Positions 1 to 64,000 of a stretch of DNA of 64,000 nt are shown here, piece by piece. Where the stretch lies: positions 1 through 64,000 of the forward strand of contig NZ_BMBP01000002.1 in assembly GCF_014634745.1 (NCBI RefSeq), read 5' to 3'. Numbering within the stretch: the first letter of the stretch is position 1; every line of letters begins with the position of its first letter. The DNA comes from Leuconostoc pseudomesenteroides KCTC 3652. Lineage in GTDB: Bacteria > Bacillota > Bacilli > Lactobacillales > Lactobacillaceae. A program made the translations under genes and the position numbers. The notes beneath the pieces are model-generated. The model did not search any database, was not told the origin of the DNA, and worked only from the letters and a program-made list of their open reading frames with translations.

Positions 1-248
1 TTCATTCAGATATGGGGTCACAATACACGAGTGCTGAATTTAATATTAAATGTCAAAATTATGGCTTGAAACATTCATATTCACTCAAAGGACATCCATA
101 CGATAATGGCCGTATGGAAGCATTTCATTCAATATTGAAACGTGAAGAAGTGTATTTGAAGGCATACAAAACATTAACGCAAGTCCAAGCAGCCATTGGT
201 TGGTATATCAATTTTTATAATCGCAATCGTATCTCAAATGTTGCCTAA
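1..248 (+). CDS. IS3-family transposase (OrfB, DDE integrase core), C-terminal part
   Basis: The reading frame is open from base 3. It carries HSDMGSQYTS, which fits the second aspartate motif of the rve integrase core, then GRMEAFHSILKRE, which supplies the catalytic glutamate, and ends in the YINFYNRNR motif common near the C-terminus of IS3 OrfB proteins. The usual tail after this motif is short here, because translation stops at RISNVA, so the copy may be slightly truncated. The N-terminal half lies outside the window, so activity cannot be judged. Confidence 0.85.
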   Translation, partial: HSDMGSQYTSAEFNIKCQNYGLKHSYSLKGHPYDNGRMEAFHSILKREEVYLKAYKTLTQVQAAIGWYINFYNRNRISNVA

Positions 249-289
249 GTAACTGAATAAAAATAGTCCAACTTATTGACTTCTGAGCA
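1..289 (+). mobile_element. IS3-family element, right-hand part, cut by the window edge
   Basis: The last part of an IS3-family insertion sequence enters from the left. It holds the end of the DDE transposase gene and finishes at a terminal sequence ending in TGAGCA at 284-289, in keeping with the usual ...CA end of this family. The boundary is supported twice: right after 289 the sequence becomes an internal piece of a gene found whole at 32816-33223, and the same 29-bp end recurs alone at 39274-39302. The left end is outside the window. Confidence 0.8.
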
Positions 290-509
290 ACAAGCACAAT
301 CTCAAACATACGGAGATGTGCTTTTTTTTAACAAAGAATTAGCATCTAGGGTACAAGATTTAGTTTCAAAATCAATTGAGCTAACTTTTGCGTATCGAGA
401 TTTAGATTTGCTGATAAAGGGAACTGATCGCAATACTGAAAGCGGGTTAAACAAAATTGAAGAACAGTTGTATCAAGCTAAACGACAATTGAGAGAAAAA
501 AATTTTTAA
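290..509 (+). pseudogene. 5'-truncated copy of the small helical protein gene at 32816-33223
   Basis: From base 290 the sequence matches the last 70 or so codons of the gene at 32816-33223, with scattered, mostly synonymous differences. The first half is missing because the IS3 end abuts the break. The open frame still reads through YGDVLFFNKEL and ends REKNF instead of AEKH. It has no start codon or ribosome binding site of its own and is almost certainly a remnant. The divergence from the full copy argues against a very recent duplication. Confidence 0.8.
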
Positions 510-644
510 AATCAGTTTTTTGTTACTGATGTCACATTGCAAAATATATAAATATGATATATTATTGTTTGTATGTTAAATATCAGTTTGTATTAAATGA
601 GATTAAACTAATTTAAGTGAATTATTTAGGAGGTTCGGCTTTTT

Positions 645-1613
645 ATGCAATTAAAACTCAAAAAAGGTGACGAAATTAGAATTATATCCCCAAGTTCCTC
701 AATGGAACGTGTTGGTGGCTTTGAGGAAAATTTAATTGCCAAACAGAGATTAGAAAATTTAGGATTTAAAGTAACCTTTGGAAAACACATTCTTGAAAAT
801 GATGAATTTTTCTCCAGTAGCATAGCATCAAGAGTTTCAGATTTCCATGATGCATTCAGTGACAAAAATGTTAAGGCAATTATGACCACTATTGGTGGTT
901 TTAATTCTAATGAATTATTAACACATATTGATTGGGACATTGTTCGCTCAAATCCTAAAATGTTTTTTGGATATTCTGACACCACCAGTTTGCATAATGC
1001 AATTCGCGCCATGACACATCAAATTACATATTATGGTCCATGCTATTCTTCATTCAAAATGGATGAATTGCAAGAATATCAAACGACAGAATGGTTAAAG
1101 GCATCTTTAAATGACTCTTTTAAATTAGAGCCTAGTGATGTTTGGACTAGTGATTTGTGGTTTGACACTACTTTACCACGACATCCTTTGGTTAACAAAT
1201 GGAAAGCGTATAATTCAGGAGAAGCTACTGGTATATCAACTGGAGGAAACATTCAGACATATTGTTTACAAGCAGGAACGCCATTTTTTCCGGAAACAGA
1301 AGATCCTATTGTTTTCATCGAGCAAGCAGAGGGTGGAGAACCACTAGAATTTTCACGGGAGTTGGCTCAAATCTTACAAGTACATACCGATATAAAAGCA
1401 CTCGTAATAGGAAGATTTCCTACTGTCAATGCAATGAATGAAGAGAAACTGCATTCAGTTTTAGATAAATTTTCAATTTTAAAGAAGATACCAGTCATAT
1501 ATGATTTAGATTTTGGGCATACTCAACCAATTTTTACAGTTCCATTGGGACAAAGTATCAAAGTGAATGCGACTAACAGTAGCAAAATTGAGGTTATTGT
1601 GCAAGAAAATTAG
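645..1613 (+). CDS. LD-carboxypeptidase / MccF-like serine peptidase (family S66)
   Basis: A 322-residue cytoplasmic protein of the S66 family. Members remove the terminal D-Ala from tetrapeptide murein fragments (LdcA), or cleave microcin C-type peptide-nucleotides and give self-immunity (MccF). The nucleophile elbow GYSD gives Ser111. The family's Glu and His are plausibly Glu226 (VFIEQ) and His292 (FGHTQP), so the triad looks complete. The length is normal. The start is set by AGGAGG at 629-634. It stands alone between an IS3 scar and an IS30 element and ends at a strong terminator. Whether it acts on murein or on a toxin cannot be told from sequence alone. Confidence 0.85.
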   Translation: MQLKLKKGDEIRIISPSSSMERVGGFEENLIAKQRLENLGFKVTFGKHILENDEFFSSSIASRVSDFHDAFSDKNVKAIMTTIGGFNSNELLTHIDWDIVRSNPKMFFGYSDTTSLHNAIRAMTHQITYYGPCYSSFKMDELQEYQTTEWLKASLNDSFKLEPSDVWTSDLWFDTTLPRHPLVNKWKAYNSGEATGISTGGNIQTYCLQAGTPFFPETEDPIVFIEQAEGGEPLEFSRELAQILQVHTDIKALVIGRFPTVNAMNEEKLHSVLDKFSILKKIPVIYDLDFGHTQPIFTVPLGQSIKVNATNSSKIEVIVQEN

Positions 1614-1654
1614 ATTCTTTAAAGAACACTTTTTTGGTACTTGATAATGAATAT

Positions 1655-1688
1655 AAAAAAGCACAGGTAAGGTACTGTGCTTTTTTTA
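1655..1688 (+). terminator. Rho-independent terminator after the S66 peptidase
   Basis: GCACAG (1661-1666) pairs with CTGTGC (1675-1680), flanked by an A-run before and a T-run after, so it could work in both directions. Confidence 0.8.
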
Positions 1689-1858
1689 TGGAAAGCTATT
1701 TATTAGTTTCAATAATCGAATATATAATTTAGTGCTTATTATTGTGCTTTTCAGTACGTTAAAAAATAAAATAATAAGCAATATTGTGAAATGGTAAACT
1801 TGTTATAGGGGATTAATGCCCAACTTTACTAATCAAAACAAAGGAGTATGTATGTGTT

Positions 1859-3037
1859 ATGAATGATGAAACACCAAAAAAACGAAAGCGCCAACCACAT
1901 ATAAATGAAAATCAACGTCATATGATTGAATACTTGTGGAACATTGAGAAAATGACGCAAGCAGATATAGCAAGACGTTTAGGCTATACACCGTCATCAA
2001 TACTACGTGAGTTACATCGTGGTAACACGCTAGATTTTTCAAATTTAGACAGACGTACATTGTTGAATATGGATATACACGCACGTATCAAGTATTCAGC
2101 ACAGCGTGGCCAATATCTTGCGTTAAAACATCGTAGTAAAATGGGTACAGGTTCAAGATTGACACCTGAATTAAAAGAAATCATTGAAACATGGGTTAAT
2201 GTTGAACATTGGACACCTGAACAAATCGCTGGTAATGTACAAGATGTTGATGTGTCGGCATCAGTGATTAGATTGTGGGCTAGAAAAGGTTTAATTGATA
2301 TTCGCAAACATAAGTATCATCGACAAAATGGTACACCAAAAGAAAGAGCTGTTGCACAAACCAGACGTGCTAAAGAACGTGAAATAGCTAGGCTCCGTGA
2401 ACAATTAAAAAATGACGGAGAATTAGTCCGTCATTCAATATTTGATCGCTCACAGGTTGTGGAAAGTCGTAAACAGTTTGGTCATTGGGAAATTGATTTG
2501 GTTTTACCAGCCGAAATGAATAATCAACGCTATCAAGATACAACTGCCATTATGACGTTTACTGAACGTAAAACTCGGTTTACTGCCTTAGTATTAGTCC
2601 GCAGTAAGAAATCTGTTGATATGATTGGTGCATTTAAACTGTTTTATGAACGTTATGGTAAAGCTGTGCGTACTATAACAGCAGACAACGGTTCTGAATT
2701 TATCTCATGGGACTTTTTAGAATATGTTCAAAAAGAGCTTAAAATCAAGCTATACTATGCCACACCGTCATCACCACAACAACGTGGTTCCAATGAAAAT
2801 CGAAATCGTAAGCTACGTGATTGGTATCCTAAAGGAACTTCATTTAAAGATGTTAAACAACGACAATTAGATGAAGTAGCTTCAAAAATGAATGCCATGC
2901 CATTAAGACAGGCATTGGACGGCAAAAGACCTATGGTAGTCTTTGAACAGGAATATAAAGCCATGCAACGTTACCGCAGAGCTTATGAAAAGCGTAAACA
3001 GCGAATGCTTGAAGAACGTCAAAATGATGAAAAATAA
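1859..3037 (+). CDS. IS30-family transposase (copy A)
   Basis: A 392-residue transposase. The N-terminal third carries the IS30 helix-turn-helix (MTQADIARRLGYTPSSILRE) and a second DNA-binding stretch ending WTPEQIAGNV. The catalytic core has HWEIDLV for the first Asp, ITADNGSEF for the second, and the IS30 signature PSSPQQRGSNENRN with the catalytic Glu. No stop or frameshift interrupts it, so it could be active. The protein is over 90 percent identical by eye to copy B, while many third-codon positions differ. It is preceded by AAAGGAG at 1840-1846, with a few possible starts near the one given. Confidence 0.93.
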   Translation: MNDETPKKRKRQPHINENQRHMIEYLWNIEKMTQADIARRLGYTPSSILRELHRGNTLDFSNLDRRTLLNMDIHARIKYSAQRGQYLALKHRSKMGTGSRLTPELKEIIETWVNVEHWTPEQIAGNVQDVDVSASVIRLWARKGLIDIRKHKYHRQNGTPKERAVAQTRRAKEREIARLREQLKNDGELVRHSIFDRSQVVESRKQFGHWEIDLVLPAEMNNQRYQDTTAIMTFTERKTRFTALVLVRSKKSVDMIGAFKLFYERYGKAVRTITADNGSEFISWDFLEYVQKELKIKLYYATPSSPQQRGSNENRNRKLRDWYPKGTSFKDVKQRQLDEVASKMNAMPLRQALDGKRPMVVFEQEYKAMQRYRRAYEKRKQRMLEERQNDEK

Positions 3038-3071
3038 GCCATAAAAACTGTTAATAAAAATAATGAACTTT

Positions 3072-3094
3072 AGACACTAGATGTGTCTTTTTTT
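3072..3094 (+). terminator. Terminator of the IS30 copy A transposase
   Basis: AGACAC (3072-3077) pairs with GTGTCT (3083-3088), followed by a T-run. The same hairpin follows copy B at 36209-36231. Confidence 0.8.
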
Positions 3095-3181
3095 GTTGTG
3101 CTTAAAATAAAACTATTTGAAAACGGTTTAATCGGTTGAAATATTTGATATAATAGTGAGTAATTCAATTGCTAAAAGCCT

Positions 3182-3322
3182 TTGTATAAACGTTCAAAAA
3201 GCGTGGAGGTTCAATTTACTTTTAAACCAAATCATGATATTCTAGAAAAAGTTGTGCTCTGATTTAAAAATAATCTTCGTTAGTTTTACATACATGTTAC
3301 CAGTAGTTTACCAATATATTAA
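3182..3322 (+). pseudogene. Decayed copy of the IS30-linked 46-residue ORF
   Basis: This matches, codon for codon and with the same total length (47 codons including stop), the open frame at 36318-36458 behind IS30 copy B. Here two in-frame stops break it after KVVL and after NNLR. Conserved pieces include YKRSKSV, FTFKPNH and FKNN. Both copies could start only at TTG. The preserved length and reading frame suggest that an ancestral coding segment belonged to the IS30 unit. The product is not recognised. Confidence 0.5.
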
Positions 3323-3345
3323 ACATGTGGTTTTCAACTTGACCG

Positions 3346-3952
3346 GAGTCTGTAGAATAATAAGCATAAGGTTTGATATAGGAGTTGAAATACTTCTGTA
3401 ACATACCTTGTGCTTATATTTTTGTCAAAAAGGCTTAATTTATTAAGAAAGACTAAAAAATACAAATAAGCACAAAAAAAAGACCAGCCAGTGGCTAGTC
3501 GATTATGTACTTTGAAAACTAGATATAAAAAATGATTACTATAAAATAATGTCTCGACAACCTTATTCAAAAATCAAATTTACGTAACTAATCTTCAATA
3601 AGATAATTGTAAAGTATTTTGTAAATTATAGCAATCATGGTTGGCTTTTTGTAAGCTAACTCGGAGCCTCTAAAAGAGTGTAGAGAGAACAGTCTAGGAT
3701 AGTTACGAGAATCAATGTAACTTGTTACTCCGTTAAAAAAAATCTCAGTACCGATGCGATGTGTGCATACTGTGGCAAGTATGTTACACCAAAGGTTCTG
3801 CAGTCGTGAAAACAACAAAAGTGTGAGAGACTATACGTGTACAGAGATATAGTCAATATGTATTGTTGAATAGCGTGCCAAGTGATTAGAATATCATCTG
3901 AATTTGAGTTATACTGAAAAAGTAGAAATCAAAAATTAAGAGAGCTGTTGTT
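3346..3952. other. Gene-free stretch with nested inverted repeats and a minus-strand terminator
   Basis: No credible gene is seen. TTGTGCTTAT (near 3410) and ATAAGCACAA (near 3466) form a 10-bp inverted repeat, and ATAAGCA-T-AAGGT (near 3360) can pair with ACCTTGTGCTTAT (near 3405), so two alternative hairpins compete for the same arm. An A-run followed by GACCAGCC/GGCTAGTC near 3474-3500 looks like a terminator for minus-strand transcription. CTTTGAAAACTAGATAT near 3511 resembles the rRNA spacer/leader motif of lactobacilli, but no rRNA is present. A short frame near 3755-3800 reads CAYCGKYV, possibly the remnant of a zinc-ribbon gene. Confidence 0.45.
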
Positions 3953-4795
3953 ATGGAAGAAGAACCTGATCTAGATTTGTGTTTGAAAATTTTGACTGAA
4001 ACGTATTCAGTCGAAGTTTTATTGCGAAAAGCAATTTCTGCACTTTCAGCCGATGAAGAATTTATTAGTATCATTGCAATGCAGAAAATTCTTATTGGCG
4101 TATCCCATGAAAAGAAAAATAATGATGATTCATTAAGTATTAATTCGCTTGATTTTGGTGATTTGCTCAACATACTAGAAAAGAACTTTTATGACATAAG
4201 GTCTGCTGACATTTTTTCCCAAATGGAAAATGATTTAGATAATTTGAATTCGTATAAGGAACAAATTTCTCGACTGAAACATGAACAAACAGTTTGGGAT
4301 GTAATTAAACATTTTGTGATTGAAAAAGTCGATGACAAGTATGTCGAACTGTCAATGGTGGGTACACAGTTAGATACAGTTTACGAGTTTAGAAATAAAG
4401 CTGCTCATTTTCGACTGATGAATAATTCTGCTTATGATAAGGTTTTGAAAGCTGTAAGCCATATAAAGAAAATGATTGTTTTAAAAAGTACAAGTCAACC
4501 AGAAAATTTTGTTGACTTACAGGAAAGCCTCAAAATCTATCAAAGCTCTCTGGCTGGTGCATTAGGCAGTATGCAAGATGTCAGTCGGATTATTCAACCA
4601 CAAATTGACGCGTATAGAAATGCTTTCAAAGATTTGAATATTGCTATGCAACCTCAATTTAACGATATGAAAAACATAGCGTCTCTAGTAAACGCTACTA
4701 TTCCGCAGAATTTAAATATGGTAGTAAATCCGTTGAATAATCATACGTCTAGCTATAAATCAATACATCGACCTACAGACACAAAATCAGATTAA
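3953..4795 (+). CDS. HEPN-motif protein of unknown function
   Basis: A 280-residue soluble, mostly helical protein. It holds EFRNKAAHF at about residues 145-153, an Rx4H motif (Arg147, His152, with Asn at the second position) typical of the active site of HEPN ribonucleases. Helices before it (LLRKAISAL, and a DNLNSYKEQISRL segment) fit a four-helix HEPN bundle. The C-terminal 90 residues are Q- and N-rich and not recognised. HEPN proteins often serve in phage defence or toxin-antitoxin systems; a role here is inference. The ribosome binding site (AGAGAG, 12 bases upstream) is weak. No adjacent nucleotidyltransferase antitoxin is seen. It ends at its own terminator. Confidence 0.6.
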   Translation: MEEEPDLDLCLKILTETYSVEVLLRKAISALSADEEFISIIAMQKILIGVSHEKKNNDDSLSINSLDFGDLLNILEKNFYDIRSADIFSQMENDLDNLNSYKEQISRLKHEQTVWDVIKHFVIEKVDDKYVELSMVGTQLDTVYEFRNKAAHFRLMNNSAYDKVLKAVSHIKKMIVLKSTSQPENFVDLQESLKIYQSSLAGALGSMQDVSRIIQPQIDAYRNAFKDLNIAMQPQFNDMKNIASLVNATIPQNLNMVVNPLNNHTSSYKSIHRPTDTKSD

Positions 4796-4895
4796 GTTTC
4801 CAGAACAAGGCAAGAATGGTTAAAATATTACTTTGTATCATTACATTTTATAAGTATATAATTTCAAATGATGTAGTTAAGTTTAAGTTGTGAAG

Positions 4896-4927
4896 CAAAA
4901 ACAGAAAATATCTGTTTTTGCTTTTTA
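4896..4927 (+). terminator. Terminator after the HEPN-motif gene
   Basis: CAAAAACAGA (4896-4905) pairs with TCTGTTTTTG (4911-4920) and is followed by CTTTTT. Confidence 0.75.
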
Positions 4928-4958
4928 TTATGAATTAAGAAAGTAGAGAATTTATATT

Positions 4959-5741
4959 ATGGTTAATAAGTTTGGTAGTTTATCACTACAAGGAAAAAGT
5001 ATCGGAAAGCTCACATTTGCTGGGCGAAACTTAGTTGGTGCTAATGCTGATGTGGCAGTGGCAATGTTGAATGTGAATAACACATTGAATACTGAAAACG
5101 TCACACCACAGGCTGGCTTTGATTTTAGTATAGCTTTTGGTACACCGCTAAAATTGATCGATGCAAAAATTATTGCTGGTACTGCTCGCAGTAACCAAAG
5201 AAATGGTGCTCGTGTTGCCACTAAGACAGGTACTTTGTTGCCTATGTCTGACACAGCAACAGACACTTTACCAGAAGAAGATTATGATGCCGTATTCGTA
5301 TCAGGTAAAGACAAAACAGTTCACGGTCGTGTTCGTAGTGCTGATGCCTTTGATAGTCATGATTTAGTCTTGTTTAGGGTTACACCTAATTATAAAACTG
5401 ACAATCGTGGCGAAGTGGTACGTGATGATTACGATGAGCCGATGATTTCTAATTATCAATTCAACTTTATCCAACAAAGCAAGTCAGGAGATGTTGGCAA
5501 TGATGATAACATTGTCCGTATTTTGGTTGACTCAGCAGAAAGTGAACGCTTGCAAGCTGGTTTGAAGCCGGGTGACAAGTTAGTGCCACAAGGTTTGAAG
5601 TTTGCATTTGCTGGTAATGATGCCACTGATTGGACAGTGTATGCTGACACATTGGTAGTGGTCGAGGAAAGGACACAAGAAAAGCCAACATCTTCACAAA
5701 ACAAGACGATTAATAGCAAGGCGAGCACAGCAAAAGATTAG
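4959..5741 (+). CDS. Hypothetical protein, possibly DUF961-like, conjugative-element associated
   Basis: A 260-residue soluble protein with no signal peptide or membrane segment. FGTPLKLIDAKIIAG and, near the end, GLKPGDKLVPQ... DWTVYADTLVVVEE recall the 'VKLvnP ... ADdIv' pattern of DUF961 proteins (Tn916 Orf22/23; HelP of ICEBs1, a helicase processivity factor). The match is by eye and loose. The protein is about twice the usual DUF961 length, so it might be a duplicated form or unrelated. The ribosome binding site is poor (AGAAAG). The last 25 residues are low-complexity. It could equally be cargo of unknown function. Confidence 0.45.
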   Translation: MVNKFGSLSLQGKSIGKLTFAGRNLVGANADVAVAMLNVNNTLNTENVTPQAGFDFSIAFGTPLKLIDAKIIAGTARSNQRNGARVATKTGTLLPMSDTATDTLPEEDYDAVFVSGKDKTVHGRVRSADAFDSHDLVLFRVTPNYKTDNRGEVVRDDYDEPMISNYQFNFIQQSKSGDVGNDDNIVRILVDSAESERLQAGLKPGDKLVPQGLKFAFAGNDATDWTVYADTLVVVEERTQEKPTSSQNKTINSKASTAKD

Positions 5742-5980
5742 TAATTTCATATTACAATAAAACTTTTCAATATCGGCCAAGAATGGTGTGAAGTTATTAT
5801 AAGCGTTTTTTCAATTATTTCTTTATTTATATATTTTAATTTATTTTATATTATATTATTAAAACTCTAGATACGGGATCAGAAGTAAATATAATGAGAA
5901 GAAATCACATTTAATACCCATTATATAACTATAGTGTTATAATACATTTACATTATATTTATAAGATATTGGAGAGAAAT

Positions 5981-7579
5981 ATGCCATCTTCATCAAAAAA
6001 AATAAAATATACATTCACAATTAGAATACACAAAGATGTTACCAAATATACCGATATTATTAAACCGGACATACTATCTTCTCCTGAATGGGCTCAATAC
6101 ACTAAAACAAATATTGACTCAAAATACGGTACAGGGAAAATTTTTTTATCTCCTGCCCAACCTAATACTCCAGAATGGAAGGGATTACTTGCAACATTGT
6201 CTAAAAATGTTGCCCAAGCATCTGATAACGTTTATTCAAAAGCATTAATCATTTTTAGGCTAAAAAATTCACATACCCATCGGTTTGCCAGCATTTCAAT
6301 TGGCTATGGCGACTCTATCATTGACAGAAAAACGGTTGTTAATGATTTCGGGAAAGTGGTTGCAGCTAAAACGATTAAAGACGATAAAATGCGTGCTGTT
6401 GATACTACGGAAATAAGTGATGTTATTTTGCAGTCTAGTAGGCAAATAGTAGGAGCGAAAATTAATGGAACAAGGTCTATTTTAGGGAGTCGCTCGGAAT
6501 TTCCAAGAAGTATTCGTGGTACAATCAAAAACGGCTCAACCGAAATTGAATTAGTTGGTAATAATGATTCGCTAAAAGTGACTAGATTCATGAGTCTCGA
6601 TGAGATTGCAGGTGATTTAGATTTTTATGTTGAAGCTTATGAAAATAAAAATCTACCGCAAGCTGAATGGTCCACGCGTTTTAGCGAAGTTAAGGATGCT
6701 ACTTTAAAAAATACTTTGTTTTTAGAATTTGCTAATTCTGTACTAGAAGGAAATGATTTTGCAATTGCATGGCCATATTTGACGGAGGACGCTGATTACA
6801 AAATTACTGGTATTCAAAAAAATGATGAAATTATACAAGGTGACTTGGCTACAGCTTACAAAGATGCGATAGGAAAAAAAGCATACACTTCGAAGCAGTT
6901 AGTAGATAAATTTCATAGAGATAGTTTAATTAATGTTAACGTCAATCAAGTTTTGATGAGTGTTAAAATAGTCAAATCATTAATTGGCGATTTAGTTTTC
7001 CAAAATGAGAGGTATTTATTATTTAATGGCACTTGGTTTTTGGTTTCATCTAACTTCTTTAAAGATATCAAAGATGAATTTGACAACGTGGTAATTTCCT
7101 GTCTACCATTTATCCCTACAAAGAATGGTGAATCTGAAGAAAATTATAATGGAATGCTTAACATTTCTCTCAATCGTAATAATTTTCCATGTAGAGAAAT
7201 TCATCCAGATTTGTTTAGAGACCCTACTTTTGCCCCTTCTGGTGTTGAGCCTGCTGATCTAGTGACTGAAAATTTAGAATTTATTTATATTAAAAAAGGC
7301 ACATCTTCTGCAAATTTAAGTCATCTATTTTTGCAAGGGCAGGTAGCGGCTAGTCTCATATCTGCTAATATAGATATGAGAAAGTTTGTTGCAAAAAAAG
7401 GTTTCGGATCACATTGGCTAAATGATACGACTCGGAAAAATGACATTAAAATAGTTTTTGGAATCATTAAAAAGAATCATGATTTACCTTTTTTCTCTAT
7501 GATTAGTTTTGTTGAGGTCATTAGAAATATTAAAAACATGGATTTTCAGGTTCAACTGGCTTGGATTGATGGGCAATGA
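5981..7579 (+). CDS. TIGR04141 / DUF6119 family sporadically distributed protein
   Basis: A 532-residue soluble protein. The segment SISIGYGDSIIDRKTVVNDFG followed by VDTTEISDVILQSSRQ at about residues 100-155 fits the family pattern of a glycine-rich turn, then 'DFG...', then a basic 'VDT...lq..rQ' stretch. The middle and C-terminus (LLFNGTWFLVSSNFF; HLFLQGQVAASL) also fit the family's layout. These proteins are scattered across bacteria on mobile elements, and no biochemical function is known to me. ATG at 5981 is preferred over an in-frame TTG at 5969 because GGAGAG lies just before it. It has its own upstream region and downstream terminator. Cargo, possibly defensive, is an inference. 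Confidence 0.7.
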   Translation: MPSSSKKIKYTFTIRIHKDVTKYTDIIKPDILSSPEWAQYTKTNIDSKYGTGKIFLSPAQPNTPEWKGLLATLSKNVAQASDNVYSKALIIFRLKNSHTHRFASISIGYGDSIIDRKTVVNDFGKVVAAKTIKDDKMRAVDTTEISDVILQSSRQIVGAKINGTRSILGSRSEFPRSIRGTIKNGSTEIELVGNNDSLKVTRFMSLDEIAGDLDFYVEAYENKNLPQAEWSTRFSEVKDATLKNTLFLEFANSVLEGNDFAIAWPYLTEDADYKITGIQKNDEIIQGDLATAYKDAIGKKAYTSKQLVDKFHRDSLINVNVNQVLMSVKIVKSLIGDLVFQNERYLLFNGTWFLVSSNFFKDIKDEFDNVVISCLPFIPTKNGESEENYNGMLNISLNRNNFPCREIHPDLFRDPTFAPSGVEPADLVTENLEFIYIKKGTSSANLSHLFLQGQVAASLISANIDMRKFVAKKGFGSHWLNDTTRKNDIKIVFGIIKKNHDLPFFSMISFVEVIRNIKNMDFQVQLAWIDGQ

Positions 7580-7777
7580 AGATTATAATGTCCATATGGG
7601 TTATTTATAAACAAACAATTCTTTCAGAATTACTCTGTATTTCTAAAAACTAGTATTATAAAAACTAGAATTAGAGCTTGCTGGATGTGCAAAAAGTGGG
7701 TTATTATTTACAATAAGCAATAGAACGCGCATATTCGAAAAAAAATAATTCTTATCAGAATTTAATAGAAAGATCAA

Positions 7778-7805
7778 AGACTGGTTAAACAATCGGTCTT
7801 TTTTG
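7778..7805 (+). terminator. Terminator after the TIGR04141 gene
   Basis: AGACTGGTT (7778-7786) pairs, with G-T pairs, to AATCGGTCT (7791-7799), followed by a T-run. Confidence 0.7.
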
Positions 7806-7814
7806 GTTGTTACA

Positions 7815-8027
7815 ATGGCACAGAAAATGATTTATTTTAGCTTTATGTTTGGGGTTTGGCTCGTTTATGTTGGGTCTATGTTCCCTATATTTTTGCTCGT
7901 TATGAGTTTGGGTCAATCACTAGATGTCGCTATGATAATTGCTAGTGTCGTGACCTTTTTATTTATTATCGTTCAAAGAACCTTTAGAGGTTTACATTTA
8001 ATCAATCAATTACAAAAGAATATTTGA
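7815..8027 (+). CDS. Small two-helix membrane protein
   Basis: About 70 residues from ATG 7815; an in-frame TTG at 7803 lies inside the preceding terminator's T-run and is unlikely. Two hydrophobic helices (MIYFSFMFGVWLVYVGSMF and IIASVVTFLFIIV) are followed by a basic tail. No Shine-Dalgarno sequence is obvious. It sits between two terminators and may be a minor accessory protein of the element. No family is recognised, and it may not be expressed. Confidence 0.45.
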   Translation: MAQKMIYFSFMFGVWLVYVGSMFPIFLLVMSLGQSLDVAMIIASVVTFLFIIVQRTFRGLHLINQLQKNI

Positions 8028-8038
8028 GAGAAAGGATA

Positions 8039-8064
8039 AGCGCTAAAGAATAGCGCTTTTTTAT
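8039..8064 (+). terminator. Terminator or 5' hairpin before the adhesin gene
   Basis: AGCGCTA (8039-8045) pairs perfectly with TAGCGCT (8051-8057), followed by TTTTTTATTT. The adhesin start codon is only about 17 bases past the stem, so the hairpin may also affect that gene's expression. Confidence 0.75.
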
Positions 8065-8073
8065 TTAAACATC

Positions 8074-9843
8074 ATGGAAAATTCAAAAATATATAAGTTG
8101 TACAAGTCAGGTAAGTTGTGGGTAATTAGTGCTGTGGCAGTGGCTGGCGTTGCTGTGAGTGCTAATACCACGCAAGTAAGCGCTGATACCGTTTCAAACG
8201 CTGACACACAAGCAGTGAAAACCACTGATACTAAGCAAGATGACAAGCAAGTGCAATTGACTGCTTCATCAACTGATACGGCTACGGACAAAGCGACAAC
8301 TGATGATGCCACTAAATCTGCGACTGTTTCTTCAACTGCTGAAAAAAGCACAGTGCCAACAACGGCTGGTACTAGTGTGTCACAAGACCAAGCAAAAGAT
8401 GCGGTCGATAAGGCACAAGATACAGTTAAGAATGATGCGGACACAGCTTCAAAGGCTGGCGTTGATGTGACAACTGGTAAAACAACTGATGTCACTATCA
8501 ATGATGACAACGCTTCATCAAAAACAAATGAAGTCTTATCTGATTTGAATAAGCAAGACCAAGCGGTTAAAGATGCCACGGCAAAGCAACAAGCAAATGA
8601 TCAAGCCTATGATAAGGCAACTAGCGACCAGAAAGATGCCACAACAAAAGGGAAAGCTGATATCGACAAGTCAACTGCTGATTTAGATAAAGAAGTTGAC
8701 AATGCCAAACAGGCAGGAATTGATGTCAGTGTTGAAGTGTCAAAGACTGCTCCAGAATACAAATCGTTGAAAGGACTTGAAGGACAAGATTTGTTAGACG
8801 CAATGGCTTATAACATTGACTTGTACAATGAAGCAATCGCATATGGTGTGGCAACTCAAAATCAAGATGCACAAACTTTGGCTAACTTGACGGCTGAATA
8901 TCAAAAACAATTCGCTGATTATCAAGCCAAAAAGGCAGCCGTTGATAAGGCAAATGCTGATAAAAAAGCAGCCTATGATAAGGCTGTTGCCGAGTTTGAA
9001 AAGGCTGTTAATACCGAAATTAGTATGAGTGCTAAGACACAAACGGACGCTTCAAGCGGTCAATACAAAACCTTTATGACTTCTACTGTTAATCAAAAGA
9101 CAGGCGAATTTACACTCGAACATGATATGAATGACGGTGTGCATGTGATTGGTCATGGTGTTTTGAAAGGTAAGGTTAATTGGAAAGTCGTTGCCAATGG
9201 TGACGGTTCAGAAACAATCACCGTTTCATCAATTGAGTTGTACTCATACACCTATACGAACTATTATCAAAACTCGGCTGTTAATCAAAACATTAACTTT
9301 CACGTTTATGATTTGAATGGTAAGGAATTATTCTCTGTTTATCATGACGGCAATACTACTTTTACTAAGAACATCAACTCAACGACTGCAATTAACAAGA
9401 CGTTTACTTTGGCACCTAATGCGACAAGTTCGGCTATCCAATTCCTAACAGTTGATGATAACTGGATATGGAATACTCATGGTCAAGTTGATTGGCAGAT
9501 TAAAAATACTAATGTCGCACCAAAATCACCTGACTATGAACAAGAGCCAACGGCACCAGTTGCCCCAAAGGTAAGTGTTCATAATATTACTGTAGCAGAC
9601 ATGCCAACGGCTGGTAAGCCACAGGTACAAAAAGTTGATGTGCATTATTACAACATCAAGAAGACACCTAAGGTTGAAAAGACGGCAACACCTGCAACAC
9701 CAAAAACAGTTGAAACGGCAAGCATTTTGCCAACGACACACGCTAATGAAAATCAAAGTGGCGTATTGTTGAGTGCATTGGCTGGTTTAGCTAGTCTTGG
9801 TTTGGCTTTTGGTATCTCTAAAAAAGGTAAAAAGCAAAACTAA
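8074..9843 (+). CDS. LPxTH-anchored surface adhesin, antigen I/II or PrgB-like
   Basis: A 589-residue wall protein. It opens with a KxYKxGKxW-type signal (YKLYKSGKLW) and a hydrophobic core cleaved near VSADT. A Ser/Thr/Asp-rich stretch is followed by an Ala/Lys-rich coiled-coil region (residues 150-310) like the A-region of streptococcal antigen I/II. The 320-480 globular part resembles the glucan-binding (GbpC) fold by pattern (GVHVIGHGVLKGKVNWKV). A Pro-rich stalk, a sorting signal LPTTH, a hydrophobic span and a basic tail follow. By analogy with PrgB of pCF10 it may aid mating-pair contact. No Shine-Dalgarno sequence lies next to the start. Confidence 0.75.
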   Translation: MENSKIYKLYKSGKLWVISAVAVAGVAVSANTTQVSADTVSNADTQAVKTTDTKQDDKQVQLTASSTDTATDKATTDDATKSATVSSTAEKSTVPTTAGTSVSQDQAKDAVDKAQDTVKNDADTASKAGVDVTTGKTTDVTINDDNASSKTNEVLSDLNKQDQAVKDATAKQQANDQAYDKATSDQKDATTKGKADIDKSTADLDKEVDNAKQAGIDVSVEVSKTAPEYKSLKGLEGQDLLDAMAYNIDLYNEAIAYGVATQNQDAQTLANLTAEYQKQFADYQAKKAAVDKANADKKAAYDKAVAEFEKAVNTEISMSAKTQTDASSGQYKTFMTSTVNQKTGEFTLEHDMNDGVHVIGHGVLKGKVNWKVVANGDGSETITVSSIELYSYTYTNYYQNSAVNQNINFHVYDLNGKELFSVYHDGNTTFTKNINSTTAINKTFTLAPNATSSAIQFLTVDDNWIWNTHGQVDWQIKNTNVAPKSPDYEQEPTAPVAPKVSVHNITVADMPTAGKPQVQKVDVHYYNIKKTPKVEKTATPATPKTVETASILPTTHANENQSGVLLSALAGLASLGLAFGISKKGKKQN

Positions 9844-9931
9844 TCTAAAAATTGATCTCGTGACGTTATCACATAATATAACCAAATGGGGTGTGAAGCC
9901 CAATCAATAAAATTGTTAGGAGACAATAAAT

Positions 9932-10774
9932 ATGTTGCAAAAACAACTTTTAATCGCAGGTTCAGTGCTTGGTGCGTTAGCATTAGGTCATCAAGCGGTC
10001 AACGCTGATACTGTGCCAACAACTGATACTAGTAAAGCGCAATCAGTACAAACCACATTACCTACTGTTAAAGCAGTAGTTTTAAATGCCACAGATGTCA
10101 CAACGAGTGATGCCAGTTCAACCGTAGATGACGGCACAACAGTTGACAATGGTGATGTGCCAAATGATGACGGCACGAACACAGATAATGGTGGTGGTTC
10201 TGCACCAAATGATGATGGCACGAATACGGATAATGGCGGTGGCTCTTCATCTAACGATGACGGTACAAATACTGATAATGGCGATGGTTCTTCATCAAAT
10301 GATGACGGTACAAACACTGATAATGGCGGTAGTTCTAATTCATCGGATAATGGTGGTGGTTCAAGCTCATCAGATAACGGTGGTAGTTCTTCATCGAGTG
10401 ATAATGGTGGTTCTTCATCAAGCAATAATAATGGCGGTTCAAGTTCATCGGATAATGGTAGCACCTCTCATGTTGTGCCTGTAACACCTGATAACAATGG
10501 TAATGTTGTCAACGTACCAACGCAAGTCGCTAGTGATGCTGATGTATCAAATGCTGTGAAAGCCTATAATCAAGCACTCGCAGACAATGGCAAAGATGCT
10601 TCGAATGCCAAAGTTAAGCAAGCAAAAGAAAACTTGGATAAAGCAATTGACAAAGCCTTGCCCAAAACACATGCGATAGAAAAATCATCAATGGGTGGTA
10701 GTGGTATCTTAGCATTGGCAACGTCTGGTTTAGTTGCTTTGGGTGGTTTGATTTACAAGCGTAAGCATCTATAA
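9932..10774 (+). CDS. LPxTH-anchored surface protein with Asp/Asn/Gly/Ser repeats
   Basis: A 280-residue exported protein: signal peptide (residues 1-25, cut after VNA), a Thr/Ser-rich segment, then tandem repeats of the type NDDGTNTDNGGGS (about residues 75-120) fading into SSSDNGG repeats, a short helical domain (AVKAYNQALADNGKD), and the anchor LPKTH with membrane span and KRKHL tail. The sorting motif matches that of the upstream adhesin, suggesting the same sortase, which is not in this window. AGGAGA lies at the start. The repeats are prone to slippage and length variation. Its role is unknown; it is probably a spacer or adhesin for the transfer apparatus. Confidence 0.7.
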   Translation: MLQKQLLIAGSVLGALALGHQAVNADTVPTTDTSKAQSVQTTLPTVKAVVLNATDVTTSDASSTVDDGTTVDNGDVPNDDGTNTDNGGGSAPNDDGTNTDNGGGSSSNDDGTNTDNGDGSSSNDDGTNTDNGGSSNSSDNGGGSSSSDNGGSSSSSDNGGSSSSNNNGGSSSSDNGSTSHVVPVTPDNNGNVVNVPTQVASDADVSNAVKAYNQALADNGKDASNAKVKQAKENLDKAIDKALPKTHAIEKSSMGGSGILALATSGLVALGGLIYKRKHL

Positions 10775-10779
10775 GACAA

Positions 10780-10869
10780 CAAAAAAGCCACTGTTGCCAG
10801 TGACTTCAATGGTTAGGTTGAATATTGATAACTTTAATTTTGCTTACTTTTATGTAATGCCCCTAACCA
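10780..10869 (-). ncRNA. Putative small RNA 1 of a tandem pair
   Basis: On the minus strand an extended -10 (TGCTATACT, complement of 10876-10884) is followed by a start near 10869. GGTTAGG (complement of 10862-10868) pairs over about 45 bases with CCTAACC (complement of 10811-10817). A terminator hairpin CACTG-GCAA-CAGTG and a T-run then end the transcript near 10780. No peptide of note is encoded on this strand. The layout is repeated in unit 2 with different stem bases. Confidence 0.5.
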
Positions 10870-10899
10870 ACAGTTAGTATAGCACATAATGACATTGAA

Positions 10900-11003
10900 T
10901 TTAAATAAGCCACTGTTACCAGTGACTTGGTTAGGTAGAGTGAATGTTTTTAATTTAGAAAACACATAGTTATTTTATGTAAATTAAAATCTCTACCTGA
11001 CAA
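10900..11003 (-). ncRNA. Putative small RNA 2 of a tandem pair
   Basis: It has the same architecture as unit 1: extended -10 TGCTATACT (complement of 11010-11018), long-range stem AGGTAGAG/CTCTACCT (complements of 10991-10998 and 10933-10940), an inner stem TTTTAATTTA/TAAATTAAAA, and the terminator hairpin CACTG-GTAA-CAGTG followed by a weaker T-rich end. The stem sequences changed on both sides relative to unit 1, which points to selection for RNA structure. Its promoter overlaps the region just before the tcpC vestige. Confidence 0.5.
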
Positions 11004-11040
11004 TTTATTAGTATAGCACAACAAAGGAAGGGGGTGAAAC

Positions 11041-11130
11041 ATGCATGGTCTCCCAAAACTCAAAGTGCATTTTGAGTCACAAAGAAACAAAAAAATGCCG
11101 ATCAATTTAGTTAAAAAATTTCATTATTAA
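11041..11130 (+). pseudogene. Vestigial duplicate of the tcpC 5' end (29 codons)
   Basis: The ribosome binding site and the first 12 codons (MHGLPKLKVHFE) repeat the start of tcpC at 12637 almost base for base (MRGLPKLKVNFE), then diverge and stop at 11128. The duplication flanks the ABC transporter cassette and marks where that cassette entered ahead of the transfer operon. A 29-residue peptide could still be made. Confidence 0.7.
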
Positions 11131-11220
11131 ACATAAAAATAGATTCATTCCAGACTAAACTACCTAAATATTTCAAGATAGTATATAATAACTATGTTAT
11201 GACATATTAAGGAGAATATG

Positions 11221-11976
11221 ATGAGAGATATAATGGCTTTATGTAAAGTCTATATGATTAATATAATGAGTAATAAGTTTGCCTTTGTGTATAATTTGTT
11301 ACTTCCGATTATTTACTTTATTTATAAGAATGTAAATCTCTCTTCTGCCACAAATCATTTTAATACTACCACAGCTGAAGCACTTGGAAATTTTTGGGCT
11401 TACATCATATTTGTGACTATACTCAACAATGTTGTTGTGTCCTTAATTGTTCAACGAGAACAAGGGTTTTATAAACAAATGTTGTTTGTGGTAGGGTCTA
11501 AAATAAAAGTTGTTACTGCAATATTTCTCGTTCAATTAGCCATAATTTGTTTAGAGATTAGTGTATTTAATGTTGTGGTGATGATAATCATACATCAAGT
11601 CAGTTTTAAGTTGCTTTTGGCAGGAGTAGCTGTTGCACTGTTATCAGCCTTACCAGTGACGCTAGTAGGTAGTATTTTATTCATATTCAGAATTAAGATT
11701 GAATCCGTTAACATACTTCTTGGCATAATATTATTTGGATTATTTTTTATCATATCAGTGCCAACATCTTATTCATTTACTGGTCTGTTTAATCTGTTTA
11801 ATCCGTTGAGTTTTGTGACTGAAATGTCAATACAAATACAAAACATGATGTTTAATATTGGGGTAGTTAGTGCTGGAATTTGGATTCAAATGGCTATTGT
11901 CAGTGTTTGCTATGCAATCATCGGCATTTATTCTATCTCCAAATTCTCTGTAAATGCGATTGCAGATAGAGTGTAA
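11221..11976 (+). CDS. ABC-2 type transporter permease
   Basis: A 251-residue integral membrane protein with about six hydrophobic helices, typical of ABC-2 permeases that export drugs, peptides or lipids. AAGGAG (11209-11214) favours ATG 11221 over ATG 11218. A TATAAT at about 11184 gives it its own promoter. It lies 11 bases before the ATPase gene, with which it surely works. The pair sits between a tcpC vestige and tcpC itself, so it is inserted cargo. The substrate is unknown; the small size of both subunits resembles bacteriocin immunity/export transporters, which is only a guess. Confidence 0.75.
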   Translation: MRDIMALCKVYMINIMSNKFAFVYNLLLPIIYFIYKNVNLSSATNHFNTTTAEALGNFWAYIIFVTILNNVVVSLIVQREQGFYKQMLFVVGSKIKVVTAIFLVQLAIICLEISVFNVVVMIIIHQVSFKLLLAGVAVALLSALPVTLVGSILFIFRIKIESVNILLGIILFGLFFIISVPTSYSFTGLFNLFNPLSFVTEMSIQIQNMMFNIGVVSAGIWIQMAIVSVCYAIIGIYSISKFSVNAIADRV

Positions 11977-11987
11977 GGAGCAAAACC

Positions 11988-12578
11988 ATGGAAATTAAAA
12001 ATTATTCTGTGACATTTGGTAATCGTCAGCTTTCGACTAATTTAGATGTCTCTTTTTCAACAAGTAAAATGAATATTGTTATGGGTGCTAATGGAGCTGG
12101 TAAAAGTACGTTATTAGACTTTGTAGCTGGAGTAGGGCCCAAAGGAGCTGTTGGTGAAAAAGTAGGAATTCCTTCTTACAAAAAAATCGCCTATCAACTA
12201 CAACAAGTTCATTTTTTTCCGACTTTGACTGTTGCACAAACCGTTGAATTTTATACTACACTGACCGACAAAGCAAAAACAAAAATGTATGAAAATGCGC
12301 AAACGGTGAGGAAAAATTTATTGGACCCAATTTGGGACACTAGAATGGGACAATTATCTGGTGGTGAGCGACAAATTGTTTTAACCTACGGGCAGTGTTT
12401 ATTAGATAAAGAGGTTTACATTTTTGATGAACCAACAAGTGGCGTTGATGAAACTAATGCGCCTGTTATCTTGAGTATGATCAATGATCTCGTTATCAAT
12501 GAACACAAAATTGTCATTATGACTTCTCACCATTCTGATCAATTAAAACAATTTGATCTTAATTTGATAACGTTGTAA
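11988..12578 (+). CDS. ABC transporter ATP-binding protein
   Basis: A short ATPase subunit of 196 residues. Walker A is GANGAGKST at 33-41, the signature LSGGE at 123-127, Walker B VYIFDEP at 143-149, and a switch-region His follows in IVIMTSHH. A Q-loop Gln is present in QLQQVHFFP. All catalytic motifs are intact. The start is set by AAGGAG. It pairs with the permease just upstream to form an exporter at the membrane. It ends in its own terminator, which separates this cassette from the transfer genes. Confidence 0.85.
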   Translation: MEIKNYSVTFGNRQLSTNLDVSFSTSKMNIVMGANGAGKSTLLDFVAGVGPKGAVGEKVGIPSYKKIAYQLQQVHFFPTLTVAQTVEFYTTLTDKAKTKMYENAQTVRKNLLDPIWDTRMGQLSGGERQIVLTYGQCLLDKEVYIFDEPTSGVDETNAPVILSMINDLVINEHKIVIMTSHHSDQLKQFDLNLITL

Positions 12579-12585
12579 TTTTTTG

Positions 12586-12608
12586 AAACATGGCAACATG
12601 TTTTTTTA
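12586..12608 (+). terminator. Terminator after the ABC cassette
   Basis: AAACATG (12586-12592) pairs with CATGTTT (12597-12603), followed by T-residues. Confidence 0.7.
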
Positions 12609-12636
12609 TTGATGAATTTACGAAAGGGGGTGTGAA

Positions 12637-13584
12637 ATGCGTGGTCTCCCAAAACTCAAAGTGAATTTTGAGTATGAAAAAAAGCAAAAGGAAAAAGCAG
12701 TTAGAATACCTAAAGCTCATACAATGAATTTAGGTAAGGTACGTAAGATAGTTCTATTATTTTTCATAGGGCTTTTTATTTACTTTAGTTATGTATTGGT
12801 ACTTGCTAATGCAATTGCTCAAAAGAATAAAACGTTGCGTGCAACGGTCACAACTTTGAGCAAAAAATTGGATAAAGCCAGTGCTGGTACAACCAGTTAC
12901 AATCCTGTTGTCGGACAATATCTTGCCAATTTCTTGACACTTTATTATTCATCATCAGATAGTAATGCTGATAGTCGTTCCCAAAAATTAAGGCAATATT
13001 TGGCAAGTAATATCACACTACCTAACAATTTAGGTAATTCCAAAATGAAGTTAGATAGTGCTAAATTAAATGGCATCTTCACTGTGGATAGTGTCAAAAC
13101 AGCACAGTATAGCTTAGTGGTTGAAGCGGACGGCAAACACAGTGATATGACGGTTAATGTACCGTATGCGCAGGAAAATGAAAAACTAACCGTGATAGGT
13201 TTTCCTTATGTGGCTAACACGATTGATAGTGTTGGACACATAGGGACTGCAAGATTTGATAAAACTGGTAAGACAATTAACGATAGTGAAGTCACGGCAA
13301 AAGTCGTTAAATTTACCAAACAATTTGCACAAAAATATGTATCATCTTCAACTAAAGATATGTCAATGTTAATGTCTGACCCTGTAGGGTTAAATGGGGC
13401 TGTTGATCTTTTGACGTTAGAGGATAGTAGTATCAAAGTAACAGGCACAAGTGAAAAGCCAGTTGTGACAGCGACAATGACAGTTCAAGTACATGGTACA
13501 AACATTATGCAAGTACAGACGATTAGGTTAGATTTGAAAAAGCAATCATCAACCTATTTTGTGACTAAATTTGTACAAGCATAG
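12637..13584 (+). CDS. tcpC: TcpC-like conjugal transfer protein (Tn916 Orf13 family)
   Basis: 315 residues with one N-terminal membrane helix (about 36-56) followed by an extracytoplasmic part with two NTF2-like halves, as in TcpC of pCW3 and Orf13 of Tn916. TcpC is an assembly component of the Gram-positive mating channel, functionally like VirB8. AAAGGGGG precedes the start. It begins the core transfer operon, followed 11 bases later by the small membrane gene. Assignment rests on overall layout and the segment PVVGQYLANFLTLYYSS rather than on a catalytic motif. Confidence 0.75.
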   Translation: MRGLPKLKVNFEYEKKQKEKAVRIPKAHTMNLGKVRKIVLLFFIGLFIYFSYVLVLANAIAQKNKTLRATVTTLSKKLDKASAGTTSYNPVVGQYLANFLTLYYSSSDSNADSRSQKLRQYLASNITLPNNLGNSKMKLDSAKLNGIFTVDSVKTAQYSLVVEADGKHSDMTVNVPYAQENEKLTVIGFPYVANTIDSVGHIGTARFDKTGKTINDSEVTAKVVKFTKQFAQKYVSSSTKDMSMLMSDPVGLNGAVDLLTLEDSSIKVTGTSEKPVVTATMTVQVHGTNIMQVQTIRLDLKKQSSTYFVTKFVQA

Positions 13585-13595
13585 AAAGGAGTATT

Positions 13596-13823
13596 ATGGA
13601 TATTTATAACGCTTTGAAGCCTGTGTTGCTTGGTGCGGTTGTGATTATCTCTGGTGGGCGAGCAATTGCTCATTACGGTAAAAGCGAAACCAAACAAATG
13701 TGGGTAGCGATTTTGATTGGCGCTTTGGTTTATTTCTTCGTCAACGGACCAGCCAATACATTAAATGCCTTTTCTGGTTTGATGAATACAGTTTTGAATT
13801 ATATTCAAGGGCTAGGGGGTTAA
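13596..13823 (+). CDS. Small TcpD-like membrane protein of the mating channel
   Basis: 75 residues with two hydrophobic helices (LLGAVVIISGGRAIAHYG and MWVAILIGALVYFFVNG). Its size, topology and position between tcpC and tcpE match the small membrane protein (TcpD/PrgF type) found in Gram-positive type IV secretion operons. AAAGGAG precedes the start. No enzymatic motif is expected. The exact family is inferred from context. Confidence 0.6.
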   Translation: MDIYNALKPVLLGAVVIISGGRAIAHYGKSETKQMWVAILIGALVYFFVNGPANTLNAFSGLMNTVLNYIQGLGG

Positions 13824-13828
13824 AGTGT

Positions 13829-14203
13829 ATGTACAATTACAGACGAGTTTACACGAATTCGGCTAAGTTCAAAACGATTTATGGCGATTTCAAGTTACCA
13901 GTTTTTATTGATACTCGAATTGCTGGAGTTTTGGCAATCACAACAGTGATCGATGCCGTGATTATTTTTGTGTTCAAACTTTATACTGTGAACAATGGAG
14001 CTTTAACATGGGGGTTTGCTTTATTGGTTGGTACTTTAGTTGGCGTTTATCAATTAGACAAGCTACTCAAAGTTGATGATTTACCATTTGAAACAACGCT
14101 AAAATATGCTTTAACACATTATTGGCGTTATTGGTTTCAAAAGAAACAGTTGTATCAGGATAAACATTTGAACAGTAATAATAAACGGTATCAAATTCTA
14201 TAG
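13829..14203 (+). CDS. tcpE: TcpE-like conjugal transfer membrane protein (Tn916 Orf17 family)
   Basis: 124 residues from ATG 13829, behind AGGGGG. There are two membrane helices (about 28-50 and 57-75) and a basic C-terminal tail (HYWRYWFQKK), as in the TcpE family of small channel proteins. The N-terminal motif YRRVYTNSAKFKTIYGDFKLP resembles the TcpE start. It follows the TcpD-like gene by 5 bases. A hairpin near 14208-14238 with T-run probably ends this first transfer block. Confidence 0.75.
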   Translation: MYNYRRVYTNSAKFKTIYGDFKLPVFIDTRIAGVLAITTVIDAVIIFVFKLYTVNNGALTWGFALLVGTLVGVYQLDKLLKVDDLPFETTLKYALTHYWRYWFQKKQLYQDKHLNSNNKRYQIL

Positions 14204-14324
14204 TCTTTAAAAAGCATGTGTGAAAGCATGTTTTTATCATGTTATCGTCAATTGAAAGATAGGACAGTGCTGGGGCAGTTCCAGTAGGTAACAAAAATAT
14301 ATTTAAAATAAATTGCATTAAATG

Positions 14325-14360
14325 TTTAACAATGTTAATATATAATAAACAATGTTAAAG
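14325..14360 (+). promoter_or_regulatory. Promoter with twin AACAATGTTAA repeats
   Basis: TATAAT at 14341-14346 sits between two near-identical palindromic boxes, TTTAACAATGTTAA (14325-14338) and AAACAATGTTAAAG (14347-14360). The arrangement looks like an operator overlapping a promoter, possibly for autoregulation by the DUF2089 protein encoded next. Confidence 0.5.
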
Positions 14361-14372
14361 AAAGGCTTGCTT

Positions 14373-14651
14373 ATGGATTGGTTTTTAAAACTAGAACGTG
14401 AAGATCAAGAGTTCGTTAAACAATTAGTCAAGGCTTCAGGTTCCTTAAAAGAATTAGCCAAAATATATCAGGTTAGTTATCCAACGGTACGTGTCCGATT
14501 GAATAAAATTATTCAACATATTGATTTAATTGAACAACAGGGCAAAAGTTCGTTTGAAACTAAAATAATGGAAATGGTGATTAATGATGAATTGCCATTA
14601 AATTTAGCCAAAAAGATTCTTGCAGATTATCAGGAGGAAAAAGATGAGTGA
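14373..14651 (+). CDS. DUF2089-type helix-turn-helix regulator
   Basis: 92 residues from ATG 14373, chosen because GAAAGG lies just before it (an ATG at 14352 is upstream of that site). The core LKELAKIYQVSYPTVRVRLNKII fits the 'KELerelGiSYpTVRnrLdkli' pattern of DUF2089 DNA-binding proteins. The N-terminus LEREDQEFVKQLVKASG also fits. It overlaps the next membrane protein gene by 8 bases, so the two are translationally coupled. It probably regulates this operon, perhaps through the repeats in front of it; that is inference. Confidence 0.7.
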   Translation: MDWFLKLEREDQEFVKQLVKASGSLKELAKIYQVSYPTVRVRLNKIIQHIDLIEQQGKSSFETKIMEMVINDELPLNLAKKILADYQEEKDE

Positions 14652-14928
14652 ATTTATGGGTGTTTTTTATGGCTGTTTAGTAGCTGGTGGTTTGTATTTA
14701 CTGGATCGTTTCCTTCCAAAATGGTTTGGTGCTTTACCAGGTATAGCCTATTTTATTTTTATGATTTGGTTAATGATTTACAAAAATGGTCATAACATTT
14801 TAGGGTTATTTACAGTTTTAATCGTCGGCGAAGCAATCATTAATAGTATTTGGATAGAAAGTATCGAAAGTAGAAAAAAGAAAACTCAAAAAGAGTTGGA
14901 TAAAATGAAAGCCAAAGATTTGAGTTAA
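14644..14928 (+). CDS. Small membrane protein coupled to the DUF2089 regulator
   Basis: 94 residues from ATG 14644, behind AGGAGG, with three hydrophobic segments and a charged Lys/Glu tail (SRKKKTQKELDKMKAK). It overlaps the DUF2089 gene end, an arrangement often seen when a small regulator is paired with a membrane partner. It may act as a sensor or anti-regulator. No family is recognised beyond this. Confidence 0.55.
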   Translation: MSEFMGVFYGCLVAGGLYLLDRFLPKWFGALPGIAYFIFMIWLMIYKNGHNILGLFTVLIVGEAIINSIWIESIESRKKKTQKELDKMKAKDLS

Positions 14929-15050
14929 TTTAATAATAAGTATCAAAAACGGCATGTCTTGTATTGGCAGGCTTTTTTTGTTGCAAATCAAAATGGAAAG
15001 GTTGGTGTGATAGAATGGATATATTAACAACACGATATGAGAGAATAGAT

Positions 15051-15578
15051 ATGTCTGAAAAACCAAAAAAAATTGAGAAAAAGAATGTATTGTATCTAGT
15101 CATTGCAGGCTTACTCATAGTCATCATAATTATGAGTTTTTATATTCATACTTTGCGCAATCGGAGCACAACAACTATTGTGACCGCTCCGACAAAGACC
15201 AGCAGTAGTGTGTCAAGCGCATCGAGTTCATCTACTAGCAAATATGTTGAGGGTAAAGATTACACTGTTAAATACTCAAATGACGGTATTGTTGCTAAGT
15301 CAAGTATTGATGAAGCACTTTCTAATGTAGGTTTAAATAATTTTGACGATGATATGGATAAAGATAGTGGCAATTATGCCAAATTTGAACTTTATTTTAA
15401 TAAAAGTAAAAATGTGATTGTTGAAAAGTTGTACGAGAATGGCTATCAGAATAATGAGCCAACCGTGATAATAGCTTATGATTTATCTACTAAAAAGCAA
15501 ATAGAGGGTCATATCGGTAGGCTTTATTATGATAATATGCCATTGGTCTATACATGGACAAATAATACTGTTCAATAA
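15051..15578 (+). CDS. Single-pass membrane protein of the transfer operon, unknown family
   Basis: About 175 residues from ATG 15051; ATG 15015 is an alternative (behind GGAAAGG, longer spacing). One membrane helix (VLYLVIAGLLIVIIIMSFYI) follows a basic N-terminus, then a Ser/Thr linker and an extracytoplasmic domain of about 110 residues with a DKDSGNYAKFELYFN stretch. The outside location and place before the VirB6-like gene suggest a channel accessory or surface component. Confidence 0.55.
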   Translation: MSEKPKKIEKKNVLYLVIAGLLIVIIIMSFYIHTLRNRSTTTIVTAPTKTSSSVSSASSSSTSKYVEGKDYTVKYSNDGIVAKSSIDEALSNVGLNNFDDDMDKDSGNYAKFELYFNKSKNVIVEKLYENGYQNNEPTVIIAYDLSTKKQIEGHIGRLYYDNMPLVYTWTNNTVQ

Positions 15579-15632
15579 TTTTTTTAGTGTTTGCAAATAC
15601 AGCAAGCACTTTTTATTTTGAAAGGAAAGCAC

Positions 15633-17669
15633 ATGTTAATAAAATTTTGTCGGAAGCTAATTATTTTGGCTTCTTTTTTGTTTGTTCTAGGTTTTGCACA
15701 AACGCAAGTATTCGCAGATGATACTAGTAATTCGAGTAGTTCCGTGATGTCTGATGATACTACTAAGGCAATTGATGATGCTTCAAAGCAAGCCGAAAAA
15801 GCTGTTGAGGAAGTAACCAATGATGCGGAAAAAAAATCTGGTGACACATCTTCCGCAAGTGACTATTCAGACGACTTGATTAAAAGTAATTTAGAAAAGA
15901 GAAAAATGGACTGGGTAAACAGTCATATTTTGCAAAACTATAAGTTTTATCATCAAGATAGTTCATTAACAGATGTTTCTTCTGGTGCGGCACATATTGT
16001 AACTGATCTGTTCACAGCTATTAACTTAAATATTGTTTATCCATTATTTGATAAGGGGTTATCAACGATGTTTGATTTAACGAATATTACTGATGGAATT
16101 AATGATGTTTTGGGTAGTGTGGGGCAATACTCACAAAAAGCTTGGCAAAGTGATGCAATAAAAAGTTTGTTGTACCTAGCCTTTGGGGCTGGACTAGTTT
16201 GGACGTTTGCTAAAAGTATTAAAAGTGGTGGCGGTTTAAAATCAATTCTCACAATAATTGTTATTGCGGTTATCGGTTCGGCTTGGGTTAGTGGTGGTAG
16301 CACAGTGTTAAGAACAATCAATACGTTGACTTCTAATGCGCAAACAGCCGTGTTTGTGGCGACAAGTGATATTGATGATAGCGGTTATACCTCAACTGGC
16401 GATGATTTTCAACGTACTCTAAGATACGCATATTTTACAAAAGCCGTTGAACGACCATTTTTGTTGGGAAATTATGGTGTTGCCACTATGTCAGATGCAG
16501 AAAAAAACAACGATAAAATGGGCAACCCTTATCGTTTAATCGGCGGTAATGTTGACGATACGACGCTTTCAGAATTTGCTGGTAAAAATGTTTATATTAA
16601 GAAGAAAGGCGGACAAGAATGGTATCAAGTCGCAATCGCATTTATGTCTCCAGTGATGTCGGTTGCCTATGGTATACCTTTACTAATGGTTGGTTTGGCT
16701 AATCTATTAGTTCAATTAGGGGCTATTTTACTGTATTATTTAGCGCCTTTTACAATTATGATTTCACTTCTTCCAAAATTTGCGAATAGTGCTTTGAAAA
16801 CGGCAATGGGTGCGCTTGGGTTACTCTTTGCTAAGGTCGGGCTACTATTTGGCATCATGTTTATTACTTGGGTTGGCAATGTTACTGATACAGTAGTGCC
16901 ACCAGTTGATAGTGCTAGTTCAATGTTGAACTCAATTGTTTATATTGTTTTGATGATTCTACTTTGGAAAAACAAAAGTTGGTTAGTACAAACGATTACT
17001 GGTTCAAGTGTTGCCAACAATGCTATGAACAAAATTAGTATGACAAGAGCAGGGCGTAAGGCATTGGGTACAGCAGGCGAAATGCGTGACAGTGCTAATC
17101 GCATGTATCAAGGTGCTCGTAATGGCATCAAACGTGGTAAAGACATGAAAGACAACTATAAAGACAAGCATAGTGATGAGTTTGATGATGATGCACTGCG
17201 TGATGAAATTGAACAGGAAGAACAAGCAAAGCGTAAGCAAGCTCGTAAAGACTACCTTTCAAAAGATATGGCAAAACATCAAGCACAAGTCAAAAAAGAC
17301 CGTGCTAGTCGTTTGAAGAATGCAATGCCAAACCAAGATACATCAGATACTTCGCAGACAAAAGATGATGGTGTGCCTGATAATACAGGGACGCATAGGG
17401 CAATCGCTGATGAAGTGACTTTGCCACGTTATCAACGGTCAAAGGAATTAAAACAAGTACCTGATACACCTGACAGCGCCACAGAGCCAAAAGGTCGTCC
17501 TTCAAGTAAAAGTTATGAAACTGGTTCTAAAGAGGCACAGACAAGACGTGAGGCACGTTCAAAGGTATTGAAGTCAAAAGATGATACCACACATTTTAAT
17601 CAACGCTTACAAGCAGATAATGAACAGCGTAAACAAAATAAACAAGATTTAGATAAGGAGTTGCGATGA
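15633..17669 (+). CDS. VirB6/TrbL-like polytopic channel protein (Tn916 Orf15 type)
   Basis: 678 residues from ATG 15633 behind AAAGGA. A signal-like first helix and a short acidic outer segment are followed by a set of membrane helices between about residues 170 and 440, then a long charged cytoplasmic tail (440-678) rich in Lys, Asp and Gln. This matches the VirB6-like proteins of Gram-positive mating channels (Orf15 of Tn916, PrgH/TcpH types). Segments such as LIQLGAILLYYLAPFTIMIS-like helices support the TrbL/VirB6 fold. It overlaps the next gene by 4 bases (ATGA). It is the likely inner-membrane core of the channel. Confidence 0.8.
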   Translation: MLIKFCRKLIILASFLFVLGFAQTQVFADDTSNSSSSVMSDDTTKAIDDASKQAEKAVEEVTNDAEKKSGDTSSASDYSDDLIKSNLEKRKMDWVNSHILQNYKFYHQDSSLTDVSSGAAHIVTDLFTAINLNIVYPLFDKGLSTMFDLTNITDGINDVLGSVGQYSQKAWQSDAIKSLLYLAFGAGLVWTFAKSIKSGGGLKSILTIIVIAVIGSAWVSGGSTVLRTINTLTSNAQTAVFVATSDIDDSGYTSTGDDFQRTLRYAYFTKAVERPFLLGNYGVATMSDAEKNNDKMGNPYRLIGGNVDDTTLSEFAGKNVYIKKKGGQEWYQVAIAFMSPVMSVAYGIPLLMVGLANLLVQLGAILLYYLAPFTIMISLLPKFANSALKTAMGALGLLFAKVGLLFGIMFITWVGNVTDTVVPPVDSASSMLNSIVYIVLMILLWKNKSWLVQTITGSSVANNAMNKISMTRAGRKALGTAGEMRDSANRMYQGARNGIKRGKDMKDNYKDKHSDEFDDDALRDEIEQEEQAKRKQARKDYLSKDMAKHQAQVKKDRASRLKNAMPNQDTSDTSQTKDDGVPDNTGTHRAIADEVTLPRYQRSKELKQVPDTPDSATEPKGRPSSKSYETGSKEAQTRREARSKVLKSKDDTTHFNQRLQADNEQRKQNKQDLDKELR

Positions 17670-18808
17670 AAAGACTTCTGAAAGGCTATTTAATAGCTAT
17701 TCTATCCCTTGTTTTTTTAATTATTGTCATTATTGGTATGTTTGCTGGTAACAGTGATCAGTGTCAATCAACGACAAGTGATGCCAATATCACAACTAGT
17801 GCTGATAAAGAAGCGGTTGCTAAGTCTTTGCATGACAACCTTAAAAAGATATCAGGTGTGACCGAAGCTGGTATTGCTGGATATTTAGGCAATACACAAC
17901 ATGAGAGTGGCTTTAATTCTAGCGTGATACAATCAAATGCGCCTTACAGTGAAAGTCAAGCAATGAACCCTAAAGTAAGTGGTTACGCTTTTGGTCTTAA
18001 TCAATGGGACAATTCGAGGCGTGTTGAGTTAATCAATTATGCTAAGTCAAAAAATAAGCCGTGGACTGATGCAAGCGTGCAGTATGATTTTGCGCTTAAT
18101 CATGATGGCACAAACTCTGACTTATTAAAGAAAGGTCTGAAAATGACTAACATTGATGATGCCACAGAATTTTTAAGAGCTAGTTGGGAACGTGGTGGCG
18201 CTGGGACAACAGCTACAAGACAAAGCTATGCTCGTTCTTGGTATGCTAAGTTTTCCAATGGTTCATCAGATACAGCCGTTGATACTGCCACAACTGGTGC
18301 AGAAACAACTCAAAATACTGATAACACAACTAATAATTCCAGTGGTTGCTCAACTAATGTGGCACAAGGTATGGGAACTAGTGGTGCGCCAGTTAAAGAA
18401 ATTCCTAGTGCTTATAAAAGCAAAATCAAGGACACGAACTTTACCGCTACTTCATCATCAAATACTTATCCATTCGGACAATGTACTTGGTATACCTATA
18501 ACCGTATGCAAGAATTAGGCACACCAGTAGAAAATGGTTTAGGTAATGGCGCTGATTGGGGTAAGAACGCTAAAGCAAAAGGTTACAAAACTGATAGTCA
18601 GCCACATGTTGGGTGGGCGGTTAGTTTCTCACAAGGCGCAGACGGTGCCGACCCGACTTACGGACACGTCGCCGTAGTTGAAGCGATCAGTGATGACGGT
18701 AAACATTTCTTAGTTAGTGAATGTAATGTTGTGGCATCAGGGACTGGTACAGTGAGTTTCCGTGAATTAACGGCTGGTCAAGGTGTGACCTTTATTCAAG
18801 GTAAATAA
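17666..18808 (+). CDS. Transfer-associated peptidoglycan hydrolase: phage-tail-lysozyme plus CHAP domains
   Basis: 380 residues. An N-terminal membrane helix (about 5-27) anchors it outside the cell. Residues 50-200 match the phage-tail-type lysozyme domain (GIAGYLGNTQHESGFN with the catalytic Glu; AFGLNQWDNSRR). A Ser/Thr linker leads to a CHAP amidase/endopeptidase domain with catalytic Cys273 (FGQCTWYTY) and His334 (YGHVAVVE). Both centres look intact. It corresponds to Tn916 Orf14, TcpG or PrgK, which open the wall for the mating channel. It overlaps the upstream gene by ATGA. Confidence 0.88.
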   Translation: MKRLLKGYLIAILSLVFLIIVIIGMFAGNSDQCQSTTSDANITTSADKEAVAKSLHDNLKKISGVTEAGIAGYLGNTQHESGFNSSVIQSNAPYSESQAMNPKVSGYAFGLNQWDNSRRVELINYAKSKNKPWTDASVQYDFALNHDGTNSDLLKKGLKMTNIDDATEFLRASWERGGAGTTATRQSYARSWYAKFSNGSSDTAVDTATTGAETTQNTDNTTNNSSGCSTNVAQGMGTSGAPVKEIPSAYKSKIKDTNFTATSSSNTYPFGQCTWYTYNRMQELGTPVENGLGNGADWGKNAKAKGYKTDSQPHVGWAVSFSQGADGADPTYGHVAVVEAISDDGKHFLVSECNVVASGTGTVSFRELTAGQGVTFIQGK

Positions 18809-18823
18809 TCGAAAGGAGTTAGT

Positions 18824-19348
18824 ATGAAAAATAGCCGTTTAATCATTTTTGCTAGTCTGGTTTTAGCTGGTATTCTTGTGACACAATTCAATCAAATACC
18901 AAACTTAGATAAGCAATTTGTACAAGCTAAAGCTGATTTAAAGCAAGCAAAATTAAGTCATAAAAAATCAGAAACAATCGTATCTAGTCCACAATTACAA
19001 CAATCAACAGTGAGTGATAGCACTAATCAAGTCACTAAGTTTGTCAAAATATTTAGTAACCAACCGACTTCAACTTATCCTGATAGTTTGAAAGGGTTGG
19101 CTTCACAAAAAGTGATTAACGAACTCACGCAAACTTTTGCGCCTAGTGTGACATTTAGTGACAAGGCACATTATGATGTACCACTTGTAGGGTTAAAAAA
19201 TGCTTGGGGGTCTGATTTAGAATACTTGGTTATTGCTAAGAGTGATGCGCAAAGTGTGGCTTATACAGTCACTTATGATGCTGATGCAAAGCAAGTCACT
19301 GATATGTCACGGCTAACCTTAAAAGGAGCATTCGATAATGAAAAATAA
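18824..19348 (+). CDS. Membrane-anchored extracytoplasmic protein of the transfer operon
   Basis: 174 residues: an N-terminal membrane helix (about 5-22), a short coiled-coil-like stretch (KQFVQAKADLKQAKLSHKKSE), then a compact domain of about 110 residues with a possible NTF2/VirB8-like fold. AAAGGAG precedes the start. It overlaps the next gene by 11 bases. The pairing with a protein of like layout downstream suggests two related channel subunits. No named family is recognised. Confidence 0.6.
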   Translation: MKNSRLIIFASLVLAGILVTQFNQIPNLDKQFVQAKADLKQAKLSHKKSETIVSSPQLQQSTVSDSTNQVTKFVKIFSNQPTSTYPDSLKGLASQKVINELTQTFAPSVTFSDKAHYDVPLVGLKNAWGSDLEYLVIAKSDAQSVAYTVTYDADAKQVTDMSRLTLKGAFDNEK

Positions 19349-19910
19349 AATCTTACTTAGCATTATGGGTTTGCTTTTGGTTGGTCTTGGCATCACAATG
19401 TCAATCACAAATCATAAACGGTCACAAATAGCAGATGTTAGAAAGGAAGTGTCGCAAGTGGCTAAAACACAAAAGCATGTCACGACACAAAATGATAACT
19501 TGCAAACGACCTACAATGCAAATGATGCGACAGCTAAAAGCAAGCTACTAGAATTTGCAAAGGCTTATTATACGTTTAGTAGTCAATCAGATTATGATAA
19601 GCGATTTAATCAAGTATCAGATATTTTAAGTCTATCTAATGACCAAAAAAATCAATTATTTGATAGCGGACTTGATGCCACAGGTGGGTCACGAATTGAT
19701 AATTTAGGGCTAACCAGTCAATATCAGACAGCCACAGGCTATACCAGTGATTTAGATAACCAAACAATTGAAAGCCTAGCAACTGTCGTTGTCAAAACGA
19801 GTGGTACAGCGCAAAAAGCAATCAATCAAACAGTCCTAATACATGGCTGGTTCGATATTAAAAGTCAAAAATTAACGTCAATTAAGATCAATCAAATTTC
19901 AATCCATTAG
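19338..19910 (+). CDS. Membrane-anchored extracytoplasmic protein, second of a pair
   Basis: 190 residues with the same plan as the gene before it: N-terminal membrane helix (about 5-24), a short helical linker (VRKEVSQVAKTQK), and an outer domain that begins with a 'FAKAYYTF' helix like those of NTF2-like channel proteins. AAAAGGAG precedes the start. It closes this transcription block, ending at a strong terminator shared with the inverted FMN reductase. A VirB8-like structural role is an inference. Confidence 0.6.
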   Translation: MKNKILLSIMGLLLVGLGITMSITNHKRSQIADVRKEVSQVAKTQKHVTTQNDNLQTTYNANDATAKSKLLEFAKAYYTFSSQSDYDKRFNQVSDILSLSNDQKNQLFDSGLDATGGSRIDNLGLTSQYQTATGYTSDLDNQTIESLATVVVKTSGTAQKAINQTVLIHGWFDIKSQKLTSIKINQISIH

Positions 19911-19940
19911 AAAAAGCTAGTCCATAAAGGCTAGCTTTTT
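19911..19940. terminator. Bidirectional terminator between the transfer block and the FMN reductase
   Basis: AAAAAGCTAG (19911-19920) pairs perfectly with CTAGCTTTTT (19931-19940); it serves both converging genes. Confidence 0.85.
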
Positions 19941-19942
19941 AA

Positions 19943-20485
19943 TTAAAACTTTTCAGCGAAAGTTACAAATTGCTTTGCACTATCAGCCAAGAACTTTTTT
20001 GTATCTTCATTGGTAATCTGGCCATTCTCATCTGCTAGGTTAGCAACGTTACCGATATATAACTCTGGTTGTTGCATTGTTGGCATGTCAAGGAAAACAA
20101 GAGATTGACGTAAAATGTGATGAGCCAACACACCAGCAATACCACTAACTGATTGTGAAGCAACCAATGCAGGCTTACCACCCCAAACACTTTGTCCCCA
20201 AGGACGTGAAGCAATGTCCAATGCGTTTTTCAATGCAGCCGGAATGCTACGATTATGTTCTGGTGTAACGAAGATGAAAGCATCTTGAGCCGCAACTGTC
20301 TCACGGAACTTCACATAAGATTCAGGAGAATTTTCATCTAAATCTTGATTGTACAATGGTAACTCACTGATATTTAAATAAGTTACTTCTGCATCAGCTG
20401 GCAAACCAGCAACTAAAGCGTCAGCGACACCTTTTGAATATGAATTCTTACGAATTGAACCAACAATAATACCAAACTTAGTCAT
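19943..20485 (-). CDS. NADPH-dependent FMN reductase (azoreductase-like)
   Basis: 180 residues of flavodoxin-like fold. The phosphate-binding loop GSIRKNSYS lies at about residues 9-17, and the family motif TPEHNRSIPAALKNALD occurs around 74-90. It uses NAD(P)H to reduce FMN, quinones or azo dyes in the cytoplasm. The reading direction opposes all neighbouring transfer genes, and it has its own promoter region and a shared terminator, so it is an inserted passenger. Codon use looks somewhat richer in G+C than the flanks, which hints at a different origin. Confidence 0.88.
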   Translation of the reverse strand: MTKFGIIVGSIRKNSYSKGVADALVAGLPADAEVTYLNISELPLYNQDLDENSPESYVKFRETVAAQDAFIFVTPEHNRSIPAALKNALDIASRPWGQSVWGGKPALVASQSVSGIAGVLAHHILRQSLVFLDMPTMQQPELYIGNVANLADENGQITNEDTKKFLADSAKQFVTFAEKF

Positions 20486-20606
20486 GATTAAAAGACCTCT
20501 TTCTATTTACTAAAAGTAAGTGTAACTCATTTCTTATGATTTGACAAGTACTTTTGAATGAAAAGACATTAGTTGTCTATGAAAAATTAAACAAGGAGAA
20601 CAACAA

Positions 20607-21050
20607 GTGAAACATTATATCAAAGGCGGTAATGACACTAAAAAAGAAAATAAGAAGCAATTACCCAAACCAATTTTAATTATTGTCAATAAAGTATTAC
20701 CAGTCATTGTGTTACTAGTGGCTGGTTTTTTATTTATTCCATACGCATCAATGAATTTTCAAAATAATGCTGTGGATCATATCAATAAGAATAATGAAGC
20801 AGTGATGTTTTACAGTTCAACGTGTTCACATTGTCGAAAGGTCTATCCTAAAATCTTTTGGCACAATGTTTTGAATTTTAAAAACGCTGACAAGCAAATT
20901 CAAACAATCAATGTTCAAAACCCTAATAACAAGCATTACATTAGTGATTTTTCAATTCAAGAAACACCAACATTTATGAAACCAAATAACCCAGATATTC
21001 GGGTCGTTTCAACTGATGTACAAGTCATTAACGAATTTTCAGAAAGGTAG
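20607..21050 (+). CDS. Membrane-anchored thioredoxin-like protein
   Basis: 147 residues from a GTG start behind AAGGAG. A basic cytoplasmic start is followed by one membrane helix (about 25-46) and an outer thioredoxin-fold domain with the redox pair CSHC (Cys73, Cys76) and a cis-Pro region (ETPTF). It likely makes or repairs disulfides in exported transfer proteins or pilus parts. It ends 7 bases before virB4. Thiol enzymes are seen in some Gram-positive conjugation operons; the partner here is unknown. Confidence 0.75.
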   Translation: MKHYIKGGNDTKKENKKQLPKPILIIVNKVLPVIVLLVAGFLFIPYASMNFQNNAVDHINKNNEAVMFYSSTCSHCRKVYPKIFWHNVLNFKNADKQIQTINVQNPNNKHYISDFSIQETPTFMKPNNPDIRVVSTDVQVINEFSER

Positions 21051-21057
21051 GATAGGT

Positions 21058-23562
21058 ATGGCAAAGAATGTCAATGTAAAGTACGAAAACCCAGTTGTGC
21101 AGTATCAAGATAATTTACTACTGACAACAATTGGTGATGTGTGGGCTTATTATCAGTTGAAACCTTTTCAAATCAATGTCGCCAATGCACAAGACAAAAA
21201 CAATTTTAAAGAAACCTTTGTTGACGTGTTTGAGCGGTTACAAAAATATGATGATGTTGATTTGAAGTTGATTCCAGTTGATATGGATTTGGCAGGGCGT
21301 ATTCAAGGCACTAGTCCTGATTGGGCGAAAGATATATCAGATGTGGCGCAATACTATATGGGTCAAGAAGAAGTCGATATTTTGGAAAGTGAATTTAAAC
21401 CAGCTATTCGTGATGAATTTTATGTTGGGGTTAAGTTGAAAAATACCAGTGTTGGCGACGACTTAAAAGACAAATTTCAGTTTGCGACCGACCTTATTTT
21501 AAGACGTTTAGCAGAAACCATGCGTTATCAGGTCAAGTTTGATGACAAATTCTTTGAACGCTATCAAACCATGAATGATGATGTACTTGGTATTTTGCGA
21601 CCGTTAGACGCCACTAAGATGTCCGAAGAAAAGTTAATCAATATGTTGGGGTCAACGTATCATCATCAGGGCATAAAAGATTTCTCGAATATGCGTGATA
21701 CTGCTTTTGACTTAGCAAAATTGGGCATTGTGAAGCGTGAAACACAGGAAGAAACAGACTACATTAGCCACTTGGTTTTGAATTTGCCTGATAGATTAGA
21801 CAATTTAGCGCTTATTCCTGAATTACAATCGTTTAAATTCCCTGTTGAAGTTCATTTTAAAATCAACTTTCCACAACGTGACGGTTTCAAGGGAATGAAG
21901 CAAGAGACCAGAAGTTCAAAAGGGAAGTATAAAGATGAACTAGAAGATGCGTTACTTAGTGATGACGATAGTTCAAAGCGTTCTCGTACTAATTATGCTT
22001 TAGCACAAGATTTGGCTGATGTTATGGATAGTAAAGATGCCTTTATGCAGTGGTTACTTGTATTAGTGGTTCGTGATGATAATGTTGAGGGTCTCAAAAC
22101 AAAAATACGTGAAGTGAAGACAAGGTTATCAACTGTTAATCGTGACATAGAGGTCTTTCAACCTAGCTTTAATCAAGAGTTATTGTTATATCAAAATTTA
22201 CCAGCGACTAATTTAGGGGTATTTAAACGTTGGCGACAATTTACGAATGCGCCAGCACTTGCCCAGTTGATGTTTGGCACTAGTCATGAACTCGGTTCTC
22301 GAACAGGTTTTTATATCGGACGTGTCTTAGATACCAACCGTTATTTTACTATTGATAGTGCGGTGGCATCTTCAAGAACATTGTTGTTAATCAACCCAGT
22401 GATTGCTAACAAAGGTATTGCTGGAGCAAAAACCGATAGTCCCCATATAGCGATCACTGGCGATACAGGACAAGGAAAGTCTTTTTTAGTTAAAATTCTT
22501 TTGAATTACCTTGCAATGTTTGATGTGAAGCTACTCTATGTTGACCCAAAACAAGAAGTGAGACGTTGGTTTAAAGCATCACTTGAAAATAATGATAACC
22601 CGTTTTTCACTAAGCTCATGAACTCGTTTCATTATGTGACTTTGAATGCCAATGATAGTGATAATCGTGGTGTCCTTGACCCAATGCTCACGTTGAATAG
22701 TCAGAGTACAGTTGATGAAATACCTAGTGTCTTGACGTTAGTTAAAGAAATGTTGGTACAGGTTCGCTCAATCTCACAAGATATGGAACTTGATACGGCT
22801 CTAACAAATGCGATTAAACAAGTCTGTAACCAACGCTTAGCTGGCGAACAAATTGGTACAATGGCGATTATTGAAATTCTAAAAGCTGGCAATGAGAAGT
22901 CACAACAGTTAGCGAATTATTATGAGAGTGTTATTCCTGATAGTATGTTAAAACTTGCTTTTAGTGACGGACAAACGGATAGTATCGAATTTAATAATCA
23001 ACGGACAATTTTAGAAGTGACTGGTTTAGACTTGCCACATGCTGAACAAGAAGTACGTAGTTATACTGAAACGCAAAAATATTCGGTATCAATTATGTTG
23101 GCATTAGGTAAGTATTTAGAGAAGTTTGGACGTGAAGACACGAAACGGTTTAGTGCTGAAATTATTGATGAAGCGTGGATATTTAACGCTTCGCCTGCTG
23201 GTCGTAAAGTCTTGGACGGCATCAAGCGTTTGGGTCGTTCTGAAAACAATATGTTGATTTACTCTACTCAAAGAGTTGGTGATGTCAATGATGAAAAGAG
23301 TAATGGTCAATACGGACAAATATTTGCCTTTGATAGCGCTGATGATAGTGAACGTGAAAACATATTGCGACACTTTGGTTTGCCAGTCAATAAATCAAAT
23401 ATGGATATGTTAAGAGACTTAAAAAAAGGTCAATGTGTGTTTAGAGATATTTATGGTCGTGTTGGTAAGGTGGTTATTCATTCGCTATTTGAAGAATGGA
23501 CGAAAGCCTTTAAGACAGTTGATAAGAATGCTGGTGCAGAGCTTGAAGCTAAGTATGGATAA
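21058..23562 (+). CDS. VirB4-like ATPase of the mating channel (Tn916 Orf16 / ConE type)
   Basis: 834 residues from ATG 21058, behind AGGATAGG. Walker A is GDTGQGKS at 468-475, Walker B lies near EIIDEAW (about 700), and the late motif STQRVGD fits the VirB4/TraC ATPases. The N-terminal half is the family's membrane-associated domain. It powers assembly of, and transport through, the type IV secretion channel. It is full length with no break. Confidence 0.9.
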   Translation: MAKNVNVKYENPVVQYQDNLLLTTIGDVWAYYQLKPFQINVANAQDKNNFKETFVDVFERLQKYDDVDLKLIPVDMDLAGRIQGTSPDWAKDISDVAQYYMGQEEVDILESEFKPAIRDEFYVGVKLKNTSVGDDLKDKFQFATDLILRRLAETMRYQVKFDDKFFERYQTMNDDVLGILRPLDATKMSEEKLINMLGSTYHHQGIKDFSNMRDTAFDLAKLGIVKRETQEETDYISHLVLNLPDRLDNLALIPELQSFKFPVEVHFKINFPQRDGFKGMKQETRSSKGKYKDELEDALLSDDDSSKRSRTNYALAQDLADVMDSKDAFMQWLLVLVVRDDNVEGLKTKIREVKTRLSTVNRDIEVFQPSFNQELLLYQNLPATNLGVFKRWRQFTNAPALAQLMFGTSHELGSRTGFYIGRVLDTNRYFTIDSAVASSRTLLLINPVIANKGIAGAKTDSPHIAITGDTGQGKSFLVKILLNYLAMFDVKLLYVDPKQEVRRWFKASLENNDNPFFTKLMNSFHYVTLNANDSDNRGVLDPMLTLNSQSTVDEIPSVLTLVKEMLVQVRSISQDMELDTALTNAIKQVCNQRLAGEQIGTMAIIEILKAGNEKSQQLANYYESVIPDSMLKLAFSDGQTDSIEFNNQRTILEVTGLDLPHAEQEVRSYTETQKYSVSIMLALGKYLEKFGREDTKRFSAEIIDEAWIFNASPAGRKVLDGIKRLGRSENNMLIYSTQRVGDVNDEKSNGQYGQIFAFDSADDSERENILRHFGLPVNKSNMDMLRDLKKGQCVFRDIYGRVGKVVIHSLFEEWTKAFKTVDKNAGAELEAKYG

Positions 23563-23579
23563 GAAAGTAGGAAATAATA

Positions 23580-23906
23580 ATGAATATTGTATTTTTAGTG
23601 ATTGTTGGGGTTGGCATTTTATATGTGTATTTTAAACATGATGCCGAATTGAAGAAATTAGATCAGTTGGCACAAGATATTTATAAGACAAAAGACTTGG
23701 CAATTACCATGCCACAAGCTAGTGATTTGTCAAAAGATATTCAAGAAACAACTGGTGTGATTACTGGAAACACAGTGACGGCTTTTGATAAAAAGCAAGT
23801 TACTTTGAATATTGAAGCGAGTGATTATACAATCACAGTGATTTTGGATAAAAAGCGAGATGTCGTGCGGTTTGATGTTAAGAATAGGGGAAAATTTGAT
23901 GACTAA
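23580..23906 (+). CDS. Small single-pass membrane protein after virB4
   Basis: 108 residues with an N-terminal membrane helix (IVFLVIVGVGILYVYF) and a soluble domain of mixed strands. GTAGGAAA precedes the start. It overlaps the next gene by 8 bases, so it is part of the operon. No family is recognised; it is probably an accessory subunit of the transfer machinery. Confidence 0.55.
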   Translation: MNIVFLVIVGVGILYVYFKHDAELKKLDQLAQDIYKTKDLAITMPQASDLSKDIQETTGVITGNTVTAFDKKQVTLNIEASDYTITVILDKKRDVVRFDVKNRGKFDD

Positions 23907-24243
23907 AGTTGATTTTACAATGGCAGATTTACAGCCTATGTCTTTGGGTTATCAAGAAGGACAAGATGTAACCAGAGAAGTTCTACACAGAGCAGAAAAA
24001 GCTTATCAGTATTTTCATAATAAGTATTTAGAATTAGTGGCATCTGGTGTTGATAAAGAATTGCGAGATCTTTTGATTTTTCATGATGCTTCACTGGAAG
24101 ACTTTGTTGGTAGAGTGAGACAGGTTGTTAAGTCAGGTTATTATTATGACAGTATGGGTGTGTTTAGTGTTTATTTGGAATATAACGATACTTATGCTGA
24201 ATTAAGAGATTACTTGAATAGTCGGGGGTCAATTGATGTCTAG
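23899..24243 (+). CDS. Hypothetical protein of the transfer operon
   Basis: 114 residues from ATG 23899, behind GGGG. It is soluble and mainly helical (DVTREVLHRAEKAYQYFHNKYLELV), with no known motif. Overlaps of 8 bases with both neighbours indicate tight translational coupling. Confidence 0.5.
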   Translation: MTKVDFTMADLQPMSLGYQEGQDVTREVLHRAEKAYQYFHNKYLELVASGVDKELRDLLIFHDASLEDFVGRVRQVVKSGYYYDSMGVFSVYLEYNDTYAELRDYLNSRGSIDV

Positions 24244-24493
24244 TGTTTTTAAAAAATATCGCATGACACGAAAAAATGTGTTGCTGTTAGCTCAAGCGAT
24301 TATCAATGTTCATGGAAAAATTACTTGGCAAAATTATGCAAGTGATAGTCCTTATCCAGACCAGCACAGTCTTACCTTAAATGAGATTAAGGGCAGTCCT
24401 GAAAAGTTAGAACAATTTAGAAATGAGTTTTCGCATCAAATGTATAGTAATGTTATCAATGATGAGATGCAAAGATTGGAACATGATATTTAA
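24236..24493 (+). CDS. Hypothetical small basic protein of the transfer operon
   Basis: 85 residues from ATG 24236, behind GGGGG. The start is basic (KKYRMTRKN). It overlaps the preceding gene by 8 bases and is the last of the run before a terminator. No family is recognised. Confidence 0.5.
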   Translation: MSSVFKKYRMTRKNVLLLAQAIINVHGKITWQNYASDSPYPDQHSLTLNEIKGSPEKLEQFRNEFSHQMYSNVINDEMQRLEHDI

Positions 24494-24525
24494 TTAATAG
24501 CTAATAAACAGAAAGTTTATCAATG

Positions 24526-24562
24526 AAAAAAATAACAACCACAATTTTATGGTGTTATTTTT
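24526..24562. terminator. Bidirectional terminator
   Basis: AAAAAATAACA (24526-24536) pairs with TGTTATTTTT (24553-24562); it lies between converging genes. Confidence 0.75.
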
Positions 24563-24567
24563 CATAT

Positions 24568-25008
24568 CTATTTTGTAATCGACATGTCCATGCTTGTGAC
24601 TTGTATTTCATCACTTTTGGCACGGCTGTTGTTGACGCCTATTTTAACTACTAGATTATATCTAATATTCAAAATCAAAGGTTTTCGAGATTGAATCGTA
24701 TATCCTAGCAGGTAAACATGTGGTCTTTTTAATTTTTCAACATACAAACTGTCATCATCAAAATTGCTCCAGTCAATGCTTTGGTTTTTGTCCGTCTCAT
24801 TTTTCAAAGCATTTCTGGCTAGTGTAAACATTTCTTCTTTTTGTTGATTACCTGATAATTTATTTATCTTATCAGATAATATGATGTGGTTTGTAGATGA
24901 ATTATAAAATGGAATTTTATGTGAATTGTCAGAAACGATGATACCTATTATTCCCGCTACAACTACGAATATGCCAATAAAACTGATGATGAAAACTCTT
25001 TTGCGCAT
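24568..25008 (-). CDS. Small membrane-anchored exported protein, inverted in the transfer region
   Basis: 146 residues from ATG 25008, chosen because AAGGAG precedes it (an upstream ATG at 25050 lacks a site). An N-terminal helix (VFIISFIGIFVVVAGIIGIIV) anchors an outer domain of about 115 residues that ends in paired strands (VYLLGYTIQSRKPLILNIRY). It is transcribed against the transfer genes. No family is recognised; it could be an exclusion or immunity factor, but nothing in the sequence shows that. Confidence 0.55.
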   Translation of the reverse strand: MRKRVFIISFIGIFVVVAGIIGIIVSDNSHKIPFYNSSTNHIILSDKINKLSGNQQKEEMFTLARNALKNETDKNQSIDWSNFDDDSLYVEKLKRPHVYLLGYTIQSRKPLILNIRYNLVVKIGVNNSRAKSDEIQVTSMDMSITK

Positions 25009-25128
25009 TTTATGCTCCTTATAGTTCATGAAAGCCAATTCTTTCACCATAGCCCATGTTTTTTTTGAACAGTTTTTGCAAGGCTTAATGTATAATTAAA
25101 ACAATTGGATTGATTAGGAGATATAAAA

Positions 25129-25623
25129 ATGGGAAAAGCAAAATTGTTTGGTACGATTGGCAAAATGGCACTTGGAGCAGTAGCACCAGATGTATTGGAG
25201 CAAGGAACTAAAATCGTTAATGATCAATTAGAGAAAAGGAAAGACTATCTTAAAATACCCGATGTAAAATTATTAGATGTTGAAAAAGCAACAGCGGTAA
25301 TAGATAAGTATAACTTTAATCACTCTGAAGTACCGGTGAAGGCAGATTTACATTATGCTGATGCATTGCCAAATACTATTGTAAAAATGGAACCAAAGGG
25401 AAATACCTCTGTGGCTCCAAACACTTTTGTGAAATTGTATTACATCGATGAACAAACACTTATTGATAGTCAACTTTTGGCTCAAGAAGCAGAAAGTAAA
25501 AAAGCATTAAAAAAGCAAAAGACACAGGATCAAATTCATAATGTTTTAGAAACCACTTCAAGTGTTTCTGCTAATATTGGAAAAAAATTACACTTAAAAA
25601 AAGACAAAAAGGATAATGATTAA
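25129..25623 (+). CDS. Cytoplasmic PASTA-domain-like protein
   Basis: 164 residues with AGGAGA before the start. Residues 42-107 (IPDVKLLDVEKATAVIDKYN ... PNTIVKMEPKGNTSVAPNTFVKLYYI) follow the PASTA pattern of 'vPdv.G....A...L...g......s..vp.g.V..q.P..G..v..gt.V.l.'. There is no signal peptide or membrane helix, and the tail is Lys-rich. PASTA domains normally lie outside the cell and bind cell-wall fragments or beta-lactams, so a soluble version in a transfer operon is odd. It has its own promoter and precedes the coupling protein. Confidence 0.6.
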   Translation: MGKAKLFGTIGKMALGAVAPDVLEQGTKIVNDQLEKRKDYLKIPDVKLLDVEKATAVIDKYNFNHSEVPVKADLHYADALPNTIVKMEPKGNTSVAPNTFVKLYYIDEQTLIDSQLLAQEAESKKALKKQKTQDQIHNVLETTSSVSANIGKKLHLKKDKKDND

Positions 25624-25643
25624 GTATAAGAAGAGGTTAGTAT

Positions 25644-27023
25644 ATGAAATATAAAACAATTAAATACAGTGATCAGTATTTAGCAAAGACTTTATTTAAA
25701 AGGACTTTGCTTTTTGTTTGGTCTTTAGTCACAGTTTGCTTTGGTTCTTGGTATTTGAATATTTTTCAATCGCTGATGCAAGAACAATATAGTTGGTGGT
25801 ATTTGTCGCCTATTGTTTTAAGTATTGTGTTGACTGTTTTGTTTGGTTGGGGTGTGTTTTGGTTTTACAAGAATTATGCACCAGAACATTCCGACTTTTT
25901 TTCAAAGTACCTGAAAACAGTTGAATTGCGCCAGATGATAAGCTTGTTGATTGTCTCTAAAGGGTTCTTTGATACCGCTAGTGATGAGAATGGGACATTT
26001 ATAGCTTATTTTCCAAAATTGAAATTAAAGGTACTACACAAAATAGGTCAACTTATTTTACAAGAGCCAGTAGACGGTCGGAAATATATGGAAAGTTTTT
26101 CTAAAAATGAGTTTGATAATGTTGTTGAAACAGCATTACTTGCTGATAGACAAACAACTGAATTTAGTAAGAATAAAATGGTTAGTACCTTTGCTTTTGA
26201 CCCAATTAAATTTAGACGACAGTTAAAAGAATTGAAACCTAAAAAAGGGTTATTGCAAATTTCAAAAGGTATTGATTGGAAGTATGATACTTTCTACAAT
26301 GCTTTAATATCAGGTAATGTTGGTACTGGCAAGTCGTATACCATGTTTGCGATTATCGGGCAATTGTTACAAATTACTAAGTATGTCGATATTATTGACC
26401 CAAAACGGTCTGATTTGGCTAGTTTGAAATATGTTGATGAATTAAAGGGACGTGTTCATAGTACGGCATCTGAAATTAACAATGCCGTGATTAAGTATTA
26501 TCAGTTAATGATGAAGCGTGCAGAACGTATGGAAGAATTAAAGGCATCAGGTCACATTGGCACTTATAAGGAATTTAGTTTTGAACCTTGCTTTTTAATC
26601 TTTGATGAGTTTGGTGCGTTTGTTGAAATGAATGATCGATTAGCTTATGACGACCCAATTAAAGCAAGCTATGATACAGCAATGTCTAATTTGAATGAGA
26701 TAGCTATGCTGGGACGTGAACTTGGTTTTTATATTTTGATTGGTATGCAGAGACCTGATGCAGGTTCTTTGCCAATGGCAGTACGAAACCAATTGAATAT
26801 GCGTATTAACATGGGAGTGCCAACACCAGAAATTGAAAAAATGGTATTCCCTGATAATGAAAAACAATTGCGTCCTTTGTCATCACATTTGAAAGGGTGG
26901 GGCTTTATTAAGATTGGAGACAGTCAGGTTAGATCATTTTTTGCACCAGAAGTACCAAAAGATTTTAATTTACATGAATACATGTGTGAGAATATCGCAA
27001 TAAGAGAAAGTCAGGGAAAATAA
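25644..27023 (+). CDS. tcpA: TcpA/FtsK-type coupling protein (Tn916 Orf21, ConQ)
   Basis: 459 residues. Two membrane helices (about 19-40 and 51-73) are followed by an FtsK/SpoIIIE-like ATPase: Walker A GNVGTGKS at 224-231 and Walker B CFLIFDEFG near 316-324. It brings the relaxase-DNA complex to the channel. Its last base is shared with the first base of the next gene. The position just before oriT and mobT matches Tn916 and ICEBs1. Confidence 0.88.
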   Translation: MKYKTIKYSDQYLAKTLFKRTLLFVWSLVTVCFGSWYLNIFQSLMQEQYSWWYLSPIVLSIVLTVLFGWGVFWFYKNYAPEHSDFFSKYLKTVELRQMISLLIVSKGFFDTASDENGTFIAYFPKLKLKVLHKIGQLILQEPVDGRKYMESFSKNEFDNVVETALLADRQTTEFSKNKMVSTFAFDPIKFRRQLKELKPKKGLLQISKGIDWKYDTFYNALISGNVGTGKSYTMFAIIGQLLQITKYVDIIDPKRSDLASLKYVDELKGRVHSTASEINNAVIKYYQLMMKRAERMEELKASGHIGTYKEFSFEPCFLIFDEFGAFVEMNDRLAYDDPIKASYDTAMSNLNEIAMLGRELGFYILIGMQRPDAGSLPMAVRNQLNMRINMGVPTPEIEKMVFPDNEKQLRPLSSHLKGWGFIKIGDSQVRSFFAPEVPKDFNLHEYMCENIAIRESQGK

Positions 27024-27334
27024 TGGCAGATGATATTATGGCACTTGAGCGAACTAGATTAAGTTTAGTTAATGGTTCAAGAAATATGGCGTTGATGCTG
27101 GATAAGTTGCGTTCGGTTGATGCCAACGAAATGGCTAACATTAGAAATATCGTTAAGAATATTGATGTTGAGAGTGGCGCAATTGAAAATGAAAAGGCAC
27201 TACGGCTTATTGAAGAAATAAGAGATGTTGATGTTTTTGGTTTTACACAGGATATTGTCGATTTGATGAAGCATATTGAAAGTTCACAAGAACAGTTAGA
27301 TGCGTATATCAAAGAGTTTAGAAAATTGGTCTAA
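27023..27334 (+). CDS. Hypothetical helical protein coupled to tcpA
   Basis: 103 residues, soluble and mostly helical and charged. Its ATG overlaps the tcpA stop (TAATG). No motif is recognised. Coupling to tcpA and closeness to the relaxase suggest a DNA-processing accessory, which is inference. Confidence 0.5.
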   Translation: MADDIMALERTRLSLVNGSRNMALMLDKLRSVDANEMANIRNIVKNIDVESGAIENEKALRLIEEIRDVDVFGFTQDIVDLMKHIESSQEQLDAYIKEFRKLV

Positions 27335-27510
27335 AGCAAGTTTACTTGTGAAATTTAAAAAGTTACGTGATGAAATAGGCGTTTAAAGGACTTTGTGAAA
27401 GGTTTTGAAAATGACCTATTTTTTAGTACCTATAAACGTTGATATACCGTTACTTTGTATAGCCAGTCTTATGTAAACTTTGATTGGTCTAGTCAAAAAA
27501 GGAGTTAAGA

Positions 27511-27570
27511 ATGATGAAATACCACGCCAGAAGTCCAACACTTAGCATCTGTGTTTGGCTTTGCTGTTAA
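27511..27570 (+). CDS. Possible 19-residue leader peptide
   Basis: An AAAAGGAGTTAAGA site sits directly before ATGATG. The peptide reads MMKYHARSPTLSICVWLCC and stops at 27568. Such a strong ribosome binding site on so short a frame, 40 bases ahead of the next gene, looks like a leader peptide or attenuation device. The remaining bases of the 27335-27612 gap show nothing else that can be supported. Confidence 0.4.
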   Translation: MMKYHARSPTLSICVWLCC

Positions 27571-27612
27571 TTAAATATTTGTAGTTTAAAAAGAAAAAGT
27601 AGGTAAAAAATT

Positions 27613-27909
27613 ATGGCTTTAGAAGTTAAAAAAATTCAATCTTTGTCCGCTCAATCAATTGAAGATTTGAAGGCAATTGAAAAGATAGGTGGACTTGAAC
27701 ACCTTGCTCAACTAAGTGATGAACTTAAAAAAGCAATGGCAGATGAAGAACAGCTACGTGCTGTTAGTCCAATGCTGCCACCTTACTTTGCTGAACTACG
27801 CAAGAACTTAGGTTTCTTGCTTGGTACGGCTAAGTCCTTGCAAACACACGGTGTCAATCGTACAAAAGATATTCAAGGTTTGCTCGATCAATTGTCACAT
27901 ATCAAGTAA
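27613..27909 (+). CDS. Hypothetical helical protein before oriT
   Basis: 98 residues, soluble, with repeated helical stretches (LSAQSIEDLKAIEKIGGLEHL; PYFAELRKNLGFLLGTAKSL). GTAGG lies before the start. It ends 70 bases before the structured origin region. A role as relaxosome accessory is possible from position only. Confidence 0.5.
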   Translation: MALEVKKIQSLSAQSIEDLKAIEKIGGLEHLAQLSDELKKAMADEEQLRAVSPMLPPYFAELRKNLGFLLGTAKSLQTHGVNRTKDIQGLLDQLSHIK

Positions 27910-27978
27910 GTAACTATTGTTAAAGCTCTAGTCTTTTACAGCAAATGTCCTGTAAGAGACCAGGGCTTTATGTACATA

Positions 27979-28132
27979 GTGACTTTATTATTGGCGTGGC
28001 TCGTAGCGACCAGCGAAGAGACAGTGCCACGCCCTGCCCTAGCGTAGCATTGGGGCTGGGTGCGTGGTCGCGGTTAAGCACACACGACCAGTGTGTGTCA
28101 GCGACTGGCACATGCGCCAAAAATAAAGTCAC
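27979..28132. other. Putative single-strand origin (sso) with nested inverted repeats
   Basis: An 18-bp inverted repeat with one mismatch (27979-27996 and 28115-28132) encloses a G+C-rich segment. Inside are GGCGTGGC/GCCACGCC (27993-28000, 28026-28033) and CACACAC/GTGTGTG (28079-28085, 28091-28097). TAGCGA (28004-28009) lies in the loop of the first hairpin and TAGCGT (28040-28045) lies between hairpins; these match the CS-6 element of single-strand origins of rolling-circle replicons. The position next to oriT and mobT fits lagging-strand start after transfer. Confidence 0.6.
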
Positions 28133-28141
28133 CAAAAAAAC

Positions 28142-28173
28142 TTTAACCCCCAGTTACTAACAGGGGGGTTAAA
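28142..28173. other. oriT: oriT of the Tn916/ICEBs1 (MobT) type
   Basis: TTTAACCCCC (28142-28151) and GGGGGGTTAAA (28163-28173) form an inverted repeat around AGTTACTAACA. The C-run, then CTAACA, then a G-run is the hallmark of nick regions used by MobT/NicK relaxases. It lies about 130 bases before the mobT start, between the coupling-protein block and the relaxase as in Tn916. Confidence 0.85.
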
Positions 28174-28248
28174 CCGGTAAAAACGCTGAAAGCGTCAACC
28201 CAATATGGGGAACAAACGCCGATATGAAGCCATTTAGAACAAAGAACA

Positions 28249-28284
28249 AAAATTGCGGGTTGAAACCACTAAAACCGCAATTTT
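28249..28284 (+). terminator. Hairpin before mobT (terminator or attenuator)
   Basis: AAAATTGCGG (28249-28258) pairs perfectly with CCGCAATTTT (28275-28284). It lies 18 bases before the mobT start, just ahead of its ribosome binding site, so read-through or attenuation would control relaxase level. The T-run is short. Confidence 0.5.
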
Positions 28285-28301
28285 GAGAAAGGAAAGCCGA
28301 C

Positions 28302-29954
28302 ATGATAACGATTAACAATGAACCAAAAGCATATACACCTATATTTCTAGGGACAACACAACATAGCTTACGGTTATCGTTGGGAATACTTATCATGGTT
28401 GGTATGAAGTTGAATGATGAAATTATTGAGACTTATAACGTAACCGTATCAGCTATTGAATTGGGTCAATTACCTAATATCGGTAGTAAAATTGCGATTG
28501 ATGAAATTACTGGTAGTGAGTTATCGGGTTTCAAAGCAAAAATTAGGCAGTCTGATGAAAAAATACAAAACACTGTTTCTACTGAACTAGAAAACTTAAT
28601 TGAGTTAAAAAACGTTGGTCAATACCAACTATTGAAAGGACAAAAAGATATGACACAAGAATTAAACGTACCAGAACTATCAAACAATAATTTGATATTG
28701 ATGCGACAACTACTTGAAGTAACACAATCAGAGCTAGCCAAAAAAATTGGTGTGAGTGAGAGAACAGTTTGGGGTATAGAGAACGGAACTCAAAAAATAT
28801 CAGATAAGTTTGTTGATAAATTGCTGTTGGTCTATCCAGAATTAGCTGAAAGTATTGAGGTTCAATTTGACTGGGTTTCTCTAACGTTCCCAGATTTAAC
28901 TTCAAAGCAAGTGATTGATGATGTGTTGCGATTGCAGGAAAATCTGTTTTTAGAACGTCCTACATCTCAAAACTTTTATACTCGTGAAATGGCATTTGCT
29001 GGCGAAAAAAATATTTACATACAAGACTTTGCACCAGTGAAAAACCCAGAAACACAAGCTATGGATCAAAAATTTGGGACAACGCTTTATTTAACTGGTA
29101 AAGGCACACGATTATTTGAAAAAGCTTTGCTAGAGCAAAACATGAATTGGCGTGATTTCTTTGAAAAGGCAAGATTATATCGGGGACATCTCACTCGATT
29201 AGATATTGCGATAAACGATAAATGGGGTCTGCTAAACATGAATGACCTTGTTAAGGCTGTTCAAGAAAAACGTTTTTGGAGTAAATCAAAATCTTATGCG
29301 GTTCATGGCAACGTTGATGACGGCTGGACGGTTGATTTTGGTAAGTCACCTTTTGTTATTCGTGCTTATGACAAACACAAAGAACAAGCAAATAAAGGCT
29401 ATGACACTGATGTAAAAACTCGTGTGGAATTAGAATTACATCAGGATAAAGCAGAGTATGTACTTGATGAGTGGCTTAATCATGATAAGAAATTGGTGGA
29501 TATAACCTTTGATATTTTGTATACCTATTTGTGGTTTACTAATGAGCCGATAGATGCACAAAAGCTAAAATCAGATAAAGTGCGTGAAGTGATTGAGCAA
29601 ACAGTTGAGCCGATGCCTGCTTGGTCTTTGCTGACAGCTTTAGGAAATCGAATGAAATTTGTTAGACAACCTAAAAAACAAAGTGTGGAACGTATTGAAA
29701 AATGGGTTTTACAGTCGGTTGTGCCTAGTCTGGCAGTGTTAAAGAAAACAGGACACTGGCATGAAATTATTGAAGCGATCAATAGTGTTGAGTTGTCGGC
29801 AGAACATCAAAAATTGGTAGAAGCTAATTTGGTCAACGCAATTACAAATGCAAAAAGTGTTTTGCATCAAGGTAATATCAATTTCGATAAGGAAAAGGAA
29901 AAGTATGATGAAGAAACAGCAGAATTTGAGAAAAAAGCCAACCTACCATTTTGA
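28302..29954 (+). CDS. mobT: MobT relaxase with N-terminal extension (Tn916 Orf20 / NicK family)
   Basis: 550 residues. Residues 1-116 are an unrecognised extension. Residues 127-180 are an XRE-type helix-turn-helix (LEVTQSELAKKIGVSERTVWGIENG), and the remainder is the Rep_trans-type nicking domain (FDWVSLTFPDL; LTRLDIAIND; FVIRAYDKHKEQ). It nicks oriT and pilots one strand into the recipient. GAAAGG sets the 28302 start, but a second site AAAGGAC precedes an in-frame ATG at 28650, which would give a normal-sized MobT of 434 residues. Confidence 0.88.
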   Translation: MITINNEPKAYTPIFLGTTQHSLRLSLGILIMVGMKLNDEIIETYNVTVSAIELGQLPNIGSKIAIDEITGSELSGFKAKIRQSDEKIQNTVSTELENLIELKNVGQYQLLKGQKDMTQELNVPELSNNNLILMRQLLEVTQSELAKKIGVSERTVWGIENGTQKISDKFVDKLLLVYPELAESIEVQFDWVSLTFPDLTSKQVIDDVLRLQENLFLERPTSQNFYTREMAFAGEKNIYIQDFAPVKNPETQAMDQKFGTTLYLTGKGTRLFEKALLEQNMNWRDFFEKARLYRGHLTRLDIAINDKWGLLNMNDLVKAVQEKRFWSKSKSYAVHGNVDDGWTVDFGKSPFVIRAYDKHKEQANKGYDTDVKTRVELELHQDKAEYVLDEWLNHDKKLVDITFDILYTYLWFTNEPIDAQKLKSDKVREVIEQTVEPMPAWSLLTALGNRMKFVRQPKKQSVERIEKWVLQSVVPSLAVLKKTGHWHEIIEAINSVELSAEHQKLVEANLVNAITNAKSVLHQGNINFDKEKEKYDEETAEFEKKANLPF

Positions 29955-30285
29955 GAAAAGTTTGGCAAAAATAAGTCAGTGGTTTAACTGGTTTGACGGT
30001 TTAGTTAAATGGGTGTTTAAGCCATATTTAGGTTGGTTAGGTCTAGAATGCTTTACGTTCATAGTTCTGATGCTATCACAATCTATGGATAAATCATTCA
30101 ATCGTTCATTAGTTCGTGAAGCACCAAATACGTTTGCGCATCTTCCAGCAAACTATATGGCATCGTGGCTTAATATGATGAATATATTGATGCTGTCATT
30201 ATTGATACTACCGTTAATACCAGTATTCATTAGTAATGTTTGGTATCTATTTAAATATTTTAGAAAGGGGCATGACAATGTATAA
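29905..30285 (+). CDS. Small membrane protein overlapping the mobT end
   Basis: 126 residues from ATG 29905, behind AAAAGG, in a different frame from mobT with 50 bases of overlap. A basic N-terminus is followed by two membrane helices (about 41-63 and 90-115). It could be an entry-exclusion or transfer accessory protein; no family is recognised. Confidence 0.55.
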   Translation: MMKKQQNLRKKPTYHFEKSLAKISQWFNWFDGLVKWVFKPYLGWLGLECFTFIVLMLSQSMDKSFNRSLVREAPNTFAHLPANYMASWLNMMNILMLSLLILPLIPVFISNVWYLFKYFRKGHDNV

Positions 30286-30460
30286 AGCAGTAGGCTGGAA
30301 TTCACAGAATGAGTACATGGTAGGCAATACGCTAGCAGATGTGATGCGCAAGTTACAAAAAGAGTACCCAGCACCTAGACGTACTTATAGAGGTATGAGT
30401 ACCCAACAAATTTATAGTGAACCATTAAGAATTATAATTGTAAAAGAGGGTTATATGTGA
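30278..30460 (+). CDS. Hypothetical small protein ending the transfer region
   Basis: 60 residues from ATG 30278, behind AAAGGGG, overlapping the previous gene by 8 bases. It is soluble, with a YPAPRRTYRG basic stretch, and no known motif. It is the last gene of the transfer run; the next gene converges from the other strand, 15 bases away. Confidence 0.5.
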   Translation: MYKAVGWNSQNEYMVGNTLADVMRKLQKEYPAPRRTYRGMSTQQIYSEPLRIIIVKEGYM

Positions 30461-30475
30461 GAAATATGACTTTAC

Positions 30476-31273
30476 TTATGAAAATTTAAGTGACTGAATT
30501 ATATTCAAAATTATTTGTTGAAATTCACTTTTTGGTTCGCGATAAATTAAATTCACTGGACGTTGAAAAGTCGAGTCAAGATTAGTGTACGGTATTGTTC
30601 CGTCAATTAATTTTTTGGAGATAATTGTCTTCCCAAATCCTTGTTTGAGGAGTGCAATTATCATATCTGTATTAGTAATTGTTATTGATTTTTGTGGTAA
30701 TTCATTTTGTGTGAAGTATCTTTTTAAATGTTCATATGTACTGGCACCTGGTTCTCGGAGCAACCAGTAATCGCCATTGCCAGCTAAGACCAATTTATCC
30801 ATAGCAATTGGAACAACTGACAAACTCGAATCAAGTACAGGTTGTTCTACGAATGCAAAGTCAAACAAACCTTGTGAGACCTTCGAAATTAAATCACTAG
30901 AATTTCTCATTTCAAACGTCATTCGTACTGAAAGATTTGAAAACTCAGGAATGATTTTTGGAAGTATTGTTAATGCTGAAAAATGAGATGCACCAACTAT
31001 CAGACTATTATGTTCAGCACTGTTTCTAAAAAAATCTTGGGTTTGTTGCCACTCAAGTAAAATTTTTTGAGCTCGAGGATAGAACAAATCAGCTTCCTCT
31101 GTCGCCTGAACAATAGCCTTTTTACCGCGTATAAAAAGCTCAGTTTTTAATTCTTGCTCTAGATTTTTGATGTGAGTAGATACACTGGGCTGGCTAATAA
31201 ATAGCTTTTCTGCTGCATCAGTAAAACTAAGTGTTTGGTACACTGCGATAAAAGTTCGAATGTATTGCAGCAT
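30476..31273 (-). CDS. LysR-family transcriptional regulator
   Basis: 265 residues, somewhat shorter than the usual 290-300. The N-terminal winged helix-turn-helix is typical (LSFTDAAEKLFISQPSVSTHIKNLEQEL). The effector domain (about 85-265) has the periplasmic-binding-like fold. AGGAGT precedes the start. It lies 48 bases after the FAD oxidoreductase on the same strand, so the two are probably co-transcribed, and it may regulate that gene in response to a redox signal. Confidence 0.85.
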   Translation of the reverse strand: MLQYIRTFIAVYQTLSFTDAAEKLFISQPSVSTHIKNLEQELKTELFIRGKKAIVQATEEADLFYPRAQKILLEWQQTQDFFRNSAEHNSLIVGASHFSALTILPKIIPEFSNLSVRMTFEMRNSSDLISKVSQGLFDFAFVEQPVLDSSLSVVPIAMDKLVLAGNGDYWLLREPGASTYEHLKRYFTQNELPQKSITITNTDMIIALLKQGFGKTIISKKLIDGTIPYTNLDSTFQRPVNLIYREPKSEFQQIILNIIQSLKFS

Positions 31274-31321
31274 AATAATAGACTCCTAAATGGAAAATAT
31301 AATAAAAGGGCTGGTTTAAAA

Positions 31322-32662
31322 CTAATTTATTTGGGCGTGCCAAGCTTTTTCCCACGCTTGGGTTGCTTGTTGTACAGCATCCCATGGTGCTGAAATTGGT
31401 GGAGAATATGATAAATCTAGGTCGCTTATTTCACTAACTGTCATTTGATTGAAAATAGCTGTTGAAAAAATATCTGAACGCTTTGCAATTTCAGCTCCAA
31501 AAGAACCAATTAATTGTGCTCCTAATAGTTTGCCAGTATTGAAATCTCCAGTTATTCGAATTGCTATTTTCGTTGCTCCAGGAATATACGACTTGTGATC
31601 GTCAACAAAACTTGTTGTACTGAAGGGGACATAACCTGCTTTTAAAGCTTCTGTTGGCAATAGTCCGGTACGAACTGCAACTTGGTCAAATGCTTTAATT
31701 ACTTGACTACCAACTACACCCTTAAAAGGGGCCGATATTCCGACTGCGTGAGCTCCAGCTACACGTCCTTGTTTGTGAGAAGTTGTACCCAACGGCAAAT
31801 ATGTCGTACCAAGTAGTCGATGTTTTGTCATCACTAGGTCTCCTGAAGCGTAAATATTGGTCAAGTTTGTTTGCATATATTCATTTACAATGACAGCATC
31901 ATTGTCTGCAATTTTCGCACCAGCTTTTTTTAATAATCCACTATTTGGATGTACTCCTGTGACGAGTAATACCATGTCAAATTCAAATATTTCTTTATGC
32001 TTAGTGATGACCGTTTTATCTGCTTGAATTTGAGTAACTTCGGAACTTGTCATGACCTGAATGCCATTTTCTTCTAACGTTCTATGCAAGATACGACTCA
32101 TTTCCGGCTCCATTGTTGGTAGTATTTCTTCTCCTCGTTGGAATATTGTCACAAAAAATCCACGTTTTGCCAGTGCTTCAGATACTTCAATTCCAATATA
32201 ACCTGCCCCAATAATGGCAACTTTTCTTGGTTTTGTATCTAAAATTTTTTTCTCAATGTGAAAAAAATCCGACATATTATGCAAAACAAGCGCATGTTCG
32301 TTACCCGTAATATGACTAACAGATGGTAATGCTCCAGTACCAACAATTAACTTGTCATATTGAAATACGCCTTTGTTGGTCATGACTAGTTGTTCTTTGG
32401 GGCGTATTGTTTCTGCTCTGGTGGATAAATGAATTTTTATCCCGCTTGTTTCAAGTTCAGACAATGTACGGTGACGTAATTTTTCCCAACTAGTGACTTC
32501 ACCACTTAATGCATATGGAAAACCACAAATAGATAAGTTTGGATAGTTATCATCTAATAATAATGTCACATCTGCAGTATGAGACAACTCTTTTGCGCGA
32601 AGTGCTGCAGAAATTCCTGCATCACTACCACCAATAATCAGTATGTTAGTCTTAATAGACAT
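31322..32662 (-). CDS. FAD-dependent pyridine nucleotide-disulfide oxidoreductase (NADH oxidase / CoA-disulfide reductase type)
   Basis: 446 residues, the normal length. FAD-binding GGSDAGISAA (about 11-20), a single redox cysteine Cys46 in SICGFPYA, an NADH-binding IIGAGYIGIEV (about 150), the second FAD motif IYASGDL, and the C-terminal dimerisation domain are all present. One active-site cysteine is the mark of the Nox, Npr and CoA-disulfide reductase group, which reduces oxygen, peroxide or CoA disulfide. AAAGGAG precedes the start. It is oxidative-stress cargo on the element; which substrate is used cannot be read from sequence. Confidence 0.85.
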   Translation of the reverse strand: MSIKTNILIIGGSDAGISAALRAKELSHTADVTLLLDDNYPNLSICGFPYALSGEVTSWEKLRHRTLSELETSGIKIHLSTRAETIRPKEQLVMTNKGVFQYDKLIVGTGALPSVSHITGNEHALVLHNMSDFFHIEKKILDTKPRKVAIIGAGYIGIEVSEALAKRGFFVTIFQRGEEILPTMEPEMSRILHRTLEENGIQVMTSSEVTQIQADKTVITKHKEIFEFDMVLLVTGVHPNSGLLKKAGAKIADNDAVIVNEYMQTNLTNIYASGDLVMTKHRLLGTTYLPLGTTSHKQGRVAGAHAVGISAPFKGVVGSQVIKAFDQVAVRTGLLPTEALKAGYVPFSTTSFVDDHKSYIPGATKIAIRITGDFNTGKLLGAQLIGSFGAEIAKRSDIFSTAIFNQMTVSEISDLDLSYSPPISAPWDAVQQATQAWEKAWHAQIN

Positions 32663-32815
32663 TGTATAATCTCCTTTGATTACTATTAGTCTAACATACT
32701 ATAAAATTTGTTTTAATAATCAAATATAGTTTTATTATCAGGTCTATTAATTAAAAGTACTAACGAAGAGAAAATTTTATTAGTAATTGATTGAAAAAAA
32801 GAAGGGACAAAAAAT

Positions 32816-33223
32816 ATGTCAAAAAAAATATGGTTAAATTCAGAACAATTAGAACTGTATATTAAGCAGTTAGAACGGTTTAGAGACTTATATAGTCAAC
32901 TAGACCAAACACTAGAAAGTGATAGACTAGGCTTTCAATTCAAAGCTGGTGCGCCTAACTTTCAAACAACCTTAAGCGTATCAATGCAATTACAAGCTAA
33001 AATTAGACAAGCACAATCTCAAACATACGGAGATGTGCTTTTTTTTAACAAAGAATTAGCATCTAGGGTACAAGATTTGGTTTCAAAATCAATTGAGTTA
33101 ACCTTTGCGTATCGTGATTTAGACTTGCTGATTAAGGGAACTGATCGCAACACTGAAAGTGGGTTGAATAAGATTGAAGAACAGTTGCATCAAGCAAAAA
33201 GGCAACTTGCCGAAAAACATTAA
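32816..33223 (+). CDS. Small helical protein, duplicated as a fragment at the left edge
   Basis: 135 residues, soluble, rich in Gln, Leu, Lys and Glu, predicted largely helical or coiled-coil. AAGGGAC precedes the start. The last 70 codons recur as a truncated copy at 290-509. The family is not recognised. Its presence at both ends of the accessory region suggests that it belongs to the mobile element or to a related plasmid backbone. Confidence 0.6.
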   Translation: MSKKIWLNSEQLELYIKQLERFRDLYSQLDQTLESDRLGFQFKAGAPNFQTTLSVSMQLQAKIRQAQSQTYGDVLFFNKELASRVQDLVSKSIELTFAYRDLDLLIKGTDRNTESGLNKIEEQLHQAKRQLAEKH

Positions 33224-33271
33224 TAGTTTTTATGCTTGGAATCAAACTCGTTTTTGTTGTACACTGATTTT

Positions 33272-34804
33272 ATGTTTAAAAAAAGAATTAGACTCAATAC
33301 ATCAAAGTTGTCAGTAGTATTATATGGCGCACTTATAGGTTTTTTAACAGGAATAGTTGTTAGCGTTTTTCGATGGACAATTGAAAAATTGCTTCAATTC
33401 GTGCAAGCGTTGTATGTAGATATCTCACATGGCAATATAACGGTAATATTTTTTTTGATGATAGCCAATTTTATAGGCTTTTTAATTGTTGCATGGATGT
33501 TAAACAAAGAACCTAATATATCCGGTTCCGGCATTCCACAGGTTGAAGGTCTATTATTAGGTGAACTAAAAATAAACTGGTGGTCGACATTGTGGCGAAA
33601 ATTTATATCAGGAATTTTGGCTATTGGTAGTGGTTTGATGCTGGGGCGGGAAGGTCCCTCAATTCAACTGGGTGCATCAATTGGTCAGGGTGTAGCATCA
33701 TATAAACATCTTAGTCATAATCAATCGAAAGGGCTTATAGCCAGTGGTGCCGCTGCTGGTTTATCAGCTGCATTCAATGCACCTTTAGCCGGCGTTATGT
33801 TTGTATTGGAAGAAGTCTATCACAGTATTTCTCCCTTTGTCTGGGTTGGTGCATTGACAGGCGCAAGCGTTTCGGATTTTGTCTCTACGGTTTTGTTTGG
33901 CCAAACACCAGTTTTATCTGTTGGCCACTTAAGTGTTTTCCCGGTACAGTTATATGGCTTATTGTTGGTATTTGGTATTATATTAGGTTTATTTGGCTTT
34001 TTATATCAAAAAATTTTACTATTCAGTTTAAATTGTTACAGTAAAATTAAGGTCCCTAAATATTTATACGGTATGGTGCCGTTTACTTTGGTGATACCAA
34101 TTGGAATCTTATGGCCAAATCTTTTAGGTGGGGGCAATAATTTAATTTTGTCGCTGAAAGAAACACCTATGACAATGAAAATGATCATCGTAATTTTGTT
34201 AGTTCGATTTGTTTTCTCAATGATTAGTTATGGTTCCGGTCTGCCAGGAGGCATCTTTTTACCTATTTTGACTTTAGGTGCACTAAGTGGCGCATTAATG
34301 GCTCATATATTTGTCTATGTACATCTCATGAGTGCAAATTATGCTTTAAACTTTATTGTGATCGGTATGGCCGGTTATTTCGCATGCATTGGTAAAGCAC
34401 CATTTACTGCAATTATTCTTATTTTTGAGATGGTGGGGAGTGTGACCCACATTTTACCTTTAGCACTTGTAAGTTTAGTAGCCTACTTAGTAGTTGATCT
34501 TTTAAATGGTGCACCAATATATGAATCTTTACTAGAACGTTTGTTAAAAAGAAAACCAGTGCATCTAACGATGTCTTCCATGACAACCACGGAAGTGACA
34601 GTTCTTGCTGGTGGTATCTTAGAAGATCAACAAATAAGAGATTTGCAACTGGGTTCCAATAGTTTGATTACACTGGTCAAGAGATCTGAACATGTACTGA
34701 TTCCAAAGGGCGATTTAGTATTACGAGCTGGTGATATTATTTATATTAGAGCGAGTCAAAATGACACACGACTGATAAGAAATCAAATAAACGTCAAGAA
34801 TTGA
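33272..34804 (+). CDS. ClC-type chloride/proton antiporter with TrkA-C domain
   Basis: 510 residues from ATG 33272. The ClC selectivity motifs are present: GSGIP at 85-89, GREGP at 125-129 with the gating Glu127, and GSGLPGG later. About ten to twelve membrane helices are followed by a cytoplasmic TrkA-C regulatory domain (about 425-510). It exchanges chloride for protons and helps with acid stress. No Shine-Dalgarno sequence is seen; a TACACT (33260-33265) only 6 bases before ATG with TTGGAA 18 bases before it hints at a nearly leaderless mRNA. Confidence 0.88.
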   Translation: MFKKRIRLNTSKLSVVLYGALIGFLTGIVVSVFRWTIEKLLQFVQALYVDISHGNITVIFFLMIANFIGFLIVAWMLNKEPNISGSGIPQVEGLLLGELKINWWSTLWRKFISGILAIGSGLMLGREGPSIQLGASIGQGVASYKHLSHNQSKGLIASGAAAGLSAAFNAPLAGVMFVLEEVYHSISPFVWVGALTGASVSDFVSTVLFGQTPVLSVGHLSVFPVQLYGLLLVFGIILGLFGFLYQKILLFSLNCYSKIKVPKYLYGMVPFTLVIPIGILWPNLLGGGNNLILSLKETPMTMKMIIVILLVRFVFSMISYGSGLPGGIFLPILTLGALSGALMAHIFVYVHLMSANYALNFIVIGMAGYFACIGKAPFTAIILIFEMVGSVTHILPLALVSLVAYLVVDLLNGAPIYESLLERLLKRKPVHLTMSSMTTTEVTVLAGGILEDQQIRDLQLGSNSLITLVKRSEHVLIPKGDLVLRAGDIIYIRASQNDTRLIRNQINVKN

Positions 34805-34842
34805 AAAACGACTCTGAAAAATTTTCCAGAGTCGTTTTTATT
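34804..34842 (+). terminator. Terminator after the ClC gene
   Basis: AAAAACGACTCTG pairs with CAGAGTCGTTTTT around an AT-rich loop. Confidence 0.85.
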
Positions 34843-34995
34843 TAACTTCAAAAACAAAATCTTCATTATGCTTAATACTTTAATATATTGTGTTTTAAAA
34901 AATAAAATAATAAGCAACATTGTGAAATGTTAAACTTGTTATAAGGGGTAAATACCTAGACTAAAATAATCATAATTAAGGAGCAAATATGTTTT

Positions 34996-36174
34996 ATGAG
35001 TGATGAAACAACACAAAAACGCAAACGACAACCACGGTTGAATGAGAACCAACGTCACATGATAGAATATTTATGGAATATTGAGAAAATGACACAAGCA
35101 GATATCGCAAGACGTTTAGGCTATACACCGTCATCAATATTACGTGAATTGCACCGTGGCAATACGCTTGATTTCTCACATTTAGATAGACGAACACTGT
35201 TGAATATGGACATACACGCACGTATCAAGTATTCGGCACAGCGTGGACAATATATTGCTTTGAAAAAGCGCAGTAAAATGGGTACTGGTCTCAAACTGAC
35301 ACCAGAATTAAAAGAAATCATTGAAACCTGGGTCAATGTTGAGCATTGGACGCCAGAGCAAATTGCTGGTAATGTGCAAGATGTTGATGTGTCCGCATCT
35401 GTTATTAGGTTATGGTCTCGGCAAGGCCTTATCAATATTCGTAAACAGAAATATCATCGTCAAAATGGGACACCCAAAGAAAGAGCTGTTGCGCAAACTA
35501 AACGTGATAAGGAACGTGAAATTGCACGTTTGCGTGAGCAACTAAAAAATGACGGAGAATTAGTCCGCCATTCAATATTTGATCGTTCACAAGTTGTGGA
35601 AAGTCGTAAACAGTTTGGTCATTGGGAAATTGATTTAGTGTTGCCAGCTAAAATGAATAATCAGCGTTATCAAGATACCACAGCAATTATGACACTGACT
35701 GAACGCAAAACTCGGTTTACTGCCTTAATATTAGTCCGTAGTAAGAAGTCCAATGATATGATAAATGCCTTTAAGTTGTTTTATGAACGATATGGCAAAG
35801 CCGTACGGACTATCACAGCCGATAATGGTTCTGAATTTATTTCATGGGACTTTTTAGAGTACGTCCAGAAACAACTAAAAATCAAGTTATATTATGCGAC
35901 ACCGTCATCACCACAGCAACGTGGATCCAATGAAAATCGAAATCGTAAGTTACGTGATTGGTATCCTAAAGGCACTTCTTTTAAAGACGTGAAGCAACGA
36001 CAATTAGATGAAGTGGCTTCAAAAATGAATGCGATGCCACTTAGACAAGCTCTGAATGGAAAAAGACCAATGGTAGTCTTTGCACAAGAATATAAAGCGA
36101 TGCAACGTTATCGTAGAGCTTATGAAAAACGTAAACAGCGAATGCTTGAAGAACGCCAAAATGATGAAAAATAA
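34996..36174 (+). CDS. IS30-family transposase (copy B)
   Basis: 392 residues with the same motifs as copy A: helix-turn-helix MTQADIARRLGYTPSSILRE, catalytic HWEIDLV, ITADNGSEF and PSSPQQRGSNENRN. The protein is nearly the same as copy A, yet many synonymous sites differ, pointing to older divergence with selection to keep the protein. TAAGGAG precedes the start. It is intact and possibly active. Confidence 0.93.
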   Translation: MSDETTQKRKRQPRLNENQRHMIEYLWNIEKMTQADIARRLGYTPSSILRELHRGNTLDFSHLDRRTLLNMDIHARIKYSAQRGQYIALKKRSKMGTGLKLTPELKEIIETWVNVEHWTPEQIAGNVQDVDVSASVIRLWSRQGLINIRKQKYHRQNGTPKERAVAQTKRDKEREIARLREQLKNDGELVRHSIFDRSQVVESRKQFGHWEIDLVLPAKMNNQRYQDTTAIMTLTERKTRFTALILVRSKKSNDMINAFKLFYERYGKAVRTITADNGSEFISWDFLEYVQKQLKIKLYYATPSSPQQRGSNENRNRKLRDWYPKGTSFKDVKQRQLDEVASKMNAMPLRQALNGKRPMVVFAQEYKAMQRYRRAYEKRKQRMLEERQNDEK

Positions 36175-36208
36175 GCCGTAAAAGCTGGTAATAAAAATAA
36201 TGAACTTT

Positions 36209-36231
36209 AGACACTAGATGTGTCTTTTTTT
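36209..36231 (+). terminator. Terminator of the IS30 copy B transposase
   Basis: AGACAC (36209-36214) pairs with GTGTCT (36220-36225), followed by a T-run, as in copy A. Confidence 0.8.
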
Positions 36232-36317
36232 ATTGTGCTTAAAATATAAATATTTGAAACGGTTTTATTGGCTGAAACATTTGATATAATAGTGAGTAAT
36301 TAGATTGCTAAAAGCCT

Positions 36318-36458
36318 TTGTATAGACGTTCTAAAAGCGTGGACGGTCCGTTTACTTTTAAACACAATCATGTTATTCTTGATGAAGTTGTGCCTTACTT
36401 AAAAAATAATCGTCGTTTATTTTACACAGAAGTTACTGGTAGATTACCAGAACATTAA
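36318..36458 (+). CDS. IS30-linked small ORF (46 residues), unknown
   Basis: An open frame with a TTG start follows an extended -10 motif by about 30 bases. The product has a basic start (YRRSKS), FTFKHNHVILDEVVPYL, KNNRRLFYTEV and TGRLPEH at the end. The same frame, the same length, but with two stops, lies behind copy A. No Shine-Dalgarno sequence is clear. It may be a small protein carried by the element or the remains of a larger gene. Confidence 0.4.
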   Translation: MYRRSKSVDGPFTFKHNHVILDEVVPYLKNNRRLFYTEVTGRLPEH

Positions 36459-36478
36459 ACATGTGGTGTTTGGGTTGA

Positions 36479-36809
36479 CATCCGCCAGACATTCGTTAGT
36501 TAACATAATATATATTATCGAAAGTTGGATATCAAGGGCAGATGTCAATAGAATTTCTCTATCTGTAAAGGTTTGTTAAAATGTCTGTCACATTCTGTAA
36601 TTTGTTATGTAAATGAAATGAATTTAGCGTATAGCTATTCAGAAAGTATACACTTCTTACATGAAATTTTCCAATGCTAGAACATGCCATAAACAGTGGC
36701 TTTTAGCGCTATTTCACATAGTCATTCCGATTTGTATGTCGTTATTATGACACAAAAAAAAGACTAATCACTAGTCTTTGTGTGAGCCTATTTAACTTTT
36801 AAGCGTTTC
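36479..36809. other. Gene-free stretch with minus-strand terminator
   Basis: No coding frame is supported. An A-run (36754-36760) followed by AGACTA/TAGTCT (36761-36766, 36772-36777) is the terminator of the minus-strand transposase that ends at 36810. The rest shows nothing I can name. Confidence 0.6.
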
Positions 36810-38069
36810 TTAACTTATATCATCAATATTAACCTTGACATCTTTATCATCATCTATATCTGTCAAATTAACATCTTTTAAGGCATTGATTTCTTCGGCT
36901 AACTTCTGCTCATATTTCTTGATTTTCTGCTTGATGTATCGTTCTTTATAGCGTTCCATACTACGATATTCTTTATTAAAACGCTCATAAGGCGTTGAGC
37001 CTTGCAGTGCAATACGCATCGGCTTACGGTTGATTTTATCAGCGATCACTTCTAAATCTTTTTGCTTGATGGTTCTAAAGGTTGTTTTCTTCGGGATAAA
37101 GACACGTAGCTCACGGTTCTTATATTCGTTTGTCCCCCTTTCCTGTGGTGAAGAGGGTGTTGCGTAGTATATTTTTGTCTTATATTCTTGTTGTACAACT
37201 TCTAAGAAGTCCCATGACATGAACTCAATACCATTATCGGCTGTGATTGTGCGTACCCATTTGCCATAATTTTTATAGAAGTATCTAAAGCCTTTAATGA
37301 CATCAAATGACTGTTTACTATCAATCTTAACCAGTACATAAAATCGTGTTTTTCGTTCTACCAATGTTAAAATAGCGCTTTTATCGTTAATTTCGCCATT
37401 CTTACCCTTTGCTGGAAGAACTAAATCAATTTCCCAATGACCGAATTGTCGGCGAGTATTTATCTTTGGTGGTCGCTCATAGATTGAATGACGGACTAGA
37501 ATACCCTGTGACTTTAATTGAGAACGCAACCTATCAATCTCACGCTGTTTTTGATACTGCGTTTTAATTTTAACTTTTTCTGCATCTGTATTGTTGGCTC
37601 GTTTTCGGTAATAAGGGCGCAAATAGATTTTACCCTGTCTCGCCCAATTTCTAATCGTTGATGCCGAGACTTCAATATCTGATACATGCGCTTCAGCGAT
37701 TTGTTCGGGTGTCCAATGTTCAACATTGACCCAATGCTCAATCAGCTCTTTTAATTCATCTGTCAATAATTTTGAACCATTACCACGTCTCACACTTCTT
37801 TGAGTGGCGATAAATTGACCACGTAAGGCAGAATACTTGATACGTGAATGAATTTCAAGATTATACAATTGACGTTTACTTAAATTACTAAAATCAAAGA
37901 TATTGCCTTGTTTTAATTCTCTAGAAATAGCCGACTGCGAGCGATTAAGTTTTCTAGCAATTTCAGACTGCGTTAGTTTTTCATCATTCCACATGTGTTC
38001 AATCAAATGTCTATCATTTTCATGAATACGTGGATATTTTATCTGGTCTGTTGGTTTTTTTTTGGTCAT
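36810..38069 (-). CDS. IS30-family transposase (divergent third copy)
   Basis: 419 residues. The helix-turn-helix LTQSEIARKLNRSQSAISRE, the catalytic HWEIDLV, ITADNGIEF and PSSPQERGTNEYKN are all present. It is clearly related to the other two but far more diverged, and it carries an extra acidic C-terminal tail (NLTDIDDDKDVKVNIDD). It lies in the opposite orientation and is intact. Together with copy B it forms a tail-to-tail IS pair at the right edge of the accessory region. Confidence 0.92.
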   Translation of the reverse strand: MTKKKPTDQIKYPRIHENDRHLIEHMWNDEKLTQSEIARKLNRSQSAISRELKQGNIFDFSNLSKRQLYNLEIHSRIKYSALRGQFIATQRSVRRGNGSKLLTDELKELIEHWVNVEHWTPEQIAEAHVSDIEVSASTIRNWARQGKIYLRPYYRKRANNTDAEKVKIKTQYQKQREIDRLRSQLKSQGILVRHSIYERPPKINTRRQFGHWEIDLVLPAKGKNGEINDKSAILTLVERKTRFYVLVKIDSKQSFDVIKGFRYFYKNYGKWVRTITADNGIEFMSWDFLEVVQQEYKTKIYYATPSSPQERGTNEYKNRELRVFIPKKTTFRTIKQKDLEVIADKINRKPMRIALQGSTPYERFNKEYRSMERYKERYIKQKIKKYEQKLAEEINALKDVNLTDIDDDKDVKVNIDDIS

Positions 38070-38195
38070 ATATTTTAATTCTTACTCCTATAATTAGTTA
38101 TGTGAATAAGATAATATTAGCATACTTTATCTATGCGCGTGAGTTGTTAAATGGGCATTTAAAAATGTAAACCTTTTCACATAATAGCTGACTAA

Positions 38196-38354
38196 TTATA
38201 AAAAATTGAAATCATCAAGCAAATTATTAACATCTGCTAGTTCTTCATAATATTCAGTGAACCCGCGTGTGTCTAAACGCATACGTTCAAGTTCTGGTAA
38301 TATATTGTTTTTTACAAACTTATATTGAACATGATTATATAGTAAAAGACGCAT
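38196..38354 (-). pseudogene. C-terminal remnant of an unknown gene (52 codons)
   Basis: A coding-like frame lies between fabI and the third IS30 transposase: NILPELERMRLDTRGF, then EYYEELADVNNLLDDFN. Its only ATG is inside the fabI terminator stem, and there is no ribosome binding site, so it is more likely the tail of a gene cut by earlier insertion or deletion. The remainder of 38070-38410 is the AT-rich upstream end of the IS30 element. Confidence 0.45.
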
Positions 38355-38384
38355 TGCACTAAAAATATGCTTTGCGTCTTTTTA
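38343..38384 (-). terminator. Terminator of fabI
   Basis: AAAAGACGCA (38344-38353) pairs with TGCGTCTTTT on the far side; on the minus strand a T-run follows. Confidence 0.75.
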
Positions 38385-38410
38385 ACTAACCCTATTACCA
38401 CTCATTACAA

Positions 38411-39172
38411 TTACATAAGATGAGTACCCTTGTCGACGTATATTATATCTCCAACGACACCACTTGCGATTGGACTTAACAAAAAACTAGCCGTGTTGCC
38501 AACCTCATCAATCGTGACACCTACTCCATCAACAGAACGTTCATCTGACATTTGAATTAAACTACTGTGATCTTTAACACCAGTAACAGCTAGGGTTTTA
38601 ATTGCACCTGCAGAAATGGCATTAACTCGAATTTTTTTATCAGCCAAATCACGTGCTAAATAGCGAACAGCTGATTCTAGCCCAGCTTTAGCTACCCCCA
38701 TCATGTTATAGTTTGGAATAGCTCTTTCAGATCCCATGTACGAAAGTGTTACAATCGATCCATTTTCGTTCATAATATCATAACCATACTTTGCGGTCGC
38801 AATTAAGGAATATACACTAATATTTTGAGCAGTTGAAAAACTTTCTAGTGTTGAATCAGTTAATTTATTAGCTAAATCATTTTTTTCAGCGTAGGCAATT
38901 GCATGTACAATTCCGTCTACTTTCCCTACCGTTTGATAAATTTTTTCAAATGCGATTTGTATATTTTCCGGAGTAGAAACATCACATTCTACTTTCAATA
39001 CAGACTCATCTACAAATCGATCTAAACTACGTTTCATACGATCATTTTGATAAGTTAAAATGACCTGTCCACCCTGATTTTGAATAGCTTGCATACAACC
39101 AAATGCAAGACTACTTTTATTTGCCACACCCATAACAATTATTTTCTTGTTGTCTAAAATTCCCATTACCAT
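38411..39172 (-). CDS. fabI: Enoyl-[acyl-carrier-protein] reductase (NADH), FabI
   Basis: 253 residues of short-chain dehydrogenase fold. The FabI signature is present, with Tyr145, Tyr155 and Lys162 in the spacing LSYMGSERAIPNYNMMGVAKA split over 142-163, and the N-terminal nucleotide loop VMGVANKSSLAFG. It catalyses the last reduction of each fatty-acid elongation cycle and is the triclosan target. It stands alone, without other fab genes, between IS scars. ATG 39166 is an alternative start that would match the usual MG.L start of the family. Confidence 0.9.
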   Translation of the reverse strand: MVMGILDNKKIIVMGVANKSSLAFGCMQAIQNQGGQVILTYQNDRMKRSLDRFVDESVLKVECDVSTPENIQIAFEKIYQTVGKVDGIVHAIAYAEKNDLANKLTDSTLESFSTAQNISVYSLIATAKYGYDIMNENGSIVTLSYMGSERAIPNYNMMGVAKAGLESAVRYLARDLADKKIRVNAISAGAIKTLAVTGVKDHSSLIQMSDERSVDGVGVTIDEVGNTASFLLSPIASGVVGDIIYVDKGTHLM

Positions 39173-39273
39173 TTTCTTCCTTTACGAGATTTTTCAAGTA
39201 TAATTATAGACTATCCATCATTTAAAATGAATTGTCAAGTTTTAAGAATAGGTTATAAAAAATATTCTAATCT

Positions 39274-39302
39274 AAATAGTCCAACTTATTGACTTCTGAG
39301 CA
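39274..39302 (+). repeat. Solo IS3-family terminal repeat (IS scar)
   Basis: These 29 bases are identical to the end of the IS3 element at 261-289, in the same orientation, and nothing else of the element remains here. It marks a past insertion and deletion at the right border of the accessory region. Confidence 0.75.
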
Positions 39303-39319
39303 TCATGAAACGATTTGTA

Positions 39320-39497
39320 TTATTTGTCATGTACGCTGTTTGCTTTCTTAATGTCTAAGTACTGTTTAGCTTTTGAAAATGCCACTAAGACTAAACCACT
39401 ATTGGTATTTACTTATTCAGAGACAACGACTAAATAGTCTATAAGTCGATTAAAGCCAAGTCCAACGTTCGCAACACTGGCGTTAATTTTTTTTGAA
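39320..39497 (-). pseudogene. Decayed coding remnant, perhaps phage-holin related
   Basis: A minus-strand frame reads NASVANVGLGFNRLIDYLVVV, then one in-frame stop, then NTNSGLVLVAFSKAKQYLDI and ends at 39320. It looks like the tail of a real protein with one nonsense change. The Asn-Arg-Leu-Ile / SGL..A..K pattern faintly recalls LLH-type phage holins, but I cannot confirm this. There is no start region. Confidence 0.35.
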
Positions 39498-39560
39498 TCA
39501 ATTAATACAAACAAAACATTAAGTTTGTGACTAAATCAAAAGCTATGCTATAATAAAGAT

Positions 39561-39677
39561 ATAGAAAAGAGCCGTAGCGCTAACTACGACTCCTAGCAAA
39601 CCCGTTTCGACGGTGGCTAAGTTATAGTCAAGTTAATGACCATTCACTCGTCAAAGTTAAGAATGGTCATTTTTTTG
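39561..39677 (+). ncRNA. Putative antisense RNA antitoxin of the Hol-Tox locus
   Basis: TTGTGA (39525-39530), 18 bases, then TATAAT (39549-39554) with an extended TGC in front is a strong promoter. The transcript would run about 115 bases to a perfect hairpin ATGACCATTC/GAATGGTCAT (39636-39645, 39661-39670) with a T-run. Its 3' end is complementary to the end of the toxin gene, the same layout as RatA opposite txpA. GCCGTAG...CTACGAC near its start forms a 5' stem. Confidence 0.6.
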
Positions 39678-39771
39678 TGCTGTTTTTGATCAACACAACA
39701 ACTAAAGTAATTAGTGTTAGGATAAACATCCCAAAGCTAATCATTAGTTGTAGCGCATCCGATACGGACAC
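39667..39771 (-). CDS. Holin-like type I toxin (Hol-Tox family)
   Basis: 34 residues from a GTG start behind AAAGGAG: MSVSDALQLMISFGMFIL, then a hydrophobic run and a tail IKNSTKK. This is the single-helix pattern of the putative holin-like toxins of lactobacilli, which insert in the membrane when overexpressed. A minus-strand extended -10 (TGATATACT, complement of 39870-39878) gives an mRNA with a leader of about 90 bases. A hairpin CTAGAA/TTCTAG (39788-39806) lies just before its ribosome binding site. The start overlaps the stop of an upstream short frame. Confidence 0.75.
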   Translation of the reverse strand: MSVSDALQLMISFGMFILTLITLVVVLIKNSTKK

Positions 39772-39848
39772 TAGGCATCTCCTTTCCTAGAATCTGGGCT
39801 TCTAGCTGTTACACCATAAGCACCACCTCCATTCGGGATAGCCACCAT
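39771..39848 (-). CDS. 25-residue leader ORF coupled to the toxin
   Basis: This frame begins at ATG 39848 and its TAG stop shares a G with the toxin's GTG (TAGTG). The peptide is Gly/Ala-rich (VAIPNGGGAYGVTARSPD). It has no strong ribosome binding site. The one-base overlap suggests that toxin synthesis depends on ribosomes ending here. Confidence 0.4.
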   Translation of the reverse strand: MVAIPNGGGAYGVTARSPDSRKGDA

Positions 39849-40143
39849 CTTAACTTGTTTGCTGTAACAAGTATATCATACCTGAAAATTACAATTGGTC
39901 TGAATCCTAATCGCTGGTAAAATTTAAAAATCGACTAACGAAATAAGTCTTGCAAATACTTTGTACACTCTTGTAAAGCTTATTTCTGAGCAGTAAATAT
40001 TGTCTAACATTATTTAGGATAATGTTCGCTGTGCTTGTACTAAAAATTCGTTGATTAGTATAAGCAATACTGCATATAAAGGTAATTCTATTTTGGCAAT
40101 CTAGACATCCTTGAATAATCAATCAACATGACAAAGCCAAAAC

Positions 40144-41049
40144 TTATTTTTTCAACCACGACTGCAACTCATCAAAATTTGTATTTGTGACGACAAAGCG
40201 AGGGACACCTTGTAAAATGTTTGGTAAATCATTGCTAACAATGCCGGGTTCCAGTAAAAAAATTCCCTGCATACCATGCCTATACATATATTGAGTTAGT
40301 GTAACATTCTGACTCCCATAGGGATAGGCAAAAACTGTCGGTGTGATGCCGAGTTGATTTTTGATCTTGTTATATGACTTTTTATAATCAGAAATGATTG
40401 ACTTTTTAGATATAGAAGATGTCGATAAAATTGGTTTATTATCCTCTTGATAATGTAAATCATTTGTGTGCAATCCAACAGTCACTTCTGGATGATTAGA
40501 CAACTTAGATATTTCTTGCCATGTAGCTAACTGTTCCCCGTCCAAATTACTACCGACTCTACCGGTAATCACAAATATTGTAAATGGTAATCTTAAATCA
40601 TACAATGTCGGCGCAGCATTTCGGGGTAATGTAGTATCAATATCATCGAAAGTCAATACGACATGCTTTCCAGAAATTGTATTTTCATGACTGTGTTTAA
40701 TGAACTCATCCATTGACCACACACTGATATGATGTGATTTCAGCCATTTCATTTGATGCATAAATATTGTTTGATCAACATTATATTGCTGTAACTGAGG
40801 GTTTTTGGACACATCTTGTGCAAATTCTACAGCAGCATTTTTCTTAAGAATTCGATGGTAGGCCAACACTAGAACACCATCCTTAACGTTGCTATTAGTT
40901 TTAGCGAAATTTTTATAACTGTAATCTACTTTTCGTTCAATTTGTTGCTGTTTATTACCCTGTTGAACACCGAAATATATCATCATAAAAGAAATGAATA
41001 ACATTACCAATATAAATAACAGAATTATTAATCTATACCTTTTCATCAT
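40144..41049 (-). CDS. icaB: Polysaccharide N-deacetylase, IcaB/PgaB-like
   Basis: 301 residues with an N-terminal membrane anchor (about 5-27). The NodB-fold motif VLTFDDID supplies the metal-binding aspartates and VGLHTNDLHY the second motif. It removes acetyl groups from poly-N-acetylglucosamine at the cell surface, giving the polymer positive charge for adhesion. It overlaps the IcaD-like gene by 17 bases and is the last of a four-gene operon. Confidence 0.82.
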   Translation of the reverse strand: MMKRYRLIILLFILVMLFISFMMIYFGVQQGNKQQQIERKVDYSYKNFAKTNSNVKDGVLVLAYHRILKKNAAVEFAQDVSKNPQLQQYNVDQTIFMHQMKWLKSHHISVWSMDEFIKHSHENTISGKHVVLTFDDIDTTLPRNAAPTLYDLRLPFTIFVITGRVGSNLDGEQLATWQEISKLSNHPEVTVGLHTNDLHYQEDNKPILSTSSISKKSIISDYKKSYNKIKNQLGITPTVFAYPYGSQNVTLTQYMYRHGMQGIFLLEPGIVSNDLPNILQGVPRFVVTNTNFDELQSWLKK

Positions 41050-41326
41050 TGATTTTCACCTGATACTGATTTAAAAACGCTGCTATCGCTGGAAACGAAG
41101 TAATTATTAAACAAACCATAATAATTTGCATACCATGATTAACCCCATTCGTATTTATGCCAAGTAATAAATTCAAAACAACAAAACTATCTGAGTAGAC
41201 ATGAAGTTGCGCGACAAACGCCAAAATAACGATAGTAAGGACAATAATCCACGCAAAGAGTGTTAAAATACCTGCTAAAATGTTACCTGAAAAATGTTTA
41301 TGTCGAATAATTAGTTTTTTATTCAT
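41033..41326 (-). CDS. icaD: IcaD/PgaD-like small membrane protein
   Basis: 97 residues with two membrane helices (about 16-42 and 65-85). Its size, topology and place between the glycosyltransferase and the deacetylase match IcaD/PgaD, the partner needed for full activity of the synthase. Sequence identity in this family is low, so context carries the call. Confidence 0.6.
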   Translation of the reverse strand: MNKKLIIRHKHFSGNILAGILTLFAWIIVLTIVILAFVAQLHVYSDSFVVLNLLLGINTNGVNHGMQIIMVCLIITSFPAIAAFLNQYQVKINDEKV

Positions 41327-42547
41327 TTATTTACCTCGATCTGGACTTGTCCATGACCCTTTTCGTCTGTGTAAAGTACATACAATGATTTGAGACGCAA
41401 TGGCAGTAATCAGCGCCGTCGTCCAATAAAAAGTGCTATAAAATGGGATTTCAAAAACATCGTGCAGAGACAATTGAGAATGTCTTTTGTCTTGAATAAT
41501 GCCTTGACAAATCATAATAGAAAATAGCGCAATGTAAATTAATATAATCACGCCTGGCAACGAAAAAGTCTGGGTACCTATGGTCATGATAATATATTGA
41601 AAAAAAGTAATCAAAGCTAACCAAGCCCAAATGTGGCTAAATAACATATCAAACAGCAAAAATTTTTGTTTAACATCTTCATTGTGATAGACCCACTTTG
41701 CATTTTTAAAAAAAACTTCTAGACCACCTACCGACCATCTGATGCGTTGTTTAAAGTAGCCACTAAACGTCTCGGGTACAAGAATGTACGTTAATGCTAA
41801 AGGCGTGTAATGTATCAGCCATTTTTTGCGACGTAAGCGCCATGTCATATCAATATCTTCTGTAACGGCCGTCTTATCGAATCCGCCAACATCGCTTAAT
41901 GCTTCACTACGATATAGTGCGATAACACCTGCGACGGTCATTATGCCACCAAATAAACTATCTTGTGCACGCTTTATACGATCTATAATGCCAACGTATT
42001 CTAACGTTTGTAATCTGCCTAATATCGTTGTTCGATTACGGACTACCGGCTTTCCTGTCACAGCTCCAACATTATCACTATCAAATTTTTTCAACATTTG
42101 ATGCAATGCATTCGGATTCAGTAGCGCGTCAGCATCTGTGACCAGCACATATTCTGATTCAACGTAGCTCATTGCTTCATTCAAAGCTTGAGCTTTACCC
42201 ATGTTATTTGGTAATTCTAATAATTTAATTGGCACTTCGGGTGTATTATGCAATAACCACTTCTTAACAACCGAGACGGTAAAATCGTTACTCTTATCAT
42301 CAACAACAATAATGTTATAATTCGTATAATTTAATGCTACTAGCGATTTTAATGTGTCAATGACAGTGTGCTCTTCATTAAAGGTTGGCAATAAAATTGT
42401 CACACTTGCGTTAAGCAACGAATCATATTTTGAATCATAAGTGTGAAATTGGTTACCAGATATCCAAGAACCTAAAATCCAAATTAAAGTCATTATGATT
42501 GGATAGTAAGTCGTATAGAATTGTAAAATGTTTGAAACGATTATCAT
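41327..42547 (-). CDS. icaA: Poly-N-acetylglucosamine synthase, IcaA/PgaC-like glycosyltransferase 2
   Basis: 406 residues. A GT2 domain carries VVDDKSND, DADALLN, TEDIDMTW and the processive-synthase motif QRIRW; membrane helices flank it at both ends. It polymerises UDP-GlcNAc into beta-1,6-linked poly-GlcNAc and passes it through the membrane. It ends one base before the IcaD-like gene and begins 5 bases after the acyltransferase. Confidence 0.85.
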   Translation of the reverse strand: MIIVSNILQFYTTYYPIIMTLIWILGSWISGNQFHTYDSKYDSLLNASVTILLPTFNEEHTVIDTLKSLVALNYTNYNIIVVDDKSNDFTVSVVKKWLLHNTPEVPIKLLELPNNMGKAQALNEAMSYVESEYVLVTDADALLNPNALHQMLKKFDSDNVGAVTGKPVVRNRTTILGRLQTLEYVGIIDRIKRAQDSLFGGIMTVAGVIALYRSEALSDVGGFDKTAVTEDIDMTWRLRRKKWLIHYTPLALTYILVPETFSGYFKQRIRWSVGGLEVFFKNAKWVYHNEDVKQKFLLFDMLFSHIWAWLALITFFQYIIMTIGTQTFSLPGVIILIYIALFSIMICQGIIQDKRHSQLSLHDVFEIPFYSTFYWTTALITAIASQIIVCTLHRRKGSWTSPDRGK

Positions 42548-42551
42548 AATG

Positions 42552-43583
42552 TTATGCTTTCCTAGTATTGGACAACTTTGACAAAATTTTTTCTACAATA
42601 AAAGACAATATTGTGGCCGAAATAAATGAACATATCACAATTAACGGTCCCCACACCAAACGATTATTAGTACTAGGAACCATCAATTTGAAATCATGGT
42701 AAATTATGCTGTCTGTGAGATCTGAAAACAAGTATATCGTGAGTGTCATGCCAGATATTTTTGTTAATATTTTATATTTCCGATGTTTTTCTCGCTTAAA
42801 TGGCAAACGAAGAAACAAGAGAAACAGTATAATTGCAACTATAAAAGGCTGATACCCCATATAATCATTTTCTGATGTCCATTGAAAAATTTTGCCGTAA
42901 TTATTATTTACAGCAATCAGAGATATAACACTAAATATCATTATTGACCAGAATAATAATTGTTTGAGCGGTATTTTTTGAATTTTAGAAAAATATGTTT
43001 TAAAGTAGACACCAAAATAGTAATATCCTATCGGATAAGCCGCGGTCCACCAATCAGGCATGATTTTTCCAAAAACGTTAAATAATGACGGTAAGAAAAA
43101 CAAGATTACAGAAATTATCAAAATATAAAGATGATACTGTTCGTTAGATTGATAATGCCAAGCGGCATTTAGTAGAGGTATCAGCAGGTATAAGCCAATA
43201 TACATTTCTACATACCACGCATAACTATCAGTTGAAAAATCTAACATACCATACAATGCATCTGAGAACGATATTTTACTACCAAGAATTAAGGTATGCC
43301 CTATCCAATCAATTATTGACACAATGACATACAGCAAAAGTGTTCGCCAAATTTTAACGATGTAACTGCTAGAAAGAAACTTGTCTCCCATCAAGAAACC
43401 CGTAGCCATAATGAACAACGGGACCGCTGTAATAAATATGGCCCTCAGAAACACATCAATTGTTGGTATCCATCCTGTGACACTAATATCATAAAATCCA
43501 GAATTCAACAAAAAATGTACAGAAACCACTGAAAATATGGCAAAAACTTTAATCACGTCAATTTGATATAGCCGTTTTCTCAA
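42552..43583 (-). CDS. icaC: Acyltransferase 3 family membrane protein, IcaC-like
   Basis: 343 residues with about ten membrane helices. The N-terminus (RLYQIDVIKVFAIFSVVSVHF) has the family's His in the first helix, and 'PLFIMATGFLMGDKF' matches acyltransferase 3. IcaC is needed for long polymers and is thought to O-succinylate or export poly-GlcNAc. It is the first gene of the operon; the 170 bases before it hold the promoter region shared with the divergent small gene. Confidence 0.8.
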   Translation of the reverse strand: MRKRLYQIDVIKVFAIFSVVSVHFLLNSGFYDISVTGWIPTIDVFLRAIFITAVPLFIMATGFLMGDKFLSSSYIVKIWRTLLLYVIVSIIDWIGHTLILGSKISFSDALYGMLDFSTDSYAWYVEMYIGLYLLIPLLNAAWHYQSNEQYHLYILIISVILFFLPSLFNVFGKIMPDWWTAAYPIGYYYFGVYFKTYFSKIQKIPLKQLLFWSIMIFSVISLIAVNNNYGKIFQWTSENDYMGYQPFIVAIILFLLFLRLPFKREKHRKYKILTKISGMTLTIYLFSDLTDSIIYHDFKLMVPSTNNRLVWGPLIVICSFISATILSFIVEKILSKLSNTRKA

Positions 43584-43753
43584 GTTATTCTCCTAAAATT
43601 ACGCTCACAAAAACAATACTTCCCATTATAGGTATAAAAAGTAGCAAAAACACTCTCATATTATTGATTCAAAATAAAAAAAATAATAATCTTTTGGTGT
43701 ATAAGTTTGCTAGTTGAGATTACTCAAAGTATAAAAGAGTTATAATATTAGCT

Positions 43754-44125
43754 ATGGAACCCGATTACTTCGAAAAGCTAACAATTGAATTAAAACGTCA
43801 CCCTCATCATATAATTGAGTTAAAGCAATGGCTTTTTGTAACCATAAATACGGCTAAATCAATCATTGATAATTCAAATAAATCCCAACTTATTTATTTA
43901 AAAAATTTTTTCAGTTGCACAAAAACGAGTGAAATACAACAGGTGTTTGACACAATACAAGGTAAATTTGGTGATAAATACTTTTCAGAAAAGAATAGTT
44001 CAAATTATCAATACCTTTGTTCTCTAGTGGCAAATTTTCCAGCAACAGCGCTAACGGATGTGGAACATGAATTAATCAGTAGTTTTGTTAAAATAGACAA
44101 ATACTTGTTATATGAGAATCTATAA
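43754..44125 (+). CDS. Hypothetical protein divergent from the ica-like operon
   Basis: 123 residues, soluble, helical and charged. TATAAT lies about 8 bases before the ATG, so the transcript would have almost no leader. No domain is recognised. Its divergent position suggests a possible regulator of the polysaccharide operon, though no DNA-binding motif is visible. Confidence 0.5.
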   Translation: MEPDYFEKLTIELKRHPHHIIELKQWLFVTINTAKSIIDNSNKSQLIYLKNFFSCTKTSEIQQVFDTIQGKFGDKYFSEKNSSNYQYLCSLVANFPATALTDVEHELISSFVKIDKYLLYENL

Positions 44126-44361
44126 TTCCAAAACCAATTCACTAGTCAATTAAAGAACTAATTCTCCCCACAATTTTTCACTTGAAAATTTGCATACTTT
44201 TTTATCTCACATCCCCTAATAAAGGTAAACTTACATATTGATATGAACTGAACACTGTATAAACTGTCAATTCAAATATTAATTAAAACTTCAATGTCAC
44301 AGCAATAAAATAATATGCTATGCTTTTGTTAAAGACAAAAATAAAAAGGAAACGAAGTCCC

Positions 44362-44877
44362 ATGACACTCATTGATGAATTACAAATAATAGGCAAAGAT
44401 AGCGCGCCCCACAGTGGGAAAACAATTTATTTAGCAGCTGGTTGGTTTAATCCGATTCAAGAAAAACTTTTAAAAGAAGCTTATGCTGCGCTATTGCACA
44501 ATCAAACAGTGGCTCATGTCCATGTCCCCTTGTTACATCAATACGAAGGTTCCAATCCGATTGTCAATGGCGAGTTCAATCCCGACCAAGAATGGGCAAC
44601 AGCTACTTTTGATGATGATGTTAGCGCAATTGATAATGCTGATGTCGTAGTTGCTTTACTCGATGCAAGTGATCAAGATACCGGAACAATTTGGGAAATG
44701 GGTTACGCCTATGCAAGCCATAAGCCTGTAGTTGTATTAGCAGTTGGTGATACATTTCAATATCCTATCAATCTTATGCCTGCTCAAGGGGCAATCCATC
44801 ATCTCGCCAATAATAATTTAGAAACGTTTGATTTCTATGAAATCAACAAGCGTTTTTATGTTGGTAAGACGATTTAA
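44362..44877 (+). CDS. ndt: Nucleoside 2-deoxyribosyltransferase
   Basis: 171 residues from ATG 44362, behind AAAAGGAAACG. The start TIYLAAGWFNP, the nucleophile region TGTIWEMGYAYA with Glu112, and the C-terminal NLMPAQG.IHHL stretch fit Ndt of lactobacilli. It swaps bases between deoxynucleosides for salvage. It ends at a terminator shared with the converging glycosyltransferase gene. The 236-base gap before it shows no gene. Confidence 0.9.
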   Translation: MTLIDELQIIGKDSAPHSGKTIYLAAGWFNPIQEKLLKEAYAALLHNQTVAHVHVPLLHQYEGSNPIVNGEFNPDQEWATATFDDDVSAIDNADVVVALLDASDQDTGTIWEMGYAYASHKPVVVLAVGDTFQYPINLMPAQGAIHHLANNNLETFDFYEINKRFYVGKTI

Positions 44878-44907
44878 AAATTTTATTCTCCTTGTGGCAA
44901 TTTACTT

Positions 44908-44953
44908 AAAAAAAAGACAGAAATATCCATTTTTGGATAGTTCTGTCTTTTTA
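44908..44953. terminator. Bidirectional terminator between ndt and the glycosyltransferase
   Basis: AAAAAGACAGAA pairs with TTCTGTCTTTTT; an inner stem ATCCA/TGGAT caps it. Confidence 0.85.
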
Positions 44954-44975
44954 ATTCAACACCATCACATAATTT

Positions 44976-45974
44976 TTATAACTTGTCAGGTTGATAATTG
45001 TTAATAGACGATTCAGTTTTGGTTTCAATTTCAAATAATGGTCGATGTTTGACCTCTGTAAAGATTTTACCAATATAAATGCCGATAACAGATATAGCTA
45101 CCAAGTTAATACCACCTAACAGCCAAATTGAAATCATCAAAGATGACCAACCTGCTTCTGTATTACCAATCATTTTTTCAAATATTGTGTACATAATTTC
45201 AATACCAGCAACACTGGTAACAAACATTCCTAGACCAAATAGTAATCGAATCGGCTGAACACTAAAACTTGTAATACCATCAATTGCAAAACTCAACATT
45301 TTTTTCAATGGATATTTTGATGTTCCCGCTTGTCGCTTACCACGTTCATAAAAGACTTTGTCCGTTTGAAATCCTAACAAAGGTACCATCGCACGTAAAA
45401 ATACATTTCGTTCTGGTAATTTTAGAAGTGCTTTAACAGCAGTTTGACTCATTAATCTAAAATCTGCATGGTTAGGAATCATGTCGACGCCTAAGAAAGT
45501 ACACATTTTATAAAATGCTAATGCTGAATTTCTTTTGAACCAAGTATCATCTGCTCTACTTGACCTGACACCATATACAATTTCACTACCCTCATTGTAT
45601 TTAACAATCATTTCTCTAATGACATTCGGATTGTCCTGCAAATCAGCATCGAGTGTTATGAGAATGTCCGCTAATTTGATTCCTTCAAACATTCCTGCTA
45701 ATAAAGCCGACTGATGACCAAAGTTTCTAGAAAGTTTGACACCAATCAAATCCGAATTTATCAGTTTCTGGTCCTGAATAACTTGCCATGTGCCATCTTC
45801 AGAACCATCATCTACAACAAGAATAAAACTATCATGACTGATTAGATCTTCACTTACTAAATCTAATTTTATTTGTTTTAGTTTAGATAAAGTGATTTGT
45901 AAGACTTCTTGCTCGTTATAGGCTGGTAAAACAAGTCCCAAACGAGGTGTTTTTGATCGTGATAACATATTCAA
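44976..45974 (-). CDS. GtrB/YkcC-like undecaprenyl-phosphate glycosyltransferase (GT2)
   Basis: 332 residues. The GT2 domain (VVDDGSEDGTWQV; DADLQDNPN) is followed by two C-terminal membrane helices (about 235-255 and 268-292). It transfers a hexose to undecaprenyl phosphate, making a lipid-linked sugar donor. It begins 12 bases after the GT39 gene. The same pair occurs as ykcC-ykcB in Bacillus, in which the second enzyme uses the lipid-linked sugar outside the membrane. Confidence 0.82.
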   Translation of the reverse strand: MNMLSRSKTPRLGLVLPAYNEQEVLQITLSKLKQIKLDLVSEDLISHDSFILVVDDGSEDGTWQVIQDQKLINSDLIGVKLSRNFGHQSALLAGMFEGIKLADILITLDADLQDNPNVIREMIVKYNEGSEIVYGVRSSRADDTWFKRNSALAFYKMCTFLGVDMIPNHADFRLMSQTAVKALLKLPERNVFLRAMVPLLGFQTDKVFYERGKRQAGTSKYPLKKMLSFAIDGITSFSVQPIRLLFGLGMFVTSVAGIEIMYTIFEKMIGNTEAGWSSLMISIWLLGGINLVAISVIGIYIGKIFTEVKHRPLFEIETKTESSINNYQPDKL

Positions 45975-45986
45975 AGTGCTCCTTTC

Positions 45987-48089
45987 TTATTGATATATAT
46001 TTGATAAATCATATAATGTTGAACTTTGTGATTGACCACCCATTTGTTGTCCTGAGGAACTTTGATTTGATGTGCTAGAACTATATGTGACCGTAGTACC
46101 ATTCTTTTTAACCCAAGTTAGTATTTTACTAATTTGACCACTCGAGGTCTTACTATTGTTGCCCATCACGAAGTATTTCAGTTGTCCCGACTTGACTAGC
46201 TTTTTGAATTCAGAAAGTGACATAGTTGGATCTGTTCCGTGATAACCACCTAATGCCATGACTGCTTTACCGGACTTGATAATATATCCAGATGCCGAGT
46301 TAGAATCAGTTGTGGCAAACAAATATTTGGCATTACCTTGGTGCTTCTTGGTATAACTCAATAATTGACTATTGACTTCTCCACCCATATCACTGCCACC
46401 AGTTTGGCTTAGAAGTGACGGACTGGCGGCTGGTATTGCTGCAGAATTATGCGACAATGTTGGTGTTAATGACCACCAGCTTGCCATTAGTAGAATGCTA
46501 ATTGCCGATAAAATAATTTTTATTTTGCTATTGATGTGTCTAGGCAATAGCCACCAAATAGACAAGCCAATTGCTACAATAATCATAGCAATGCTGATAA
46601 TTTGGTAATACGACCATACATAGTACGCTTGCAGTAGGAGAGTTGTTAATACGGCCACACCAACGACTATTCGTACAATCATTGATTCTTTATTGCTTTG
46701 AGCAGACATTTTCACAACTGCTGCCACGCCAATTGCTGTTAATGCAGCAATCGCAGGGGCCAACATAATTGTGTAATATGGATGAAAGAAGCTAGCAACT
46801 GAGAAGAAGCCATAGACTGGAACGAACCAACCTGCCCAGAGCAGAACCTCAGATTGTTCCTCAGAGACATAGTACCACTTAGCCCCACGCTTTCTAAATC
46901 CAAACCAACCAGCAATAAGTCCGAGAATTGCAAGTGGCAGATACCAACCAATTTGTGAACCCAAATCTGATTGGAAAAGCCTAAATGGTCCAGCTGATCC
47001 AATAGCAAATGCACTGTTACCACCACTCTGTCCACCTTGTGGCTTTCCAGTCATTTTAACTGCTTGACTAGGTGCCTTGCTTTTAGTCTGTTTGGTATTT
47101 TTATTTGCGGATTGATTTGGTGGCGTACCAGTGGGGGCTTTCCCACCACTGGGTTTTCCTGTCGGCGCTTTACCAGCCATTTTACCAGTTGGCGCTGAAC
47201 CACTTGGCTTTTTACCACTCGGAGTACCGTTACTTTTTTGAGTGCCTTTTGATTTTTTAGTATTTCCCATACCAGGGAAAGCACCGCCGGTTCCTGTTGA
47301 TTGTCCTAATAATCTTTCGGTCCCGTTATATCCAAACGCTAGTTCCATTAATGAGTTTGTTTGTGAGCTACCAATATATGGCCGACTAGATTGGTCAACC
47401 GAATCGACTGCTAATGGGTAAGCTACTGTAAAAATCGATAAGGAAGCCATACCAACAACTAACCAAGCAATTTTCTTTTTCCATGGTAGTTTGATTGCTA
47501 CCCAATAATAAACAAGCATTGCTGGTAAGATCATGAAAGCTTGTAACATTTTAATGTTAAAGCCTACACCAATCAAGCCAAAACTGACAATGACTAGCCA
47601 AATATTTTTCTTAGCAACTGCTTTTTGTAAAATATATACAGCTAAAAGCAAGAAAAATACTAGTATAGCATCCATATTATTCGTACGGCTATTAGCAACC
47701 ACCGTTGGCGTCAGTGTCAGAATTAACGCCCCGACTCGTCCGGCCCATAAACCAAATTTTGGTGCTAATAACTGATACATTAAGTAAACAGATCCTATAC
47801 CCGCCAAGACACTTGGTAAAACAACTGACCAACCGTGTATACCAAATATTTTAGCTGATATAGCCATTAGCCATAATGCGACTGGTGGTTTGTCAACAGT
47901 AATAAATCCTGCTGGATCAAACGCGCCGTACCAAAAATTCGACCAACTTTTTGTCATTGAGGTAATCGCTGCTGTGTAGTAGCTATTAGCACTACCAGCG
48001 TTCCATATACCCCAACCATACAGAAAGGCACTTAGTATCAAAATACCAACTAAACACCAATCTGTTTTATTTACTTTTTTTAATCGCAA
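45987..48089 (-). CDS. GT39-family membrane mannosyltransferase-like protein (YkcB type)
   Basis: 700 residues from a TTG start at 48089, chosen because AAAAGGAGG lies just before it (an upstream in-frame ATG at 48116 has no site). About ten membrane helices carry the PMT_2 motif FITVDKPPVALWL with its essential acidic residue. Residues 270-360 form an outer low-complexity loop rich in Gly, Lys, Pro, Thr and Ser (repeats such as PTGKPSGGKAPTG). A C-terminal outer domain ends the protein. It should glycosylate a surface polymer using the lipid-linked sugar made by the next gene. Confidence 0.8.
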   Translation of the reverse strand: MRLKKVNKTDWCLVGILILSAFLYGWGIWNAGSANSYYTAAITSMTKSWSNFWYGAFDPAGFITVDKPPVALWLMAISAKIFGIHGWSVVLPSVLAGIGSVYLMYQLLAPKFGLWAGRVGALILTLTPTVVANSRTNNMDAILVFFLLLAVYILQKAVAKKNIWLVIVSFGLIGVGFNIKMLQAFMILPAMLVYYWVAIKLPWKKKIAWLVVGMASLSIFTVAYPLAVDSVDQSSRPYIGSSQTNSLMELAFGYNGTERLLGQSTGTGGAFPGMGNTKKSKGTQKSNGTPSGKKPSGSAPTGKMAGKAPTGKPSGGKAPTGTPPNQSANKNTKQTKSKAPSQAVKMTGKPQGGQSGGNSAFAIGSAGPFRLFQSDLGSQIGWYLPLAILGLIAGWFGFRKRGAKWYYVSEEQSEVLLWAGWFVPVYGFFSVASFFHPYYTIMLAPAIAALTAIGVAAVVKMSAQSNKESMIVRIVVGVAVLTTLLLQAYYVWSYYQIISIAMIIVAIGLSIWWLLPRHINSKIKIILSAISILLMASWWSLTPTLSHNSAAIPAASPSLLSQTGGSDMGGEVNSQLLSYTKKHQGNAKYLFATTDSNSASGYIIKSGKAVMALGGYHGTDPTMSLSEFKKLVKSGQLKYFVMGNNSKTSSGQISKILTWVKKNGTTVTYSSSTSNQSSSGQQMGGQSQSSTLYDLSNIYQ

Positions 48090-48239
48090 AATGCGTACCT
48101 CCTTTTGACATATCATTATTCTAATATCGCTTCAGTAGATATAAGTTAAATATAAATAAAATGAACATTAAAGCATTAGTCTGATCTCATTATCATAGAA
48201 CAAAAAACTCATTAAACAGCATGCGATATATTTACAACT

Positions 48240-48278
48240 AAAAAAGCAACAATGATTTTTTAATCATTGTTGCTTTTC
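48240..48278 (-). terminator. Terminator after the GNAT gene
   Basis: AAAAAGCAACAATGA pairs with TCATTGTTGCTTTT around TTTTTTAA. Confidence 0.85.
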
Positions 48279-48290
48279 TATTGCATTACG

Positions 48291-48698
48291 TTAAAAATTT
48301 TTGTAAAAAGCAATAAGTGTCCCTTGATCAGCAGACCTAAAACCAAACTTTTCATAAAAATGCCTGACATCAGGCGCCTCTTCCGTCAATAACACTTTTT
48401 GCCTAACATTTGGATACATGTTCAAAACACGATTCATTAATTCTGTGCCAACCTGTTGACTTTGAAATTTTGGGTCAACTAGAATATCTTGTATAAAAAT
48501 AATTGTCTCTCCATCCCCCACAACGCGAACTAATCCGACTAATTGATTATATGCCCACGCACTGACAACCATTAATGAATTTGCAACAGCAGCCAAAAGA
48601 TTTACACGAGTGTTAGTATAGGCAAACCAACCGACACTATTGTACAGTTTGGTTAAATCATTTTCTGCGATTGTTTGATTGATTTGATAATTGATCAT
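48291..48698 (-). CDS. GNAT-family N-acetyltransferase
   Basis: 135 residues. The acetyl-CoA-binding motif is QSQQVGTELMNRVL (about 88-101), preceded by the strand IFIQDILVDPKF. The substrate is unknown. AGGAG precedes the start (TTAGGAGCAAAAA). It is a single-gene unit with its own terminator. Confidence 0.8.
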   Translation of the reverse strand: MINYQINQTIAENDLTKLYNSVGWFAYTNTRVNLLAAVANSLMVVSAWAYNQLVGLVRVVGDGETIIFIQDILVDPKFQSQQVGTELMNRVLNMYPNVRQKVLLTEEAPDVRHFYEKFGFRSADQGTLIAFYKNF

Positions 48699-48812
48699 TT
48701 TTTGCTCCTAATTAAAGATAGTAATCATTTAATTAGACGCTTTTTTTGATAAAGTAGCATTTTAATCCTCTTGTTCTTTTCATACTACCACAGTATGATG
48801 CTTTGGCAAAAT

Positions 48813-48846
48813 AAAAAAGCAACTTCGAGGGCGAAATTACTTTTTA
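48813..48846 (-). terminator. Terminator of pyruvate oxidase
   Basis: On the minus strand AAAAAGTAATTTCG pairs, with G-T pairs, to CGAAGTTGCTTTTT. Confidence 0.75.
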
Positions 48847-48849
48847 AGA

Positions 48850-50670
48850 TTAAAAACTATACTTATTATCGTTATTGTCTTTAATATATCTCGACGTCAT
48901 ACCTTGTGCTTCTAAGTACTCACGGAATGGCACTAAATCCTGTGCTTCATATTTTTCCTTGTAGGCCTCAACAACTGATTCGCTATACAAATTAGTGTCT
49001 AACTTTAGGGTTTCAACAGGAATAGGACGATCTTTGGTGATTTTTGCATCGACCACAACGACGCGGCCTTGATTGTAATAATCAAGTGCTTCTTTCATTA
49101 CCCGATCAATGTCTTCAATTCGGCTAACGGTTAAACCAACAGCACCCTGTGCTTCGGCAATTTTGGCATAGTCAACATCCGTGAAGTCAACGCCAAAGTT
49201 ATACGTATTCGTGTCTTCATACTTATTTTTGATAAATCCGTATTCTGTATTAGTAAATACAACGTTAATGACTGGTAACTTATAGCGCACGTTGGTAACA
49301 ACATCTGGATAGGTCATTGAAAACGCCCCGTCTCCCATCAAATTCCACACTTGACGGTCCGGATAAGTGTTTTTGGCACCAATCCCACCTGGCAACCCAA
49401 TCCCCATTGTGGCAAACAACGGTGATGTCCGCCACATATTTTTGTCTGTCATATGCAAATGACGCACGGACATTTGCGTAACATTACCGACATCAATTGA
49501 GAAAATAGCATCATCTGCTGCGTATTTATTGATAGCATTATAAACTTGATAGGCCTGTAAATCACCTTCAGTTTTTTGCTCAAGTTTATTCATATAGTCA
49601 CGCCAATTTTTGACGTTAGCCACGTTCGCCTGCCACCATGGTGAATCGTTTATGGGTGATACTTTAGCTAAAATGGCGGCAATCGCTTCACCCGCATCTC
49701 CTAGAATAGCGACGTCATTTTGATGACGCTTACCCAACATTGCTGGGTTATTGTCAATTTGTATGAACTTATTCACGTTCCGGAAAGTGCCTTCAACTTC
49801 GGAGAATGGGAAGTTTGTACCAACAAACAGGACAGTATCAGCTTCAAGAATAGCTTCGTTAGCTGGCTTCCAACCAACACGGAAAGTGGAGCCAGTGAAA
49901 CCTTCAAAATCCCAATCAAATGTTTCAAAGTTTTTACCTGTTGTAATAATTGGTGCTTTCATCTTACGAGATAGCGCTTGGACTGCTGCCCCATGACCCA
50001 TCGTACCAATACCAGCATAAATCACTGGACGCTTAGCTTGGTTAAGAATGTCGACAGCAGCAGTAATATCGGATTCATCAACTGGTGCGGACTTATATTC
50101 TTTATAAGTTAAGCCAGACGAATAAAGTGGCGTCGAATAAAGTGAATCAGCATCAATTTCGGTAAAGCCAAAATCAGCCGGTACTTCTAGTACAGCTACC
50201 CCACGTTTGGCAATTGCCGTCCGAATAGCATCATCAACAAGATGTGGCAACTGTTCTGCGGTTGCGACACGACGATTATAAACAGCAATATTGTCATACA
50301 TTGGATTCTGATTTAATTCTTGAAACGAATCCATATTTAACTCACGTACTGGTTTGGAACCTAAAATAGCCAACACTGGGATATTATCCATTGCCGCGTC
50401 ATAAAGACCATTTATTAAATGCGTTGCACCTGGACCGCCAGACCCAACGGCCACACCCAATTTACCACCGAACTTCCATTGCATAACAGCTGCCATAGCG
50501 CCAACTTCTTCATGTTTGACCTGCAGAAATTTGATTTTATTTTCCGGATCGCCCATCGCATTCATCAACCCGCTCAAAGTACCTGATGGAATACCGTACA
50601 TCGTGTGAACGCCCCATCCTGACATAACTTTTAAGGCTGCTAATCCGGCCGAAATTTTATTATCTGACAT
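48850..50670 (-). CDS. pox: Pyruvate oxidase (acetyl phosphate- and H2O2-forming)
   Basis: 606 residues, the family length. The TPP-binding motif is [11 protein letters not shown] ... NTEYGFIKN (about 440-470); the N-terminal TPP Glu is in [11 protein letters not shown], and the central domain binds FAD. It turns pyruvate, phosphate and oxygen into acetyl phosphate, CO2 and H2O2. AGGAGG precedes the start. The promoter has a cre site, so it should be shut down by CcpA on glucose. The neighbouring D-lactate dehydrogenase can supply pyruvate. Confidence 0.92.
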
Positions 50671-50700
50671 GCTACTATTTTCCTCCTAAACATGAAAGTG

Positions 50701-50758
50701 TTGTAAGCGCTTTCATTTCGATAAATAAAATTATATACGAATTTACAATTAATATCAA
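50701..50758 (-). promoter_or_regulatory. Pyruvate oxidase promoter with cre site
   Basis: On the minus strand TTGATA (50758-50753), 17 bases, TATAAT (50735-50730), and then a cre match at 50701-50716 (TTGTAAGCGCTTTCAT on the + strand) just after the start point. This is the place for CcpA to block transcription. The rest of the 399-base gap 50671-51069 holds only the dld terminator. Confidence 0.8.
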
Positions 50759-51007
50759 GCGTTTTCATGATTTATTCACTTGTGCTCATTGCTTTGGTAT
50801 CAAATGATTTAGCTTGTTTTATGATTATAGCTTCACAAAGTTTAACAGATTAGCTTTTTAAATAGATTTTACTAATAATGATTTGTCTAAGCAAATATGT
50901 TCATATAGGCTAGCACGACAGAACAGATTGTCAAACCAAAAATATCTAAATTATTCTAAAATGTGTTTTAGCTAAAAGTAAAACATTCACATTGCATAGT
51001 CACTAAT

Positions 51008-51054
51008 AAAAAAATAACCGATGAATCGACAAACGACGATAACGGTTATTTTTT
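51008..51054 (-). terminator. Terminator of dld
   Basis: AAAAAATAACCG pairs with CGGTTATTTTTT; the loop is about 22 bases. Confidence 0.75.
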
Positions 51055-51069
51055 AACAAACTTTTTATT

Positions 51070-52749
51070 TTAGTATTCGCCCCAATATTTAGACATTGTT
51101 TGTTTACCAACGCCTGGGTTGAAACTATTAGTTGGATCATTTTTCTTATAGTGCTTGATTAAGGCCGGCGCTGCCAAATATAGATGACCAACATTGTGTT
51201 CGGCTGGATAAACAGCGTGACGCTCATCCAAAATTTTAAGCATCTCTTTTTTAAGTTCATGCGCATCGACGCCAGGTTTTAGAATATAATCTTGGTGCAT
51301 GACGTGATCAAGTAAGTGACCATAATAAATTTTGTGTTCTATTTTGTCTTCAATCTCTTTAGGCAAATGCTCGAACCACTTATAATCATTACTTGCCAAC
51401 GCGATATCTAGTGGCAAAATGTCAATACTATCCTGTTTTAATTCTTGATAACGAATCGCAACACCAGCTGTTACGTAGCGGTGAGTTGCCGCTTTACTGG
51501 TCTCATTGGCATCGGCTTCAAAGTAGTCGCCACTTGCCTTGTCAAAATAAGATTTGAGATATTCTCGCGCTTCTTCAATACCATTACCAGCCATTTTCAA
51601 TTGTAGGTAATGGTCGTACTTTTCGTAATAATCATCTATTCGTTTTGGCATTTGATTAGGAAATAAATTACTTAATGTTTGAAGCAAGCGATCTGGGAAA
51701 TAAGGCTTGAAAAACGGAATGTGCTTCAAAAAGCGTTCGCCCCAAGCTTTTAGCGCAAACATCTGGGGCAAATGACCCGTTCCAATTTTCTCAATCACGA
51801 TTAGCGAGTCTTTACCATATTTCTTGGCCAATTTATAAGCATTTTTATGCATATATTCACCAGAAACAGGCAATTCTTTGAATGTCGTCATAATATGGCG
51901 ACGAATATCTTCCAACTCATCGGGATTATTCGTTCCAATGTAAAACATTTGTGTTTTTTTATCCATTGGGAATGTATCTAAGCGGACAGCCAATGCCGCA
52001 ACGTGACCGGACGATCCAGATACTTCATACAGTTCTTTAGGATTTGCATTGTATCGAATAGGCTTATCAGATTCAACGTCACGCACAACCTGTTCATGAT
52101 GGAACATTGAACCATGATGTTCAGTAGCTGGTACTTGATTCAAATCAAAATTGCGGTTCTGCAAATTAGTAATAATCTCTTCGGGCGTTTTGCCCAAATC
52201 AATACCTAAATGGTTAACTAAGTGCATTTCGTCATGTTCATCAATCCAAACATACAATGATAGCTCTGTATAAGCTGGACCTCTTCTGATCAAAGCACCA
52301 CCAGAATTGTTGTTAATACCACCAATGACCGATGCGCCCAAATTAGATGAGCCAATGACTGAATGTGGTTCACGTTTAAGTGGTCGCAATTCATTTTCTA
52401 AGTGAAATAGTGTCGTACCGGGGAATGCAAGTACCTGTTCCCCATTATTGATTAACTGTAAATCTTTAATTTTCATGCCGTTCACAACAACAGCAGAACG
52501 GTCATAACCCGGGGCTGGTACGGAACCCTCAGTCAAACTAGTGTTGGCTGCTTGCATAATAATGATAATATTGTTGTCATGCAAAACATTAAGCACGCGC
52601 CACATTGCCATTAAAGTGGTTGGAAATACTACTGCAACTGCATCGCCCTTACCTGAGCGGTACCCTTTCCTAAAACGTAAAGATTTTGCTTTGTTAGTAA
52701 TAACATTTTTTTTACCAACAACACTGACTAGTTCTTCGACTAAGTCCAT
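51070..52749 (-). CDS. dld: D-lactate dehydrogenase (quinone), FAD-linked
   Basis: 559 residues. The FAD-binding PCMH domain includes TSLTEGSVPAPGYDRSAVVV and GSSNLGASVIGGINNNSGG (about 50-150). The central and C-terminal membrane-association domains follow to HNVGHLYLAAP and NSFNPGVGKQ. It oxidises D-lactate to pyruvate and passes electrons to menaquinone at the membrane. It sits directly upstream (in transcription) of pyruvate oxidase, though each has its own promoter and terminator. The promoter region 52750-52875 has a weak cre-like sequence that I do not count. Confidence 0.92.
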   Translation of the reverse strand: MDLVEELVSVVGKKNVITNKAKSLRFRKGYRSGKGDAVAVVFPTTLMAMWRVLNVLHDNNIIIIMQAANTSLTEGSVPAPGYDRSAVVVNGMKIKDLQLINNGEQVLAFPGTTLFHLENELRPLKREPHSVIGSSNLGASVIGGINNNSGGALIRRGPAYTELSLYVWIDEHDEMHLVNHLGIDLGKTPEEIITNLQNRNFDLNQVPATEHHGSMFHHEQVVRDVESDKPIRYNANPKELYEVSGSSGHVAALAVRLDTFPMDKKTQMFYIGTNNPDELEDIRRHIMTTFKELPVSGEYMHKNAYKLAKKYGKDSLIVIEKIGTGHLPQMFALKAWGERFLKHIPFFKPYFPDRLLQTLSNLFPNQMPKRIDDYYEKYDHYLQLKMAGNGIEEAREYLKSYFDKASGDYFEADANETSKAATHRYVTAGVAIRYQELKQDSIDILPLDIALASNDYKWFEHLPKEIEDKIEHKIYYGHLLDHVMHQDYILKPGVDAHELKKEMLKILDERHAVYPAEHNVGHLYLAAPALIKHYKKNDPTNSFNPGVGKQTMSKYWGEY

Positions 52750-52875
52750 ATTAACTTCTCCCCTCTATAACGTTTGTAAAAAACGTTTTAATCATTACGC
52801 TTTTAATGATACGCTTTTTTTGATATTTTGGTTAATAAAACAATTAAATCTCATTTCAAAGCGTATCCTTGCAAA

Positions 52876-52911
52876 TAAAAAAAGTATCAAAACCTTTAAA
52901 ATTCTGATACT
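52876..52911 (-). terminator. Terminator of the universal stress protein gene
   Basis: AGTATCA pairs with TGATAC over an AT-rich loop; on the minus strand a T-run follows. Confidence 0.7.
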
Positions 52912-52930
52912 CACCTATTGATATACGAAA

Positions 52931-53362
52931 TTATTTGACCAACAATACATCAGCGTCTGCCCGTTCTGAAACATAGCGCGCCGTCGAACCAATAAACATT
53001 CGAGTTAACAAAGTCGTACCTGTTTTACCCATTACAATCAAATCAGGTTTGAATTTTTCCATGACTTCATTAACAAGTATAAATCGCGCATCACCCTTAA
53101 AAACGTGCGTATCATACAAAACATCACTTTCTGCCAAAACACCGGCTGCCTTCGCAACATTTTCATTGGCTAACTTAGTCAAACTGTCAGTCATCGATGC
53201 ATAAAAAACTTGGCTGCCGTCGTGATAGGCAACAGTAGAATACTGAATGACACTAATTACTTCTACTTTTGCACCATATTTTTTGGCTAAACTCGCACTA
53301 TATGCTACTGCACGCATGGCCGCGTCACTACCATCAGTAGCAACAACGATTGTCTTCATCAT
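52931..53362 (-). CDS. Universal stress protein (UspA family)
   Basis: 143 residues. The start MMKTIVVATDGSDAAMRA and the ATP-binding loop MGKTGTTLLTRMFIGSTARYV, near 113-133, fit ATP-binding Usp proteins. AAAGGAG precedes the start. The leader is long, about 240 bases from the likely promoter near 53610, which has a cre site upstream. Confidence 0.9.
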   Translation of the reverse strand: MMKTIVVATDGSDAAMRAVAYSASLAKKYGAKVEVISVIQYSTVAYHDGSQVFYASMTDSLTKLANENVAKAAGVLAESDVLYDTHVFKGDARFILVNEVMEKFKPDLIVMGKTGTTLLTRMFIGSTARYVSERADADVLLVK

Positions 53363-53634
53363 TTGTTTCTCCTTTCTACCTTGGTTTGCAGTGGTTTCAT
53401 GTCGTTGTGACTAATTTAAAACAACCCACTCGGGGATGATGATCCAACCAAAACAGTCAAATAGTACCATCTTTGTCATCAATCAATTAACTTTATGCAC
53501 GAAGCATGACGATTAATCTTTCAGTACAAACAACGAGCAAGTTGTTAATTAAATTAGAAATTGAGTCGAAAGTTATCAACAAAATTCTGATATTAACTTT
53601 CTCTATCACCATTATACAATTATTTATATAATAA

Positions 53635-53648
53635 TGGAAGCGTTTACA
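53635..53648 (-). promoter_or_regulatory. cre site upstream of the universal stress protein gene
   Basis: The minus strand reads TGTAAACGCTTCCA, a full match to the CcpA-binding consensus. A TATAAT-like -10 lies about 25 bases downstream near 53610, so the cre overlaps or precedes the -35 region, a placement compatible with either activation or repression. The rest of the 53363-53705 gap shows no gene. Confidence 0.65.
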
Positions 53649-53705
53649 CTATCATAGCCAGTGTTTTAATGATATGATTAATAAACTAATCATTGACATT
53701 CTGAG

Positions 53706-55052
53706 TTACGCAGTTCTACTTTTTTTCTGCTGTAGGAAAAACATAATAAATATTATCATAGCAATCATTATTATCATGAGCAAAAAGTTTCGCATGCCTT
53801 GCTCAATTTTCCAAGAACCAAACAAAGCAGCTACCGTGGTCCCAGCAGCGCCCATAAACATTTGGCTGGCTTGCAAAATAGCATTTGCATCGTTTTGATC
53901 ATTAATTTGAACATCTGCGATTGCAGCTGTCATACCCGTACTAAAAGCCATACTCCGACCGATCGTGAAAATAGTATAGGAAAGAATAACCATTAATAAA
54001 TTCAGGTTGTTCGTGACGAAATACATAAACAATACGGACAGCGTAAAAATAGAATTACCCGTGATAAGTAATTTTTTGGGGCCAATTTTATCATATAATG
54101 ACCCAAATAATGGCGACAAAAATGCCCCTACTAAAGTGCCAGGGAGTAACGAAAATCCTGCTAATAGACTTGACGTATGATGAATTGTCTGCAAGTAGTT
54201 TGGAATTAACAAACCAAGGCCCAAATTAGCAAACATATATAACGTCACAGGAATCAGTAATAATGTAAAAGATTTTAGTTTAAATAACCTGATGTTTAAA
54301 AATGTTTTTTCACTTCTCAGAGAACGATAAATAAAGAGTAAAAGTGTGATAGCTGTAATGCTTAGCGTTACAGGGTTAATCATACCGCTCTCAAATTGAT
54401 TAATCGTCAAAATACCTGAGATTAAAGCTATGCTGAGTAGGATAAAAGCAATCAGGTCGAATGACGGCGTTTGATGATTCGCAGTTTTTTTAGGTATCGT
54501 AAACCATCCAAGGCATAAGGACACCACCGGAATAATTAGTAGTGTGATGAAAATAGAACGCCAACCCAAACTGCTAATTAAAGCACCACCATAACTAGGT
54601 CCAAATGAGGGTGCTAAACTAATGACCATCGATCCAATTCCCATCCAAACACCTATTTTATGCCTTGGTATTAGCATCAGGATTAAGTTGAACATTAAAG
54701 GCATCGCAATTCCTGCGGAAATGCCTTCTAAAACTCTTCCTAATAGTAAAATACCTAAATTAGTTGCCAAACCAGCGAATAAAGAACCAATAACAAAAAG
54801 CAAATTAGCCAAAATCCACATCAACCTCACGCCAAATCTTTTCGTTAAATAGGCGCTTATTGTCATTGTTACGGTTACGGCCAACAAATAGGCAGTCGTT
54901 ATCCATTGAATATTATTCAAAGATGTGTGAAAAATTGCTGTTAGTTCCGGAAAAGTAACATTCATCGCGGTTTCCACCATAATACCGCCGGCCGCTAAAA
55001 TAGCAACCGCAATAATGCTTAATTTATTTTTGTTATTGATCATCATGACCAT
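53706..55052 (-). CDS. MFS multidrug efflux transporter (DHA2, EmrB/QacA type)
   Basis: 448 residues with 12-14 membrane helices. The motif-A-like ISAYLTKRFGVR and motif C-like APSFGPSYGG of drug/proton antiporters are present. The start overlaps the marR end by 20 bases, so the two are made together. Substrates are probably drugs or organic compounds; sequence does not say which. Confidence 0.85.
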   Translation of the reverse strand: MVMMINNKNKLSIIAVAILAAGGIMVETAMNVTFPELTAIFHTSLNNIQWITTAYLLAVTVTMTISAYLTKRFGVRLMWILANLLFVIGSLFAGLATNLGILLLGRVLEGISAGIAMPLMFNLILMLIPRHKIGVWMGIGSMVISLAPSFGPSYGGALISSLGWRSIFITLLIIPVVSLCLGWFTIPKKTANHQTPSFDLIAFILLSIALISGILTINQFESGMINPVTLSITAITLLLFIYRSLRSEKTFLNIRLFKLKSFTLLLIPVTLYMFANLGLGLLIPNYLQTIHHTSSLLAGFSLLPGTLVGAFLSPLFGSLYDKIGPKKLLITGNSIFTLSVLFMYFVTNNLNLLMVILSYTIFTIGRSMAFSTGMTAAIADVQINDQNDANAILQASQMFMGAAGTTVAALFGSWKIEQGMRNFLLMIIMIAMIIFIMFFLQQKKSRTA

Positions 55053-55473
55053 CCCAACTTATTTTTGATACATGCTTTAAAAATGACACAATGACATCTC
55101 TTTCCCCGTCTGAATAGCCATTAAGTACATAACTATCATGACTTTGGATGATAGTTTTAATCACATCACTAATATCAAATCCCTTTGTCGTCAAAAAAAT
55201 TTCTTTTACTCGCTTATCTTTTGCTGATTCACGGCGTACAATAAAATTTTTGGCTACCATACGGTCAATTAATAGCGTAACAGTTGAACTTTTGATATTA
55301 AATTCTTGCTCAATTTCTCTTTGATTAACTGTTTTTTTACCAGATGATAATCTCAAGAAATCAATCATTGCCATTTGTGCTGCAGTCAAATCATACCGCC
55401 GCGCCACGCTATCCAGAGCATTATTCAGAGCATAATAAGCCTCTTTTAACAGTTTTCCCATATTTTCAGTCAT
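55033..55473 (-). CDS. MarR-family transcriptional regulator
   Basis: 146 residues with the winged-helix core (VNQREIEQEFNIKSSTVTLLIDRMVAKNF split over about 57-85) and the basic wing RRESAKDKRVKEIFLT. It is encoded just ahead of the efflux pump and overlaps it, so it is the likely ligand-responsive repressor of both. A palindrome lies 20 bases before its start. Confidence 0.88.
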   Translation of the reverse strand: MTENMGKLLKEAYYALNNALDSVARRYDLTAAQMAMIDFLRLSSGKKTVNQREIEQEFNIKSSTVTLLIDRMVAKNFIVRRESAKDKRVKEIFLTTKGFDISDVIKTIIQSHDSYVLNGYSDGERDVIVSFLKHVSKISWDGHDDQ

Positions 55474-55493
55474 AAATAGATTTCCTTTTTAGA

Positions 55494-55507
55494 TAGTTAG
55501 CTAACTA
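55494..55507. promoter_or_regulatory. Likely MarR operator
   Basis: TAGTTAGCTAACTA is a perfect 14-bp palindrome just upstream of the marR ribosome binding site, a usual place for an autoregulatory operator. Confidence 0.65.
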
Positions 55508-55560
55508 ATTAAATATAGCAAAAGAAATATTATTTTGCAAATTATAATTTGGGGTTATTT

Positions 55561-55604
55561 AAAAACCGTTTACCTTGAATTGTGTGGTAAACGGTTTTTC
55601 TTTT
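55561..55604 (-). terminator. Terminator of metE
   Basis: AAAAACCGTTTACC pairs perfectly with GGTAAACGGTTTTT. Confidence 0.9.
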
Positions 55605-55631
55605 AATTGTTCATTACTAAATAATAATTGA

Positions 55632-57923
55632 TTAACTCAGTTCTGCGAGTACAACATCTCGCGCTACTTTCAAATGTCGTAGTGCGTCGACTGTTTGTTC
55701 CTCAGTTCTTGTCTTCAAGCCACAGTCCGGATTAACCCAGAATTGTTTCGCATCAATTACTTTTAATCCTCGTCGAATGTTTTCTTCAATTTCAGTCGTT
55801 GTGGGAATCCTTGGTGAATGAATATCATAAACACCCAAACCAATCTGTTTGTCATATTTAGCATTTTCAAAAGCAGCAATGATTTCGCCGTGTGAACGTG
55901 ATGTTTCAATCGAAATCACATCAGCATCTAAGTTTGATATTGTGTCGATAATATCTTCAAAGTCTGAATAACACATGTGTGTATGAATCTGTGTTTCATC
56001 TTGAACACCTGTTGTCGTAATTTTAAATGAATAAACAGCTTCATTCAAATAATCTTGCCAATGACGTTTTTTTAGCGGTAATCCCTCACGTAATGCGGGT
56101 TCATCGACTTGAATAATCTTAATGCCAGCCCTTTCCAAATTAATGACTTCCTGTCTCAACGCCAAAGCAATTTGATTCTGAACTGTCGCGCGTGGCACAT
56201 CATCTCTTACAAATGACCAATTAACAATGGTCAAGGGTGCAGTAATCATGCCCTTCACCGGTTTATCTGTTTGTTCTTGTGCAAAAGTCGATTCAGCAAC
56301 CGTAATTGGTTCTAAATAATCAACATCCCCATAAATAACTGGTGGTCTAACACCTCGTGAGCCATAAGACTGCACCCATCCGTTTTGCGTGGCAAAAAAG
56401 CCAGCTAACTTTTGACCAAAGTATTCCACCATATCGGTCCGTTCAAATTCACCATGCACCAAGACATCTAGCCCAAGTTTTTCTTGTAGTTCGATCCAAC
56501 GTTTTGTTTCTGCTTTAACAAAGTCTTGATACTCCAAATCAGATATTTCCTTTTTACGCCATGCGGCACGCTTTGCCCGCACAACGGCAGTTTGGGGAAA
56601 TGAGCCAATAGTTGTCGTGGGTAAAAGCGGCAAATTTAAAATATCATCTTGTTTTTTTGAACGGATAGCATATTGTGATTGACGTTCAAATCGTTGTTTG
56701 GATAAATTCTTTATTGCCGCTTGAACATTGACATTGTTACGAGCCTCTGAATCTTTTAGCACTTTCAAAGCACGTTTGTTGTCCTCAAAAGTATCAACAT
56801 CTTGGTTGCCATTTAAAGCATTTGTAAGTGTGACTAATTCCTGAAGCTTTTCATCAGCAAATGCTAAACCGCCAAATAACGCGGCGCTTGCTGCTGTTTC
56901 GTATTTTTTTGTGATTGGGACGTGGAGCAAAGAATTGCTGGGTTGTAACCACAAATTTGGCGCCAAAGATTGCAATGTTTTCGCTAAGTCAAGTTTTTCT
57001 TGCAAATTAGCTGTCCATATATTGTGACCATCGACTATACCTGCGGCTAATATCTTATTCTCAGGGAAACCATACTGTTGAATGCTTTTTAAATTCTCGT
57101 CATTGCCATGCACAAAGTCCAGACCAATCGCCTGTACTGGCAAATCCACCACAGCTTGATAAGTGTCGAGTGAATCAAAGTACGTTTGTAATTCAATATT
57201 TAGCTTGGGTGCAATCTCGTGTAAATAAGCTGTCACACGCTGATAAGGCGCAATAGCTGAATCGTCGTCAATTTTGACCAAACTCGGTTCGTCCAATTGA
57301 ACCCACTGAACACCTGCTTCCTGTAGTTCTTGAAAAACCTGACCATAAAGTGGTAATATTTGATCCAAAAGTCGATTGATATCTTCTGGTGATGATACAT
57401 ATTCACCGTTAAGTTTACCAAGCTTTATTAGCGTGACTGGCCCCAGAATAACTGGTTTACCGTTGATATTTAATTCTTCTTTTGCCTCTTGCCAATAGCG
57501 TAACCAACGATTATCTAAAAGGCGTGGTTTAGTATTGTCAAATTCGGGAACAGTGTAATGGTAGTTAATATTAAACCATTTTGTCATATCCGCCGCCACA
57601 TTTTCCTTATTACCACGAGCAACAGCATAATATTCTGATAGCGTTAGCGGACGGTCATAACTACCAAAACGTGTTGGAATGAGATTAAATGCCGCGATAG
57701 TGTCCAAAACATGATCATAATCTGAGTTGTCAGCAACCGGAATGATATCTAATCCAAATGCGCGTTGCTTTTTTAAATTATTAAGTCTTAATGACTTAGC
57801 AGTTTCATGGAATTTTTGATCATCAATTTCACCACGCCAATAGGCTTCTAATAACTTTTTCCATTCTCTATGTTCACCTAAGCGGGGATACCCTAAATTT
57901 GAAGATTTTACAATATTGCTCAT
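55632..57923 (-). CDS. metE: Cobalamin-independent methionine synthase
   Basis: 763 residues, the normal length. The N-terminal folate-binding half (NLGYPRLGEHREWKK) and the C-terminal catalytic half with zinc ligands in THMCYSDF and NPDCGLKTR are both present. It transfers a methyl group from 5-methyltetrahydrofolate polyglutamate to homocysteine. It follows metF by 42 bases and shares its T-box control. Confidence 0.95.
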   Translation of the reverse strand: MSNIVKSSNLGYPRLGEHREWKKLLEAYWRGEIDDQKFHETAKSLRLNNLKKQRAFGLDIIPVADNSDYDHVLDTIAAFNLIPTRFGSYDRPLTLSEYYAVARGNKENVAADMTKWFNINYHYTVPEFDNTKPRLLDNRWLRYWQEAKEELNINGKPVILGPVTLIKLGKLNGEYVSSPEDINRLLDQILPLYGQVFQELQEAGVQWVQLDEPSLVKIDDDSAIAPYQRVTAYLHEIAPKLNIELQTYFDSLDTYQAVVDLPVQAIGLDFVHGNDENLKSIQQYGFPENKILAAGIVDGHNIWTANLQEKLDLAKTLQSLAPNLWLQPSNSLLHVPITKKYETAASAALFGGLAFADEKLQELVTLTNALNGNQDVDTFEDNKRALKVLKDSEARNNVNVQAAIKNLSKQRFERQSQYAIRSKKQDDILNLPLLPTTTIGSFPQTAVVRAKRAAWRKKEISDLEYQDFVKAETKRWIELQEKLGLDVLVHGEFERTDMVEYFGQKLAGFFATQNGWVQSYGSRGVRPPVIYGDVDYLEPITVAESTFAQEQTDKPVKGMITAPLTIVNWSFVRDDVPRATVQNQIALALRQEVINLERAGIKIIQVDEPALREGLPLKKRHWQDYLNEAVYSFKITTTGVQDETQIHTHMCYSDFEDIIDTISNLDADVISIETSRSHGEIIAAFENAKYDKQIGLGVYDIHSPRIPTTTEIEENIRRGLKVIDAKQFWVNPDCGLKTRTEEQTVDALRHLKVARDVVLAELS

Positions 57924-57965
57924 GTCTTACTCCTGTATTTTGTATTGTTTACTAAATGTGATTTT

Positions 57966-58865
57966 TTAAACAGCGTATCTTTTATTTTTGCACTGAATAT
58001 AGTCGTTTATTTTTGGTAACATCGTTGTCAAAATGTCTGCTTGATTCATTGCATAAAGGTGAATGCCATCTACCCCATGATCTAATAAATCATAAATCTG
58101 TTCCATAGCATAAGCCATGCCAGCTTGTCGAAGTGCCTCTGGATTGTCTTGATATTTATGCACGATTTTAGCTAGTTTGGCTGGTAAAGAGGAACCAATC
58201 ATGTAAGTTAGCTTTTCAACCTGTTTTTGACTAATAATAGGCAAAATGCCCGCTGATACTGGAATCTGAATGTAATTATTTTTTAGCTCTTCTTGCATTT
58301 TGTAAAAAGCATGATTATCAAAAAACAATTGTGAAATGAGAAATTGACTGCCTGCACTAATTTTTTCTCTCACACCACCGACACTGATTCCAGTAATTGG
58401 ATTATCAACATGTCCCTCGGGATAAACTGCAGCACCAATGCTAAAATCGTTTTCTTTTTTTATATCCGTAATGAGATCTTTTGCAAATGGATAGCAACTA
58501 TTATCATAATCCGATGACGGCAAGTCGCCCCGAACCGCCAAAATATTTTCAATTCCAGCGGCTTTCATCTCACTCAAATTCTGATGCAAAGTTGCTGGTG
58601 TTTGGTTAATGCCAGTTAAATGGTGAAGCGCCGTTACACCAAAGTGATTTTGGATGTAGCTGGCAATTTGTTGTGTGCGTTCATGATTTGCACTGCCCCC
58701 GGCACCGTATGTAACACTAATAAAGTCAACTCCCGCTTGTCTTGGATTCAATTCCTCTAGTGTTTGAAAAAGTGAGGTCACACTTTCTTCCTGGTGCGGT
58801 GGATAAACTTCAAACGATAAAACCGGAACAGGTTTTGTTTTGTAAATTTGATTAATTTTCGTCAT
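57966..58865 (-). CDS. metF: 5,10-methylenetetrahydrofolate reductase
   Basis: 299 residues, a TIM barrel with SFEVYPP at the start (catalytic Glu), DFISVTYGAGGS and AVRGD motifs of the family, and FAD-dependent. It makes the 5-methyltetrahydrofolate that MetE uses. It is the first gene of the metF-metE operon. AAAGG precedes the start. Confidence 0.93.
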   Translation of the reverse strand: MTKINQIYKTKPVPVLSFEVYPPHQEESVTSLFQTLEELNPRQAGVDFISVTYGAGGSANHERTQQIASYIQNHFGVTALHHLTGINQTPATLHQNLSEMKAAGIENILAVRGDLPSSDYDNSCYPFAKDLITDIKKENDFSIGAAVYPEGHVDNPITGISVGGVREKISAGSQFLISQLFFDNHAFYKMQEELKNNYIQIPVSAGILPIISQKQVEKLTYMIGSSLPAKLAKIVHKYQDNPEALRQAGMAYAMEQIYDLLDHGVDGIHLYAMNQADILTTMLPKINDYIQCKNKRYAV

Positions 58866-58901
58866 AATTTTTCCTTTTAATTAAACTAACTGTCTGTTCA
58901 A

Positions 58902-59006
58902 TTAAAAAGACATGACTGCATCCACTGCCCCACTACCATTCAGATAAACAGCCGTTGTCATTTTGTTAGCATGTAAGTAATATATTTTTTGAAAATTAAC
59001 TCGCAT
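58902..59006 (-). CDS. Possible 34-residue leader ORF between the T-box and metF
   Basis: An open frame with ATG at 59006 and stop at 58902-58904, coding for MRVNFQKIYYLHANKM... and carrying three Met codons including the start. The upstream site (TAGG) is weak. It could be chance in a 170-base leader segment. Confidence 0.3.
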   Translation of the reverse strand: MRVNFQKIYYLHANKMTTAVYLNGSGAVDAVMSF

Positions 59007-59037
59007 ATTGATTTACCTAGTATTGATTAGAAATTAA

Positions 59038-59332
59038 AAAAAATCCCATAATCTTCACCTAACAGGCAAAGATTATGGGACGATTGAATCGCGTTACCAC
59101 CCAAATTCTGCCAAGCATTACTGCTTGACACTTAACAGGTACATCTGATGAGATACCCTGACGCGTTAACGGGCGCACCCGAGTAGCATTTACTAAGAGC
59201 TCATACTACTTACGACTCCAAGACCATTTTCAACTTCGTTGTAATACCAACTTTCACCAAACGTTGGTTCTCTTTAATCACACAGTAAGTTTACTTATCT
59301 CTTCAATGTCTCATCTATTTGTAATCACTATA
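59038..59332 (-). promoter_or_regulatory. T-box riboswitch (methionine) and promoter of metF-metE
   Basis: On the minus strand a promoter TTGCAA (59355-59350), 17 bases, TATAGT (59332-59327) starts a structured leader. The T-box sequence GGGTGGTAACGCG is the complement of 59090-59102. The terminator CCCATAATCTT/AAGATTATGGG (59045-59055, 59069-59079) with a T-run follows. The likely specifier codon is ATG (complement of 59202-59204) followed by a purine, in line with control by uncharged tRNA-Met of a methionine operon. The whole leader to metF is about 455 bases. Confidence 0.88.
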
Positions 59333-59512
59333 CTCTTATTATCATTTTATTGCAATACCATATTTGACTAATTTTCTTGAATAATCCGTTTCACTTACGA
59401 TTATTATTTTCAGAAAACGTCATGCAAGTTAAAGAAAATAGTGCCGTCTTTTGCAATATTTTTCAAGAATGGTATTATATTATTTATATCTAACAGAAAA
59501 AAAGGAGTTTAC

Positions 59513-59827
59513 ATGCGAATTGATACATCAAAATATCCAGAAGGTGACGAGGCAATTTCATCTGACAGAATTAAACGACTCAAACTACTCAGTCGATTAG
59601 CAACATTGATGTGCATAGCAATGTATATATCCTATATTCCTCAAATCATGAGTAATTTTTCAGGACATCCAGTTGGTTTTTTGCAACCCTTTGTAGCCAT
59701 GATTAACGCGTCTTTGTGGACCGGTTATGGTTGGAACAAAACCTATAAAGACTGGCCAGTAATTATTGCTAATGTCCCCGGCATCTTTTTTGGCTTAGTA
59801 ACTGTCATCACAATTTACATTCATTAA
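59513..59827 (+). CDS. SemiSWEET-type sugar transporter
   Basis: 104 residues from ATG 59513, behind AAAGGAG. Three membrane helices with the PQ motif in ISYIPQIMSNF and the WTGYGW segment fit the half-size SWEET proteins, which dimerise to pass sugars through the membrane. It is a single gene ending at a bidirectional terminator. The substrate is not evident. Confidence 0.82.
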   Translation: MRIDTSKYPEGDEAISSDRIKRLKLLSRLATLMCIAMYISYIPQIMSNFSGHPVGFLQPFVAMINASLWTGYGWNKTYKDWPVIIANVPGIFFGLVTVITIYIH

Positions 59828-59867
59828 AAAACGCTACTTTTTCAAAAAAATGAAAAAGTAGCGTTTT
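59825..59867. terminator. Bidirectional terminator between the SemiSWEET and VOC genes
   Basis: AAAACGCTACTTTTTC pairs with GAAAAAGTAGCGTTTT. Confidence 0.9.
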
Positions 59868-59880
59868 AATTCCGAAAATA

Positions 59881-60417
59881 TTAATGATTTTTCGGCGTCC
59901 ATACTTTACGCTCACTGTCATCTGGATAATAATGACCATTTGGAATGGACTGTAACTCAATTAAAGTACCCCAAGGCGCAAGAACGTATACACTGCCGTT
60001 GCCTTTTGTATCCTCATATTTTGAATTACCATGAATTTCTGATAGTGGCCTAGCACCCGCTTGTTGGGCCTTATTTAAGGCATTTTCAATATCAGCTACA
60101 AATATTGAAATATGATTGATACCAAGATCTTGTAAGCCAACGGGTTTACTTTGACTATTCGCTTGCATTTCAAACAATTCAAGACCTGGTCCTTGTTGCC
60201 CAATAACCAACATCCTTTGTCTGACAATTTTGGTTGTCTCATCAATACCCAGTTGACGTGCTGTTGTTTCACCTGTTCTAGGTTGGTCATCATGAGATAA
60301 ACCATCATAAGCTATTTTAGCATTGAAAGCAGCCTTGAAAAATTGGGTCGCTTCATCAATACTTGGCACTGTTATCCCTATGTGATTAATACCCAATATA
60401 TTTTTATCGTTTTGCAA
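59881..60417 (-). CDS. VOC superfamily (glyoxalase-like) protein
   Basis: 178 residues from a TTG start at 60417, chosen because CGGAGG lies 7 bases before it; an ATG farther upstream (60465) has no site. Two beta-alpha-beta-beta-beta halves begin with INHIGITVPSI and INHISIFVADI, giving metal-binding His residues; a C-terminal GTLIELQ gives the Glu. It could be a glyoxalase, dioxygenase or resistance protein; the substrate is unknown. It lies just after the trp genes but has its own ribosome binding site. Confidence 0.78.
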   Translation of the reverse strand: MQNDKNILGINHIGITVPSIDEATQFFKAAFNAKIAYDGLSHDDQPRTGETTARQLGIDETTKIVRQRMLVIGQQGPGLELFEMQANSQSKPVGLQDLGINHISIFVADIENALNKAQQAGARPLSEIHGNSKYEDTKGNGSVYVLAPWGTLIELQSIPNGHYYPDDSERKVWTPKNH

Positions 60418-60510
60418 TAGATAACCTCCGTAAACGAATGATACTGAAATAGTGGTACTAGACATTAAAGGTATTCTATCACTTTGGTGATAGGTTGTAA
60501 TGCTATTTGT

Positions 60511-61095
60511 TTACCGGTCAATTATTTTATTGTTATGAACAATTTCAATAAAATTTTCAATCATCTGGTTTCCTTGAGGTGTTCCAATTGACTCAGGATG
60601 GAATTGTAGTCCGAATATCGGTAATGATTCGTGTTGAATCGCCATTATTTCGTTATCGTCTGTCGATAGTCCAGTAACGATAAAATGTTCTGGGACATGA
60701 TGTGCATCCAAGACTAACGAATGATATCGCATGACTTTCAATATTTTCCCACCATATAAGTCCGAATGATGGACAGTGACCATATTTGAGGTTTTACCAT
60801 GTTTGATGACACTAGCTTTTTTCACTTTGCCACCAAAAACTTCTCCGATAGCCTGATGGCCTAAACATATACCTAACATTGGTTTTTTATCAGCAAAGTG
60901 ACGAATCATGTTTTCCATCTCACCAGCCTGATTGGGTTGTCCAGGACCTGGGGAAAAAATAATCCCATTGGCACGGTTAGCAATCGTATAAAGTCGTTCA
61001 TCATCATTTCTCAGGACAACTAATGAAGTTTTAGTGCCAATAATTTGTGCTAGATTATAGGTAAACGAGTCATAATTATCTACTAATAAAATCAT
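60511..61095 (-). CDS. trpG: Anthranilate synthase component II (glutamine amidotransferase)
   Basis: 194 residues. The class I amidotransferase centre GICLGHQ gives Cys77, with the His-Glu pair in QFHPESI. It releases ammonia from glutamine for TrpE. It overlaps trpE by 4 bases (ATGA). A hairpin CTATCAC/GTGATAG follows near 60474-60491 but has no T-run, so the end of the operon is unclear. Confidence 0.93.
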   Translation of the reverse strand: MILLVDNYDSFTYNLAQIIGTKTSLVVLRNDDERLYTIANRANGIIFSPGPGQPNQAGEMENMIRHFADKKPMLGICLGHQAIGEVFGGKVKKASVIKHGKTSNMVTVHHSDLYGGKILKVMRYHSLVLDAHHVPEHFIVTGLSTDDNEIMAIQHESLPIFGLQFHPESIGTPQGNQMIENFIEIVHNNKIIDR

Positions 61096-62456
61096 CTGTT
61101 CACTCCCACGCTTAGTAATGCCTTAGCTTTATTCAATGTTTCTTGATATTCATTTTCTGCCACAGAGTCATACACAATTCCAGCACCTGCTTGAACATAT
61201 CCTTTTTTATTTTTAACAATCATTGTGCGGATTGCTATTGCAAAATCCATTTGGTTGTCGCGAGATAAATACCCAATTGCCCCCGCATAAACACCGCGAC
61301 TGACAGATTCCATTTCATAAATGCGCTGTAGTGCCCGTACTTTAGGTGCTCCGCTGACTGTTCCAGCTGGTAGAGTCGCTTTCAACGCAGAAATTGCAGG
61401 CGTATGTTCATTTAATTTACCACTAACCTCAGAGACCAAATGCATAATGTAACGATACTTTTGAATTTCAAGCAGTGTGGTCACTTGTACACTACCAAAT
61501 TGAGATACTTTTCCAAGGTCATTACGACCAAGGTCAACTAACATACGATGTTCAGCCAGTTCTTTTTCATTATTTTTTAGCTCTTGGGCAATTGCAATAT
61601 CTTCCTCAACCGTTTGTCCTCTTTTTCTAGTCCCAGCAATCGGATTAGTCGTTACTGTTTCACCACGGACCGTGACCAAACTTTCAGGAGATGAACCAAT
61701 GATTTGATAGTCACCATAATCCATATAGTACATGTATGGCGATGGATTAGTGCGTCGTAATTGCCTATAAAAATCAAACGGCTTATCATCAAACGCAAAG
61801 CTAAATCTTTGAGAGGGCACCATTTGAAACATATCACCGTCTTGAATTAGCTCTTTTGTATGGTTAACAATCGCTTCGAACTGATCTGGCGTTAAGTTTG
61901 ATTTTGGTTTTAAATCGTGTAATTGCACAGGTACGAGTTCATCAGCGATTGGTAGTTTTAACTTATTTTCGATAGCCATACTGATTTCATTTAAATTGCC
62001 ACGGCCTGAATAAACGTTATCAACGACGATTTGAATTTTTTCCAACTGATGGTCAAAAATAATAAACGTTTCATATAGAAACAAATGACTATCTGGCATA
62101 CCTAAATCGTTTTCAGGCAGATTGTTTAATTTTTCATACGTGGCTATCATATCAAATCCTACGTAACCAATAGCGCCTCCTTGAAAAGGCAATTCGTCCA
62201 GGCATTCATCTTCCGTAACCACCAAATCTTGTAAAGCCATTAATGGATCATTATGCTCAGTCGTTTGCCCATCAATTGTCACTGAATGACCCACCGTGCT
62301 AAACTCATGTACCGGATCAACTGCAATAATTGAATAACGAGATTTTTCACTATCAGTCGGTACTGACTCTAGTAGAAAGCTGTGTTCACCGCGCAAACGA
62401 AAATAGGCGCTAATAACGGTTAAAGTGTCTGCATCAATCGTTTTGATTTGTCGCAT
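61092..62456 (-). CDS. trpE: Anthranilate synthase component I
   Basis: 454 residues. Chorismate-binding motifs [25 protein letters not shown] and [14 protein letters not shown] are intact, and the LLES motif (HSFLLESV) for tryptophan feedback lies near residues 25-32. It makes anthranilate from chorismate with TrpG. It overlaps trpA by 23 bases and has AAAGGAG before its start inside the trpA end. Confidence 0.94.
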
Positions 62457-63219
62457 TGCGTGCTCCTTTCATTTTTTGAATAAATTCAATTAAGTATATC
62501 GTGGCATCATCAGGATGCTCTTCGATTATCCTAACAAGTGCTGAACCAACTATAATCGCATCTGCAGAGGAAAATAATTTAGCTTGATCATAGGTAGTAA
62601 TACCAAATCCCACCGCAACTGGAATATCTGTCAATTCCTTTATGCTAGTGACAATTTTGTCTGCTTCGTTAGACAATTCATTTTGTGACCCAGTTATTCC
62701 TAAAGAACTAACGACATAGATAAATCCGGAAGCATGTGACACAATTTTAGCCAATCGATTACCGGATTGTAATGTCACAAGTTGAATAAATGCACGTCCG
62801 TATTGTTGCGCAATATTTAGAAATACCTCTTGTTCTTCTAAAGGCATATCTGGCATAATAATGCCCTGAATATTCAAAGACTTCATCTTACTCAAAAATT
62901 TTTCATAACCATATTTAAAAACAGGATTGGTATATGTCAAGAACACCAAAGGTACATTGGTATGCTTACGAACCTCAGTCATTAATCTGAACACGTCCTC
63001 TGTTGTTGTGCCCTTTGCAAGTACTTTTTGATCAGCATTCATTATTGTTGGCCCATCGGCGCTAGGATCACTGAAAGCTATGCCAACTTCAATTAAATCC
63101 GCTCCAGCATTTGCCATATCAACTATATATTTAGCACTTTTTTCAAAATCAGGATATCCGGCTACGGTAAATCCAATAAAAGCATTTTTATGTTTTAACG
63201 CTTGTATAATGTCATTCAT
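62434..63219 (-). CDS. trpA: Tryptophan synthase alpha subunit
   Basis: 261 residues, a TIM barrel with catalytic Glu44 (LIEVGIAFSDPSADGP) and Asp51. It cleaves indole-glycerol phosphate to indole for the beta subunit. It overlaps trpF by 4 bases. In most trp operons trpB stands just before trpA; here it does not, and trpB is not in the window. Confidence 0.93.
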   Translation of the reverse strand: MNDIIQALKHKNAFIGFTVAGYPDFEKSAKYIVDMANAGADLIEVGIAFSDPSADGPTIMNADQKVLAKGTTTEDVFRLMTEVRKHTNVPLVFLTYTNPVFKYGYEKFLSKMKSLNIQGIIMPDMPLEEQEVFLNIAQQYGRAFIQLVTLQSGNRLAKIVSHASGFIYVVSSLGITGSQNELSNEADKIVTSIKELTDIPVAVGFGITTYDQAKLFSSADAIIVGSALVRIIEEHPDDATIYLIEFIQKMKGARNATNQND

Positions 63220-63791
63220 TTATTACTCCTTGCTATACGCACCAACTCTCGCATCTTTTCTAAGTTTTTTATACCATTAACCTCTGATCCTGAACTAATA
63301 TCAACTGTTTTGGGATTCAATAAAGAGATTGCTCTCTGTAAATTATGCGTTGTTAAACCGCCAGCCAGAAAATCTAAAGGGTCATCAGGTTTAAATTTGC
63401 GCCAATCAAATATTTTCCCTGTGCCTGCGCCTTCATCAATCATACGGTTTTTCGCGCATGTTTTAAATTGAAAGTCTGGCTTCATAACCTTAATAACTGG
63501 CAGACCCGAACTTTGAATTTCATCAACCTGTTGCTCAGTTTCTTGACCATGGAGCTGAGCTACTTGAATAATATCCTTGTACGCGAGAATTTCACTGGTG
63601 TTTTGGTTAGAAAATACGCCCACTAAGGGGATATCTATATTCAACGTATTTCGCATTTTTTGGGCTAATTCAAAAGTTACCGAACGATGCCGATTTGGAA
63701 CCAGGATAATACCAGCTAAATCTGGTTTAACTTCATTTAAATAATCAACATCTTGTAAACGAAAGTTGCCACATAACTTAATTCGTGTCAT
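63216..63791 (-). CDS. trpF: Phosphoribosylanthranilate isomerase
   Basis: 191 residues of TIM-barrel fold. The start TRIKLCGNFRLQDVDYLN has the catalytic Cys7, DISSGSEVNG near the end binds phosphate, and QLHGQE lies mid-barrel. It overlaps trpC by 4 bases (ATGA) and trpA by 4 bases, so the genes are tightly coupled. Confidence 0.92.
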   Translation of the reverse strand: MTRIKLCGNFRLQDVDYLNEVKPDLAGIILVPNRHRSVTFELAQKMRNTLNIDIPLVGVFSNQNTSEILAYKDIIQVAQLHGQETEQQVDEIQSSGLPVIKVMKPDFQFKTCAKNRMIDEGAGTGKIFDWRKFKPDDPLDFLAGGLTTHNLQRAISLLNPKTVDISSGSEVNGIKNLEKMRELVRIARSNK

Positions 63792-64000
63792 TCATCACCT
63801 CTTAATTGATTAATCTTTGCTATTTTATTCGTAGCACGCATGAAAGTTTCACCAACTAAAATACCATTCACGCCATTCTGTTCCAAAACCTCGACATCTG
63901 TCCGGGTTTTGATTCCTGACTCAGAAATAAAGAGTACATCAGCAGGCACTAACTGGCGTAAACGAATTGTATTATTAAAATCTACAGTAAAGTTTTTTAA
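63788..64000 (-). CDS. trpC: Indole-3-glycerol phosphate synthase, C-terminal part
   Basis: The last 70 codons are inside the window: DFNNTIRLR, then VLFISESGIKTRTDV and GILVGETFMRA, the hallmark C-terminal motifs of TrpC. The gene continues past base 64000. It ends with an ATGA overlap into trpF. Confidence 0.92.
   Translation of the reverse strand, partial: LKNFTVDFNNTIRLRQLVPADVLFISESGIKTRTDVEVLEQNGVNGILVGETFMRATNKIAKINQLRGDE

Follow-up and report, generated by a model that had tools for sequence, protein, structure and literature searches.

IS30-family insertion sequences are short, carry terminal inverted repeats and duplicate 2–3 bp of their target, and the conjugative element ICE6013 has short 3-bp repeats. 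The chromosomal dif site resolves chromosome dimers and separates joined chromosomes. Among the closest described systems, ICE6013 of Staphylococcus aureus is a conjugative element with an IS30-like DDE transposase as its recombinase, and the available parts of the sources (PMC3942029, PMC7913919, PMC9779932) describe it as closer to ICEBs1 than to Tn5801 and credit the transposase with versatility of integration site. TnGBS and the Mycoplasma ICEs are conjugative elements with a DDE transposase of the Mutator superfamily, and TnGBS has a preferred target (PMC3942029, available part). Insertion sequences of the IS1202 family (e.g., ISAjo2 and ISAba71) are DDE elements placed at dif or pdif in a fixed orientation and at a fixed distance, and three members carry an additional ORF (accessible passages of PMC10132070 and PMC12907356). 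E. coli IS30 targets near-palindromic hot spots as well as its own ends, which gives end-to-end junctions (PMC9333248, accessible excerpt). A literature search covering the best-ranked matches, with subscription papers outside its scope, named no IS30-type element at dif in the portions of text it reached: PMC12907356 and PMC12445084, which mention IS30 and a dif site, concern ISAba125 and an integration vector, and PMC4494060 merely locates dif at the terminus.

We analysed a 64,000-nucleotide stretch of Leuconostoc DNA (hereafter, the window) together with 19 genomes of the genus and 397 of the family. Like ICE6013, as far as the available description of the latter goes, the window's element pairs an IS30-type transposase with a conjugation module, and the described proximity of ICE6013 to ICEBs1 rather than Tn5801 fits the MobT-type relaxase found here. 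Unlike the versatile sites in that description, in 16 of 18 genomes a right-end (RE) motif keeps a distance of 22–23 bp to dif, and a 12–14 bp duplication accompanies one subtype. IS1202-family elements, in the accessible accounts, lie 5 bp from the XerC site with 5-bp duplications, whereas the elements here are large, belong to the IS30 family and stand 11 bp from dif on either side. The TnGBS target is given as 15–17 bp upstream of sigma-A promoters, in contrast to 11 bp from dif, and E. coli IS30, from the same transposase family, is described with 2-bp duplications, in contrast to a 300-bp tail and tens of kilobases here. The closest known systems are thus ICE6013 (an IS30-type ICE) and the IS1202 family (dif targeting).

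A conserved tail behind two IS30-type transposases

The features on which the analysis of the tail rests are as follows.

1859–3037, + strand: transposase A (IS30 type), interpreted as the final gene of another element in tandem; 94% identical to B
3038–3343, + strand: tail of copy A; ends in TTGAC and directly abuts the left end proposed for the following element
34996–36174, + strand: transposase B (IS30-type DDE), the element's last gene (NCBIfam NF033563, E 1.6e-56, 192 bits, cut-off 80; Pfam HTH_38 and rve)
36175–36486, + strand: non-coding tail of B, read as RE; terminator, promoter-like box, conserved blocks and terminal GTTGACATCCGCC
36280–36290, + strand: extended -10 box TTTGATATAAT, promoter-like by sequence
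36318–36458, + strand: 47-codon frame (46 residues and a stop) with a TTG start, judged non-genic

The sequence-only reading of this DNA had claimed that about 300 bases downstream of both transposases are conserved, and the alignment bore this out: the tail behind B (36175–36470) and its counterpart behind A (3038–3334) share 85.5–86% identity over 297 aligned bases. The terminator, the extended -10 box and the 47-codon frame of equal length, which that reading had also described, are all present in the alignment of the two tails. In the B tail, the hairpin GACAC-TAGAT-GTGTC lies at 36210–36224, with a T run reaching 36231, and the terminal GTTGACATCCGCC occupies 36474–36486. The similarity of the two tails is beyond chance, because matches to the B tail of more than 100 bases occur in nine of the 19 genus genomes (G015 and G017 match over only 26–33 bases); in the family, 29 of 397 genomes match, outside the genus over 40 bases at most. 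Across 12 tails of the same type (type i, see below) the -10 box TTTGATATAAT is invariant in ten and reads TTTGATATACT in the remaining two. The tail thus has conserved DNA features, including a candidate promoter box.

The possibility that the shared part is host flank was excluded, since the tail accompanies the transposase into differing surroundings; it is part of the element, as had been proposed. The end of the element was placed too early at 36478: the B tail runs to 36486, and a dif site follows 11 bases beyond. The tail is most likely no hidden gene but non-coding DNA that forms the right end of a large conjugative element. A similar tail end was seen by eye in another genus of the family (L046, around position 1500), about 11–12 bp from a dif-like 11-6-11 site.

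The probable right end lies 11 bp outside dif

Beyond the tail of B, the following features were identified.

36487–36497, no strand: 11 bp separating RE from dif, interpreted as host target sequence; spacing recurs in the genus
36498–36525, − strand: chromosomal dif site, 28 bp, by pattern match
36526–36536, no strand: 11-bp spacer on the far side of dif, preceding the end of element C
36537–36809, − strand: end region of the convergent element C (right end plus tail), with the tip GGCAGATGTCAA at 36537–36548
36810–38069, − strand: IS30-type transposase C, facing dif from the other side; 55% identical to B

The dif site is the sole match in the window at three or fewer mismatches (none in 100 shuffles), and its exact 18-base core is unique in the window's genome, where four further places match with 2–3 mismatches. 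GC skew changes sign between intervals centred on 36 and 38 kb, and genes run mostly on the + strand ahead of dif and mostly on the − strand beyond it, as expected at a terminus. The dif pattern was matched in 18 of the 19 genus genomes (none in G003), once in 17 of these and twice in G008, and a slightly shorter pattern was matched in 333 of 397 family genomes, mostly as a single site. The XerC and XerD arms were named after the XerD consensus quoted in the available part of PMC10132070. A muramoyltetrapeptide carboxypeptidase-like gene lies beside copy A (645–1613 of the window), and carboxypeptidase-like frames were seen by eye across dif, on the C side, in G005 and G006.

Spacing was assessed from TTGAC, TTGCA or TTGAA in the 40 bases flanking each side of 18 dif loci of the genus (the second dif-like site of G008, L098, lies outside this set), a motif picked after the element ends had been viewed. 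Twenty of 29 occurrences were exactly 23 bases from dif, corresponding to the 12-base tip plus 11 bases (15 on the XerD side, five on the XerC side), with one further occurrence at 22 and one at 24. At least one side carried the motif at 22–23 bp in 16 of the 18 genomes (absent there in G008 and G017), compared with one of 30 control dif loci, those retrieved as loci by the family-wide dif search, from six other genera, 16 of them from one genus; that control (L152, TTGCA) is without a transposase nearby. At L096 (G017) and L082 (G004) a contig end lies near dif and one flank is short. Using a profile derived from the dif-side genes, an IS30-type transposase was found within 1.5 kb of dif at 12 of the 18 genus loci versus none of the 30 controls. 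Fifteen of 16 dif-near transposase genes (17 rows before a small second fragment at L097 was merged with its neighbour) have their 3' end towards dif; the exception is a generic IS30-type gene in G014, while the generic one in G018 does face dif. The transposase is farther from dif in G001 and G005, with cargo between gene and tail. Because G004, G005 and G006 share an identical 11-mer but differ in their element ends, we read the 11-mer as target and the end as element. The right end of these elements would accordingly be placed 11 bp outside dif, which appears to be left intact.

A proposed 33-kb element with conjugation genes

A 33-kb unit extends from the putative left end LE3 at 3344 to the RE at 36486 and holds conjugation genes, cargo and, at its end, transposase B.

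3344–3440, + strand: putative left end LE3; recurs as LE3/LE4 in the genus
12637–13584, + strand: TcpC-like conjugation protein (Pfam PF12642, E 1.6e-21)
15591–17669, + strand: CD3337/EF1877-type membrane protein, called VirB6-like (NCBIfam NF046089, E 7.9e-70)
17666–18808, + strand: lysozyme/CHAP cell-wall hydrolase, from the profile scan
21016–23562, + strand: VirB4/TcpF-like ATPase (Pfam AAA_10, E 1.6e-98; NCBIfam TcpF, E 9e-67, below cut-off)
25644–27023, + strand: putative coupling protein, TcpA-like by position (weak TraB match, E 1.2e-4; Pfam blank)
27613–27909, + strand: 98-residue conserved protein (p98), kept in other elements
28302–29954, + strand: Rep_trans/MobT-type relaxase (Pfam Rep_trans, E 3.3e-25, above cut-off)
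32816–33223, + strand: 135-residue conserved protein (p135) 5' of the transposase (weak DUF3958), syntenic in other elements
33236–34804, + strand: ClC-type chloride channel gene, cargo (Pfam, E 2.2e-95)

Against the NCBIfam MobT model the relaxase reached E 3.1e-34 at 118 bits, below the cut-off of 600. The gene order TcpA-p98-MobT-p135-transposase recurs in G005 (L104) and G015 (L064, the same locus as L105) and in part in G018 (L110) and L063, with the TcpA-like gene kept beside MobT in all four of these loci, and Fructobacillus retains p98-MobT-p135-transposase at 44–50% identity. No tyrosine or serine recombinase was found among the scanned ORFs of the element, a set covering almost every ORF of 120 residues or more from 3344 to 36486 and few smaller ones.

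Several further features were observed in the window: within the element, an adhesin-like protein with a KxYKxGKxW signal (8074–9843), after which comes a gene carrying four 45-base repeats (10150–10329); a 66-base direct repeat (83% identity; 11028–11093 and 12624–12689), the second copy of which overlaps the start of the TcpC-like gene; and, near the left end of the element, a DUF6119 gene (5969–7579, E 1.7e-75) that is possibly cargo.

Left ends, junctions and target duplication

LE3 or the related LE4 was found in ten of the 19 genus genomes. In 14 of 17 distinct contexts the left neighbour of LE3/LE4 is an RE, and in 12 of the 17 the older RE breaks exactly after TTGAC or TTGCA, with its last 7 bp missing. 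No target duplication was found at LE3/LE4 junctions, including the window's own, and at L123, L128 and L132, where LE3/LE4 have other left flanks, no copy of the 11-mer was seen by eye. The RE-to-LE3/LE4 junctions may fit the insertion of IS30 next to its own ends, as described in the accessible excerpt of PMC9333248, which leaves the missing 7 bp of RE unaccounted for. Inverted-repeat similarity between left and right ends is weak: the score was reached by 5 of 500 shuffles for REiii/LE3 and 7 of 500 for REiii/LE4, and the other pairs are weaker (26 of 500 for REi/LE3, 31 of 500 for REi/LE4 and 26 of 500 for REii/LE2). REiii is similar to LE3 and LE4 at matching depth.

The left end LE2 occurs in nine of the 19 genus genomes, eight of which have an identified dif, and is preceded by RE and an 11-mer in eight of the nine. 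In six of the eight with a dif (G001, G009, G010, G011, G014 and G018), the LE2 11-mer equals the dif-side 11-mer at 11 of 11 letters, and in G011 the adjacent base (G instead of A) agrees as well; the disagreeing cases are G016 (4 of 11) and G000 (1 of 11). The G000 copy of LE2 lies on contig C15 with an unrelated left flank repeating window positions 152–217, a segment that by eye resembles the end of an IS transposase. Between unlike genomes, 11-mers agreed at nine or more letters in 4 of 154 comparisons. From these comparisons, insertion of this one subtype appears to duplicate 12–14 bp, made up of the 11 bp and 1–3 bases of dif. The units from LE2 to REii measure about 38 kb in G001, 51 kb in G010, 74 kb in G018 and 78 kb in G014; in G001 and G018 an LE3 element stands between REii and dif, and the duplicated pair therefore encloses two elements. 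In G010 the first genes of the LE2 unit encode a RepA_N protein and a MobL relaxase, and a RepA-like frame was seen by eye after LE2 in G001 (L065).

Transposase types, cargo and passengers

Transposases A, B and C scored 187–192 bits against the IS30 equivalog model (cut-off 80), and representatives of types ii, iii and iv and of Fructobacillus scored 182–219 bits, also above the cut-off. Membership of the IS1202 family was rejected, the best NCBIfam model being IS30. The gene next to the RE belongs to type i in four genomes (that of the window, G007, G012 and G018), to type ii in G009, G010, G011, G013 and G014, to type iii in L. carnosum (L068) and G005, and to type iv in G002; across dif this place is taken by transposase C, and Fructobacillus has a further form. 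From 87 transposase frames, 43 were distinct in the core stretch, and six of these, namely one RepA fusion and five that were fragments or shortened duplicates, were left off the tree. In the resulting tree of 37 proteins, which has long branches and an unsure root, the dif-associated transposases formed two groups with other IS30-type rows between them. An open frame at 3278–4417 (+) of L023, which comes from a plasmid of Enterococcus faecalis, combines an N-terminus that looks RepA-like by eye with the C-terminal portion of the IS30-type transposase.

Viral contigs scanned with transposase B yielded no relative, and the plasmid scan returned five records, each covering 33–35% of the protein. 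An SMR efflux gene stands between a truncated transposase and the tail in five plasmid records, in three of which the tail is shortened, and L013 carries a MazG and Lysine_decarbox/SLOG gene pair in the same position. On the L023 plasmid, 11 bp separate the end of the tail from a dif-like 11-6-11 site, the arms of which were judged by eye. Among the type iii copies, L068 carries a kinase gene (Pfam); a short-chain dehydrogenase (L065) and a polymerase-like gene (L062) were recognised by eye. A separate observation concerns L060 (L. holzapfelii), where Rfam matched the Listeria small RNA rli28 at 5940–6124 (−) with 69.2 bits (gathering threshold 45); a tail that is truncated and inverted lies nearby, close to dif.

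What is inserted at dif

A reading in which simple IS30-type insertion sequences occupy a hot spot beside dif, with the conjugation genes as chance neighbours, is unlikely. It agrees with the family of the transposase and with element C, which has an enoyl-reductase-type gene within about 350 bases of it, implying that short forms exist. However, the MobT/p135 gene order is conserved in several Leuconostoc and in Fructobacillus, and the LE2-to-REii units inside duplicated 11-mers span 38–78 kb. A 1.6-kb insertion sequence from about 34895 to 36479 was considered and rejected: its left edge is sharp, with short homology, yet by eye it lacks a partner repeat at the right end, and LE2 elements duplicate the 11-mer, unlike an insertion sequence of the IS30 type. 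We read the edge at about 34895 as a candidate cargo boundary.

It is also improbable that the elements are integrated by host XerCD in the manner of IMEX, with the IS30-type transposases as passengers. In favour of this, the elements are found at dif or, on the L023 plasmid, at a dif-like site, and IMEX-like elements require no integrase of their own. Such Xer-integrated elements have a dif-type site at both ends, since exchange inside dif would leave one at each, whereas the window's genome has a single dif, as do 17 of 18 genomes (G008 has two). Moreover, the duplicated bases lie mostly outside dif, and several forms of IS30-type genes stand at the RE.

We consider it likely that the tail is the right end of a dif-addressed family of IS30-type conjugative or mobilizable elements, with the transposase acting as integrase. 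The features that point to this are the transposase family, the conjugation synteny, the fixed spacing, the 11-mer duplicated in one subtype and the RE-to-left-end junctions.

The tail as a gene or an RNA

The sequence-only reading had raised a passenger gene or a non-coding RNA in the 3' part of the element. Passengers do occur in some copies, as described above; the 46-residue frame and a structured RNA did not hold up. A small regulatory or target-guiding RNA started at the promoter-like box is very improbable: by eye, conservation in type-i tails is highest in the box and the block that follows, and TATAAT-like boxes also occur in other tail types, but the consensus folding energy was equalled by 22 of 60 (type i), 14 of 60 (type ii) and 9 of 60 (type iii) column shuffles of 12, 7 and 10 tails, respectively. 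Covariation terms of the consensus folds were −0.86, −1.96 and +0.09 for types i, ii and iii, Rfam gave no match in the tails searched, and the 11-bp target differs between hosts. Structured RNA in the tail is thus unsupported by the folding shuffles and by Rfam.

As had been noted earlier, the frame is open behind B and interrupted by two internal stops behind A, where it ends at the same alignment position. Only B, G007, G018 and G012, four of the 12 type-i tails, have it uninterrupted, and in the other eight it is broken. The selection check showed no purifying selection: pN/pS was 0.53–1.33 in the six pairs of the four open tails (4–10 changes per pair), compared with 0.026–0.063 for three pairs of transposases as reference. 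The copy pGL4, in which the tail is shortened, was excluded from the frame and fold tests. The frame is judged not to be a gene because it is broken in 8 of 12 tails and its pN/pS far exceeds that of the transposase, so a passenger peptide gene that decayed behind A, with its four open copies in favour, is hardly credible.

Proposed mechanism

Under the preferred reading, a dif-addressed conjugative family, an IS30-type DDE transposase near the right end would serve as the integrase of conjugative or mobilizable elements and would recognise dif-like sites. The RE would come to lie 11 bp away from the 28-bp dif, usually beside the XerD arm and more rarely beside the XerC arm, and dif would be kept whole. 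Insertion of one subtype would duplicate the 11 bp together with one to three bases of dif. Newcomers would take the same spot or join the RE of an older element, which would lead to a tandem pile-up at the terminus. The tail would act as end DNA, presumably bound by the transposase. We infer from the arrangement that the transposase carries out integration, that it reads dif or dif-bound Xer proteins and that the elements have continued to move.

More tentatively, and with somewhat less than even confidence, we propose that either dif itself or the XerCD proteins on it serve as a landmark for IS30-type transposases of two or more lineages. Elements of the conjugative, mobilizable and plasmid-like kinds would be placed 11 bp outside dif, with a 12–14 bp duplication in one lineage, dif left working and older REs as a second target, and the terminus of Leuconostoc and relatives would be a stacking dock for elements of about 30–80 kb.

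Implications

If confirmed, dif would join the targets of conjugative elements driven by DDE transposases, and IS30-type transposases would share dif targeting with the IS1202 family. Confirmation would also offer a direct test of whether a transposase recognises the Xer complex. It would further provide a search rule for such elements, namely to search at a distance of 11 bp from dif on both sides. Because dif resolves chromosome dimers, settling beside it may give a dependable address at low cost, and an element next to an unbroken dif would find that address in nearly every new host.
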